A stretch of DNA of 47,043 nucleotides from Hyphococcus sp. (GTDB taxonomy: Bacteria; Pseudomonadota; Alphaproteobacteria; Caulobacterales; Parvularculaceae), in NCBI GenBank assembly GCA_021776375.1, contig JAJFGA010000017.1:1-47043 (forward strand). Reading direction: 5' to 3'. Below are positions 1 to 47,043 of this stretch, piece by piece. A program made the translations under genes and the position numbers. Within the stretch, counting starts at the first letter, position 1, and each line of letters opens with the position of its first letter. The notes under the pieces are model-generated. The model had not been told where the DNA came from and made no database searches. It was given only the letters and a program-made list of their open reading frames with translations.

Positions 1-489
1 CTGGTTTGCAGTTACCTGAACCGGCTCCAGCCCAGCGGCGCTGGTGCGGGTGGGAACGTTTACAGTGCCATCGGGATCAGCGGGCCAACCCATAAGAAAA
101 TTACCGTTCAATGTACGAAGAAGGCCATTTTTGTCGGCCGCAAATGACCCGGTCGATGTGAAAAACAATGGCCGGTCGCCGCTTGTTGAACTCGCTCCGG
201 CGAGATTGGTGACCGGAAGCAGACCGCGTCCGGAAACCGAAATATCTGTGCTGTTGCTGGTGGAAATCAACGCCCCTTGGGCGGATACATCTTTAAAGGT
301 AGCAACGCGAACGCCGCCAGCAGAAAACTTACCGGCGCCTTGTTGCAGAACCAAACTGGAGAATTCCGTGTTCGCCCTCTTATATCCGAATGTCGCGGAG
401 TTTGCGATATTGTCCGAGATTGTGGCCAATTTGGTGGCATTGGCGCCAAGTCCGCTGACGCCAGCGTTCAGAGAAGATGAAAGACCCAT
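1..489 (-). CDS. flgE: Flagellar hook protein FlgE, N-terminal part (runs off the window)
   Basis: The reading frame runs from the ATG at 489 to the window edge with no stop, giving the first 163 residues. The start MGLSSSLNAGVSGLGA and the motif ISDNIANSATFGYKRANTEF are the conserved N-terminal rod/hook helix of FlgE-type proteins. A segment with KDVSAQGAL and STDISVSGRGLLPV follows, as in hook proteins. FlgE polymerises outside the cell to form the flexible hook joining rod and filament, and is exported by the flagellar type III apparatus, so it has no Sec signal. It lies 89 bases downstream of motB on the same strand, so the two may be co-transcribed. FlgF or FlgG would share parts of this N-terminus, but the sequence following it fits FlgE best. 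Confidence 0.9.
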   Translation of the reverse strand, partial: MGLSSSLNAGVSGLGANATKLATISDNIANSATFGYKRANTEFSSLVLQQGAGKFSAGGVRVATFKDVSAQGALISTSNSTDISVSGRGLLPVTNLAGASSTSGDRPLFFTSTGSFAADKNGLLRTLNGNFLMGWPADPDGTVNVPTRTSAAGLEPVQVTANQ

Positions 490-578
490 AACTACAACTC
501 ACATTTGCATATTTGTTAACCAAGTTCTTTCGGACTATCGGTCAATGTGATTAAAATTTTCATAATCGGCGGAGCTGC

Positions 579-1403
579 TCACTGCGATTTGAGTATTGTA
601 ATGGATATTCTACGGTTTTGCGGAGCAAACCGATCCTCAACCAGAGGTTCGCTATCGGCTTTGCCGGCGACCTCGTTGACTTGCACCATCGGCAATCCGG
701 AAGCGATCATTAAACGGCGTGCCGCATGAGCGCGATCAGTTGAAAGCTCCCAATTTGTATAGTCTCGCCCGCTTGAATAAGGCAGGCCATCAGTATGCCC
801 CACAATAGAAATTTTATTTTCCACCAATGACAGGCTTTTGGCGACAACATCCAATAGCAGCCCCATAATAGGAGAGGCGTTAGTCGAGCCGACGTTAAAT
901 AGCGGGTTATCGTTTGTGTCGACGATTTCAATAACAAGCCCTTCGGGCGTTACGCGTAGCTGAATATGGTTCGCTAAACCCTGGGCTTGATCGCCGCCGA
1001 TTTGACTGAGTAAATTTTCCTCAACCGCTTCCAATGCCGCTTGTTGGGCATTTTGGATACGTGTTTCTTCCTCCTTCAAGGCCTCGCTCGCGGACTGGTT
1101 GTCCTTTTTTTTTGGTTCAGTACTGGCGTTCGATTCGGCTTTTGCGGAGAAGATGGTGGCGCCTTCCAATAGTTCTGTGCCGCCGCCAGACATTGGGCTG
1201 ATGGGGATAGAGGGGTTGAAATAATCTGCGAGCCCTTTGCGCTGATCTTCGGTGGTAGCGTTGAGCAGCCACATGAGGAGAAAGAAGGCCATCATCGCCG
1301 TTACGAAATCGGCATAAGCCACCTTCCAAGCGCCGCCATGATGGCCATCGCCGGAAACTTTCTTCACCTTTTTGATGATTATTGTCGGTTCGGAATTGCT
1401 CAC
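579..1403 (-). CDS. motB: Flagellar motor stator protein MotB
   Basis: MotB pairs with MotA to form the proton-driven stator and anchors it to peptidoglycan. I chose the GTG at 1403, giving 274 residues (VSNSEPTIII...), because the family N-terminus begins here; the frame is open further to a TTG at 1451. Residues 25-50 contain GAWKVAYADFVTAMMAFF, the single membrane helix, with the proton-carrying Asp at position 32, the same number as in E. coli MotB. The C-terminal half is an OmpA-like peptidoglycan-binding domain with VGHTDG and a late NRRISI motif. The gene is divergent from fliM across 164 bases, and flgE follows it on the same strand. No motA is adjacent. Confidence 0.92.
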   Translation of the reverse strand: MSNSEPTIIIKKVKKVSGDGHHGGAWKVAYADFVTAMMAFFLLMWLLNATTEDQRKGLADYFNPSIPISPMSGGGTELLEGATIFSAKAESNASTEPKKKDNQSASEALKEEETRIQNAQQAALEAVEENLLSQIGGDQAQGLANHIQLRVTPEGLVIEIVDTNDNPLFNVGSTNASPIMGLLLDVVAKSLSLVENKISIVGHTDGLPYSSGRDYTNWELSTDRAHAARRLMIASGLPMVQVNEVAGKADSEPLVEDRFAPQNRRISITILKSQ

Positions 1404-1567
1404 AAGGACGCCGGTATCGGTTACGCTACACAGGAGCGACAATTTAACCAATTGCGTATTAATTTCGAGCTAACACCAAAGCCGGGAAAAGCCGTTAAGG
1501 TTAGCAAAATATAAACAAATTCAACGCTAACTCTGCGCTCCACAGGACGTTAAGAAGGTTACTGCGA

Positions 1568-2491
1568 ATGACGCAGAAGCAGGCCGCGACACTGTCAAAA
1601 AAGATCGAAAGTGCGAGTATAGATGTTTCAATCTTTCCTCGTCTCGAGGAGCTTGCGTCTGCGCTTGCAGAGGTATGTGTCGTTGCGATTTCGGATGCAA
1701 CGAAAATACCTGTACAGCTTATTAAAATGAATACCAGCATGGCCGATGGTCAACTGGCGTTGGGAGATTTGCAAGAAGGCGCCCCGCTTTATGGAGCGGT
1801 CGTGGCGGACACAGACCAAGTCATTTTTGTTGCGCTGACGCCAGGCTTTACAGCATCGCTAAGCGAAAGCTTGTTGGGCGGCGCGTTTACGCCTCCGGGA
1901 GAAGATGCATGCCCGACGGATCTTGACATTGCCCTGGCGAGGCCAACGATTGATGGTTTCTTGACGCCATTATGCGCAATTCCTCCTGAAGATGCGGGTT
2001 TACGACGTGAAGGCGTGCTTCATCCGGTTGAGGTGACCGACATAGAAGCAACTTTGGTGTCCAGCCAACATGACGCTGCGTTTATTAACCTATCGTTTGA
2101 TCTAAGTTTCGAAGAAACGGTGGTTCCAGGCGTTGTCACTATGCATTTACCGACTGATTTTCTCGACTGTCGCGGCTTGTTAACAACAATCCGTAAGCGC
2201 ACGGCTGTCGAAGGTGAAAATTCACGTTGGCGCAAGGAAATGGAGGCCAATATCAACCAGAGCGATATTGAGCTTGATATTGTTCTTGATCGGCATAAAG
2301 CGACATTATCTGAGCTTTCCAAGCTTGAGGTTGGTCAGATTATTCCCCTTGCTAACAAAGCAGACCATTCGCTTGATATTACAATGGCGACGAATGCCGG
2401 GCGGTGCTCAATTGGAACCGGTCGCTTGGGAGCTTTTGAAAAGTCGAAAGCGGTGAAAATAAGCTCATTGCAAGATCCCGTCTTGCTCTGA
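1568..2491 (+). CDS. fliM: Flagellar motor switch protein FliM (SpoA domain protein)
   Basis: FliM forms part of the cytoplasmic C-ring, which switches rotation direction. The 307-residue protein has a middle domain of the FliM type and a C-terminal SpoA domain over about residues 225-300 (SDIELDIVLDRHKATLSEL, then VGQIIPLANK). It is somewhat shorter than typical FliM. I do not see the usual N-terminal CheY-binding peptide, so phospho-CheY contact may differ or be absent. An AGAAGG-type ribosome-binding site lies about 9 bases before the ATG. The gene is divergent from motB, which supports a flagellar role. A FliM-like paralogue is the main alternative, and FliN is unlikely because FliN is much shorter. 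Confidence 0.82.
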   Translation: MTQKQAATLSKKIESASIDVSIFPRLEELASALAEVCVVAISDATKIPVQLIKMNTSMADGQLALGDLQEGAPLYGAVVADTDQVIFVALTPGFTASLSESLLGGAFTPPGEDACPTDLDIALARPTIDGFLTPLCAIPPEDAGLRREGVLHPVEVTDIEATLVSSQHDAAFINLSFDLSFEETVVPGVVTMHLPTDFLDCRGLLTTIRKRTAVEGENSRWRKEMEANINQSDIELDIVLDRHKATLSELSKLEVGQIIPLANKADHSLDITMATNAGRCSIGTGRLGAFEKSKAVKISSLQDPVLL

Positions 2492-2689
2492 CCGTTGCGG
2501 CCGCGACATCATCAAAGCCCTGCGAGTAGGCAGTCATAACCACTTCGCGCTACGGTCTATAAACTTTATTAACCAGTTTACACCAACTTAATTCGTTTGT
2601 TAGGTCACCTAGAATGGGTGGCGCTGCGAGTGTCGAAATTTTATGATCTATAAAATAGCGACGGTTTGAAATCGAGGAAGAAATCCAAT

Positions 2690-3058
2690 ATGCCTGCAAT
2701 TCATCAAGATATAAACATGGACCTTCCCGAAGAGTGCGTAGGCCGCGACAGCGAAGGCTCGAATATACAGGGCCTATTTGAAGAGGCGGCGCCGTTCATT
2801 CAACAACTCAATAGAGCGGCCGAAATCGAATCCCTGACAGATATTGAAGATAGCAGTGTCGCGCTGGAGCGATTGAGCGAACTTAGTGACGTGATTGCAC
2901 ATCAGTCATCCGATAGCGTGAAGGAAATTTCGTTAAAGGTGGCGCTATATCGTGCAATTGCACCAGAAATTCCACAACATCAAGACTCACTGACGAGCGA
3001 GGAGCGCCTGCTGGGCTCGATCATGAGTGATATAGAAAATTTCGTGACGCTTGAGTAG
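2690..3058 (+). CDS. Acidic hypothetical protein next to flagellar genes
   Basis: This frame encodes 122 residues from the ATG at 2690, preceded by GAGGAAG at good spacing; a TTG at 2666 is less likely. The protein is acidic, with no signal peptide or membrane helix, and looks mostly helical (LERLSELSDVI and LGSIMSDIENFVTLE). I do not recognise a family. It follows fliM on the same strand after about 200 bases, so a cytoplasmic flagellar role such as chaperone or regulator is possible but unproven. The 384 bases after it separate it from the pyrimidine operon. Confidence 0.6.
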   Translation: MPAIHQDINMDLPEECVGRDSEGSNIQGLFEEAAPFIQQLNRAAEIESLTDIEDSSVALERLSELSDVIAHQSSDSVKEISLKVALYRAIAPEIPQHQDSLTSEERLLGSIMSDIENFVTLE

Positions 3059-3442
3059 TGGCCGTGTAACTAATGCTGGGCCTTGAGCTTATTCCTTCAA
3101 TATTTCAGAGCCGTTCTACGCCACTTGAATCTTGAGCTGATTTATGGCTCTAGATTGGCCATATCTCTTTCCTGAGACTGGCCGCCGTTTAACTCAGTAG
3201 CGCCAAGCTGCAAGGAATTGATTGCGATTTTCGCACAATCTTATAAAAGATCTAGCTCACCAGGTTGCGAGCGCGGCCGTCGCCGATAATGCCGTATGGA
3301 ATCGTATGGGAATGATTATCGGGGGTGAGGCGCTCTGCCACTGGTTCAAATAAGCGCTTATTGCGCCGTTGTGTGGGCAGAGCGATTTGCGTTAGACTTA
3401 ATCCCTTTCAGTTCAGGTTTACTAGCGGAGCAGGTTTGCCGA
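3059..3442 (+). other. Intergenic region upstream of the pyrimidine operon
   Basis: I find no convincing gene in these 384 bases. The region should contain the promoter of the preT operon. The only clear structure is the perfect palindrome listed separately at 3349-3362. I see no RutR-type TTGACCA-N2-TGGTCAA site. Confidence 0.5.
3349..3362. promoter_or_regulatory. Perfect 14-base palindrome, possible operator of the pyrimidine operon
   Basis: AATAAGCGCTTATT is its own reverse complement and lies about 80 bases before the chosen preT start, where a repressor or activator site would be expected. No regulator gene is adjacent, so the binding protein is unknown and the call is inference. Confidence 0.3.
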
Positions 3443-4798
3443 GTGAAGCATTTCAAAATTACCACCGAAAGTTCGCGATTGAGTGCGCGCGATATCGCCG
3501 AAAATTTTGATGACCTTCATCCGTCGTTGGATGGCGCTAAGGCCATTACTGAGGCGGCTCGCTGCCTTTATTGCTATGATGCACCTTGCATGAATGCATG
3601 TCCTACACATATCGATATTCCAAAATTCATTCATCAGATTAGATCCGGTAATCTCGATGGGTCGGCGCATACGATCTTGTCAGAAAATATCATGGGGGGC
3701 GCTTGTGCACGGGCTTGTCCGACGGAAATCTTGTGCGAAGAAGTTTGTGTTGTTCACCATACGGAAGGTGCATCGGTAAAGATCGGCGAATTACAACGCC
3801 ACGCCGTTGACCACTTGATGGATGAAGGGGGTGCTCACCCATTTATGCGCGGGCCATTGTCAGGCTGTACGTTGGCGGTAATCGGGGCTGGGCCGGCCGG
3901 GCTCTCATTTGCCCATCGCGCGGCGATGCTTGGGCATGATGTAGTCCTCTTTGAAGCCAAGCCCAAAGCTGGCGGGCTCAACGAATACGGCCTTGCGGGC
4001 TATAAGATGGCGAATGATTTTGCACAGACCGAAGTTGAATTTCTTCTCGCAATAGGCGGCGTTAGGATTGAGCACGGCAAGGTATTGGGTGACAACCTCT
4101 CACTCGATGATCTTCGCACCGCCTATGATGCTGTGTTTATCGGCGCCGGGCTCACTGCTGCGCGCGGCCTTGGCGTTGATGGCGAACACTTTGCCGGGGT
4201 TGGCGACGCGCTCGAATTTATCGAAAATGTTCGCAGAACGGAGGATAAATCAAGCATTCCGGTCGGTGATGATGTTGTGGTTATTGGCGGCGGCAACACT
4301 GCTATTGATGCGGCCGTGCAAGCCAAATGTCTTGGCGCGCGCAACGTCACGCTGGTTTATCGGCGCGGTCCGGACGCTATGACCGCCACCCAATGGGAAC
4401 GCGATTTGGCAACCGCAAATGGCGTGATTATACGCTATTGGGCCGCGCCCAAGGCGTTTTCAGGCGGGGCGAATGTAGAGCGTGCGGCATTTGCGGCAAT
4501 GCGCATTGATAACGGCAAATTGACTCCGAGCGGCGACAGTTTTGAGCTCCCCGCCGACATGGTGCTGAAGGCGATTGGCCAGACGTTGGATAGTGCGATA
4601 TTTGGCAACCTGAAACTCGAAGGTGGCAAGATAGATGTAAATGAACAATACCAAACCTCGCTGCCTGGCGTTTTTGCCGGCGGCGACTGCATAAAATCCG
4701 GTGAAGACTTGACGGTTCAGGCGGTCGAAGACGGCAAACAGGCCGCGATTGAGGCGGACAATATGCTGCGTGAAAAATTGAAGGGAGCTGCTGAATGA
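3443..4798 (+). CDS. preT: NAD-dependent dihydropyrimidine dehydrogenase, subunit PreT
   Basis: PreT takes electrons between NAD(P)H and PreA in the first reductive step of uracil and thymine catabolism. I chose the GTG at 3443 (451 residues), behind a GGAG-containing site; the frame opens at a GTG at 3371. Two cysteine clusters, C41/C44/C49/C53 and C88/C92/C98/C102, are the 4Fe-4S ligands of the GltD-like N-terminal domain. A Rossmann motif IGAGPAG at about 147-153 binds FAD, and a second, VIGGGNTAID at about 280-289, binds the nicotinamide nucleotide. Its stop overlaps the preA start by four bases, which indicates translational coupling. Taken alone it could pass for a glutamate synthase small subunit, but the preA partner and the operon settle the role. 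Confidence 0.93.
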   Translation: MKHFKITTESSRLSARDIAENFDDLHPSLDGAKAITEAARCLYCYDAPCMNACPTHIDIPKFIHQIRSGNLDGSAHTILSENIMGGACARACPTEILCEEVCVVHHTEGASVKIGELQRHAVDHLMDEGGAHPFMRGPLSGCTLAVIGAGPAGLSFAHRAAMLGHDVVLFEAKPKAGGLNEYGLAGYKMANDFAQTEVEFLLAIGGVRIEHGKVLGDNLSLDDLRTAYDAVFIGAGLTAARGLGVDGEHFAGVGDALEFIENVRRTEDKSSIPVGDDVVVIGGGNTAIDAAVQAKCLGARNVTLVYRRGPDAMTATQWERDLATANGVIIRYWAAPKAFSGGANVERAAFAAMRIDNGKLTPSGDSFELPADMVLKAIGQTLDSAIFGNLKLEGGKIDVNEQYQTSLPGVFAGGDCIKSGEDLTVQAVEDGKQAAIEADNMLREKLKGAAE

Positions 4799-6072
4799 GC
4801 GATCTTGGTTGCATCATTGGCGGCGTTGAAAGCATCAACCCGTTCTGGCTTGCCTCAGCGCCGCCTTCGGACAAGAAGTATAATGTCGAACGTGCGTTTC
4901 AAGCCGGCTGGGGCGGTGCGGTCTGGAAAACCCTTGGTGTGGACCCACCTGTCGTTAATGTCACTAGCCGGTATGGCGTACACAGAACACACGATAGGCG
5001 GATTATAGGGATCAACAATATTGAGCTGATTTCCGACCGGCCATTGGACATCAACCTTCGCGAAATTGAAGAGATGCGTCGCGAATGGCCGGATCGGGTT
5101 ATTATTGGCTCAATCATGGCGCCGATCGACGAAGAGGCGTGGAAATCACTGGCGATCAAGGTCGCCAATAGCGGCGTGCAGGGGATTGAGCTTAATCTTG
5201 GTTGCCCGCATGGCATGTGCGAGCGCGGCATGGGCTCGGCGGTGGGGCAGGCGCCGGCACTAGTTGAACAAACCACACGCTGGGTGCGTGAGGTTGTTGA
5301 TATTCCGGTGTTCACCAAGCTGACGCCGAATGTCACCGATATTATTATTCCTGCGGCTGCAGCCAAAGCCGGCGGCGCCCATGCGGTGTCGCTGATCAAT
5401 ACCGTAAACTCAGTTATAGGTGTAGATCTCAACAACATGACGCCAACGCCAACGGTAGACGGACGCGGCACCCATGGCGGCTATTGCGGCGAGGCGGTCA
5501 AACCCATTGCGCTGCATATGACGGCGGAAATTGCGCGGCAGCCGGAAACGCAGGGGCTCGAAATATCAGCGATTGGCGGCATCACCACCTGGCGCGATGC
5601 AGCGGAATTTATCGCCCTTGGCGCTGGCGCTGTGCAGGTCTGCACGGCGGCGATGTTATATGGTTTTCGCATCGTTGAAGATATGAATGAGGGGCTCGCC
5701 GCTTTCATGCGCGACAAAGGTTATCGCTCAATTGCTGATTTCAAAGGTAAAGCCACAGCGCAGACGGTCGACTGGAATGAGCTTAACATCAATCATGATC
5801 TGAAAGCGCGGATTGACGATGAGGCCTGTATCGAATGCGGGCGATGCTTTATCGCTTGCGAAGACACCGCGCATCAGGCGATCCGCATTGATGCGAAAAA
5901 CGATGGTGGTCGCAAATTTACGGTGGTCGACGATGAATGTGTCGGCTGCAACCTTTGCATGCATGTTTGCCCGGTCAAGGACTGTATCACCATGGAAGCG
6001 GTCGATACTGACCGGCCCTATTTGACCTGGCCGGAGCATCCAAAAAACCCGCTGCGCAAAGTGGCTGAATAA
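4795..6072 (+). CDS. preA: NAD-dependent dihydropyrimidine dehydrogenase, catalytic subunit PreA
   Basis: PreA reduces uracil or thymine to the 5,6-dihydro form at an FMN site. The 425-residue protein has a dihydroorotate-dehydrogenase-like barrel, including ELNLGCPHGMCERGMGSAVG at about 135-155 and the GAVQVCTA phosphate-binding strand. A C-terminal ferredoxin-like domain carries two 4Fe-4S sets, CIECGRCFIAC and CVGCNLCMHVC. From memory, the position of the mammalian catalytic Cys (motif GLACGQ) is Val here (GSAVGQ), as in E. coli PreA, so this is not a defect. It overlaps preT by ATGA and is followed after 25 bases by the semialdehyde dehydrogenase. Confidence 0.95.
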   Translation: MSDLGCIIGGVESINPFWLASAPPSDKKYNVERAFQAGWGGAVWKTLGVDPPVVNVTSRYGVHRTHDRRIIGINNIELISDRPLDINLREIEEMRREWPDRVIIGSIMAPIDEEAWKSLAIKVANSGVQGIELNLGCPHGMCERGMGSAVGQAPALVEQTTRWVREVVDIPVFTKLTPNVTDIIIPAAAAKAGGAHAVSLINTVNSVIGVDLNNMTPTPTVDGRGTHGGYCGEAVKPIALHMTAEIARQPETQGLEISAIGGITTWRDAAEFIALGAGAVQVCTAAMLYGFRIVEDMNEGLAAFMRDKGYRSIADFKGKATAQTVDWNELNINHDLKARIDDEACIECGRCFIACEDTAHQAIRIDAKNDGGRKFTVVDDECVGCNLCMHVCPVKDCITMEAVDTDRPYLTWPEHPKNPLRKVAE

Positions 6073-6097
6073 AGACACAAAAGGACTGACGGCGCGC

Positions 6098-7591
6098 ATG
6101 AAACGAATTGGACATATTATTGGCGGCGATGAGATCACCGAAGGCGATGCAACCGGTCTGGTGTTTAACCCTGCGACCGGACGGCAAAGCGGTGAAGTTT
6201 TTCTGGGCGGAGCGCGCGAGGTTGCGTTGGCGGTGAACGCCGCCAAAGACGCTTTGCCGGGGTGGTCGGCGACGCCGCCGGCTAAACGCGCGGACGTCAT
6301 GTTTTCTTTGCGCGAGATTATGATATCGCGTCGCGACGAGATAGCTGAAACCATCAGCGCAGAGCACGGCAAGACCCATGAGGATGCGCTCGGCGAGGTC
6401 ACTCGCGCTTTGGAGGTTGTCGAATTTGCGAGCGGCATTGCGCATTTGTTGAAAGGCGATTTCTCCAACGCCGTCGCCAGCGGTGTCGATACCCATGCGG
6501 TGCGCGAGCCGCTTGGCGTTGTCGCAGGCGTCACCCCATTTAACTTCCCGTCGATGGTGCCGTTATGGATGATCCCGATGGCGCTGGCCTGCGGCAATAC
6601 ATTTGTCTTAAAGCCGTCGGAGAAAAACCCGTCATCGGCCAACTTCATTCATGACATGTTTACAGAGGCGGGCCTTCCTGCTGGTGTTCTTAATATCGTT
6701 CATGGCGCTAAGGATGCGGTCGACGCTGTGCTCGACCACCCGGATATCGCGGCGGTAAGTTTTGTCGGCTCTACCCCGGTTGCAGAGTATGTCTATAGCC
6801 GGGGCTGCGCTGCTGGAAAACGCGTACAAGCGCTCGGCGGCGCGAAAAATCATATGATCATTATGCCTGACGCCGACCTGGACCAGGCATGCGATGCGTT
6901 GCTCGGCGCCGGGTTTGGGTCCGCTGGCGAGCGCTGTATGGCAATTTCTGTCGCGGTGCCGGTGGGCGAGGAGACCGCTGAGCGGTTGGTGGAAAAACTC
7001 GGCCCTCGCGTGCGGGCGCTTAAAATCGGCCCGAGTACGGATGGCGAGGCGGAGATGGGCCCGCTGATTACCAAGGCGCATCGTGACCGCGTTGCGCAAT
7101 TGATCAGCGATGGCGAAAGCGAGGGCGCGAAGCTTATAGTCGATGGGCGCGGTCTGATGCTGCAAGGCTATGAAGACGGTTATTGGCTCGGCGGGTCTTT
7201 AATCGACCATGTACAACCCGGCATGCGAGTCTATGACGAGGAGATTTTTGGTCCTGTCCTGTCGGTCGTGCGTGCGGATAATTATGACGCAGCGATCGAG
7301 CTTATCGATAACAACCCTTACGCCAATGGAACAGCGATTTTTACCCGCGACGGCGATGCAGCGCGCGATTTTACATCACGCATCAAGGTCGGCATGGTCG
7401 GCGTTAATGTGCCGATCCCGGTGCCGGTCGGCTATCACAGCTTTGGCGGCTGGAAGCGGTCTATATTTGGCGGTCACGGGATTTACGGCCCTGAAGCGAT
7501 CCAGTTCTATACCCGCCTTAAAACCATCACCACACGCTGGCCGACCGGTATTCGCGCGGGCGCTGATTTTAAATTTCCGACGATGAATTAG
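6098..7591 (+). CDS. mmsA: CoA-acylating (methyl)malonate-semialdehyde dehydrogenase
   Basis: The enzyme oxidatively decarboxylates malonate semialdehyde (from uracil via beta-alanine) or methylmalonate semialdehyde (from thymine) to acetyl- or propionyl-CoA. The 497-residue aldehyde dehydrogenase fold has the catalytic Cys at about 280 in GSAGERCMAIS. The strand GGAKNHMIIMPDADL near 248 is typical of the MmsA branch, which lacks the usual general-base Glu of hydrolytic aldehyde dehydrogenases. The AAAGGA site and ATG at 6098 are clear. Its position between preA and beta-ureidopropionase argues for a pyrimidine role rather than valine or inositol catabolism. The aminotransferase needed to make the semialdehyde is not in this operon. 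Confidence 0.93.
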   Translation: MKRIGHIIGGDEITEGDATGLVFNPATGRQSGEVFLGGAREVALAVNAAKDALPGWSATPPAKRADVMFSLREIMISRRDEIAETISAEHGKTHEDALGEVTRALEVVEFASGIAHLLKGDFSNAVASGVDTHAVREPLGVVAGVTPFNFPSMVPLWMIPMALACGNTFVLKPSEKNPSSANFIHDMFTEAGLPAGVLNIVHGAKDAVDAVLDHPDIAAVSFVGSTPVAEYVYSRGCAAGKRVQALGGAKNHMIIMPDADLDQACDALLGAGFGSAGERCMAISVAVPVGEETAERLVEKLGPRVRALKIGPSTDGEAEMGPLITKAHRDRVAQLISDGESEGAKLIVDGRGLMLQGYEDGYWLGGSLIDHVQPGMRVYDEEIFGPVLSVVRADNYDAAIELIDNNPYANGTAIFTRDGDAARDFTSRIKVGMVGVNVPIPVPVGYHSFGGWKRSIFGGHGIYGPEAIQFYTRLKTITTRWPTGIRAGADFKFPTMN

Positions 7592-7601
7592 GAGACCAAA
7601 C

Positions 7602-8471
7602 ATGACCACACTGCGCGGCGGCCTTATCCAGATGGGCCTGAAAGGTTCAACCGACGACACGCCGGAAAATATCCGTCAGGCGATGATTGATGCACATATT
7701 CCGCTGATCGAAAAGGCTGGCGAGGAGGGCGTTCAGGTCTTGTGTTTTCAAGAGGTGTTCACCCAGCCCTATTTTTGTCCCAGCCAGGACGTCAAATGGT
7801 ACGAGGCGGCGGAATATATCCCCGATGGACCGACCACCAAGCTGATGCAGGATTACGCGAAAAAGTTCAGTATGGTGATTGTCGTTCCGATCTATGAGCG
7901 CACCAATGTTGCGGGCGTTTATTACAATACTGCGGCGGTGATTGACGCCGACGGGTCTTACCTTGGCAAATATCGCAAAACCCACATTCCGCAGGTCAAA
8001 GGCTTTTGGGAAAAATTCTTCTTCAAGCCCGGCGCCTCTGACTGGCCGGTGTTTAACACCGCCTATTGCAAGCTCGGAGTTTATATCTGCTATGATCGGC
8101 ACTTCCCGGAAGGGTGGCGGGCTCTGGCATTGAATGGTGCTGAATATATTGTCAATCCTTCCGCAACTGTGGCGGGGCTTTCGGAATATCTGTGGAAGCT
8201 TGAACAACCTGCGTCAGCTGTCGCCAATGGCTGCTGGATCGGCGCCATCAATCGCATCGGCGTTGAGGAGCCTTGGAACATCGGCGAGTTCTATGGCCAA
8301 AGCTATTTCGTCAACCCGCGCGGGCAGATTGAGGCTGAGGCTAGCCGCGATCAAGACGAGCTTATTGTTCATGACATGAATATGGATATGGTGCGCGAAG
8401 TGCGCGATCTATGGCAATTTTTCCGTGATCGCCGCCCCGATACTTATGGACCGCTTGTGGCGACTGAATAG
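7602..8471 (+). CDS. Beta-ureidopropionase (N-carbamoyl-beta-alanine amidohydrolase)
   Basis: It hydrolyses N-carbamoyl-beta-alanine to beta-alanine, CO2 and ammonia, the third step of reductive pyrimidine breakdown. The 289-residue protein is a nitrilase-superfamily (C-N hydrolase) enzyme. The catalytic triad is visible: Glu51 in CFQEVF, Lys126 in YRKTHIPQ and Cys163 in GVYICYDRHFPE. A good GGAG site precedes the ATG at 7602. It sits 10 bases after mmsA and just before the permease. N-carbamoylputrescine amidase is a close relative, but the operon makes a pyrimidine substrate much more likely. Confidence 0.92.
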   Translation: MTTLRGGLIQMGLKGSTDDTPENIRQAMIDAHIPLIEKAGEEGVQVLCFQEVFTQPYFCPSQDVKWYEAAEYIPDGPTTKLMQDYAKKFSMVIVVPIYERTNVAGVYYNTAAVIDADGSYLGKYRKTHIPQVKGFWEKFFFKPGASDWPVFNTAYCKLGVYICYDRHFPEGWRALALNGAEYIVNPSATVAGLSEYLWKLEQPASAVANGCWIGAINRIGVEEPWNIGEFYGQSYFVNPRGQIEAEASRDQDELIVHDMNMDMVREVRDLWQFFRDRRPDTYGPLVATE

Positions 8472-8510
8472 AGGCCCACAAGGGACGCGATTTATAAAGG
8501 CGAACCGCCC

Positions 8511-11445
<2,935 letters not shown>

Positions 11446-11503
11446 TGTGTAGTGGTTGGGCTAAGGCGTGTGCCCGGTGTTTGGAATCGAAAACGCGGCG
11501 CTT

Positions 11504-12742
11504 TTAAAAATACCGCGTTAAACGAAATGTCAGGAAATCATCGTCGCGAACGGAAGTGGCGAGATTTGACGGATCGACATTGAAGAACAGTCTGCTTTCC
11601 AATTCCGCCGTCCAGTTCTGACCGATACGGCGCTCAGCTTCGACGAACATCGAAAGCGAGCTGTCATCGGCGTCAACCGAGATGCCTGCGAGCATTGAGG
11701 TGTCTTGCGTATCATTGAAGGCAAGGCGTGCGCCAGTAAATACGTCGTTTTGAAATGCGGTAAAAGGGGCCTCAGAGGTGAGTCCAAAAGTTTCTACGAC
11801 AAATCCTTCATCGCGGCCATCATAGAGATATTCGGCCAATAGCCCCAGGTCCCACGGTTTTTGAAAGATCTGATACACCGTATATTCAAACCCGGCGACG
11901 CCGGCAAAAAATGTTTTCCCCTGTCCACCGCGAACAATCGCCTCGCCTTTCCATAACCAGGCGCCAGCCGTATACTGAACATCCAGACTTCCTTGGGTAA
12001 TGCGGTCATAAACCGGGAGAAGGCTGCCGCCCGTTTGCGCAATCGTAAATCGGGGCTCGCGTGAGGTTCCGTGAAAGGCCGAGAGACCGACGTCCCAATT
12101 GCCGAAGAAGTTTGAATACCGTGCTGCATAATCCACTGCGCCGCGCCGCGCGTTGCGCTCAAAGACCGGATTTTCTGTATCGACCGGCAAGGCAAACCGC
12201 AGCCGCCCATCGGATCCCGGAAAGGTTCGGGTGCGAAATCCCGGCAGGACAAATAAATCCAATTGACCCCAGTCTTTTAAGAGTGAGAGCTTGACCATCG
12301 GCTGGCCAAGTTTGTCCTCTTCGTCGATATCTTCAACGCCATCGGTTTGGTTGATGATGTCGACGAGATGGCGCGATTCAACCGTGCCCCAAAAAACTTT
12401 TGCGGCGCCGATAAGCAGGGTCCAGTCACTCTCGCTTACATAGCGGTAGTACCCCTCGCGTAGATCGACATGGGTGCGACTGTCGTCCTGCGCATCAAGC
12501 CGCCCGAAAGGGATGACGACGATTTGATGTTTGCCATCATCGCTTTGCCAACGCAGATCAGCCTGAACTGTTGCTGATGGCTGCCAATCGTCGAACTGAT
12601 CTGGAAACTGAGCGCTCTGTGGGAAGTAGCGAACCTCACTCGCAATCTCGCCGCCGAACTCCCATTCGCCGGCGCTGGCTCCGTTCAAGGAGGCAAGAGC
12701 TGTACCTATCGACACTACAACAATGTTCAGGCTCTGCCGCAT
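11504..12742 (-). CDS. Predicted outer-membrane beta-barrel protein of an RND export cassette
   Basis: The ATG at 12742 gives 412 residues with a Sec signal peptide ending near NGASAGE. The rest alternates amphipathic beta strands and ends in LTRYF; the terminal Phe is typical of outer-membrane barrels. The motif GAAKVFWGTVESRHLVDIINQTD resembles the DUF1302-like proteins often encoded beside MMPL-type RND proteins, although I cannot confirm the family. It is the last gene of a four-gene operon (TetR, RND, LolA-like, this protein) and could be the outer-membrane receiver or channel of that export system. A 7-base hairpin arm pair (AACGCGG/CCGCGTT) straddles its stop codon. Confidence 0.75.
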   Translation of the reverse strand: MRQSLNIVVVSIGTALASLNGASAGEWEFGGEIASEVRYFPQSAQFPDQFDDWQPSATVQADLRWQSDDGKHQIVVIPFGRLDAQDDSRTHVDLREGYYRYVSESDWTLLIGAAKVFWGTVESRHLVDIINQTDGVEDIDEEDKLGQPMVKLSLLKDWGQLDLFVLPGFRTRTFPGSDGRLRFALPVDTENPVFERNARRGAVDYAARYSNFFGNWDVGLSAFHGTSREPRFTIAQTGGSLLPVYDRITQGSLDVQYTAGAWLWKGEAIVRGGQGKTFFAGVAGFEYTVYQIFQKPWDLGLLAEYLYDGRDEGFVVETFGLTSEAPFTAFQNDVFTGARLAFNDTQDTSMLAGISVDADDSSLSMFVEAERRIGQNWTAELESRLFFNVDPSNLATSVRDDDFLTFRLTRYF

Positions 12743-12766
12743 GATCAAATTCCCACTAGGTTGCGA

Positions 12767-13627
12767 CTATCGAATGCGCAGCAACACACCTTTCACAAAA
12801 TCACTTTCGTCAAGGCCGGTTTTGAATTGAAACTCGGTATAGATGAGATCGGTTTCTTTGTTGGTTTTATGATTGACCATGGCCAGTTTGTGCGCCCTCC
12901 AGACGCCGTCATACTCCCGGTAGTCGGAAAGCGTGAGCGTCTTCAGCAAACCGCCACGACGATCATAAAACTCGATTTTGCGCGCCTGAAAAACGGCCTG
13001 ATCAATCCAGGCTTTTTGTTTTGTATAGCCGGATTTCTCGTAGCGGGGGAACCGCTCGAGAACATCCATCATCATGCCGTCTACTTCTTCTTCACCGACA
13101 TGGGCGTAGGTGAATTTATTTAGCTCGGTGAGGGTGAAGTCCTCAAACGCGAACTCGGAGCCAACAAAAGGCCCTGATTTATTTGCCGAAGAAATACGTT
13201 TAACGCGCTTCAACGCCGGCAGAAACAACCATTGGTCATCCGGATCAAGAATTTTGGCGTGCGACAAGAGGGCTGTACCCTCAACATCACGGGGCGAATT
13301 AAAAATGACTAGAGATTTATCGCCGACAGTCTCGTTTTCTTTTTCCAGCGTAGAAAACGACAGACTCCGTTCTGTTATCTGTCCGGCTGAGTTGCGCAGT
13401 ATCATATTTGCAGACACCTTGCTATCGCCGAACCCGGAATCACTACGATCACTGCGCGCCGCGATTTCATACCCCTTGATCGATTCTGGCGTGTCTCCTC
13501 TCGCCACGGGGTCATCATCATAGGTGCGCTGATCTTGCGCGTTTGCAGGCACGGATAAGAGCGAGGCGCCAAACAGTGTGGCGGCAAGCGCCGCCTTAAG
13601 TGCGCACTTCGAACGAGTGTTGGACAT
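12767..13627 (-). CDS. LolA-like outer-membrane lipoprotein-sorting family protein
   Basis: This periplasmic protein has 286 residues, a signal peptide ending at VPANAQDQ and a LolA/LolB-like half-barrel. Its features include LIFNSPRDVEGTALLSHA and DDQWLFLPALKRVKRISSAN, then GSEFAFEDFT, all typical of the 'outer membrane lipoprotein-sorting protein' family found next to RND exporters. It probably carries a hydrophobic cargo between the RND pump and the outer-membrane partner; the cargo is unknown. The strong AAAGGAG site and the signal peptide fix the start, so the gene overlaps the end of the RND gene by 32 bases, suggesting coupled translation. Confidence 0.85.
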   Translation of the reverse strand: MSNTRSKCALKAALAATLFGASLLSVPANAQDQRTYDDDPVARGDTPESIKGYEIAARSDRSDSGFGDSKVSANMILRNSAGQITERSLSFSTLEKENETVGDKSLVIFNSPRDVEGTALLSHAKILDPDDQWLFLPALKRVKRISSANKSGPFVGSEFAFEDFTLTELNKFTYAHVGEEEVDGMMMDVLERFPRYEKSGYTKQKAWIDQAVFQARKIEFYDRRGGLLKTLTLSDYREYDGVWRAHKLAMVNHKTNKETDLIYTEFQFKTGLDESDFVKGVLLRIR

Positions 13628-15974
13628 ATTCGTCTCCTTTTACGTCTATTGTTTCGCCTGAAAATCGCGCTAGCAAAAGCAGCAGCGCCGGCAGAAAGAG
13701 AAAATCAAGGGTCAGCGCGAAACCAATCGTCAATGACGTTAGCATCCCCATCTCCTCATTGATTTTAAACGCCGAAAGCGTCAGCACCAAGAAGCCAGCG
13801 CCGAGGATCACTGTATTAACAACAATCGCCACACCAACGGTTTCAAACGCATAGCGGATAGAGTCTGCTGAGGACAATCCTTTGTCGCGGTGCGCGCGCA
13901 TGTATTTTGCAAGAAAATGCACTGTGTCGTCGATGACAATACCCATAGAGATGGCAGCAATTGCAGCCACGGAAAACCCGACCTCGCCGACCAGGATCGC
14001 CCAGGCGCCAAACGCTGAAAGAATAGGTAGTGCATTTGGCACTAGGCTGATCAGTCCCATACGGAAGCTACGTAGCGCCAATATCATAATGATAGCGATG
14101 GCGGCGACGGCGATAGATGTGCCTAGAATCATACTTTCAACATTGCGCTGGGCGATAAAGGTAAACATCACCTGGGGACCGGTCGCCGATGTCTTAATGT
14201 CGGGCGCATGGTCCTCAAACCATTTCTCAGACTGTTTGAGAAATTCGCGCACCCGTTTTGTGGTTACTCGGCCATCAAGAGTTGCGGTGACGCGTGTTGC
14301 AGATTTATCGATATTGATTCGGTCGTTAAGGTCGAGCCCATAGGGAAGCGACAATTCGTAAAGCAATAGATATTGCGCAGCCAGCTCGCGTTCGTCCGGT
14401 AGTCTGTAATATGCCGGATCATCGGCATTTAAGTTCTTGTTGAGCCGTTTCATGATGTCTGTGATAGAATAGACATGCGTGACATCCGGTTGAACCCTCA
14501 ACCACTCGGTGTAGGCTTCAATTTTTCGTAAAAAATCCGGTTCGTTTACACCACCGGGCTCATTGGCCGGTACCGAATATTCAATTGGGTAAAACCCAAA
14601 ATGTTCAATAACCAGATCACTCTCTGCACGAAATTCGATGCGTGGAGCAAAATATTCTCTCCATTGGTCGCTTAGCTCAATTGATGGAATGAACGAGATC
14701 AAGGCAGCTACGCTAATTCCGATGATAAGAAGAAGGGTGCGAAACCGTCTGATCACGAAATTGGCAAATCCCAGCATCACCTGATTGCGTGTTTGCCCTG
14801 CGGGGCGTGATTTTATGCGGATTGGCGCAAGGCTTAAGAGTGCGGGAAGGAGGGTCATCGATAAAAACCAGGCGGCAAAAATGCCTACGGCTGTAATCGT
14901 TCCCAAATCCTGGAACGGTGGCGAGTCTGAAAACCGGAGTGACAAAAATCCGACCACGGTCGTAATCGATGTCACGCCAACTGGCAGAAAGTTGATGCGC
15001 ATGGCCTCGACGATGGCTGCGTGTTTTTTAAGTCCATCACGCATCGCCGCGCGCATCGAGATCAGGATGTGAATTGAATCTGCGATTGCGAGCGTTAGAA
15101 TAATCACCGGCGCGCTGGGGCTCGGGCCTGCGAGCTTTATGCCGATATAGCCGGCAAAGCCCATAGCGACCGTTGTTGATAGAATGATGATTGCTAGCGT
15201 TGCGGCGGTAGCAGAAATTGACCGAACGGTGATTGCGGTTAAGATCAGTACGACCAGAAACATTAACGGCACCAATGTGGCCAGATCGTTGTTTACAGCC
15301 TCTGCGAATGCATTATTCAGCATCGTGGTGCCGGTGAGATAGACCTCAAGGTTTGGAAAATTCTCCTCGATCATATCTCTTGTTGCACGCGCCACAGCAA
15401 CCGCTTCGGGCACTTCGGTCAATGCTTTTTCAGGATATTGAAGAACCACGTTGACGGCGGTTACTTTTCCGTCGGCGGTGATGAGCTGGTTACGCAGGAG
15501 GGGCTCCGCTAGCGCAATGTCGCGTTTTTGAATGAGCTCGTCTGGCGTTAAATTGCGAGCGTCGACGATCAAGTCCTCAACAATCAAATCATCTTCAACG
15601 GCATAGGTATATTGGAAATTGCTAAGGGAATCGACGCGCAGCGCGTAAGGAATTTGCCAGCCTTCCTCAGTCAGAAGTTCCACTGCAGCCAGCGTATCGT
15701 TTGTAAATGCACCGCTAGTGTCTTTTGTTTTGAGCACAAACACGAATGTATCGCTTTTTGTATAAGTGCTTTGAAAATCTTCAAATGCCTGCAGTTCAGG
15801 ATTTTGTTTTGAAAAGAAAGCGCGGTAATTATTAGAAAATTCAAGCTGTGAGGCGTATGAGCCGATGGCGATAGCGCCGCCCACGCTGATTGCGATAACG
15901 ATCCATCGTAGTTTAATCATCCATTGCGCCAGCCCGCTGGCAAAATTGTCCAGCAGTTTGTTTGATGCAGCCAT
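13596..15974 (-). CDS. MMPL/RND-family exporter
   Basis: The 792-residue inner-membrane protein has the classic duplicated RND layout: a helix at about 20-42, a large periplasmic loop, five to six helices at about 230-390, a second helix near 415, a second loop and a last helix bundle. Motifs include AIADSIHILISM and, in the second half, MGIVIDDTVHFLAKY, the family's conserved acidic membrane positions. Related proteins (HpnN/MmpL type) move lipids or other hydrophobic molecules rather than drugs. With the LolA-like carrier and the barrel protein downstream it forms a complete trans-envelope lipid-type export route, under the TetR regulator encoded first in the operon. Confidence 0.9.
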   Translation of the reverse strand: MAASNKLLDNFASGLAQWMIKLRWIVIAISVGGAIAIGSYASQLEFSNNYRAFFSKQNPELQAFEDFQSTYTKSDTFVFVLKTKDTSGAFTNDTLAAVELLTEEGWQIPYALRVDSLSNFQYTYAVEDDLIVEDLIVDARNLTPDELIQKRDIALAEPLLRNQLITADGKVTAVNVVLQYPEKALTEVPEAVAVARATRDMIEENFPNLEVYLTGTTMLNNAFAEAVNNDLATLVPLMFLVVLILTAITVRSISATAATLAIIILSTTVAMGFAGYIGIKLAGPSPSAPVIILTLAIADSIHILISMRAAMRDGLKKHAAIVEAMRINFLPVGVTSITTVVGFLSLRFSDSPPFQDLGTITAVGIFAAWFLSMTLLPALLSLAPIRIKSRPAGQTRNQVMLGFANFVIRRFRTLLLIIGISVAALISFIPSIELSDQWREYFAPRIEFRAESDLVIEHFGFYPIEYSVPANEPGGVNEPDFLRKIEAYTEWLRVQPDVTHVYSITDIMKRLNKNLNADDPAYYRLPDERELAAQYLLLYELSLPYGLDLNDRINIDKSATRVTATLDGRVTTKRVREFLKQSEKWFEDHAPDIKTSATGPQVMFTFIAQRNVESMILGTSIAVAAIAIIMILALRSFRMGLISLVPNALPILSAFGAWAILVGEVGFSVAAIAAISMGIVIDDTVHFLAKYMRAHRDKGLSSADSIRYAFETVGVAIVVNTVILGAGFLVLTLSAFKINEEMGMLTSLTIGFALTLDFLFLPALLLLLARFSGETIDVKGDEYVQHSFEVRT

Positions 15975-16025
15975 GACTTACTCCTTTAACGACGTCTCAG
16001 CGTTCTCATCAACGCAAGCGGCGTA

Positions 16026-16694
16026 TTAGTTCTGTACCTGTTTGACGGTTGTTGTTTTTGGATTTCGGCGCCTGTGTTCAAGGTTTTGAGCACCGCTTTG
16101 GCGGCTCAAAAGGCGCAGGCATGAATTGAATACAGTCAGTAGTTCTTGCCGGCCAGCACCGTTGCGGGCCATGGCTCCGACGCCAAGCATGTTGGCGATC
16201 AATAATGCAGCGCCTTCCTTCGGCGAAATGGCGGAATTTAAGTCGCCGCATTTTTCCGCCTGTGCCAAAGCCATTTCATCGGCGCTTCGAATTTCTTCAA
16301 GATAGCTAAGCACGCGCTCCGATACGGCTTTGTCATAGCGTCCGACTTCCGCTGCAACATCGCACATCAAGCATCCGGCGCCGCGGTCGGTCATTTCAGT
16401 AATGCAGTATTCAGAGACCTCGCGGATAGCTGCTATTGGGCCGCCTTGGGGATCACTCAAAGCTGTCAGGAACAAATTTTTGCGTTCAATAAAATAGCTT
16501 TCTAGCACGGCCAGAAACAGCTCCAGCTTGCCGCCGAAAGCATTGTAAAGTGCATAACGGTTCATGCCAGTCGCGCAAACCACATCTTCTATAGAAGTTT
16601 CATCATAGCCCTTGCGCCAAAACAATTCTTTGGCGGCGTTAACGGGAGCTATTAATGTTGGTTCGCTCAATAAAATTTCGGCATGGGATGTCAT
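16026..16694 (-). CDS. TetR/AcrR-family transcriptional regulator
   Basis: The 222-residue protein has an N-terminal helix-turn-helix at about residues 18-65 (AKELFWRKGYDETSIEDVV, then GMNRYALYNAFGGKLELF), typical of TetR. The ligand-binding half contains CLMCDVAAEVG and other cysteines, resembling the AcrR/YcdC-like branch. It is the first gene of the RND operon, 51 bases before the exporter, so it very likely represses that operon and itself in response to a hydrophobic ligand. A candidate operator lies 28 bases upstream. The ribosome-binding site before the ATG is weak. Confidence 0.9.
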   Translation of the reverse strand: MTSHAEILLSEPTLIAPVNAAKELFWRKGYDETSIEDVVCATGMNRYALYNAFGGKLELFLAVLESYFIERKNLFLTALSDPQGGPIAAIREVSEYCITEMTDRGAGCLMCDVAAEVGRYDKAVSERVLSYLEEIRSADEMALAQAEKCGDLNSAISPKEGAALLIANMLGVGAMARNGAGRQELLTVFNSCLRLLSRQSGAQNLEHRRRNPKTTTVKQVQN

Positions 16695-16721
16695 AAAACA
16701 ATTCCAGAATGGTCAATCTGA

Positions 16722-16741
16722 TTTAGAACGCCTATTCTGAA
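16722..16741. promoter_or_regulatory. Candidate TetR operator
   Basis: TTTAGAA and TTCTGAA form an inverted repeat (six of seven positions matching) around a six-base centre, 28 bases upstream of the TetR start, where an autoregulatory site is expected. A smaller palindrome, ATTCCAGAAT, follows at 16701-16710. Binding by this regulator is inferred. Confidence 0.35.
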
Positions 16742-17050
16742 TGTGCAAGCTCAAAGTTCTGCAAGGTGAAATTATCAGTATAATCAAATAGTTGTGACGT
16801 TTGTGGGATATCAAGGCGTTAGGGTAGGGCGGCTTTGACCAATGGGCAGGCGTGCATGTGGCGGTGTAGCGGACAACCTGCGGTTTAAAGAAGTAGTGCA
16901 TTGTGAGGATAGTTTTGTGGTTGGCGGCGCAAACTTTACGCACGAAGATAGGCGCAACAGATTTCTGTGAGGATGATGTGTGCCGGAAAAAAGAAACCAT
17001 GCAATAAATCAGTCTCGCGATGAATTACATTTTGGGTGGCGCCCTCTTTC
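16742..17050 (+). other. Divergent intergenic region between TetR operon and antiporter
   Basis: I see no gene in these 309 bases. They should hold the antiporter promoter and part of the TetR-operon promoter. A short ATTAT-N4-ATAAT inverted repeat occurs near 16770, and nothing else stands out. Confidence 0.45.
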
Positions 17051-18286
17051 ATGATTACAGAACCTCTTATTATCATTGCGCTTTGTATCGTCCTTTATGG
17101 CGCATTCTCAGCTTGGTTTGGAAAGTCTGTGGTATCGGCGCCAATGGTTTTTGTGCTGGCCGGTTTAGTTACGGGCAGCGCCGGTCTCGGTATTTTTGAA
17201 GTTGATGTCGACAACCAGGTGCTTGAAGGATTTGGCGAATTAACGCTCGGGTTTATTCTCTTCGCTGATGCAGCGTCGACTAATAGCAGAAACCTTATTC
17301 GCGAAAACCGTATTCCCAAGCGCTTGTTGCTGATCTCCCTGCCGCTAACGATTTTATTTGGCGCCGCCATTGCGATTGGGGTGTTCCCGAATCTTCTATG
17401 GCAGGAAGCGGCCCTGATCGCCGCAATTTTAGCGCCGACCGATGCCGCGCTCGGTTATGCGGTTGTGACCAGTAGCTACGTCCCTGAACGCATAAGGCAG
17501 GGCATCTTAGTCGAATCCGGGCTCAATGACGGGCTGGCGTTGCCAGCGGTTCTGCTGTTTGCGGCGCTCGCCTATAGCACAATACCGGATGAGGCCAGGG
17601 GCGCCGGGTATTGGATTGGCTTTACCTTAAAGCAGGTTGCTGTCGGCGCTATTGTTGGCGCCGTCATTGGCGGCGCGCTCGGTAAATTTGTTCATTATGC
17701 AGATGGGAAAAAGTGGATCGCTCATTCGTTCCGCAACTTGACCAGCATTGGTGTTGCAATTCTAACGCTCCTAGGCGCTCATTTGGTTGACGGAAACGGT
17801 TTCATCGCCGCCTTTGCCGGGGGGCTTGCCTTTGGCAGCTTTTGTTCGCGCCGCGCCGGGTCGTTGACGAATTTTGTAGAAGAAGAAGGCCAGCTTTTTA
17901 GCTTGATCATATTTTTTATTTTTGGCGCTGTGTTGATGCCAGGGGCGCTTGGCCACTTCACCGCCTTTTGCGTCCTTTATGCGGTGCTTAGCCTGACTAT
18001 AATTCGCATGGCGCCGGCGGCGCTTTCGCTGCTTGATCTGAAGCTAAAATTTCCATCGGTCTTATTCATCGGCTGGTTTGGGCCACGGGGCTTAGCCTCG
18101 ATACTGTTTTTGATGATTGCCGTTGAGCATGAAGAAATGGGCCGTCTTACAGAGATCGAAGCTGTGGTTTATGTGACCGTCTTTTTGAGTATCATCGTGC
18201 ACGGCGCCACCGCTTCGTCGTTCTCCCGGCGTTATGGTGAAACAAACGCCGCAAAAATCGATGGCGGCGAGTCGGTCACGCCGTAG
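17051..18286 (+). CDS. NhaP-type (CPA1) cation/proton antiporter
   Basis: From the ATG at 17051 the protein has 411 residues and about twelve membrane helices; a GTG at 17036 is an equally open start and neither has a clear ribosome-binding site. The core motifs APTDAALGYAVV (near residue 125) and ESGLNDGLALP (near 155) carry the acidic ion-binding positions of the NhaP branch. It exchanges Na+ or K+ for H+ across the inner membrane. The long C-terminal regulatory domain of some relatives is absent. It is divergent from the TetR operon, with no obvious functional link, and converges with the Rieske locus. Confidence 0.9.
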   Translation: MITEPLIIIALCIVLYGAFSAWFGKSVVSAPMVFVLAGLVTGSAGLGIFEVDVDNQVLEGFGELTLGFILFADAASTNSRNLIRENRIPKRLLLISLPLTILFGAAIAIGVFPNLLWQEAALIAAILAPTDAALGYAVVTSSYVPERIRQGILVESGLNDGLALPAVLLFAALAYSTIPDEARGAGYWIGFTLKQVAVGAIVGAVIGGALGKFVHYADGKKWIAHSFRNLTSIGVAILTLLGAHLVDGNGFIAAFAGGLAFGSFCSRRAGSLTNFVEEEGQLFSLIIFFIFGAVLMPGALGHFTAFCVLYAVLSLTIIRMAPAALSLLDLKLKFPSVLFIGWFGPRGLASILFLMIAVEHEEMGRLTEIEAVVYVTVFLSIIVHGATASSFSRRYGETNAAKIDGGESVTP

Positions 18287-18360
18287 CTTTCTGTACTGAC
18301 GCACATGAAATCTACAAGTCGGGCGATTGTCAAAGCTTTGATATGGTCGGAATAGTAGCG

Positions 18361-19158
18361 TTAAATACGGGCATAGGCGCTGGTATTGGCGCGAAACTGT
18401 AAGAGATCGCCTACCCGAACAATTTCGCCTTCCGCCTCAACCGGGTCCGCGACCAAGGGCAGAATATCCATAGGCATCGGGCCGCCATCGGCTGATGTCA
18501 TCAATAAAACAGACTCAGCTCCATCTTTCGTCCGTACCCAGAAGCTTGGCGGAACACCGCCACGGATGCACAGGCTGGCGCAGGCTTTGTGGGTTTTACC
18601 GCGGCCGGGACGCATCACCCCGAAAAAACATTTCGAATCCATGATCGCGCCCGCAAGCCGGGAGGTCCCTAAAGATTTTACCGGCGGGCTGACAACAGCG
18701 GCAGCCAGTTCCATTTTTGCCGGCATGAGCCAGTCGTCGAGAAATGGCGGAACCTCCAGCATTTGGCGCTGCTTGCGCTGAATAAGGACGCCGCGCGCCG
18801 TGACCTGGCTGCCGCGCTGGTCGTTTAGCTGCAGTGCAGAGGTGCATTTGCCTTGTGCGACGATCAACACCGTGCGAACGCCGCCGGGCGTGGTCTGGTC
18901 GATGATACGTATCATCGGATAGGGGTCAGTGATTAATGTTCCAGTGATCTCATGGGTTGCTCCGGTCAGCCAGGCGCCGGCGCCGGGATCGTCAAGTTCG
19001 TTGGCGATAAGCCAGGCTGCGCCGCCGGCCCCGGCAAGGCCAAGTGGCAGAGCGCCAAGAAGGAAACGGCGGTCGACTGCGGGCGCATCCGCCCAGCCGA
19101 CAAACATCTCGCGTGGGTTGCTGGGCTTGGGATCGATAACGCCTTTGTAGAGACTCAT
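18361..19158 (-). CDS. Membrane-anchored protein with conserved-looking Cys/His motif, Rieske locus
   Basis: The 265-residue protein has a twin-arginine-like stretch at residues 30-34 (DRRFLLG) followed by one hydrophobic segment (about 34-52), so it is probably anchored and periplasmic, perhaps Tat-exported. The C-terminal half contains C177-x2-GVMRPGRGKT-H190-x2-C193-x3-C197-IRGG, which looks like a metal, haem or cluster site. I do not recognise a named family. It is the last gene of a five-gene operon and overlaps the ferric-reductase/Rieske gene by ATGA, so it likely works with that membrane redox protein. An electron carrier or assembly factor are both possible. Confidence 0.75.
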   Translation of the reverse strand: MSLYKGVIDPKPSNPREMFVGWADAPAVDRRFLLGALPLGLAGAGGAAWLIANELDDPGAGAWLTGATHEITGTLITDPYPMIRIIDQTTPGGVRTVLIVAQGKCTSALQLNDQRGSQVTARGVLIQRKQRQMLEVPPFLDDWLMPAKMELAAAVVSPPVKSLGTSRLAGAIMDSKCFFGVMRPGRGKTHKACASLCIRGGVPPSFWVRTKDGAESVLLMTSADGGPMPMDILPLVADPVEAEGEIVRVGDLLQFRANTSAYARI

Positions 19159-20222
19159 GTCACGGCAGCTCCTTGTTTAGCGATAATCGCAGGTTCCGTG
19201 CGCGTGCCTGGAGGATTTGGTTTGGGATTAACAAACACCCGACCGGCCTCAATTTTGACCTTGTAGGTCGCAATTTTTTCGGTAAAGGGCGGCGGCGAGA
19301 CACCATCATCGGGGCGATATTGCCACCCGTGCCACGGGCAAGTGATGCAGCCATCGATAACCCGCCCTTCGCCCAACGGACCGTTTTGATGACGGCAGGC
19401 ATTGGTGACGGCTGAGATTTTGTTATCGTAGCGGAACACCGCAACCCTGTCGCCCTTCGGCAGCGGCGCAATCACCGCACGCATGTTGGGGATGTCATCC
19501 GGCGCGCCGATTTCAACCCAACCTTTAGCTTTCAGAGATTTCATGCCGTTGTCGGCGTGCCATTCACGATACCCGATATAGAGATGAAGCGCTGATATGG
19601 AGATGAATGTGACTGCCGTCAGCGCCGGATAGAGAATCGATTTTTCGGTCATCAAAGCGCCAAGAGTGATATGAAAAACTAACAATATATAAGCCGGGTA
19701 GACCAGCATATGCAGCGCTTTCCAGACCGGGGCGGAAAGATTGTTTAGCCAGAAATCATGGCTAGTCGTGGCCATTACAAAAAGAATGAGGAAGGCGGCA
19801 AAGCCCAGCACTTCAAACGGGAAGCCGGGAATGGAATCATAGAGAGGGTTGCTGGCAAACAAAGAAACCAGCGGATTGAGCGGTCCGCTGCTATGATACC
19901 AGAGCAGCGCCAATCCAAAATGCGCGGAGGCGACGGTAAATGTCATCACGCCGAGATGGCGCCGATTGTAGAGCATTGGTGAAAAGCGCGGCGACAGTCG
20001 CGCTAGCGGGCCAATCGCCAAAATGACCGTGAGCATTGTAAACGTGGCCACGCCAAGGGCGCGGATCGCCAAGACTACCGGATCGGCAGCGTGGCCAGTC
20101 GGTTGGGTTTGAAGCCCGACAACCATGAAGACGCCAATAAACAACACAATCGCAACGACCGTGTAGAGATCATATATGATTTTGTTTTTATTCCATTGTA
20201 TGGCCTTGTATTGATGGCCCAT
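19155..20222 (-). CDS. Ferric-reductase-like membrane cytochrome fused to a C-terminal Rieske domain
   Basis: The 355-residue protein has about six membrane helices (residues 18-215) of the ferric-reductase-like (YedZ/NOX) type. Candidate haem ligands include His101 in the helix after RRHLGVM, and His171 and His184 in KALHMLVYPAYILLVFH. A complete Rieske [2Fe-2S] domain follows at about 232-345 with C276-x-H278 and C295-x2-H298. The protein could pass electrons between a membrane quinone or haem pool and the Rieske centre. It starts on the stop of the 53-residue gene (TGATG, one-base overlap) and overlaps the next gene by four bases. Which side of the membrane the Rieske domain faces is not settled. 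Confidence 0.88.
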   Translation of the reverse strand: MGHQYKAIQWNKNKIIYDLYTVVAIVLFIGVFMVVGLQTQPTGHAADPVVLAIRALGVATFTMLTVILAIGPLARLSPRFSPMLYNRRHLGVMTFTVASAHFGLALLWYHSSGPLNPLVSLFASNPLYDSIPGFPFEVLGFAAFLILFVMATTSHDFWLNNLSAPVWKALHMLVYPAYILLVFHITLGALMTEKSILYPALTAVTFISISALHLYIGYREWHADNGMKSLKAKGWVEIGAPDDIPNMRAVIAPLPKGDRVAVFRYDNKISAVTNACRHQNGPLGEGRVIDGCITCPWHGWQYRPDDGVSPPPFTEKIATYKVKIEAGRVFVNPKPNPPGTRTEPAIIAKQGAAVT

Positions 20223-20383
20223 CAGGGTTGCTCCGTCGTATCTGGGAGGTCACGGATCGCGGCGGGGAGGTCTGAATAAGGCGTTTGAGGGCGTTGGTTC
20301 CAAGACAAGAAGGCGCCAATAATGGCGACGGGTGCTGCAATAAGCCAGAACAGGAAATGCAAGCGTCGGTGAGGACGTTTCAT
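20222..20383 (-). CDS. 53-residue single-helix membrane protein, Rieske locus
   Basis: This short frame starts at the ATG at 20383 inside the ATGA that ends the preceding gene and stops at a TGA sharing one base with the next start. It begins MKRPHRRLHFLFWLIAAPVA, with a positive N-terminus and one membrane helix (about 9-27), followed by a short polar tail. I recognise no family. The perfect overlaps on both sides argue strongly that it is translated, perhaps as a small subunit of the membrane cytochrome. Confidence 0.7.
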   Translation of the reverse strand: MKRPHRRLHFLFWLIAAPVAIIGAFLSWNQRPQTPYSDLPAAIRDLPDTTEQP

Positions 20384-20628
20384 GGTGTGCTCCCGTCTGT
20401 CGGGTTATCATCAGGCTGGTTAATTCTTTTCAAGGAAAGAAATCGCAAGATGATATAGGGCCATAATGCGACACAACCCAGAAACACCATCGGCCTGAAA
20501 AACGGGCTCGCGCCTTTTGCGGCGTGGTCGATGTGTGAGACGCCAAAGCCAAGAAACAAAATTGCGACAACAATTCCCGCGCCAAAATAAACACCGAGAC
20601 AAACAACGATTGTTTCCGCGAGCGCCAT
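20380..20628 (-). CDS. 82-residue two-helix membrane protein, Rieske locus
   Basis: From the ATG at 20628, one base after the stop of the Rieske-glutamate-synthase gene, this encodes MALAETIVVCLGVYFGAGIV and so on. There are two membrane helices (about 5-28 and 46-64), a polar loop containing SHIDHAAKGASPF and a charged tail. The frame could extend upstream to 20667, but the one-base junction favours 20628. I recognise no family. Its place between the soluble flavoenzyme and the cytochrome suggests a membrane docking or accessory subunit. Confidence 0.72.
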   Translation of the reverse strand: MALAETIVVCLGVYFGAGIVVAILFLGFGVSHIDHAAKGASPFFRPMVFLGCVALWPYIILRFLSLKRINQPDDNPTDGSTP

Positions 20629-20629
20629 C

Positions 20630-22264
20630 TTATCGCATACTGCCTGGCGGCACGCCGCCATAAGCAATACCGGTGAGCTCCGCCATTTCTTTTTTGAAGG
20701 TGGTTAGATCATCAATATTGAAGGCAGACAGCTGCCGGTGACCGCAGGCGCGGGCAAGCAATGTCATCAGCTCTGTTGCCGCCTCGAAAAATTGAGCGAG
20801 ATGTCGCGCCGAGGTTTCGATTTTCAAGCGCGCACGCAGGTCATCTTTCTGGGTGGCGATGCCGACCGGGCAATTGTCAGTATGACATGCGCGCATGCCA
20901 AGACAGCCGATTGCCTGCATCGGCGCATTTGACAATGCGATCGCATCCGCGCCAAGCGCCAGGGCCTTTGCGAAATCTGCAGGCTTGCGCAAGCCGCCGG
21001 TTGCAACCAGTGAAACATTGCCGGCGCCGCATGCGTCAAGGTGTTGGCGCGCCCGGGCCAGGGCCGGAATTGTCGGGACCGAAATATTATCGCGAAAAAT
21101 AATTGGCGCCGCTCCGGTGCCGCCGCCGCGCCCATCGAGAATAATGTAATCAGCCCCCGCCTCGAGCGCTGCATCTATATCCTTTTCGATGTGTTGTGCG
21201 GAAAGCTTAAACCCCACCGGGATGCCGCCGGTGCGTTCGCGCACCTCATCGACAAAGTCTTTGAATTGAGAAACGTTGCTCAGCTCCGGGAAGCGCGCTG
21301 GGGAGATTGCGTCCTCGCCCGGCTTGAGGCCGCGGACTTTTGCGATCTCGTCTTTAACCTTGCGACCGGGCAAGTGACCGCCGGTCCCTGTTTTGGCGCC
21401 TTGTCCACATTTGAAATGGAACGCGGCCGCATCGGCGATCTTATCCCAGGAAAATCCGAACCGCGCCGAGGCAAGCTCGTAGAGATAGCGGCTGTTTGCA
21501 TGGCGTTCTTCATCAAGCGATCCGCCTTCACCGGAACAGATGCCGGTGCCGGCGAGCTCCGCGCCCTTGGCGAGTGCAATCTTCGCCTCGCGCGACAGAG
21601 CACCAAAGCTCATATCAGAAACGAAAAGCGGTATTGTGAGTATCAGGGGTTTGGTCGCGCTGGGACCGATTGTGACGGACGTATCCACCGGTTCGTCATC
21701 CAAAAGCGGAACCCGATGAAGCTGCGCCGTGATAAATTGAATTTCGTCCCAGCTTGGCAAGTCGCCTCGCGGCACGCCCATCGCCGCGACCACGCCGTGA
21801 TGGCCGGTTTTAGATAGGCCGTCGCGTGCATACCCTTGGATCAGTCCTACAAACGGTTCTTCAGCGATCGGGTGCGTGTCAGCATAAAGCCCTTGATAGG
21901 CGTTTCTATCGAAAGGTTGCGGGTGGTCTTTTGCCCAGGTCTCGATCTCAGACTGGTCGACATAGACCGTATCCTCTTTCAAGTAGCTGGAAAATTTCTG
22001 TAATGCTTCTGAATTGTTATACTCGCTGACGCCGGAGTCTAACCGGTAGTCCCAATCATGCAGCCCGCAGATCAAATTCTCACCATCGACATGGCCGTCA
22101 GACAGCAAAGCGCCGCGATGAAGGCAGCGGCCGTATAGGATAGAGACGGCGTTGTCATAGCGAACGATGACGAGATCTATCCCGGCAACCAGCGCATAGG
22201 CTGGCTTACGATCTTCAAGGTCCGTCCATTGAGCAACCGCGACCCAGTTTTGCGCCATCTTCAT
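20630..22264 (-). CDS. Rieske domain fused to an FMN glutamate-synthase-like domain
   Basis: The 544-residue protein begins with a Rieske [2Fe-2S] domain (C47-x-H49 and C66-x2-H69) and continues from about residue 150 as the FMN-binding central/C-terminal domain of large glutamate synthases (GltB2 type). Landmarks are SDMSFGALSREAKIALAKGA, SGEGG, GQGAKTGTGGHLPG and YIILDGRGGGTGAAP. Near residues 454-465 the spacing C-x5-C-x4-C (GCLGMRACHTDNCPVG) matches the 3Fe-4S site of GltB. It has no glutamine amidotransferase domain, so ammonia, or another donor or reaction, is likely. The start is ATG 22264 or possibly 22258. First gene of the operon, divergent from the Rieske-ThDP gene. Confidence 0.9.
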   Translation of the reverse strand: MKMAQNWVAVAQWTDLEDRKPAYALVAGIDLVIVRYDNAVSILYGRCLHRGALLSDGHVDGENLICGLHDWDYRLDSGVSEYNNSEALQKFSSYLKEDTVYVDQSEIETWAKDHPQPFDRNAYQGLYADTHPIAEEPFVGLIQGYARDGLSKTGHHGVVAAMGVPRGDLPSWDEIQFITAQLHRVPLLDDEPVDTSVTIGPSATKPLILTIPLFVSDMSFGALSREAKIALAKGAELAGTGICSGEGGSLDEERHANSRYLYELASARFGFSWDKIADAAAFHFKCGQGAKTGTGGHLPGRKVKDEIAKVRGLKPGEDAISPARFPELSNVSQFKDFVDEVRERTGGIPVGFKLSAQHIEKDIDAALEAGADYIILDGRGGGTGAAPIIFRDNISVPTIPALARARQHLDACGAGNVSLVATGGLRKPADFAKALALGADAIALSNAPMQAIGCLGMRACHTDNCPVGIATQKDDLRARLKIETSARHLAQFFEAATELMTLLARACGHRQLSAFNIDDLTTFKKEMAELTGIAYGGVPPGSMR

Positions 22265-22299
22265 CGCCTTTCATCGCCCTGCAGGCGGTCCGGTAACAT

Positions 22300-22315
22300 T
22301 GTGATTTGCACCACA
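22300..22315. promoter_or_regulatory. CRP-like box between the two halves of the Rieske locus
   Basis: TGTGA-TTTGCA-CCACA differs from the CRP consensus TGTGA-N6-TCACA at one position. It lies in the 206-base divergent region, 36 bases from the Rieske-glutamate-synthase start and 155 from the Rieske-ThDP start. It is the least symmetrical of the four such boxes in the window. Confidence 0.4.
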
Positions 22316-22470
22316 CTATTGGCTCTGCTCAAAATTGCAAAACACATTTACAATTTACTCCATGGACCATTTTTCAAATGAGAACTTTATTTTCCAGGAT
22401 ATTCGGCAAGAGGCCAGTTTCGGGTATAGATACGAGTGTCCAACAAGATGCTGCAAAGGAGAGATTGCCG

Positions 22471-24459
22471 ATGTGCGATGCGACGTCGAATAATATTGAG
22501 TGGAAATTTGCAGCCGCTAAAGACGAGGTGGAAGACGGGCGGGTAAGATCGGTAACGGTCGGGCGAAAGACCCTCGCGCTGGTTCATTTCGACGGTCAAT
22601 ATGCGGCGATGGACAATCGCTGCCCGCATCAGGGCGGCCCGCTTGGCGAGGGGTCTATTGAAAAAGGCGCCGACGGAAAATGTTGGTTGCGCTGTCCGTG
22701 GCACGGGTGGGATTTTGACCCGCTCACAGGCAAACCGCCGGGCGGACACGAGGATTCAGGCCAGGAGATGTATCCTGTCGAGCTGCGCGATGACGGTGTC
22801 TATATTGGCGTGCCGCCAGAGCCCGCGCGCAAGCGTACGTCAACGGACGTTGTTGCCGAAACTATGGTCAATTGGGGTGTGAAGCGCGTGTTTGGCATGG
22901 TCGGTCATTCCAATCTTGGTCTCGCTGACGCGTTCCGGCTCCAGGAGGAGGCTGGCAATCTTAATTATGTTGGTATTCGCCATGAGGGGGCAGCGTCTTT
23001 CGCCTGTTCCGGATATGCGAAGCTGACTGGTATGCCGGCAGTGTGTTTTTCGATTGCTGGGCCTGGTGCGACAAACCTGATGACGGGCCTGTGGGATGCG
23101 AAGGTTGATCGTGCGCCGGTCATAGCTTGCGCCGGTCAGGTGCAAGTGCAGGTGTTCTCGCCGTTTGCGTTCCAGGATATTGATCTTCACGGCGCCTTTG
23201 CGCCAGTCGGCAAATTCAACCAGCTTGTTCTGCATGCATCCAATTATGCGGAGACGACCAACCTGGCGATGAAGACTGCATTGATTGAGCGTGACGTATC
23301 GGTGTTGATCTTCCCCGATGATGCACAGACTTTGCCGGCGTCGGATATGAAGGCCGGAAGCCCGCAAGGGCGCATGAGTGACGCGCGCATGACCCCGGCT
23401 GACGATGTGGTCCGGACGGCGAGCAAGGCGATTTACGCCGCCAAGCAGCCGTTGATCATCGTTGGCTATGGCGCGCGCGAGGCGATGGCGGATGTGGTTG
23501 ATTTGGCCGAGCATTTGCGATGTCCCGTGGTGACGACGTTTAAGGCGAAGGGGCAAATCCCCGATAGCCATCCTAACGCCGGCGGCGTTCTTGGTCGCTC
23601 GGGAACGCCGATTGCGTCGTGGTTTATGAATGAGTGCGATCTGATCGTCGCGATCGGCGCCTCTTTTTCACATCACACCGGGATCGAACCGTCAAAGCCT
23701 ATCGTGCAAATTGATTTTGACCGCATGCATCTCGGCAAAAGCCATCCCGTCGACCATCCGGTATGGGGAGAGATTGGCCAAACGCTTCAACGGATGCGCA
23801 GTGGCAGATCGCAGCGCACCGCTGGCGTCGATCAGCTTGGCGAGATTGCGGAACGCTGGAAAATCTGGCGGCGCGAAAAACAACGCCGCCTCGGTGATGA
23901 CCGTGGCAAAGGCGTTAATGCCGCCTCGCTGTTTGCGGCGATGACAAAAGTGGTCCCGCCTGACGCCATCATGCCGGTCGATGTCGGCAATAACACCTAT
24001 TCCTTTGGTCGCTATTTTGAGCCCTGTGGTCAGCGTATATTGATGTCGGGATATTTGGGCTCCATCGGTTTTGGATTTCCAGCGGCCATGGGCGCCTGGG
24101 CTGCGACGCAAGATTTTGACGAATATCGTGGGCGCAAGGTGGTTTCAATTTCTGGTGATGGCGGTTTTGGTCAGTATGCGATGGAATTCACAACGGCTGT
24201 TCACTATAACATGAATATAACGCATGTACTTATGAATAATTGCGAACTTGGTAAAATTTCAAAAGAACAGCGCAGCGGCGAGTGGCCAGTATGGCAGACG
24301 TCGCTTACAAATCCGAACTTCGCCGAGTTTGCGCAAAGCTGTGGCGGACTTGGATTGCGTGTCACGTCGCGCGATGAATTGGAAGGCGCCCTGCGTCAGG
24401 CAATCGCCCATGATGGGCCGGCGCTGGTGGAAGTGCTCACCGACGCTGAGTTGGTGTAG
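22471..24459 (+). CDS. Rieske domain fused to a thiamine-diphosphate enzyme (acetolactate synthase/pyruvate oxidase fold)
   Basis: I chose the ATG at 22471 (662 residues) because AAGGAGA precedes it by about nine bases and the Rieske domain begins at once; the frame is open from 22306. Residues 8-115 form the Rieske domain with C51-x-H53 and C75-x2-H78. From about 122 the three-domain ThDP fold begins: the catalytic Glu172 in IRHEGAASFA, then AGPGATNLMTGLWDA, a central domain, and the cofactor motif GDGG near 562 through NN near 589. Such enzymes cleave or oxidise 2-oxoacids. The Rieske centre suggests electrons leave the ThDP intermediate or that the domain docks a redox partner. The substrate is unknown. 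Confidence 0.9.
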   Translation: MCDATSNNIEWKFAAAKDEVEDGRVRSVTVGRKTLALVHFDGQYAAMDNRCPHQGGPLGEGSIEKGADGKCWLRCPWHGWDFDPLTGKPPGGHEDSGQEMYPVELRDDGVYIGVPPEPARKRTSTDVVAETMVNWGVKRVFGMVGHSNLGLADAFRLQEEAGNLNYVGIRHEGAASFACSGYAKLTGMPAVCFSIAGPGATNLMTGLWDAKVDRAPVIACAGQVQVQVFSPFAFQDIDLHGAFAPVGKFNQLVLHASNYAETTNLAMKTALIERDVSVLIFPDDAQTLPASDMKAGSPQGRMSDARMTPADDVVRTASKAIYAAKQPLIIVGYGAREAMADVVDLAEHLRCPVVTTFKAKGQIPDSHPNAGGVLGRSGTPIASWFMNECDLIVAIGASFSHHTGIEPSKPIVQIDFDRMHLGKSHPVDHPVWGEIGQTLQRMRSGRSQRTAGVDQLGEIAERWKIWRREKQRRLGDDRGKGVNAASLFAAMTKVVPPDAIMPVDVGNNTYSFGRYFEPCGQRILMSGYLGSIGFGFPAAMGAWAATQDFDEYRGRKVVSISGDGGFGQYAMEFTTAVHYNMNITHVLMNNCELGKISKEQRSGEWPVWQTSLTNPNFAEFAQSCGGLGLRVTSRDELEGALRQAIAHDGPALVEVLTDAELV

Positions 24460-24468
24460 GGGCGGAAA

Positions 24469-27400
24469 TTAGAAGCTTACACGCGTTGAGAATGAATATC
24501 GGCGACCAATAAAATCGTAGAAATTTGCGGGCCTATTGTTAGAGAAAGTGAAAATCGCAAGTGGCGGATCTTTGTCGAGCACATTTTCGACGCCAAACTG
24601 GACGTAGATACTGTTATTCAACTCTACCCGAAGGCTAGTATCGAGATAGGAAAAAGCGGGGATTTCTGTCTCCGAAATAAAGGCGTTGGTTGCCAACACT
24701 TTGCCGCGGCGGTTGTACAGAAATGCAAGACTGATAGGCCCCCGGTCAATTCCTGCAGAAGCTAGGCTTTGATGGCGTGGAAAGTTCAGCTGTCCGTCTA
24801 GTCGTTCAGTATCGCCTTGTTGACTGATGGATATTACACGATCGGTATAGGTGTGAAGAAGGTTAACCCAGAACCGGTCAAACAAAGCACTTGATTCCGT
24901 TTTCAGGGCATAGTGGGCTTCAATATCCAGCCCTTGCCAATTCATCGCGTTGACATTTTCAGCAGTCAGTTCGAGAGCTGTAATCTGTCGTGTGGCCGGG
25001 TCACGGCTAATCCGGGGGTTGCCAGTAAGCGGATTAATCCCGCAACTCTCAGCGGAGAAGCCAACACTGGAAAAACAGTCAAATATAGCCCCCCCACCTG
25101 AAAAAAGAATTTGATTTGAAATTTTATATGAAAGCCAGGTTGCCGTAATATCCATCTGCCCCGGTATGCGGGCAGTGAATTCTGTCGGCCTGACCGTAGC
25201 GCTCGCTCCGAAAAATTTCAGCTCTTCCGGCGCTAAATTCGGGTTGCCAAAATTTGTGAGCGTCGCAAGCGAGTTGCTTTGTATGAAGCCGCTGTCTACG
25301 CCAAGGGGTGTGTCACTCATGCAATTTTCAACAACTATTGGTGAGGCGGACCCAAGGTCATTGCCACAAGGATCGAATATCGGAAATCCGGAGCTTAAGG
25401 ATACGGCGAACAGCTCGACGATACTCGGCGCACGATGACCAAGGTGTCGAAACGCTGAGAACTCCATCATATCGTTCGGTCGCCAGGTTACTTTGGCTTC
25501 AAAATTGGTAAAGTTATCATATACGGATGACATAGAGAGTCTTAAATCGGTAGCTATCTCTAACGCACCAATCCAACTGGAAGAGTCTAGTAAGGGAATG
25601 CCTACATTACCGTAGAAGTCATTTTCAAATATTGTGCCTCTGGCGGGGAGAGTATTGCCTGTGCCGAGTAGTATGATATCGGGCCGAGATCGTGCGGTGG
25701 TTTTCATCAATGAATACTTCAAATCAGCGCCGATTTGAAAAGTGATGTCATTTGTAAAAATGCCGGACAGTGCATTACCGGCTGAAATTGAGACTTCATG
25801 TCTTTCAAGGATATATTCCGAATTAATGGGCGGCGTTCGTATGAATTGTTGCGCTTGGCTTGATATCTCGGAGGGTGTAAAGAAATCTATTGGCGCACAG
25901 CCTGGCGACGCCTCGCAAGTGTCTGGTTGAAGTGCAATGGCAAGCTTGCCTCCGTCCACCCTGTTGTGGATTGTCCAATCAGCTTGAGTTCTGCCAAGGC
26001 GATATGAAATAGCATATCGTTCCTTTTCGTCTCTAGAAAGCTCTGCACCAATGACGAGGTCAAGATAGTATCTGTCAATCTTGTCACGCCGCGGGCCAAG
26101 TTCCACATATCGGCGATCAAGAACAACAGATTGCACAGGGCCGCCAAAACTGCCCTGCACTAGGTCAAGCACCGACTGGGGGAGTGTAGGGCTCGTAATC
26201 GGAATTGCGGCTGCGCTTCCGGTAACCAGATTGGGCCCTCGCCCACGTCCGACTGGGGTAGGGGCGAGCTGTAGCTCTGTTGCATTTAGGCCAGCTTCGA
26301 TCTCTGCGTAAAGGCGCAGCGACGGTGATGGGTTTGCCGAGCCGGACATATAACCCATGAATCGGTTAAGTTCTGGAAGAAGTGTGGTTTCGTTAACTGT
26401 CATAAAAAATTGGTCTGGTGCGCCAGTAAACAGCGAAACCGTTCCGTCCGGATTTGGAATAAATGATGCCCCCCCAGGAAAAGATGCAAACGATCCGTCT
26501 TCCAAGACGACACCCTGGATTCGTCCTTTTTCAGTGAGACCGCTTAGGCCGAAACCCTCACCCGTAAACGGTCTATCCGCATCGAGAAGCCTGCCGCTTT
26601 GCGCAAGGTATATGCCGGCAGTGATGTTGGCGGTATTATTTAAGAGGTCCCTTCCGCCGACAAAGTGCAGTGACAATTGTTCCCGATCGCCAAATTCGGA
26701 TATTCCGTAATGCGCTCCAGCTTCTGCGCCATTAAGGTTTGAGCGCAGAACAAAATTTACCGCCCCGACTGCTGCGCCATTGCCATAACGTGCGCTAGCA
26801 GGCGTTGTTTGTATTTCCACACGCTCGAGAAATGGTGTTGCGAAGCGATTGAGGTCAACGCCAAAAGCAGAATCTGGCTCGCTAAATGTTGGCGTGGCGG
26901 GGCGCCCATTGACGAGCACCATACCGCGGTTGGACCCCAGTCCGCGCAGATCTAAGAAGCTGACGCCAGCTATCGCACCAAAGAGAACGGTATTTGTTGG
27001 CGTTACGGAAGCCAGTGTCTGAGGTAAATCAAAGATCGCACGATCAGGTGTTGCGGCATTGAAGTAAGCTAAATACCGCTCATCCAGTTCGAATATTTTT
27101 CCTGAAACGACGGGAGAAGTTTTTACTCCGGATGATGATGTGACAATAATTACGTCATTAAATGGTCTGCTTTCCTCAGGCTGAGAGTTTATCTTAGATT
27201 CATCCGTTTTCGAGGTGACGGTGATAACGAAAGTATTCTTGGAAATTTTTTTTAGCTGCAGGTCCTCTTCGGCAAGGTGGTCTGCAAACGTTCTAGCTAA
27301 CTCGGCTGAACCCTTGATTGGTTTGACTGTTTTTCCTGCCACTACTCTGCTGTCAAATATGAATGACCAGCCGAACTGACGATGAATTTCTCCAAGTATT

Positions 27401-27561
27401 GTTTCTATGGGGAATTTGCCATCAGCATTTTCTTGCTCTGGATAGGTGCGCGCAATGTCAATTTGGGAGATCTGTATACGATTTTCTGCTTGGGCGATGT
27501 TGAGAGAAACTGCTATCGCAGCCGCTGCGGAAGAAAATAAGGTGATACGGAGACTACGCAT
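24469..27561 (-). CDS. TonB-dependent outer-membrane receptor with N-terminal signalling domain
   Basis: The 1030-residue protein has a signal peptide, then an STN (secretin/TonB short N-terminal) domain at about residues 50-110 (FGWSFIFDSRVVAGK, then ADHLAEEDLQLKKI). A plug domain at about 135-270 contains LRGLGSNRGMVLVNGRPA. A 22-strand-type barrel follows, ending in RYSFSTRVSF with the terminal Phe. STN domains contact a FecR-type anti-sigma factor, and the fecR and sigma genes lie directly upstream: this start abuts the fecR stop. The ligand is unknown; iron chelates are the commonest, but carbohydrate and other substrates also occur. It converges with the Rieske-ThDP gene at nine bases' distance. 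Confidence 0.93.
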   Translation of the reverse strand: MRSLRITLFSSAAAAIAVSLNIAQAENRIQISQIDIARTYPEQENADGKFPIETILGEIHRQFGWSFIFDSRVVAGKTVKPIKGSAELARTFADHLAEEDLQLKKISKNTFVITVTSKTDESKINSQPEESRPFNDVIIVTSSSGVKTSPVVSGKIFELDERYLAYFNAATPDRAIFDLPQTLASVTPTNTVLFGAIAGVSFLDLRGLGSNRGMVLVNGRPATPTFSEPDSAFGVDLNRFATPFLERVEIQTTPASARYGNGAAVGAVNFVLRSNLNGAEAGAHYGISEFGDREQLSLHFVGGRDLLNNTANITAGIYLAQSGRLLDADRPFTGEGFGLSGLTEKGRIQGVVLEDGSFASFPGGASFIPNPDGTVSLFTGAPDQFFMTVNETTLLPELNRFMGYMSGSANPSPSLRLYAEIEAGLNATELQLAPTPVGRGRGPNLVTGSAAAIPITSPTLPQSVLDLVQGSFGGPVQSVVLDRRYVELGPRRDKIDRYYLDLVIGAELSRDEKERYAISYRLGRTQADWTIHNRVDGGKLAIALQPDTCEASPGCAPIDFFTPSEISSQAQQFIRTPPINSEYILERHEVSISAGNALSGIFTNDITFQIGADLKYSLMKTTARSRPDIILLGTGNTLPARGTIFENDFYGNVGIPLLDSSSWIGALEIATDLRLSMSSVYDNFTNFEAKVTWRPNDMMEFSAFRHLGHRAPSIVELFAVSLSSGFPIFDPCGNDLGSASPIVVENCMSDTPLGVDSGFIQSNSLATLTNFGNPNLAPEELKFFGASATVRPTEFTARIPGQMDITATWLSYKISNQILFSGGGAIFDCFSSVGFSAESCGINPLTGNPRISRDPATRQITALELTAENVNAMNWQGLDIEAHYALKTESSALFDRFWVNLLHTYTDRVISISQQGDTERLDGQLNFPRHQSLASAGIDRGPISLAFLYNRRGKVLATNAFISETEIPAFSYLDTSLRVELNNSIYVQFGVENVLDKDPPLAIFTFSNNRPANFYDFIGRRYSFSTRVSF

Positions 27562-28545
27562 TCACCCATCCTTTTTGGACAGAATAAACGCGCCATTTTC
27601 AAACTGGTTATTGAGATCGAAAATTAGCGTGATGGCATCAATTGCCGCTGTTTGATCTGTTGCGTCAAATTCGCCTGTTACAGGAAGCATTGAAAGCGAA
27701 GCATCTTGCAGAATTATTTTTTTGTTAAAATAACGGTTAAGCTCTTCAACGACTTCATGAAGAGGGGCTTGTGTGAAGCGCAGCTTTCCAGTTGTCCATG
27801 CAAGTGTATCAATTGGATCAAATGGAGTGATAGCGCCGGCATCGCCATTGCCATTAATATGTATGCTATCACCCCCGCTAAGCGTTAGCGCCTGGTCTGA
27901 TATGGGTTTGACCTGGACCGTTCCGGAAACAACAAATATCTCCGTATCCTTTTTTGATGACAGAACATTAAAAGTTGTCCCGGTTACAGTGATTTCAACT
28001 ACCGGCAATTCAACAATGAATGGCTTGTCTTTGTTGCGTTCGACATTAAATATCGCTTCGCCTTCGTCGAAGCTGATAACTCGTTCGGAACGAGTATACT
28101 CAACCACCAGGGCGGTGTCGGTGTTCATGTTAATGATGCTGCCGTCGTCAAGGTTGACGGAACGGGTTTCGCCAACAGCTGTCGCATAAGTTAGTGCTTC
28201 TGGCCGTGACGAATAATTGAAGAATATTGTTGCCGACAGAGTAAGGAATGCAAATGCAATAGAGGCGGCGAGCGCAGGTACTCTCCATGCGGTTGAATTT
28301 TGCACTTCATCATATAGTTCGTTTTCAAATTTTTCAGATAATATTGTCTGCGCCGAGGCGTCTGTTGCGGACAACGTGCCTTCTAAACGCTCAAATGCGG
28401 CGAAATTGGCTTCGGCTGCCTCCAGCCAACGAGCAAGCGCAGCACGTTCATCGACTGTCATCGCCCCAGACATCAACTTTGCATGCCAAATAGCGGCCTC
28501 TTCCACCGAGCGTGAGGCAAACCCGTATGAAATATTATTGCTCAT
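27562..28545 (-). CDS. FecR-family anti-sigma/sensor protein
   Basis: The 327-residue protein has a cytoplasmic N-terminal domain (about 10-55, EEAAIWHAKLMSG, then LARWLEAAEANFAAFERLEG) that binds the sigma factor. One membrane helix lies near 90-110. A periplasmic FecR domain follows (TAVGETRSVNLDDGS, DEGEAIFNV and TGTTFNVLS), then a C-terminal segment that can dock the receptor's signalling domain. It relays ligand capture by the outer-membrane receptor to the ECF sigma factor. It overlaps the sigma gene by 11 bases and abuts the receptor gene. Confidence 0.93.
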   Translation of the reverse strand: MSNNISYGFASRSVEEAAIWHAKLMSGAMTVDERAALARWLEAAEANFAAFERLEGTLSATDASAQTILSEKFENELYDEVQNSTAWRVPALAASIAFAFLTLSATIFFNYSSRPEALTYATAVGETRSVNLDDGSIINMNTDTALVVEYTRSERVISFDEGEAIFNVERNKDKPFIVELPVVEITVTGTTFNVLSSKKDTEIFVVSGTVQVKPISDQALTLSGGDSIHINGNGDAGAITPFDPIDTLAWTTGKLRFTQAPLHEVVEELNRYFNKKIILQDASLSMLPVTGEFDATDQTAAIDAITLIFDLNNQFENGAFILSKKDG

Positions 28546-29173
28546 CGGTGACCACTTTTTGTTTTTGCCGGCAGCCAGCTTGCTGAGCGACTATTTTGGG
28601 TTTTGGCGGCGTGTGGTCCAAGGATGCGCGCAGAAGTTTCAGTGCGGCGATGATATATTTCTCAACGCTGCTTTCCGACACATTCATATCGCAAGCTATC
28701 TCACGGTAGTTTTTGTTTTCAAACCGGCTCAAAATAAATGCATGACGAATGCGGTCGGGTAGTTTTTGGATGGCGGCGATGCTGGTTTTTAGGTCCTGCC
28801 TTGCAACAGTGATTTGCTCGGGAGAGGGGTCGTTGGACGCCAGGTCTTCAATCTTATTGTGGCCGTCATTTTCATCTGTATGCGATGTAATGTGCTCAAT
28901 AAAGCGCATGCGCCGCCTGGCGCGAAATTCATTTGCGGCGAGGTTCGATGCCGTTTTGAATATCAACGCCTGCGGATTATCAATTTCATTGTGTTCGGCA
29001 TAGCGCCATATGCGTAAGTAGGCGCTTTGGGCAATATCTCGCGCCGCCTCCCGGTCACCGAATTTTTTTGTTAACCACTGTACCAACATGCGGTCGTGCT
29101 TGCGAATAGCGCGATCGACCAGCTTATGGCGGGCAAGATCTGAGAGCTTGCGAGAATTATCGTCCAGCGCCAT
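28535..29173 (-). CDS. FecI-like ECF RNA polymerase sigma factor
   Basis: The 212-residue protein carries sigma region 2 (about 30-100, with VQWLTKKFGDREAARDIAQS, then AYLRIWRYAE) and region 4 (about 135-190, LPDRIRHAFILSRFENKNYR, then EIACDMNVSESSVEKYI), the standard ECF two-domain layout. It should direct transcription of the receptor gene when FecR signals ligand binding. GGAG precedes the ATG. It is the first gene of a sigma-FecR-receptor operon; a structured, gene-free 385-base region lies upstream. Confidence 0.93.
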   Translation of the reverse strand: MALDDNSRKLSDLARHKLVDRAIRKHDRMLVQWLTKKFGDREAARDIAQSAYLRIWRYAEHNEIDNPQALIFKTASNLAANEFRARRRMRFIEHITSHTDENDGHNKIEDLASNDPSPEQITVARQDLKTSIAAIQKLPDRIRHAFILSRFENKNYREIACDMNVSESSVEKYIIAALKLLRASLDHTPPKPKIVAQQAGCRQKQKVVTDEQ

Positions 29174-29558
29174 CGGTACTCCAAATATCCCGCTGGGCGC
29201 AGCAATTGTGCCTGACGAGACGTACTCTTAATCTTTTTGTTCCAGGAAATTTTGAGGGGTCTTCAATTCCTGGTGTCAAAAGAATCGGGACGTCGATGGC
29301 GCGTCTATCGATTGTCCCTCCTGGTTGGTCGGGGCGCGTCCCTCGCGCTCCGACCACTTATCATAGGGTAGCGTATTTTTTTTGCGCCCGCAACGGTCGT
29401 GTTTAAGGGTGTTGCATCTAGGGCACAGCCGGGTGGTAACCATATTCTAAATGGACATAAGATGAAGGCGGAATGCCCGTTGCTTCAGCGTTTTTGAAGC
29501 CAGATTTGAGGGCAGGACGGCGATGGGTGTTGGTGTTCCGTGAGGTGATGGCCCAGAG
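29174..29558 (-). other. Gene-free, structured region upstream of the ECF sigma gene
   Basis: These 385 bases between the crp-like stop and the sigma start contain no convincing gene. They hold three consecutive inverted repeats (29242-29273, 29287-29318 and 29327-29355) and a run of eight T on the plus strand near 29373. The promoter of the sigma operon must lie here. Confidence 0.55.
29327..29355. promoter_or_regulatory. Strong 12-base-pair hairpin in the sigma-factor leader region
   Basis: GGTCGGGGCGCG and CGCGCTCCGACC pair around the loop TCCCT. On the plus strand the one imperfect position becomes a G-U pair; on the minus strand it is an A-C mismatch. It is the strongest of three tandem inverted repeats here. 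No plus-strand gene ends nearby, so a simple terminator reading is not obvious. Confidence 0.45.
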
Positions 29559-30263
29559 CTATGCGCCGCCTTCGCTGATGCCGCTTAAAACTTCCTCACG
29601 CAGAATGATTATCCTATCATCGCGGCGTTCGACGATTTTTTCAGCTTCCCAGGCGCGTAATTGGCGGTTGACGCTTTCTCGTAAGAGGCCCGCATGAGCG
29701 CCTAATGTCGATTGCGAAAGTGGCAGGTCGATAATAACGCCGCTATCCGTTTGTACGCCATTAGATCGCGCGAGGCGCAATAGCGTTCGGGCGAGCCGTG
29801 GCGCGGCGGCAAGCAGCGCTGCGTCCTCAACCATTTCCGAGGTCGCGCGAAGGCGCTTACAGAGGATATCGATAATCTTAAGCGCCGTTGGCGGATTATT
29901 TTCCAGAACGGCCATGAAAGCCTTGCGTGTCAACTCCAGAACCCGCGATGCCTCTATGGCTTGCGCCGATGCTGTGCGCGCGCCGCCATCCAGCACTGTG
30001 AGCTCGCCGATTACATCGCCGGGCCCCATAAACGCCAGCACGCATTCTTTTCCGTTCGCCGCAAGCGAGGTTATTTTGATCTGTCCAGAAAGCACCATCA
30101 ACATGCTGCCGCCCGGGTCGCCTTCATGAAAAATAGACGCACGACTTTTGTATATTTTGGGTTTGGCGGCGCGCAATAGGTTATCAAACGTGGCGTCGTC
30201 CAGCTCACGAAATAGCGGGTTCTTTTTCAGCTCCCATTTGAGGCTATCGTTGAGACCGCTCAT
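29559..30263 (-). CDS. crp: CRP-type (cAMP receptor) transcriptional regulator
   Basis: The 234-residue Crp/Fnr-family protein aligns by eye with E. coli CRP at the functional sites. The phosphate-binding cassette is GELTVLDGGARTASAQA (Glu87, Arg96, Thr97). Thr141-Ser142 in ATSEMVEDAAL matches the cAMP-contacting T127/S128. The recognition helix LRESVNRQLR keeps the Arg-Glu-x3-Arg pattern (R195, E196, R200) that reads TGTGA. The N-terminus has no FNR iron-sulphur cysteines, so an oxygen sensor is unlikely. It probably activates or represses genes with TGTGA-N6-TCACA boxes, four near-matches of which occur in this window. The ribosome-binding site is weak. Confidence 0.8.
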   Translation of the reverse strand: MSGLNDSLKWELKKNPLFRELDDATFDNLLRAAKPKIYKSRASIFHEGDPGGSMLMVLSGQIKITSLAANGKECVLAFMGPGDVIGELTVLDGGARTASAQAIEASRVLELTRKAFMAVLENNPPTALKIIDILCKRLRATSEMVEDAALLAAAPRLARTLLRLARSNGVQTDSGVIIDLPLSQSTLGAHAGLLRESVNRQLRAWEAEKIVERRDDRIIILREEVLSGISEGGA

Positions 30264-30330
30264 ATGGGTTTCTTATTCTATTGCTGCGGACAAAGGCAAT
30301 GGCGCTGGCAAGCTTGACCTCAAACAGCAA

Positions 30331-30361
30331 CAAGGCCCGGAGAATTTCTCTCCAGGCCTTG
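30331..30361 (-). terminator. Terminator after the large secreted protein gene
   Basis: CAAGGCC-x-GGAGA pairs with TCTCC-x-GGCCTTG. The one odd position is a U-G pair on the minus strand but a mismatch on the plus strand, which fits termination of the minus-strand gene ending at 30383. A moderately T-rich stretch follows on that strand. Confidence 0.65.
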
Positions 30362-30382
30362 TCTCGCAGTGATGTTGGCGCC

Positions 30383-33022
30383 CTAGTCTCCTTCAGGCGC
30401 CGCGCCTTGGCCACTTGTGGCGGCTTCAAGTTCGGCTGCGGAGCCATAATCCCGCGCTGAGCCGCCTTGAGGAGTGATCACCAGCGTCGGCGGGGCGACC
30501 TGGATCATCCTCCCGCCATTGTTTGACCTGGGGACAGCCAGCACGGGCGTTTCGGTGCGCGTTTGTGTCGGAGCGCCATAAGTGGGTTGAGGCGCCTCAC
30601 TGCGTATTGCCGCTGCCGGATATTTTGTTCCGCAGGTCCGGCACTCTTCTTGGCGGACCTCATCAGTGGAGAGGGCGCCACGCGTGGTTACTTGTTCGCG
30701 AGAAACGCCGACGCCAAATGAGCCTGGGAACCAGAGTTTGTCCTTATAGATTGGACCGCTGACACGCGTCTCAAACGTGCTGTTGTTTGCAGGCCTATCC
30801 GTTGCCGGTTGGGGTTGCTGTTCTGTTTGCGCCCGACCGTTTGATGACGTGCGCGTATCCGAGCTTTCTACAGGAACGTAAGAAGAAGTTTTAGGCTCCT
30901 TCGCAACCTCGATGGGGGCTGGTAGAGCAGTCTCGCCCTGCGTTTTGTAGTTATAACCGCCAGTCGAAGATGGACCATCGTCCTGGTCGAGCCGCGGCTC
31001 ACGCTCAACACGGTCGACGGCGTCGCGCACAGCATCTTCAGCTTCACTGCCGTCAAAGCCGTACTGACCCTTGAGCCGGCGATTCCGAGCAATCTTGTCG
31101 AAATCAGGATAGCCATGGACCGGAGGATATCCATCCCCATACGGTCCATAGCCGCCACTGTTAGACCCGCCGTTAAACGTCGGCGCATTAGAACGTGCAT
31201 TTTCAAGTGCGTCGTCAAGCGAGCCGGCATTGGCGTTTTGGCCCTCACCGGTGCTCCCCGGGAGCGACATTGACGATTTTTTCGGCTCGTCGCATTTGCT
31301 GACTTTCATATCTTTCAGCGCCCAATAGACCTTGTGAGCGACATCTTGCTGGTTGCTCCAATATTCGTTTTGCGCGCGGGCATCGAGCAGGGCTTCATAT
31401 TCCGGCCCGCGCGGATTGGACGTTGTATTGTCGACGAACAGTTTTTGACCAAGCGCGACCATACGTTTGCCCCATTCGCTGCGATTGTGCGCGGCGACTT
31501 CCCGGGCCTTTGCGGCTCTGGCGATCAGCGCTTGCAGCTCTTCCCAGGTGCAGACTTTTTCGGGAACGTCTGGCAGATCGTAAGGCTTCAGATCCGGCAC
31601 GGGAATGTCGTTCGACAATTGGCCAAAGCCAGGGATGAGACGACCGATTTCAGTCGCGCCGCCAGCGCCTGAGCAATCTTCAACCGTGATAGCTTTGGCT
31701 TTGGCTAAGATGGCCTCGGTCTGGGCTTTTATTTTAGCCCATTTAGCGGTCTCAAGGCGGGCTTCATTGCGAGCACCTTCCATTTTGGTGATCGTCGCCG
31801 CTGCAACGCCGTCCTTATGATAGAGAAGGTCGAGATTGCTGGCGATTTGGCCCAGCCGATTGGTCCACTGCGATAAATTATATGCTGCTTTGGAAACCTC
31901 TGTGCTGGCCGCCATGACGAAGTTGTTTTTGACTTCCTGGAAGCATGTTTTGGTGATGTTGACCTTGATCAGCTCCACCTCTTTCAGTGAGACATTGCCG
32001 ATATCTTTATAAACGTCAGGAAACGCCGTTGCACCCAGAGTACTTCCTTGCCACGCAGCGCCCAGGCAATCAACGACTGGTATGCTATCGGCTTGAGCGT
32101 GTAGAGCATCGAGCGTATCGACAACGCCTCTCCATTTGCGCATGGCGGCGCGGGCTTTTTCAATATTCGCATCGAGTTTTTTCAAGGCGGCGTCATAAGC
32201 ACGCATTTGCGCGGTTTGATTGTCCATCGTCTCGCGGTCGCCAGATTTCGCCGCAGCATCAGCGGCTTGATAGGCAGCCTTTTTTTGCTGCGCGATACTG
32301 CTTTTTTGTGCTCTGAGACTCTCAGAGAGTAAGCGTGCTGTTACTGCATTTTTGCGTGCGACACCGCGCAGTCCAGAAAGCATGCTTTTTAAGGCGCGCC
32401 GTTCATCCTCGTAACAAAATTGGCTAGGCAATGTCGGAATTTTAACATCGGTATATTCCGCGGTCATGACTATTTCGGTGAGTGGATTGATGACCACGAA
32501 AGTTTTTTTAGGCGGCTGGCCCGATGTTCCGCTTTGCCCGCATGAGCGCGTCGGCGCGGCGCTCAATTTATTGGCTTTCTTTCCCCGGGCGAGGTTGATA
32601 TCGCGCCTGAGGATATTGAACGGTCTAAAGAAAGAACCATCGACAATAGTTCCAGTACCGCCTGGAATCTCCTGATCAAGCGCCGTGCGTGCTGCCTGAT
32701 TACGCGTGATTGTCGCGGTCAAAATACGCCGGATGTTGGAAACGCCGCGCATTTCCTGGGCCGCTCTGTCAGAAAGACTTTTTAGAGCGGCCTCATCGGC
32801 TCTTTTGTCCTGGCGGTGGATAGACTTGCAATAAGAGCCTTTGATTTTGAATGTCTCAATTTGCGATTTGATCTGCGTCAGCGCGACTTCGTGCTGGCGC
32901 AGCTGTGCTAACCTGGCTTTCGCGCGGCTGGATGCTCCGTCTGCAAAAGCCGGCGCAGTGCTGGCCGCAAGGACCAGCACTGATAATACTGCGGTTGTAA
33001 ATTTTTTACTAAACGGTTTCAT
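30383..33022 (-). CDS. Large secreted helical protein with four cysteine-framed modules
   Basis: A strong GGAGG at the right distance selects the ATG at 33022, giving 879 residues with a signal peptide ending at APAFADG. Residues 30-580 are rich in Ala, Lys, Gln and Glu and look like helical hairpins or coiled coils. Eight cysteines fall in four pairs, 65/161, 203/319, 360/450 and 491/577, each framing one helical stretch of 86-116 residues. The C-terminal 300 residues are low in predicted structure (Gly, Ser, Pro, Gln, Tyr) and include a CxxC in EECRTCGTKYP. I recognise no family. The csgG-like gene lies upstream on the same strand, separated by a terminator. A cell-surface or periplasmic structural role is a guess. 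Confidence 0.8.
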   Translation of the reverse strand: MKPFSKKFTTAVLSVLVLAASTAPAFADGASSRAKARLAQLRQHEVALTQIKSQIETFKIKGSYCKSIHRQDKRADEAALKSLSDRAAQEMRGVSNIRRILTATITRNQAARTALDQEIPGGTGTIVDGSFFRPFNILRRDINLARGKKANKLSAAPTRSCGQSGTSGQPPKKTFVVINPLTEIVMTAEYTDVKIPTLPSQFCYEDERRALKSMLSGLRGVARKNAVTARLLSESLRAQKSSIAQQKKAAYQAADAAAKSGDRETMDNQTAQMRAYDAALKKLDANIEKARAAMRKWRGVVDTLDALHAQADSIPVVDCLGAAWQGSTLGATAFPDVYKDIGNVSLKEVELIKVNITKTCFQEVKNNFVMAASTEVSKAAYNLSQWTNRLGQIASNLDLLYHKDGVAAATITKMEGARNEARLETAKWAKIKAQTEAILAKAKAITVEDCSGAGGATEIGRLIPGFGQLSNDIPVPDLKPYDLPDVPEKVCTWEELQALIARAAKAREVAAHNRSEWGKRMVALGQKLFVDNTTSNPRGPEYEALLDARAQNEYWSNQQDVAHKVYWALKDMKVSKCDEPKKSSMSLPGSTGEGQNANAGSLDDALENARSNAPTFNGGSNSGGYGPYGDGYPPVHGYPDFDKIARNRRLKGQYGFDGSEAEDAVRDAVDRVEREPRLDQDDGPSSTGGYNYKTQGETALPAPIEVAKEPKTSSYVPVESSDTRTSSNGRAQTEQQPQPATDRPANNSTFETRVSGPIYKDKLWFPGSFGVGVSREQVTTRGALSTDEVRQEECRTCGTKYPAAAIRSEAPQPTYGAPTQTRTETPVLAVPRSNNGGRMIQVAPPTLVITPQGGSARDYGSAAELEAATSGQGAAPEGD

Positions 33023-33110
33023 GGCAAAACCTCCGTATCGAGAATGTGTTGATGAGCGTTTGATTGTTTCGGTGTGCTGGGCGGCGATATTCATGGCGAA
33101 TGTTCCTTTG

Positions 33111-33150
33111 TTAAAAAAAGCAACCGCCCGGAGCCCACAGCTCCGGGCGG
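33111..33150 (-). terminator. Rho-independent terminator after the CsgG-like gene
   Basis: CCGCCCGGAGC (33124-33134) and GCTCCGGGCGG (33140-33150) form a perfect 11-base-pair stem with a five-base loop. On the minus strand TTGCTTTTTTT follows at once. It lies directly after the stop at 33161 and would separate this gene from the large secreted protein gene downstream. Confidence 0.88.
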
Positions 33151-33160
33151 CCCGGGGCTA

Positions 33161-34204
33161 TTACTCAGCCCCGTACGCTCCCCCAAGCTGGGCGATTTGC
33201 GTATTGGAGTATGTGAGGACGTCGCCGGCTTCCGGCGCGGTCATGGCGCTGAATGTAGCGCGGGCGTATTGTTCGGCGACGCTTGCGATGACCGCGTTGC
33301 CGATCTCCGCTTTTTCGATACCGAGGACGGCGCCGGTGATCGGATCGTTGATTTGCTCGACGATGCGATAAATTTTCAACGTGTCGCCGGGTTGCAATCC
33401 GGCATCGGCGCCGACATTGACGTACAACGTATCGGCGCGGACCTGCGCTACATGGGCCGACCATGAGCGGTTTTGCAGACCGCGCGAGATGCGCTCGGAG
33501 GCCTCAGCGATGGCTTCGCGTGCGGCCTTGCCGAGCGGTGTGTTTTTGAATGTGTTGGCGCCGACATTGTATCCGCTTTTTGCAGCCGAGATGGCGATCG
33601 ATTTGCTTTTGATTTTACGTTTAACTGAAAAGCTATCGACGACTTCGCCGGTGGTGGAATCAATCACTTGAAAGTCAATTGAGATACGGCCGGTGCGTGA
33701 TTGTGGGCTGATGCCGCCAAGAACGCCGCCGACCGTGCCGCCGAGAGAAATCCCGCCGCCTTTTTCCGAGAGGGTAAAATCGGTAACCGAACCGCGCACC
33801 AGATATTGGGCGCCGAGCAACTGGCCGGGCGTTGCGGTGCGCGCGGCGGTGAGGCCGCTGGAGGAGAGCTGCTGCTCATAAAGCGCGGCGTCGAGATGGC
33901 TGCGGTTGGCGAGGCGGAACTGGTTGGTCCCTGAAAGTTCAGTTTCTAACATCGCCGCCAGGCCACCGCCGGCTTCCCATTCGCCATATTGGTAAAGGAA
34001 TGAGCCGCTGGCGCTGAAATCGATCACGGCGATTGATTTTTTCGGGCCAAGGCGGACTTGCGAGTAAGCGGTCTCAACGGTTTCGCCGTCTGGGGCTTGT
34101 TTGGCGGCGGCCGGTGCGGCCATCATACCGGCCATCACTATGGCGATTGCCGCGCAAGAGGCGGATTTGAAAAAGTTCGGTTTATTCAATGTTTTAGCGG
34201 GCAT
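33161..34204 (-). CDS. CsgG/HfaB-like secreted protein with FlgT-C-like tail
   Basis: GGAG precedes the ATG at 34204, giving 347 residues; the frame is open further upstream. A Sec signal peptide ends near APAAAKQ. The CsgG-like domain covers about residues 50-240 (KSIAVIDFSASGSF, then GAQYLVRGSVTDF and RISIDFQVIDSTTGEVVDS). A C-terminal segment with VRADTLYVNVGADAGLQPGD, DPITGAVLGIEKAEIG and AGDVLTY resembles the FlgT C-terminal fold. CsgG forms the outer-membrane curli pore, but no lipobox is visible here, so membrane anchoring like CsgG is uncertain. No curli subunit gene is adjacent. Its promoter region carries a CRP-like box 79 bases upstream of the start. Confidence 0.85.
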   Translation of the reverse strand: MPAKTLNKPNFFKSASCAAIAIVMAGMMAAPAAAKQAPDGETVETAYSQVRLGPKKSIAVIDFSASGSFLYQYGEWEAGGGLAAMLETELSGTNQFRLANRSHLDAALYEQQLSSSGLTAARTATPGQLLGAQYLVRGSVTDFTLSEKGGGISLGGTVGGVLGGISPQSRTGRISIDFQVIDSTTGEVVDSFSVKRKIKSKSIAISAAKSGYNVGANTFKNTPLGKAAREAIAEASERISRGLQNRSWSAHVAQVRADTLYVNVGADAGLQPGDTLKIYRIVEQINDPITGAVLGIEKAEIGNAVIASVAEQYARATFSAMTAPEAGDVLTYSNTQIAQLGGAYGAE

Positions 34205-34282
34205 TTCTTCTCTCCGTTTGGTTGGCGCCGGACTGGCGGCGTGAATTACCGGGAGAAGGTATGGGCGGGCTCCGATTTTGCC

Positions 34283-34298
34283 TGTGAGCCCGCGCACA
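34283..34298. promoter_or_regulatory. CRP-like box between the csgG-like and cyclase operons
   Basis: TGTGA-GCCCGC-GCACA, with one mismatch to TGTGA-N6-TCACA, extends to the symmetrical arms CCTGTG and CACAGG. It lies 79 bases before the csgG-like start and 131 before the FecR-like/cyclase operon. Confidence 0.5.
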
Positions 34299-34429
34299 GG
34301 GTTAACTGGTTTATGGAATTTAACCGTGATTTCAGGCCCTGGCGGCGACGTGACGGGCCTTGGCGATGGGGGTATAGTTAAAAATGAAGCGAAAACGCCG
34401 GCCTCCGAGCCGGTGTGGAATTGGGCCAC

Positions 34430-35122
34430 ATGACCAGATTTCGGATGATGATCGCCGTCGCTACGATGGCCGCGATCTCCGGCGGTGCGGGCGCGGAAGA
34501 CCGCCCGCTTGCGCTGGTTGAACATGTCGATGCGCCGGGCGTCGCGGTGCAACCATTCGATTATGTCTACGCCAACGACAAGATAGATCTGCGCCCCAGC
34601 GGCGAATTACGCCTTGCCTTTTTTGACAGATGCCTTGTCGAGACCTTCACCGGCGGCGTTATCAGGCTGAAAAATGATAATGTAAAAATCTCCAAGGGCG
34701 GTGCGTCAGTGCAACAGGCGAGGGCATGCCAAACTGCGGCGTTGTCGGTGTCCTCTGACGCAAAAGAGGCGGGTGTTTCGGTCAAACGCGTTTCACCTTT
34801 TTCCAGTGAAGACTGGCAAGAAATTTCCGTTGCGGTGATGACGCCGCGCTTTATCTGGCCGCGCGATAAAAAAGACGAGGCCGGCGCTTCCGTCAGCGTC
34901 TACCTTCTGGAGGCCGACCCGGCGCAGCTTGTCTGGCAAGGTGATGTTGACGGCAATTATCTAATGTACCCTGAAGATGCGCCTGGGCTGATCCCCGGCC
35001 TGCCTTATCGGGTGACCGTTTCTTTTGGCCCAAAACACCAGATTTCAGCGGTGTTCTCGATTGATCCGCAACTTGAACTGCCTGATGGTTTGCTGACGAC
35101 AGCGGTGCCCCTTGGACTTTAA
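34430..35122 (+). CDS. Secreted FecR-like protein upstream of adenylate cyclase
   Basis: The ATG at 34430 gives 230 residues with a signal peptide ending at SGGAGAEDR; a GTG at 34415 is possible. The first half resembles the short FecR-like beta domain (YANDKIDLRPSGELRLAFFD, VETFTGGVIRL, then KISKGGASV) often encoded directly before CHASE2-type cyclases. The second half is beta-rich with a PEDAPGLIPGLPYRV segment. It probably sits in the periplasm and may modulate the CHASE2 sensor domain of the cyclase, whose start overlaps its end by 11 bases. The family assignment is by pattern only. Confidence 0.7.
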   Translation: MTRFRMMIAVATMAAISGGAGAEDRPLALVEHVDAPGVAVQPFDYVYANDKIDLRPSGELRLAFFDRCLVETFTGGVIRLKNDNVKISKGGASVQQARACQTAALSVSSDAKEAGVSVKRVSPFSSEDWQEISVAVMTPRFIWPRDKKDEAGASVSVYLLEADPAQLVWQGDVDGNYLMYPEDAPGLIPGLPYRVTVSFGPKHQISAVFSIDPQLELPDGLLTTAVPLGL

Positions 35123-37001
35123 TAAACCTGACGACAGCACGTTCAGCCAACGTGCGCAACGATATCGTATTCCTGCGGCAGCCGGGCTTTGTTTTGCAAT
35201 CGCACTCTTGGCCGCGCTGCCGCAGGCGGATTATTTCGTGCGGCTCGGCGGTGATTTTCTAACCCCGCTTGCAGCAAGGTTTTATCAGCAGCAAGATGAA
35301 TTGGATAATGCGCCTGTCGCGCTGGTGGTGATAGATGAAATCACACACCAAACTCCGCCTTTTTCCGAAACCCCGGAAGTCGCCTGGACGCCTTTTCTCG
35401 GCGAGGTGATGGCCGCGATTGCCGCCGCCGATCCTGCGGTGATCGGCCTTGATATGATCTTTCCAAAGTCGATTGCCGGCCGCAACATTGCACCCGGCTA
35501 TGACCGCTCGTTTCTGCAGGCGATGGCGAAAATCAGTGCGCAGGACAAGCTCGTGCTTGCCGAGGTGCGGCTCTCCGATACGCCGATCCGGCCCTATACA
35601 GGTCAAGAAATTGCGGTTGGCGGGCCGGATAATATTCGCCCGGTTCATTTAACGCCCGACCGCGACAATGTCGTGCGCCGCCACCCTGCGTTTCTGCCGC
35701 TGGAAAATGGCGACCAGGTTTCGTCGTTTGCCGCTGAGCTAAGCGCACGCAGCGGCGCGGCGCCGGGCGGTGATATCTTGATTGACTACATCACTCCGGC
35801 GGAACAGTTTCCGACTTACCGGTTTTCTGACCTTTATGCTTGCTATGAGCAGGGCGATAATACTGTTTTTGAGGGATTTCGCGACAAGGTCGTGGTGATC
35901 GGCACGGCGCTTGATATTGAAGACCGTCATATTGGCGGCAATCGTCTGCAACGCGATAAGGCGCCGAAAATTTTAGATGTCGCCTGCGGGCGCGATCCTG
36001 TCCAGGCCACGCCCGCGATCTATCGCGCCTCAATGCCTGGGGTCTTAGTTGAGGCGCGTGCAGTCTATACCTTTTTGAAGGCGACGGCGCCACAAATGCC
36101 ACCCGGGTGGGTTGTCTTTCTCAGTACACTGATTTATATGGCCTTATTAAGTTACACCTATTTCCACCTCAGCCCGGTGGCGGGGGTCGCAGTTCTTGGC
36201 GCGACAGCAGCAGCGTTGTGGGCATTGAGCGCCGCCCTGCTGGCGCGCGGCGTGCTGGCGCCAATCATGCCGTGGATTATCGGGGGCGCCCTTTTATATG
36301 TCACCCTCTACAGCTACCGCGTCATTCTGGAAGACCAGTCCAAACGCTGGGTCATGCATGCTTTCGAGCATTATCTGAACCCAGCGCTGGTAAATCAGTT
36401 GGCGGAGGACCCCGAAGCACTTAGGCTTGGCGGCGAGCGCCGGCGTGTAGCGGTCTTGTTTGCCGATGTTGCGGGGTTTACGACCACAGCTGAGAAAATG
36501 TCCGACCGGCCGGAAGCGCTGGTTGCGCATCTCAATAGTTTTTTTCAGATCATGGCGGATAATATCGAAGCGCATGATGGCTATATTGATAAATTTATTG
36601 GTGATGCTGTGATGGGTGTGTGGGGCGCGCCGGCCTCGGTTGAGGAACCGGAACGTCATGCACTGAGCGCGGCGCTCGCCTGTGTCGAGGCAGTTGATGC
36701 TTACAATGTCGGCGTCAGTGATGGTTTGGCGATAAAGATGCGCATCGGTATCAGCGCAGGCGTGGTTATCGCCGGCAATCTCGGGTCTAAAGATCGCTTC
36801 AACTACACCGTGATCGGCGATGCAGTGAACCGCGCCGCCAGACTTGAGCAGAAAAACAAGCAATTGAAGACGCAAATTTTGATCGATGCATCCATCGCCG
36901 ATCACTTGCCAGGCGAGATCAGTGTACGGTTTGTCGAAGAAACGCAATTGCAAGGCCAGGCGCAAATGACAAAAATCTATACGCCAGAGGAAAGCAAATG
37001 A
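35112..37001 (+). CDS. CHASE2-domain class III adenylate cyclase
   Basis: The 629-residue protein starts at TTG 35112, the only start after the in-frame stop, overlapping the upstream gene. One N-terminal helix (about 20-38) leads into a periplasmic CHASE2 sensor (about 45-320, ALVVIDEITHQTPPFS, then IGLDMIFPKS). Three helices (about 330-400) and the cytoplasmic cyclase domain follow: VAVLFADVAGFTTTAEKM near 445 with a metal Asp, YIDKFIGDAVMG near 490 with the second Asp and the adenine-specifying Lys, and YTVIGDAVNRAARLE near 565 with Thr, Asn and Arg. These residues fit a class IIIb adenylate cyclase making cAMP, presumably for the CRP homologue nearby. Confidence 0.92.
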   Translation: MDFNKPDDSTFSQRAQRYRIPAAAGLCFAIALLAALPQADYFVRLGGDFLTPLAARFYQQQDELDNAPVALVVIDEITHQTPPFSETPEVAWTPFLGEVMAAIAAADPAVIGLDMIFPKSIAGRNIAPGYDRSFLQAMAKISAQDKLVLAEVRLSDTPIRPYTGQEIAVGGPDNIRPVHLTPDRDNVVRRHPAFLPLENGDQVSSFAAELSARSGAAPGGDILIDYITPAEQFPTYRFSDLYACYEQGDNTVFEGFRDKVVVIGTALDIEDRHIGGNRLQRDKAPKILDVACGRDPVQATPAIYRASMPGVLVEARAVYTFLKATAPQMPPGWVVFLSTLIYMALLSYTYFHLSPVAGVAVLGATAAALWALSAALLARGVLAPIMPWIIGGALLYVTLYSYRVILEDQSKRWVMHAFEHYLNPALVNQLAEDPEALRLGGERRRVAVLFADVAGFTTTAEKMSDRPEALVAHLNSFFQIMADNIEAHDGYIDKFIGDAVMGVWGAPASVEEPERHALSAALACVEAVDAYNVGVSDGLAIKMRIGISAGVVIAGNLGSKDRFNYTVIGDAVNRAARLEQKNKQLKTQILIDASIADHLPGEISVRFVEETQLQGQAQMTKIYTPEESK

Positions 37002-37003
37002 GT

Positions 37004-37042
37004 GCAAATACTACGCTGTGTGGGCGGATTTGCGCTTTTTTT
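37004..37042 (+). terminator. Probable terminator after the adenylate cyclase
   Basis: GCAAAT (37004-37009) and ATTTGC (37028-37033) form a short stem directly after the stop codon, followed by GC and seven T. The long loop and six-pair stem make it weak. Confidence 0.4.
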
Positions 37043-37085
37043 CGAGATTGGGCATTGTCGGTGATGATGGCGGGGAGGAATTGTG

Positions 37086-38000
37086 ATGCAGCTGAATAAA
37101 ACGAAAATTTCACGCCGCACCCTGACAACAGGGCTTGTTGGATTATCGCTTGGGGCAAGCATTGCACCTGCGCAGGCCCAGTTTCGTCTCGACCTTGGTA
37201 AGATCAAAGACATCGGCCGTATGCTGAAGAGCATCAATCTCGACGAAGATGACGAGATTGAAATGGGCAATTCACTGTTTGGCGCGCTTATACAAACCAT
37301 GGGTGGAATTTACCGAAACGCCGATGCCCAATCGGCGGTGACATCGATCGCCCGCAGGTTGTTTGAGACAAGCGCGCGAAAATCCTTTGGTTGGGAAGCC
37401 GTGATTGTTGACAATAATGAGGTCAATGCATGGGCGCTGCCCGGCGGAAAACTTGGCGTCAACAAAGGTGTGCTGCGCTATGTCGACAGCGAGGATGAGC
37501 TGGCGGCGGTGATCGCCCATGAGATGGGCCATGTGGAGTTTAGTCACGCGGTAAAAGAAATGCGCAAGAAAGCGTTTTATTCCGGGCTGTCGACCGCAGC
37601 GCAGACGGCAGCGGTTGCGGCGGTCGATGAAGACGCCCGCAGGGGGGCGAGCGCTGGTATGAAGGCTATTGCTATCCCGATGATGCGGCTTGTGACGGCC
37701 GGTTATTCCAGAGACTTAGAGGCCGAAGCCGACATGCATATTGTCGATGTTTTTTCCAAGACCGGCTACAATGTCATGCGCGGCTCCGGGTTTTATCAAA
37801 CCCTACTTGATATCGTACCACGCAAAGCCAAAGGTACGACGTCTTTATTTGCCGGCCACCCGCAAACCACAAGGCGTCTGGCGGCGTTGCAGGAGGTGGG
37901 TGCGGGCGCGCCGCAACCGGACAAGCTTTTTAACCCCGACTATTACGCTTTGAAGGAATCCTTCCCGACGAGGAAAATATACAAACGAACGGCGGGATAA
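37086..38000 (+). CDS. M48-family zinc metalloprotease, exported
   Basis: A GGGAGG site selects the ATG at 37086, giving 304 residues. The N-terminus ISRRTLTTGLVGLSLGASIA, ending in PAQAQ, looks like a twin-arginine signal peptide. The zinc site HEMGH is at residues 145-149, with the third ligand Glu in SRDLEAEADMHIVD near 219, as in M48 peptidases such as BepA/YfgC and LoiP. It probably acts in the periplasm on misfolded outer-membrane proteins or on precursors. It follows the cyclase by 84 bases, but a weak terminator lies between them. Its stop codon sits within a perfect terminator hairpin. Confidence 0.92.
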   Translation: MQLNKTKISRRTLTTGLVGLSLGASIAPAQAQFRLDLGKIKDIGRMLKSINLDEDDEIEMGNSLFGALIQTMGGIYRNADAQSAVTSIARRLFETSARKSFGWEAVIVDNNEVNAWALPGGKLGVNKGVLRYVDSEDELAAVIAHEMGHVEFSHAVKEMRKKAFYSGLSTAAQTAAVAAVDEDARRGASAGMKAIAIPMMRLVTAGYSRDLEAEADMHIVDVFSKTGYNVMRGSGFYQTLLDIVPRKAKGTTSLFAGHPQTTRRLAALQEVGAGAPQPDKLFNPDYYALKESFPTRKIYKRTAG

Positions 38001-38009
38001 CGCCGTTCG
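37986..38009. terminator. Shared hairpin terminator between convergent genes
   Basis: CGAACGGCG and CGCCGTTCG form a perfect 9-base-pair stem around the loop GGATAA, which includes the protease stop codon. The minus-strand side is followed by T-rich sequence (TTTGTATATTTT), so it best serves the VWA gene ending at 38046 and may work both ways. Confidence 0.7.
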
Positions 38010-38045
38010 CTTGACTTGTGCTTGGTCCGTGGTGAGGGATTGGTT

Positions 38046-39788
38046 TTACGGATTAAGCACTACCTCGATTTTTTTCTCCTCGCCTGAATTCAACGACATG
38101 TTGACGCGGGTAATCTCGCCGCCATAGCGCACAGCGAGGATATAATCGTCAGAGGAGAGGATGAAGATCGGCTCGGCCGTACCGGAGTATGTGATTTCGG
38201 TCTCGGTTCCTTCAAGATCGCCGGTCGGCTGGTAAACCCACCAGAAAACGCCGTTGGTAAGGGCGGGGCCGCCTTTGGTCTGGGTCGCGCTGAGTTTAAC
38301 GCGGCCAGACACTTGGACAACCATAGTATCAGTAACGCCGCCGGGGGTGACGGTCACCGGTGTATCCTTGAACGAGACGCCGTGGCGCGAGCGCAGGATG
38401 TATTCGCCCGCCGGCAGCCGGAAGATTTCTTTGGCGCTGCCGGAATAAGTCACTTCCTTGCGGTTGCCGTCAAAATCCACTTCTGGTTCCAATATCCAAT
38501 AGAACATATCTTTTTCAAGCGCCGCACCGCCGGTGTTCATCGTTGTCTGCACCCTGAGGTAACCGGCGTTCATGTCGAAGGTAAGATCGGTCAGCTCGCC
38601 GGCTTTAACGGTGATGGTCTCTTCCGCAAAGGCGGTGCCGTGGCGCGCGCGCACTAGATAATCGCCGGCGGGCAGCCGGAAAATTTCTGTCGCCGAGCCT
38701 GAATACGTCACTTCCTTGCGGTTGCCTTCAAGGTCGGTCTTGGTTTCATAGATCCAGTAAAACATCGTATCTTTGAGGATGTCGCCGCCAACAGTAAGCG
38801 CCGCGTTAACGCGGAAATGACCTGCATTCAAATTGACGACTAGGTCGGTGAGCTTGCCTGGCTTGACCATGACTTCGGTGGTGGTGAAGGCAACGCCGCC
38901 ATAGCGGGCGACGATCTGATAATCACGCGCTGGCAATTCAAAAATTTCCGTTGCAGAGCCCGAATAGGTGACTTCCTTGCGGTTGCCTTCAAGATCCTGC
39001 TCGGTCTCGTTGACCCACCAGAACATGTGGTCCTCAACGATATCGCAAGTCTCGCAGAGCTTGGCGCGCACCCGCACGCCTTGCGGACCCTGGTTCACAA
39101 TTTCGGGGTCTGCTTGCGCAACAATCTGCACGGTTTCGCTAAGCGCGGTGGTCAGCTCGCTGGCGTTGCCGGCGCTGATGAAGCGCCCGCCGGTGTTTTC
39201 CGCAAGGCAAGACAGTCCGGCTTTTTCTTCTTCGGTAATATCAAAGCCAACAACATGAGTTGTGAAATCAACGCCGGCCGCTTCCAGCTCGCTCGCCAAC
39301 GCACAAGGATCGGCGTTGCAGGTCTCTAATCCGTCGCTTACCAAAATGACGGTGGCTTTTTCTTCCGTGTACTTTAGGGCTTCAGCGGCCTTGCGCACGG
39401 ATGCAGAAATTGGGGTTTTGCCCTTCGGGTTAATCGCGTTGACTTTTGACATGACCGCTGATCGGTCTACGGGGCCGACATCGATTAATGTTTCAATATC
39501 GCTGCAGGCGCCTTTTTCGCGATGGCCGTAGGCCATCACGCCAAGCTGAAGGTTGGGGCTCCATCCATCCAGCAGGTCACCGATCACATCGCGGGCGATT
39601 TCGATTTTTGCAACGCCGTCAATCTGTCCCCACATGCTGCCGGAACCGTCGAGAACCATCATCACCGATTGCGGTTCGGTTGTATCTGTTGGCGGCGCCT
39701 CTTGTGCGCTTGTCGCACCGAGGGCGGCGGCGAATGCGGCGCTGGCCGCGAGGATTGTCTTGCGGATAAAGGTATTCTCGTGTCGCAT
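38046..39788 (-). CDS. Secreted VWA-domain protein with four C-terminal beta repeats
   Basis: The ATG at 39788 gives 580 residues with a signal peptide ending near GATSAQE. The von Willebrand A domain spans about 40-230, with the metal-ion adhesion motif DGSGS at 47-51, KGKTPISASVRKAAEAL and VILVSDGLETCNADPC. Four repeats of about 86 residues follow, each with F(W/Y)W(V/I), D(L/F)(E/D)G, E(V/I)TYSG(S/T)A and a YxxxxR(Y/H)G ending; the last one diverges. VWA proteins mediate metal-dependent protein contacts at the envelope. Partners are unknown. A CRP-like box lies 78 bases before the start, and the neighbour across the divergent promoter is a tiny ORF. Confidence 0.85.
   Translation of the reverse strand: MRHENTFIRKTILAASAAFAAALGATSAQEAPPTDTTEPQSVMMVLDGSGSMWGQIDGVAKIEIARDVIGDLLDGWSPNLQLGVMAYGHREKGACSDIETLIDVGPVDRSAVMSKVNAINPKGKTPISASVRKAAEALKYTEEKATVILVSDGLETCNADPCALASELEAAGVDFTTHVVGFDITEEEKAGLSCLAENTGGRFISAGNASELTTALSETVQIVAQADPEIVNQGPQGVRVRAKLCETCDIVEDHMFWWVNETEQDLEGNRKEVTYSGSATEIFELPARDYQIVARYGGVAFTTTEVMVKPGKLTDLVVNLNAGHFRVNAALTVGGDILKDTMFYWIYETKTDLEGNRKEVTYSGSATEIFRLPAGDYLVRARHGTAFAEETITVKAGELTDLTFDMNAGYLRVQTTMNTGGAALEKDMFYWILEPEVDFDGNRKEVTYSGSAKEIFRLPAGEYILRSRHGVSFKDTPVTVTPGGVTDTMVVQVSGRVKLSATQTKGGPALTNGVFWWVYQPTGDLEGTETEITYSGTAEPIFILSSDDYILAVRYGGEITRVNMSLNSGEEKKIEVVLNP
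38090..39040 (-). repeat. Four tandem coding repeats of about 258 bases in the VWA gene
   Basis: The stretch ACTTCCTTGCGGTTGCC recurs near 38451, 38709 and 38970, giving a period of about 258-261 bases; a fourth, diverged copy lies toward the 3' end of the gene. The repeats encode the beta modules described for the VWA protein. The near-identity of three copies at DNA level suggests fairly recent duplication or gene conversion. Confidence 0.75.
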
Positions 39789-39865
39789 GGTGTTCACCTT
39801 GTTGAATGAAGTTAGCTGAAAATCTAAACTCAAACGCGAACTATCATGGCGATGCCAGTGCGCCC

Positions 39866-39881
39866 TGTGCGCCGGATCACA
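39866..39881. promoter_or_regulatory. CRP-like box upstream of the VWA gene
   Basis: TGTGC-GCCGGA-TCACA has one mismatch to TGTGA-N6-TCACA, 78 bases before the VWA start. The flank CC before TGTG is shared with the boxes at 34283 and 40107. Confidence 0.5.
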
Positions 39882-39980
39882 TGCCGGAGCGGCGCGGAAA
39901 ATAAAGCGCTACTAAAATTTCAAATTGCGGTTCTCCCCAGACCCTTGCGTCGCGTCGCCGGGCGGTCGCTTCGACGCTAC

Positions 39981-40046
39981 TTATATCGCGACTGCAGCGC
40001 CATCGCCACAGATCTAGCGTCAGTGCGCGTCGCTTAGGCGATATAA
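39981..40046. repeat. Perfect 9-base inverted repeat between the two CRP-like boxes
   Basis: TTATATCGC (39981-39989) and GCGATATAA (40038-40046) face each other across 48 bases in the otherwise gene-free divergent region 39789-40184. They may be paired protein-binding half-sites or -10-like elements. No further function can be read. Confidence 0.35.
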
Positions 40047-40106
40047 TACCAGTAAGCTATTGAATTATAAGATATTTACATCGCGTCAGCCCAAACCAAC
40101 AGGACC

Positions 40107-40122
40107 TGTGCGCGAGATCACA
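40107..40122. promoter_or_regulatory. CRP-like box upstream of the 32-residue ORF and MFS gene
   Basis: TGTGC-GCGAGA-TCACA has the same half-sites as the box at 39866, 62 bases before the small ORF start. That is a reasonable position for a class I/II activator site. Confidence 0.5.
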
Positions 40123-40146
40123 CTTGGATTTCGCCCGCCCGCCTAG

Positions 40147-40171
40147 GGTCGTTTCAACAGCAAAAACGACC
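40147..40171 (+). promoter_or_regulatory. Hairpin immediately before the small ORF's ribosome-binding site
   Basis: GGTCGTTT and AAACGACC form a perfect 8-base-pair stem with a nine-base loop, ending two to three bases before AGGAG. In the transcript it could affect ribosome access or mark a processed 5' end. There is no T-run, so it is not a standard terminator. Confidence 0.4.
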
Positions 40172-40184
40172 TCAGGAGAGACAA

Positions 40185-40283
40185 ATGTTGGAATTTATTT
40201 TGATCGCTTTCATCGCAACCACAATGAGCCTCGGCGCTTCAAGCTTCTTCGTACCGGCGATTGCAGCGCGCGGCAGACGCTGA
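40185..40283 (+). CDS. Possible 32-residue membrane peptide
   Basis: A strong AGGAG at good spacing precedes ATG 40185, and the frame encodes MLEFILIAFIATTMSLGASS and then FFVPAIAARGRR. This is one hydrophobic helix with a positive C-terminus, typical of small inner-membrane proteins. It is headed by a CRP-like box and a stem-loop and lies 150 bases upstream of the MFS gene on the same strand. I recognise no family. The 150 bases after it hold only a weak GCTGA-N6-TCAGC inverted repeat (40400-40415). Confidence 0.5.
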   Translation: MLEFILIAFIATTMSLGASSFFVPAIAARGRR

Positions 40284-40433
40284 GCACTAGTGGTTTCAGG
40301 CGAAGGTTCCATACTCTGAACGAACGCCGCCAGGATACGGATATTAATACGAGAGGACGGGTTTCGAATTGGCAAAGCCTGATGATTGCGCCAGACTCAG
40401 CTGACTTATATCAGCAATGGCAAATGATTCTTT

Positions 40434-41756
40434 ATGACAAATGCGGTGACGGCTCCCGGCGGCGACATCCGTGGGCAGATAGAAACCGGTCCAATGACCA
40501 CGTTCCAGCTCGTGGCGCTTGGCATATGCTGGACCATCAACATGCTGGACGGATTTGATGTTCTGGCGGTTGCGTTTACTGCGCCGGAAGTCTCGCGCGA
40601 GTGGGGGTTAAAACCCACTGAGCTTGGCATTGTTTTTAGCGCCGGCCTTTTTGGCATGATGGCGGGCGCATTGATGCTGGCGCCAATCGGCGATTATTTT
40701 GGACGCCGTCTGACCATTCTTGGCGGGCTGGTCACCATCACCGGCGGCATGATCGCGACCGCCTATGTCGATAATGTGTCCGAGATGGTGTTGATGCGCC
40801 TCATTACCGGCCTTGGCATCGGCACAATACTCGCCAGCCTGACAACCATGGCGGCGGAGTATTCATCGAATCAGCGGCGCAACCTCGCCATCAGCTTTAT
40901 GCATGCCGGCTATCCGGTTGGCGCGATTATCGGCGGGCTGATCTCTGTTTATTTAATTCACGCCTATGGCTGGCGGTCGGTTTTTATATTTGGCGGCGCG
41001 GCGTCGGCCATCATGATCCCGCTGGTTTATTTCCTGCTGCCGGAATCGGTCAATTATCTGCTCGACAAGCAGCCGCGCAACGCGTTGCGCGATATCAACG
41101 TCATCGCCGGTCGTTGCAAGGCGCCGCCGCTGGAAAGCCTTCCGGCCAAGCCAGCGTCAGACAAAACCCAGCGGATCAGCGTGGCGGCGCTGTTCTCGCG
41201 CGACTATCTGGCGCCGACCTTGGCGTTGTGGGCGGCGTTCTTCCTTTCCATGGTGGCGCTCTATTTCCTCTTAAGCTGGACGCCGAAAGTGATTGTCAAT
41301 TCCGGGTTATCTGCGGATCAGGGGCGGTTTGCGGGTGTGTTGATGAACGCCGGCGGCGCCGTGGCGATGACACTTCTTGGGTGGATGTCAGCGAGGTTCG
41401 GTTTAAAACGGTTGATACAGATCTATTTTCTCACATCGGCTGTAATGATTATGATCTTTGCAACTGCGCCCTTGCCGACCGGACTGCTGATGGTTTTCGC
41501 GTTCCTTATGGGCAGCGTTATGGCCGGGCTGGTTGGGCTGTATTCGGTGGCGGCGCGGCTTTATCCGACGCAAATCCGCAATACCGGCGTTGGCTGGGCG
41601 ATCGGGGTCGGGCGCTGGGGCGCGGTTCTTAGCCCCACGGCGGCGGGCTGGATGATCGCCGCAGAGCTGGACCGGTGGACATATTTTCTGGCGCTGGCGG
41701 CGGCGCCGGCGGTGCTGGCGGCGATAGCCGTCGGCTTCATCAAGCTGCGTGAGTAA
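40434..41756 (+). CDS. MFS transporter, aromatic acid:proton symporter (AAHS) type
   Basis: The 440-residue, twelve-helix major facilitator protein has the AAHS hallmarks DGFDVLAVAF in helix 1 and GDYFGRRLTI in the loop between helices 2 and 3. EYSSNQRRNLAI and a late RLYPTQIRNTGVGWAIGVGR follow. Relatives (PcaK, BenK, MhpT) import hydroxybenzoates, benzoate or phenylpropionates with protons. No aromatic catabolic genes are adjacent, so the substrate is open. The ribosome-binding site before ATG 40434 is weak, which may mean coupling to an upstream element. It converges with the purD operon. Confidence 0.9.
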   Translation: MTNAVTAPGGDIRGQIETGPMTTFQLVALGICWTINMLDGFDVLAVAFTAPEVSREWGLKPTELGIVFSAGLFGMMAGALMLAPIGDYFGRRLTILGGLVTITGGMIATAYVDNVSEMVLMRLITGLGIGTILASLTTMAAEYSSNQRRNLAISFMHAGYPVGAIIGGLISVYLIHAYGWRSVFIFGGAASAIMIPLVYFLLPESVNYLLDKQPRNALRDINVIAGRCKAPPLESLPAKPASDKTQRISVAALFSRDYLAPTLALWAAFFLSMVALYFLLSWTPKVIVNSGLSADQGRFAGVLMNAGGAVAMTLLGWMSARFGLKRLIQIYFLTSAVMIMIFATAPLPTGLLMVFAFLMGSVMAGLVGLYSVAARLYPTQIRNTGVGWAIGVGRWGAVLSPTAAGWMIAAELDRWTYFLALAAAPAVLAAIAVGFIKLRE

Positions 41757-41784
41757 ATCAATCAGTATACAAATATAATGAAAA

Positions 41785-42855
41785 TTATTTCGCGCCGGCT
41801 TTGACCGCGTAATGCCAGGCGAGAACCGCCAGCGGCCTGATTTGTTTACCCATTTCTATCGCTTGCGGCGAGGATGCATTGCCTTGAAGCGCGCGGGCGT
41901 AAACGCCTTGGGCGATGGAGCCGAGCCTGAACATATTGTAGGCGAGGCAAAATTCTAGATCGGGAACGTTGTCACGGCCAGTCTGTTTGCAATACCGCGC
42001 GACGGCATCATCAAGGCTCGGAATACCGAGCGCGTCGATATCCACACCCGCAAGACCGCCGCGCACGGAGGGAGGGAAGTGCCAAACCATCAGAAAGTAA
42101 GTAAAGTCCGCAAGCGGATGACCGAGCGTTGATAATTCCCAATCGAGAACGGCAAGCGATTTTGCTTGCGTCGGGTGCATGATGACATTGTCGAAGCGGA
42201 AATCACCATGGACGATTGAGGTTGCATCATCAGCCGGAATGGCTGTGGGCAGCCATTTTATCAGCGCATCCATTTCTTCAATTTTTGTCGTTTCCGCGGC
42301 CTGATATTGTTTTGACCAGCGGCCAATCTGACGCTCAAAATAATTGCCGGGCTTGCCGTAATCGCCAAGGCCCGCCGCGACATAGTCAATCTGGTGAAGT
42401 TGGGCCAGCGTATCGATGAGCGCATGAAACAGCGGCGCGCGTTCTTCGCGGCTGGCTTCCGGCAGGCTCGCATCCCAGAAGATCCGGCCCTCGACAAAAT
42501 CCATGATGAAAAACGCTGTGCCGATAATGTCAGGATCTTCGCACAATGCATAAGTCTTCGGAACCGGAAAGCCTTCACCGCCAAGCGCGGTCATCACCTT
42601 GTATTCACGGTCTACAGCGTGTGCGGAGGGCAGGAGCTTGCCCGGCGGTTTGCGCCGCAGGACGTATTTTTTTGCCGGCGTGGTCAGCAAATAAGTCGGG
42701 TTGGACTGGCCGCCCTTGAACTTTTCAACCGTGATCGGCCCTTCAAAGCCCTCCACATGCGCGCGCATATAGGTCACAAGCGCGGCCTCGTCGAATTTGA
42801 GGTGGTCGGGCGTTTCGGCGACACCGATAAAATCGGCAGCTGGATCGGGCGACAT
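41785..42855 (-). CDS. APH/ACAD10-like phosphotransferase
   Basis: AAGGAG at eight bases selects the ATG at 42855 (356 residues). The kinase-like fold has YVLRRKPPGKL with the ATP-binding Lys region, the catalytic loop VHGDFRFDNVIMHP and the metal-binding LDWELSTLGHPLADF, as in aminoglycoside-phosphotransferase/choline-kinase relatives. This subgroup resembles the kinase domain of ACAD10/11, which phosphorylates 4-hydroxyacyl-CoA; an acyl-CoA or small-alcohol substrate is therefore more likely than an antibiotic. It is the last gene of the purD operon, 13 bases after the GDT1-like gene. Confidence 0.88.
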   Translation of the reverse strand: MSPDPAADFIGVAETPDHLKFDEAALVTYMRAHVEGFEGPITVEKFKGGQSNPTYLLTTPAKKYVLRRKPPGKLLPSAHAVDREYKVMTALGGEGFPVPKTYALCEDPDIIGTAFFIMDFVEGRIFWDASLPEASREERAPLFHALIDTLAQLHQIDYVAAGLGDYGKPGNYFERQIGRWSKQYQAAETTKIEEMDALIKWLPTAIPADDATSIVHGDFRFDNVIMHPTQAKSLAVLDWELSTLGHPLADFTYFLMVWHFPPSVRGGLAGVDIDALGIPSLDDAVARYCKQTGRDNVPDLEFCLAYNMFRLGSIAQGVYARALQGNASSPQAIEMGKQIRPLAVLAWHYAVKAGAK

Positions 42856-42868
42856 TGGATAGGCTCCT

Positions 42869-43147
42869 TCAGGCGGCGCGGAAATGTTCGCCAATCATTA
42901 GCACGCCAATGATGACAAAGCCGAGGCCGGCGATCAGTTTCAAGGGCGCCATCGCCAGATATCGCTCCGCCATCGCGCCGAGCAGGACGGCCAGGCCGGT
43001 CGATGCAATCAGCGCCAAGGAAGCGCCGGCGAAGACGAGGGTTTTTGATGGTCCGTCTTCGGAGGCGAAAAGCACAGTGGCAAGCTGTGTTTTATCCCCG
43101 AGTTCGGCGAGGAAAATACTGAAAAACACGGTCAGGAAAGCGCTCAT
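42869..43147 (-). CDS. Single-domain GDT1/TMEM165 (UPF0016) cation transport protein
   Basis: The 92-residue, three-helix protein has the family signature AELGDKTQLATVLFAS near residues 14-29. UPF0016 proteins move Mn2+ or Ca2+ and usually have two copies of this motif in one chain. Here only one half is encoded, with no obvious partner nearby, so it would need to work as a homodimer or with a distant partner. Its start overlaps the upstream hydrolase stop by ATGA. Confidence 0.88.
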   Translation of the reverse strand: MSAFLTVFFSIFLAELGDKTQLATVLFASEDGPSKTLVFAGASLALIASTGLAVLLGAMAERYLAMAPLKLIAGLGFVIIGVLMIGEHFRAA

Positions 43148-44043
43148 GAGAAATCGGCCCCAGTTTTGGCGTGAAAGTCAAAGAAGGCGCTGAGCACGCG
43201 GTCTGGCGCTTCCGTGTGCGGATAGTGGCCAATGTCATCAAGCAATACCGCATCGGCGCCGGCAATTTCCTGGCGGTAATAGTCATAAAGATGGCGCCCT
43301 GAGACCGGATCGGCGCCGCCGTCGATCAGCCGAATCGGCGCGCGCGCCTCGTGCAGCGCGCCGACCCAGCGCTGGCGATTGTGTTTGCGCTCGGGAATAT
43401 AGTGCAGAAGTTTATGGAGCACCTTTTGGCCGTCTTGTTCGCGGATCAGCGCCCAGTGGCCGTCAATTTCAAGGTCTGAGGCTTTGGTCTGCGGTCCGAA
43501 TATCTGATCGAAGGTGTTGCGGAATTTATCGCGGGTCATCAATGCGCCGAGCAAAAAGCCGAGCGGCGTCAGGCCCAGCCGCTGGATCGGACGCGGCCGG
43601 TGTTGTTCAGGAAAGAGCCCGCCATTTAAAAAGCACATCGATTTGACGGCGAAACTTAAAGCCCCTTCATTGTGGCGCGCCAGCAATTCCTGACCGACGG
43701 TGTTTCCATAATCATGGACAAATAAGTGCGCCTCACTGATGGCGAGCTGCGCCAGTAAAGCTTCCTGGAGATCAGCCTGGCGGCTTATGGCGTAGGCGAA
43801 TGATTTCGGTTTATCGGAAAGGCCAAAGCCGAGCATGTCGAGAGCGATGAGGTTAAATTTTTCTTCGAGCCCCGGCCACATCGCGGTCCAGTCCCAGGAT
43901 GAGGTCGGATAACCGTGGATCAGGAGCAGCCAGGGCTTGTCGTTAGAGGGGCCGGTAGAAGAAGTGCTTGTCCAGTACGCAATCTGATGGCCATTGGCGT
44001 CAAAATATTGCGCTTGCGCGCGCCATTGATCGAGCGGTTTCAT
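43144..44043 (-). CDS. MEST-like alpha/beta hydrolase
   Basis: The 299-residue protein has the oxyanion motif LIHGYPTSSWDW near 41-52, an Asp nucleophile at 111 in FVHDYGNTVGQEL, an acid in DGGADPVSG near 242 and the catalytic His273 in IGHYPHTEAPD. The Asp nucleophile places it with epoxide hydrolases and haloalkane dehalogenases. DYGN plus CFLNGGLFPEQHRP, and later PERKHNRQRWVGAL, strongly resemble mammalian MEST/PEG1. The substrate is unknown. It overlaps purD and the GDT1-like gene by four bases each. Confidence 0.85.
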   Translation of the reverse strand: MKPLDQWRAQAQYFDANGHQIAYWTSTSSTGPSNDKPWLLLIHGYPTSSWDWTAMWPGLEEKFNLIALDMLGFGLSDKPKSFAYAISRQADLQEALLAQLAISEAHLFVHDYGNTVGQELLARHNEGALSFAVKSMCFLNGGLFPEQHRPRPIQRLGLTPLGFLLGALMTRDKFRNTFDQIFGPQTKASDLEIDGHWALIREQDGQKVLHKLLHYIPERKHNRQRWVGALHEARAPIRLIDGGADPVSGRHLYDYYRQEIAGADAVLLDDIGHYPHTEAPDRVLSAFFDFHAKTGADFS

Positions 44044-45302
44044 AAGGCCGTCCCACCTATATCACCGCGACAGAAACCTTGCGGCCAGTCGATCGCGTCA
44101 ATGCCGCGATAGGCGCGGTCAATCGCCTCGCGCAAGTGCGCGCCAGTTGCCGTGATGTTCAAAACCCGGCCGCCATTGGCGACAAGTGCACCGTCTTGGT
44201 CTCTGGTTCCCGCATGAAAGACAACGACGCCCGGCAAGTTATTGGCGGCGTCGACGCCGTGGATTGTCGATCCCTTTTCATAGCCGCCCGGATACCCTTG
44301 CGCCGCCATCACCACCAGCGCTGCGGCGTTGTCACTCCAGTCAAAGCGCTGGCCCTCCAGTTTCCCGCAGGCCGCCGCATGCAGGACGGGCAGCAGATCG
44401 CTGTTCAAGCGCCGCATCATGATCTGACATTCCGGATCGCCAAACCGGGCGTTAAACTCAACCAGGCGCGGGCGCTCATTGTCTATCATCAGCCCGGCAT
44501 AGAGAACGCCGACATAGGGTGCGCCGCGCCGCGCCATTTCCGCGACCACCGGCTCGATGATGTCGCGCATGGTGCGCTCATAGACAGCGTCGGTGAAAAT
44601 CGGGGCCGGGGAATAGGCGCCCATGCCGCCAGTGTTGGGCCCCTGGTCGCCATCATAAGCGCGCTTGTGATCGCGCGCGGCGATCATCGGCAAAATCGTC
44701 ACGCCGTCGGTAATGGCGAAGAAACTGGCTTCCTCGCCGGTCATGAATTCCTCGATCACAATCGCGGCGCTGGCCTCGCCAAACTGTCCGGCGAGCATTT
44801 CGTCGATAGCGGTGTCGGCGTCATTGAGGGTTTCTGCGATCACCACGCCCTTGCCGGCGGCGAGCCCGTCCGCCTTGATGACGTAGGGCGCGGTTTGTTC
44901 GCGCAAAAACGCCTTCGCGGCGGCGGGGGCCGTAAACCTGCCATAGGCGGCGGTGGGCGCGCCGGCGGCGGCGCAGACTTCTTTCATGAAACTTTTTGAG
45001 CTCTCCAGGCGCGCGGCCGCCTTATCGGGGCCGAAACAGGCGATTCCCGCTTCGCGCAAGGCGTCGCCAAGCCCTGCGGCCAGCGGCGCCTCCGGCCCGA
45101 CGATCACAAGATCGACATTATTGTCCTTAGAAAAGGATACGAGCCCTTTCGTGTCATTTTCTGGTATGGTCAAAGTCTCGCCAATGTGATTGAGACCTGG
45201 ATTGCCAGGCGCCACAAAAAGCTTGGACATTTCGGGACTTTGCGCAATTTTCCATCCCAGCGCATGTTCCCGGCCGCCGCCGCCGATCAACAGGACTTTC
45301 AC
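44040..45302 (-). CDS. purD: Phosphoribosylamine-glycine ligase PurD
   Basis: It joins 5-phosphoribosylamine and glycine with ATP in purine synthesis. I chose the GTG at 45302 (420 residues, the usual length) behind GAGG, because the protein then starts VKVLLIGGGGREHALGWKI, the family N-terminus; the frame is open far upstream. ATP-grasp features include VIKADGLAAGKGVVIAETL near 130, IEEFMTGEEASFFAITDG near 185 and QGPNTGGMGAYSP near 220. NARFGDPECQ near 290 supplies metal ligands. It heads an operon of four overlapping or adjacent genes and is divergent from the Glu-Pro repeat protein. Confidence 0.96.
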   Translation of the reverse strand: MKVLLIGGGGREHALGWKIAQSPEMSKLFVAPGNPGLNHIGETLTIPENDTKGLVSFSKDNNVDLVIVGPEAPLAAGLGDALREAGIACFGPDKAAARLESSKSFMKEVCAAAGAPTAAYGRFTAPAAAKAFLREQTAPYVIKADGLAAGKGVVIAETLNDADTAIDEMLAGQFGEASAAIVIEEFMTGEEASFFAITDGVTILPMIAARDHKRAYDGDQGPNTGGMGAYSPAPIFTDAVYERTMRDIIEPVVAEMARRGAPYVGVLYAGLMIDNERPRLVEFNARFGDPECQIMMRRLNSDLLPVLHAAACGKLEGQRFDWSDNAAALVVMAAQGYPGGYEKGSTIHGVDAANNLPGVVVFHAGTRDQDGALVANGGRVLNITATGAHLREAIDRAYRGIDAIDWPQGFCRGDIGGTAL

Positions 45303-45349
45303 TTGGGCCACCTCATCTATTCGTCCTCCGCGTTTAAGCGCCCCCATGT

Positions 45350-45376
45350 CAGGGATCAATGGCGCAGGGATCAATG
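45350..45376 (+). repeat. Duplicated ribosome-binding site plus start codon
   Basis: CAGGGATCAATG occurs at 45350-45361 and again at 45365-45376, a 15-base tandem period. Each copy has AGGGA followed by an ATG, so translation of the next gene could begin at 45359 or 45374, in the same frame. Confidence 0.6.
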
Positions 45377-46786
45377 CCAGGCCGCATGACGGAAAACGCC
45401 GACCATCCGCCGGATAAAAACGGCGCGCGAAAAGCGCATGGGGGCCGCAGGGCGCTGCGCGCCTTTGCCTCTGCGCGCCGGGTGTGGTGGCGGATCTATG
45501 GCCCGTTTGACCGCGCCAGCGCGCGGCTGCTGGATACGCTCGCCGCCAATGATCGCCGTCGCAAGATAACCGCGGTGGTGATCGCAATTTCCATCAATCT
45601 GATTGTATTGACCACGCTGTCGGTGTTTGGGCGGGTGCGAATCTGGACCCAAAACATACCCGGCGCCGCGATCAGCGTCACCCTGGTTGAAATTCCCCGG
45701 TTGGACCTGCCGGAGCTGCGCGATCCGGAATTGAACCCGGAGCCCGAAGAGCCGGAACCTGAACCCGTACCGGAGCCGGAACTTATTGAGGAACCAGAGC
45801 CTGAACCTGAACCTGAGCCGGAACCCGAGCCTGAACCAGAGCCAGAACCAGAGCCGGAACCCGAGCCCGAGCCCGAACCCGAACCCGAACCGGAGCTCAA
45901 TCTCGATCTGGAGCCGGCTTTTGCGCCCCCGGCCGAAGACCCCGAGCCGCTGATCCTTGATGCTGCGGATGCTGCGCAAGATGATCTGACATTGCCGGCG
46001 CCGGAAGAAGACGCCGTCGATCAGGCGCCTGTAGAAGATGACCCCGAGCCTTTGCTTTCGGTGGAACCGGAGCGGCGCCAGGAGGCTGGTCTCGATGAAT
46101 TCATCGGCGACGATGACGATGATGGCGAAGATAACGCAGGCGATGACGGGGCCGATGAAGACGGGGCAGACGATGAGGCCAATAACAATCCCGAAGACCT
46201 GGCCGCCGAAGACGAGCCCGACCAACAGCCCCAGAACGACGATATTTTCGATCAGGCGCCGGTCTTTTCCGGCCGTCGGTTCGTCAGACCGTTGGTGCAA
46301 TTGCCGCTCGGCGAAGCGCCGATCAACTCCGGATCTTCCGGCGTTGTGGCGATTTTTTGCCCGGAAGAATTTGAGGACAAAGACAAGGCGGCCGAATGCG
46401 CCGGGCGGCGCGAGCTGTTTTCCGGTTGGCAGCCCGGCGATTCCGGCGAAGATTACGCGCGCGCGATTGAGCTTATGCGCGACGCCCGCAAGGGCGGCCG
46501 GACCGGACCGGAGCTTGATAAGCTGATCGGTCGGGCGAGTGCGCGCCGCCTCGAAGACCAGCGCCGCATCGAGCAATTGCGCGACTTCCGCCGCGATGTC
46601 CCTGGCGGGGCGGCGATTGCTGAGGGCCTCGACGACAACATCATGGGCGGCGTTGAGGGAAACCGCCCCGATATTGGTCCCAATTCGCCGCAACCGGGAT
46701 GGACGCTGCGCGAGGATAGCGATCTGACTCTAAAAGATATCGAAGAGCTCGAAAAAGCCCTCGAAGAGGCCGAGAAGAACAAGTAG
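45359..46786 (+). CDS. Membrane-anchored Glu-Pro repeat protein
   Basis: The 475-residue protein has a basic cytoplasmic N-terminus, one membrane helix at about 70-91 and a long periplasmic part. That part starts with ISVTLVEIPRLDLPELRDPE, then seventeen uninterrupted Glu-Pro pairs and a very acidic Asp/Glu stretch near 250-285. A C-terminal region with FCPEEFEDKDKAAECAGRRE and a helical tail ends the protein. The layout recalls TonB-type energy transducers that span the periplasm with a Pro-rich rod, but I see no TonB C-terminal domain. The function is unknown. A long frame on the other strand is a by-product of the repeat. Confidence 0.85.
   Translation: MAQGSMPGRMTENADHPPDKNGARKAHGGRRALRAFASARRVWWRIYGPFDRASARLLDTLAANDRRRKITAVVIAISINLIVLTTLSVFGRVRIWTQNIPGAAISVTLVEIPRLDLPELRDPELNPEPEEPEPEPVPEPELIEEPEPEPEPEPEPEPEPEPEPEPEPEPEPEPEPEPELNLDLEPAFAPPAEDPEPLILDAADAAQDDLTLPAPEEDAVDQAPVEDDPEPLLSVEPERRQEAGLDEFIGDDDDDGEDNAGDDGADEDGADDEANNNPEDLAAEDEPDQQPQNDDIFDQAPVFSGRRFVRPLVQLPLGEAPINSGSSGVVAIFCPEEFEDKDKAAECAGRRELFSGWQPGDSGEDYARAIELMRDARKGGRTGPELDKLIGRASARRLEDQRRIEQLRDFRRDVPGGAAIAEGLDDNIMGGVEGNRPDIGPNSPQPGWTLREDSDLTLKDIEELEKALEEAEKNK
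45791..45892 (+). repeat. Seventeen Glu-Pro codon pairs in tandem
   Basis: A 102-base run of GA(A/G)CCN hexamers. The third codon positions vary freely (CCA, CCT, CCG and CCC all occur), which points to selection on the protein rather than recent slippage of an identical DNA unit. Confidence 0.85.
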
Positions 46787-47043
46787 TTCTGTTCCGTATA
46801 CATATTCATAGCTATCCTCCGCCGCGACTCGCACGAGTCCGAACATATAAAAGTGGAGAGGGTGCGCGAGACGCAAAACATCCTCGATAAATTTTAAACA
46901 CGGACGCATCACGTCTCGCGCGCGGCTTTTACAGCGCCATAAACCGGTTGCGTAACGGGACCGCCCTTTGAAAAGCACCGGGCGCTGTCACGGGTCCGAA
47001 AGGCCCGGTTTGAACAGCCGGCCGGGCAAATAGCATCCGTCCG
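46787..47043. other. Right-hand end of window, no confident gene
   Basis: This holds a perfect 10-base inverted repeat, GCGCGAGACG (46864-46873) and CGTCTCGCGC (46912-46921), 38 bases apart. On the minus strand a frame is open from the window edge to a TGA at 46909 (last residues PVYGAVKAARET), possibly the end of a gene outside the window. A plus-strand frame is also open to the edge. Neither is recognisable. Confidence 0.3.

Follow-up and report, generated by a model that had tools for sequence, protein, structure and literature searches.

The stretch of DNA analysed here (the window) comprises 47,043 nucleotides from Hyphococcus sp. and carries, at positions 18361–24459, three different Rieske fusion proteins, in which the domain is joined to a ferric-reductase-like cytochrome (B), to an FMN/3Fe-4S glutamate-synthase domain (C) and to a ThDP enzyme (D). 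Beside them lie A, a membrane-anchored protein with OB-like barrels, and two small membrane proteins, s1 and s2. Three of the five Rieske matches of the host genome (84% complete, 92 contigs) fall in these 6 kb. An earlier note on this DNA had described three neighbouring Rieske fusions with full ligand sets and different partners, and the Pfam matches, together with the CxH...CxxH ligands present in each of the three domains, bear this description out. The spacing it had reported was also found on the sequence: A/B −4, B/s2 −1, s2/s1 −4 and s1/C +1 bases, with C and D diverging from a shared intergenic, putative promoter region of 206 bases (22265–22470), provided that D starts at ATG 22471. 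This ATG is preceded by AAGGAGAG; the longest ORF of D begins at TTG 22306 and would encode 717 aa. No convincing sigma-70 site was found in 22265–22470, the single match (22465–22494) overlapping the start of D. High-potential Rieske proteins of the cytochrome bc1 type have a disulfide Cys pair at CxHxxC and CxCH. This pair is absent from the window proteins (CPHQGG/CPWH in D, CRHQNG/CPWH in B and CLHRGA/CGLH in C). None of A, B, C, D and the neighbouring antiporter Nha matched a PADLOC model of known anti-phage systems (E≤0.001).

Gene D (22471–24459, plus strand) encodes a 662-aa protein that Pfam, NCBIfam and PDB profile matches define as a PoxB-like ThDP enzyme, probably binding FAD, with a Rieske domain (22498–22737, plus strand; Pfam 1e-17) and the TPP N, M and C domains. 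A tblastn search (E≤1e-3) returned at least 565 relatives of D, some of which possibly share the Rieske part alone; near full-length D was present in at least 80 species-level genome records. Loci were analysed for the best 80 of the at least 565 relatives, a sample biased toward close relatives. In all of these 80 the four Rieske ligands, the ThDP catalytic Glu and the GDG...N motif are kept, and 79 have the Arg aligned with LpPOX R264, a residue with a role at the FAD. In PoxB, Phe465 (LpPOX Phe479) lies between the two cofactors, ThDP and FAD. All of the best 80 D proteins have Lys at this position and none has an aromatic residue, which speaks against plain pyruvate-oxidase chemistry.

Gene C (20630–22264, minus strand; 544 aa) combines a Rieske domain (21995–22249, minus strand; Pfam 4.4e-13) with a Glu_synthase FMN domain (20741–21670, minus strand; 1.8e-93), and only these two and an overlapping FMN_dh match exceeded the Pfam cut-offs. 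Alignment to 7mfm and 2vdc indicated that the FMN/3Fe-4S glutamate-synthase residues are kept; among 50 C loci, the cluster cysteines 454, 460 and 465 are complete in 48 and fall in gaps in two. The Rieske residues H49, C66 and H69 are kept in 45, 46 and 46 of the 50, respectively, the exceptions being three CDGSH forms and two proteins shortened at the start. In some relatives of C, two CDGSH [2Fe-2S] motifs stand in for the Rieske domain, three of these genes adjoining D, and one D protein has the composition CDGSH x2, Rieske and ThDP. The exchange of Rieske for CDGSH in front of one FMN domain argues for an electron-transfer role. It thereby fits one part of the route proposed in the earlier note, in which electrons from 2-oxoacid oxidation reach a flavoenzyme or the membrane through Rieske modules; the oxidation step itself is made less straightforward by the Lys of D. 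We infer that D may oxidise a 2-oxoacid and that the electrons would reach C or the membrane.

Gene B (19155–20222, minus strand) encodes a 355-aa ferric-reductase-like b-type cytochrome (Ferric_reduct, PF01794, 2.8e-14) with a C-terminal Rieske domain (19263–19520, minus strand; 1.7e-14). Based on hydropathy and the positive-inside rule, the protein has six predicted transmembrane segments and a predicted cytoplasmic Rieske domain. It has six invariant His; the four Rieske ligands and H89, H101, H171 and H184 are kept in 36 of 36 sequences, and by analogy with the family the latter four are putative heme ligands. The product of A (18361–19158, minus strand; 265 aa) consists, according to alignment and topology prediction, of one N-terminal transmembrane segment followed by two OB-like barrels, predicted to be periplasmic (AF2 pLDDT 85). 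Neither Pfam nor NCBIfam gave any match for A, and structural comparison returned generic OB barrels and nothing further. Its residues C177, H190, C193 and C197 are invariant, with the ligand pattern in 36 of 36, and the resulting C-x12-H-x2-C-x3-C motif (18568–18630, minus strand) is a candidate metal or cluster site. B and A overlap by 4 bases in 26 of 30 measured pairs, window included, as in translationally coupled genes. The small genes s2 (20222–20383, minus strand; 53 aa, one transmembrane segment) and s1 (20380–20628, minus strand; 82 aa, two transmembrane segments), the latter between C and B, were detected with low scores in 7 and 33, respectively, of the best 80 D loci.

The Rieske and CDGSH domains could also sense redox state or oxygen and turn the enzymes to which they are fused on or off, instead of conducting electrons. 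ThDP enzymes and glutamate-synthase FMN domains function elsewhere without Rieske domains, and an ECF sigma factor with a zf-HC2-like protein (zf-HC2 Pfam score under cut-off) lies near D in 10 of the best 80 loci. However, the FMN/3Fe-4S domain of C requires an electron source, and in B the Rieske domain takes, by predicted topology, the position that an FAD/NADPH module has on the cytoplasmic side of NOX/ferric reductases (excerpt of PMC3591440). We consider a sensor function quite improbable.

To score neighbouring genes, we set our own bit-score thresholds (A 40, B 150, C 300, D 300, Nha 60, c5 50, c17 45, s1 25 and s2 20). Among the best 80 D loci, 49 were flanked on either side by 7 kb or more of sequence (full-flank loci), and in these C was found in 37, B and A in 27 and all three fusions in 26; C was not nearby in 12 of the 49. 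Among 99 relatives, with the host genome excluded and five plain ThDP matches (32–35% identity) dropped from D, D occurred with C in 19 of 23 cases and with B in 22 of 23. An even draw of 398 Pseudomonadota contained D in just five genomes, and in four of four D genomes, host excluded, both B and C lay about 6 kb or less from D. Rare co-occurrence of the fusions, which the earlier note had named as evidence against its proposal, was thus seen neither in the relatives nor in the best 80 D loci nor in the even draw. Rieske domains are common, and those of B, C and D share just 26–30% pairwise identity, as might be expected of unrelated proteins from known pathways that are neighbours by chance. 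This explanation is nevertheless contradicted by the co-occurrence counts, with operon order recurring in Alpha- and Gammaproteobacteria and D found with C in Archaea, and we regard it as hardly credible. The conservation of the Rieske ligands across relatives of D, B and C likewise places the locus beyond chance.

The module splits into two parts, D-C-antiporter, which haloarchaea share, and B-A. Of the 38 genomes of relatives that have B, 16 carry B and A but no D, and Rhizobium plasmids likewise have B and A without D. Haloarchaeal plasmids show D and C in the absence of B, and on a haloarchaeal plasmid D, the antiporter and C lie within 8 kb. In a close species, B-A is syntenic and D-C-antiporter lies on a separate contig (loci L076 and L077). 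Five D-carrying archaeal or mycobacterial plasmids, searched as plasmids alone, have no B, and two of them lack C, so D may function without either. These distributions would suit two co-regulated systems at one locus that exchange no electrons, a metabolic or stress system of D, C and the antiporter and an MsrQ-like membrane redox pair with a new partner, formed by B and A with s1 and s2. On the other hand, 26 of the 27 full-flank loci (from the best 80 of at least 565) that combine D, B and A also contain C, roseobacters have a single C-s1-B-A-D operon, and the Rieske ligand sets of B, C and D are of the same kind. Two separate systems are in our view possible but rather unlikely.

The surroundings of C point to stress in part of its range. 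In the even draw 40 genomes had C, and, the host and four D genomes aside, C loci were fetched from 22 of 35. Six of these 22 loci, which are without D, adjoin cytochrome b561, YceI and pirin genes; all six belong to one family, f39, from which ten loci were fetched, and the set is missing at the other 16. Among the six, five also have a two-domain GST and a LysR gene, three a NemA-like reductase, three a nitroreductase, three a Fer4_19-CDGSH protein and one MsrA. One further locus (L159) unites D, C, GST, pirin and b561. Stress genes are rare beside D (GST in two and pirin in one of the best 80 loci), GST and pirin are absent from 40 loci of relatives, and none of the f39 type was found among ten window proteins scanned. 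The ECF sigma factor and zf-HC2-like protein near D in 10 of the best 80 loci also belong to this context. Stress-gene neighbours of the module were seen in one family and one symbiont. The module may be an uncharacterised redox system that protects cells against oxidants or reactive chemicals.

The antiporter gene (17036–18286, plus strand) lies outside the segment covered by the earlier note, but belongs to the module. Nha is a CPA1 cation/proton antiporter of 416 aa (Pfam Na_H_Exchanger, 5.9e-33, the only Pfam match above cut-off, with no RCK/TrkA domain). It is closest to NhaP2-type K+/H+ models (NCBIfam NF003716, 121 bits against a cut-off of 355), and every NCBIfam match is to an NhaP2/CPA1 model, all under cut-off. 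The antiporter is present in 18 of the 49 full-flank D loci (from the best 80 of at least 565), and C is present in all 18. In 19 of 81 loci (the 80 plus L077) it is codirectional with C and lies up to 200 bp upstream of it, and in five of these 19 the two genes overlap by 1 or 4 bases, again as in translational coupling; in the window Nha is on the strand opposite C and convergent with A. The antiporter, the D-C-antiporter/B-A split and the stress-gene context had been overlooked in the earlier note. The linkage of antiporter and C could alternatively signal osmoadaptation.

Salt or pH homeostasis offers another explanation, in which C would draw on the electrons of D to synthesise glutamate or a related amino acid, the antiporter would exchange K+/Na+ for protons in osmotic or alkaline adaptation, and B-A would dump surplus electrons. 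The constant company of antiporter and C, the glutamate-synthase residues kept in C and the haloarchaeal plasmid described above are consistent with it, as are the hosts of D, many of which, among the matches listed, belong to genera that we take to be marine. However, C has no glutaminase domain, the host genome has a separate full-length GltB, making C dispensable as an ordinary GOGAT, and C stands among quinone/electrophile-type genes in six of the ten f39 loci. We consider this explanation unlikely.

The direct observations concern the set of genes and how it recurs, the ligands that are kept, the replacement of one [2Fe-2S] domain by another, the linkage to the antiporter and the stress-gene neighbours in one family and one symbiont. 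Beyond these, we tentatively favour, at somewhat less than even chances, a conserved Rieske-wired redox-stress module that is part PoxB-like, part MsrPQ-like and part Kef-like. D, with its probable FAD, would oxidise its presumed substrate, a small 2-oxo acid or dicarbonyl, and pass the electrons out via its Rieske centre. Through a putative contact of the two proteins, C, as an FMN/3Fe-4S reductase, would accept them via its own [2Fe-2S] domain and use them to reduce an electrophilic or imine-like compound. The CPA1 antiporter, coupled to C and presumably controlled by it, would tune cytoplasmic pH/K+ or Na+, its likely ions, in a manner comparable to KefC-KefF. Where B and A exist, the same electrons would enter the cytoplasmic Rieske domain of B and cross the inner membrane via two presumed b hemes. 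In the periplasm, the Cys/His domain of A would receive them and reduce an oxidised target, an arrangement comparable to the supply of MsrP by MsrQ. A bolder proposal, to which we give a rather low probability, is a new cytoplasm-to-periplasm circuit, in which the Rieske domain of D feeds partners with exchangeable [2Fe-2S] domains of the Rieske or CDGSH type, C gates the antiporter and B is a two-heme wire to A as a new metalloprotein of the periplasm; unlike pyruvate:ferredoxin oxidoreductase or PoxB, D would discharge electrons singly via its built-in Rieske domain.

The locus represents a redox operon conserved in many apparently marine bacteria, with its core in haloarchaea, that has so far gone unread in annotation, since the annotated plasmid records examined name D a 'thiamine pyrophosphate-binding protein' and C a 'glutamate synthase-related protein'. 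If the proposed wiring is true, it would provide a ThDP enzyme whose electrons leave through a Rieske domain, and it would show clearly how one [2Fe-2S] fold can substitute for another ahead of a shared flavin domain. It would also connect oxidant/electrophile stress with cation/proton exchange and with the export of electrons across the membrane, in a way that can be tested. The bolder circuit, if real, would tie the oxidation of carbon compounds in Bacteria to ion homeostasis and to repair of the envelope, its D-C-antiporter core being found in haloarchaea too.

The earlier note knew of no characterised system with this gene set, and the literature searched likewise contained no paper describing it. 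The closest known systems resemble single parts. The best PDB profile match of D is to PoxB/POX (3eya/3ey9, 1.2e-82), with which it shares the ThDP catalytic Glu, GDG...N and the Arg aligned with LpPOX R264; D differs in its N-terminal Rieske domain, in the Lys at Phe465 and in lacking the PoxB C-terminal tail (the match stops at 529 of 572), and it scores under the NCBIfam equivalog cut-offs (PRK08611, 375.4 versus 742; PRK09124 for PoxB, 289.2 versus 792). B has the transmembrane domain and conserved His of the MsrQ/ferric-reductase superfamily, but it has a Rieske tail and an MsrQ equivalog score of 53.9 against a cut-off of 130; a ferric-reductase model with a Rieske domain is mentioned in an excerpt of PMC3591440. 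A may be likened to the MsrP-side partner, being membrane-anchored, probably periplasmic and encoded by a gene overlapping B by 4 bases, but it has no molybdopterin or other recognised domain, and MsrP was not seen as overlapping partner of B. C shares with GltB the FMN/3Fe-4S domain and three cluster Cys, but it matches the 1490-position GltB model only at 865–1161, lacks the glutaminase, central and C-terminal domains, and its electron module is a Rieske or CDGSH domain; an excerpt of PMC5859297 mentions the CDGSH-Glu_synthase architecture, and no function of such proteins was found reported in the literature searched. In KefC-KefF, whose K+/H+ antiporter is gated by glutathione, the gene of an FMN quinone reductase overlaps that of the antiporter (excerpt of PMC10224563). 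Unlike Kef, Nha matches CPA1 and not CPA2 models and has no RCK domain, C is of the glutamate-synthase type, and the gene order is opposite, the redox gene coming first in Kef, with the window genes on opposite strands. As in KefC-KefF, however, the antiporter gene overlaps that of an FMN redox enzyme, C, in several loci, and electrophile-type genes lie near C in one family.

Gene C (20630-22264, minus strand; 544 aa), in which Pfam found a Rieske domain and a Glu_synthase FMN domain, is the first in transcription order. It is followed on the same strand by s1 and s2, which encode proteins of 82 and 53 aa with two and one TM segments, respectively (sequence and topology prediction), then by B, with a ferric-reductase domain and a C-terminal Rieske domain (355 aa; Pfam), and finally by A (265 aa), for which the Pfam scan found no family. 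D, a Rieske domain fused to a ThDP enzyme (Pfam), lies on the plus strand. The gaps of -4 to +1 bases and the 206-base divergent region described in an earlier note both agree with the sequence. The start of D is most likely the ATG at 22471, preceded by AAGGAGAG; the alternative ORF, opening at a TTG, gives 717 aa and is longer than required. The host genome is 84% complete (92 contigs), and three of its five Rieske matches fall in this locus.

Among 99 relatives, with the own genome left out, C was present in 19 and B in 22 of the 23 genomes with D, and B and A occurred in an identical set of 38 genomes. The D alignment was then used to search whole genomes, and we retained the best 80 of 565 stretches that tblastn confirmed (L084-L163; 61-82% identity); going by their titles, most come from Alpha- and Gammaproteobacteria and one from Thermoleophilia. 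In these best 80, tblastn found C in 50 loci, B and A in 36 and a CPA1-type antiporter in 24. Where at least 7 kb was available on both sides (49 of the 80), the counts were 37 for C, 27 for B+A, 26 for C+B+A and 18 for the antiporter, with none of A, B, C or the antiporter in 11; when three loci whose D shares 79% or more identity with that of the window were left out, C was found in 34, B+A in 24 and C+B+A in 23 of 46. Of 398 Pseudomonadota drawn evenly, the own genome among them, 5 had D, 7 had B and 40 had C, with either N-terminus (see below). All four D genomes other than the host's carried C and B, and their match coordinates place D, B and C within a span of about 6 kb. The hypergeometric values were 1.5e-8 for D with B and 8e-5 for D with C, but do not come from independent events, because three of the four genomes belong to one family. 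We consider it nearly certain that the module is real.

All of the best 80 of 565 loci keep D's Rieske ligands, its ThDP glutamate and the metal-site residues that were tested; D is numbered from codon 22477 in this survey, which makes Lys593 residue 595 of the full 662-aa chain. Within the same set, B keeps six His and its four Rieske ligands in 36/36 loci, A keeps C177, H190, C193 and C197 in 36/36, and C has its three 3Fe-4S cysteines in 48 of 50, with gaps in the remaining two.

The module has two separable parts. D, C and the antiporter are also found without B and A; in one relative (G006) they stand side by side (L077), with B-A on another contig (L076). B was not found on the five archaeal or mycobacterial D plasmid sequences searched, three of which carry C. 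Conversely, 16 of the 38 B genomes among the relatives have B-A without D, as do Rhizobium plasmids. In other genera of the host's family (L047, L048, L049 and L052), B-A lies inside a conserved block whose genes, by eye, read like exopolysaccharide/glycosyltransferase functions; C and D were not found in the stretches fetched. Two C copies (G013:C1:216289-217896 and G031:C5:5808-7421), on contigs other than those of A, B and D, have one in-frame stop each, as if by decay or mis-assembly.

In the window, the antiporter gene (17036-18286; CPA1-type by Pfam and NCBIfam) lies on the strand opposite to A and converges on it. Elsewhere it is a recurrent direct neighbour. The antiporter was found 5' of C on the same strand within 200 bp in 19 of 81 loci examined, and 5 of these 19 pairs overlap by 1 or 4 bases; some spacings are approximate, as the longest possible ORFs were used. 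In the 49 loci with full flanks from the best 80 of 565, the antiporter was always accompanied by C (18/18). In Roseibium/Labrenzia, where the order is antiporter-C-D-s1-B-A, it adjoins C directly, and in a Woeseiaceae locus the antiporter-C pair is joined by D and a gene of DUF5996 type. In the haloarchaeon Halorarius halobius, D, a sodium:proton antiporter and C all lie within 8 kb on one plasmid, where two hypothetical genes and one that resembles a potassium channel separate the antiporter from C. Two further families were seen near D among the best 80 of 565. Membrane proteins with the motif RFQ..SA.TG.GFTT (L077:7086-7787, L095:11998-12642; 6/80 loci) have no Pfam match and by eye resemble the membrane portion of RCK-type transporters. 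Proteins of some 285 aa that share invariant His/Trp/Asp (L095:9106-9975, L077:7809-8684 and relatives) occur in about 16/80 loci when matches to either of two queries are counted; the one in L095 matches DUF5996 and the one in L077 has no Pfam match. A DUF1622 membrane protein (L134:10296-10736 and others) lies 3' of D in several Henriciella-type loci.

In three loci (L150, L153 and L159), the N-terminus of C consists of two CDGSH motifs in place of the Rieske domain. Over the whole alignment, the three proteins share 54-56% identity with C of the window, and each gene adjoins D. L159, from a tubeworm symbiont genome, encodes a triple fusion (9722-11956; a single 744-aa chain of CDGSH x2, Rieske and ThDP) followed by the CDGSH-type C. 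A similar C is found on a Vibrio fortis plasmid, with no D beside it within the stretch fetched. In f39, a family from a different class of the phylum, both forms (CDGSH in L171, L172, L174 and L198; Rieske in L186 and L187) are found among similar sets of neighbouring genes. Since two unrelated 2Fe-2S folds exchange places, the swap points to electron supply as their probable shared role. CDGSH-Glu_synthase proteins are mentioned, with no function given, in the part of PMC5859297 consulted.

Hints of a link to stress genes came from 22 C loci fetched from the 35 genomes of the even draw with C but without D. Six contain cytochrome b561, YceI and pirin (Pfam, NCBIfam), five of them with a LysR regulator and a two-domain GST, which we read as a putative 'glutathionyl-hydroquinone reductase'; a NemA-like FMN reductase, a nitroreductase and a Fer4_19-CDGSH protein occur in three each and MsrA in one, with a second MsrA match in another locus. 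All six fall among the 10 fetched f39 loci, and the b561-YceI-pirin set is absent from the other 16. L159 unites D and C with GST, cytochrome b561 and pirin, which lie upstream of D. Neighbours in haloarchaea include pirin, SDR, DsrE, a 'putative quinol monooxygenase' and mercury(II) reductase, and 10 of the best 80 of 565 loci have, close to D, an ECF sigma factor with a zf-HC2-like protein (under the Pfam cut-off). Against the link, GST was found in just 2 and pirin in 1 of these 80, neither in 40 loci of relatives, and no gene of the stress set among ten window proteins scanned with Pfam. Directly behind D, on the minus strand, a TonB-dependent receptor, FecR and an ECF sigma factor (24469-29173; Pfam) make up a cassette of apparent iron/substrate-uptake type. 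Beyond the antiporter, two minus-strand ORFs (13596-16694; synteny kept in the nearest relatives) read by eye like an RND/MMPL-type exporter (792 aa) and a TetR protein (222 aa).

Literature searches, mostly at the level of listings, found no paper on the gene set. The nearest relative of the ThDP part of D is PoxB, and D keeps the POX-type arginine in 79 of the best 80 of 565 loci; the position of PoxB Phe465, which we take to be the gate of the FAD-to-quinone electron route, is Lys in D. The electron path of D may differ, with the Rieske centre in place of the Phe-gated route, or D may be no oxidase. That the components share electrons has, in our estimate, roughly an even chance. For B, a core of six TM segments and a cytoplasmic Rieske domain are predicted (positive-inside rule); for A, the prediction places the N-terminus inside and the barrels outside the cell. 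Electrons would therefore run from cytoplasm to periplasm via B and A. B's Rieske domain lies where NOX-type proteins have their cytoplasmic FAD/NADPH module (PMC3591440), and MsrPQ has the same direction as that proposed for B-A. Kef offers a precedent for the antiporter-C overlaps, in reversed gene order: there, the genes for an antiporter and an FMN quinone reductase overlap (PMC10224563). We therefore favour a redox/electrophile-stress module, tentatively, the entire chain having somewhat less than an even chance of being correct.
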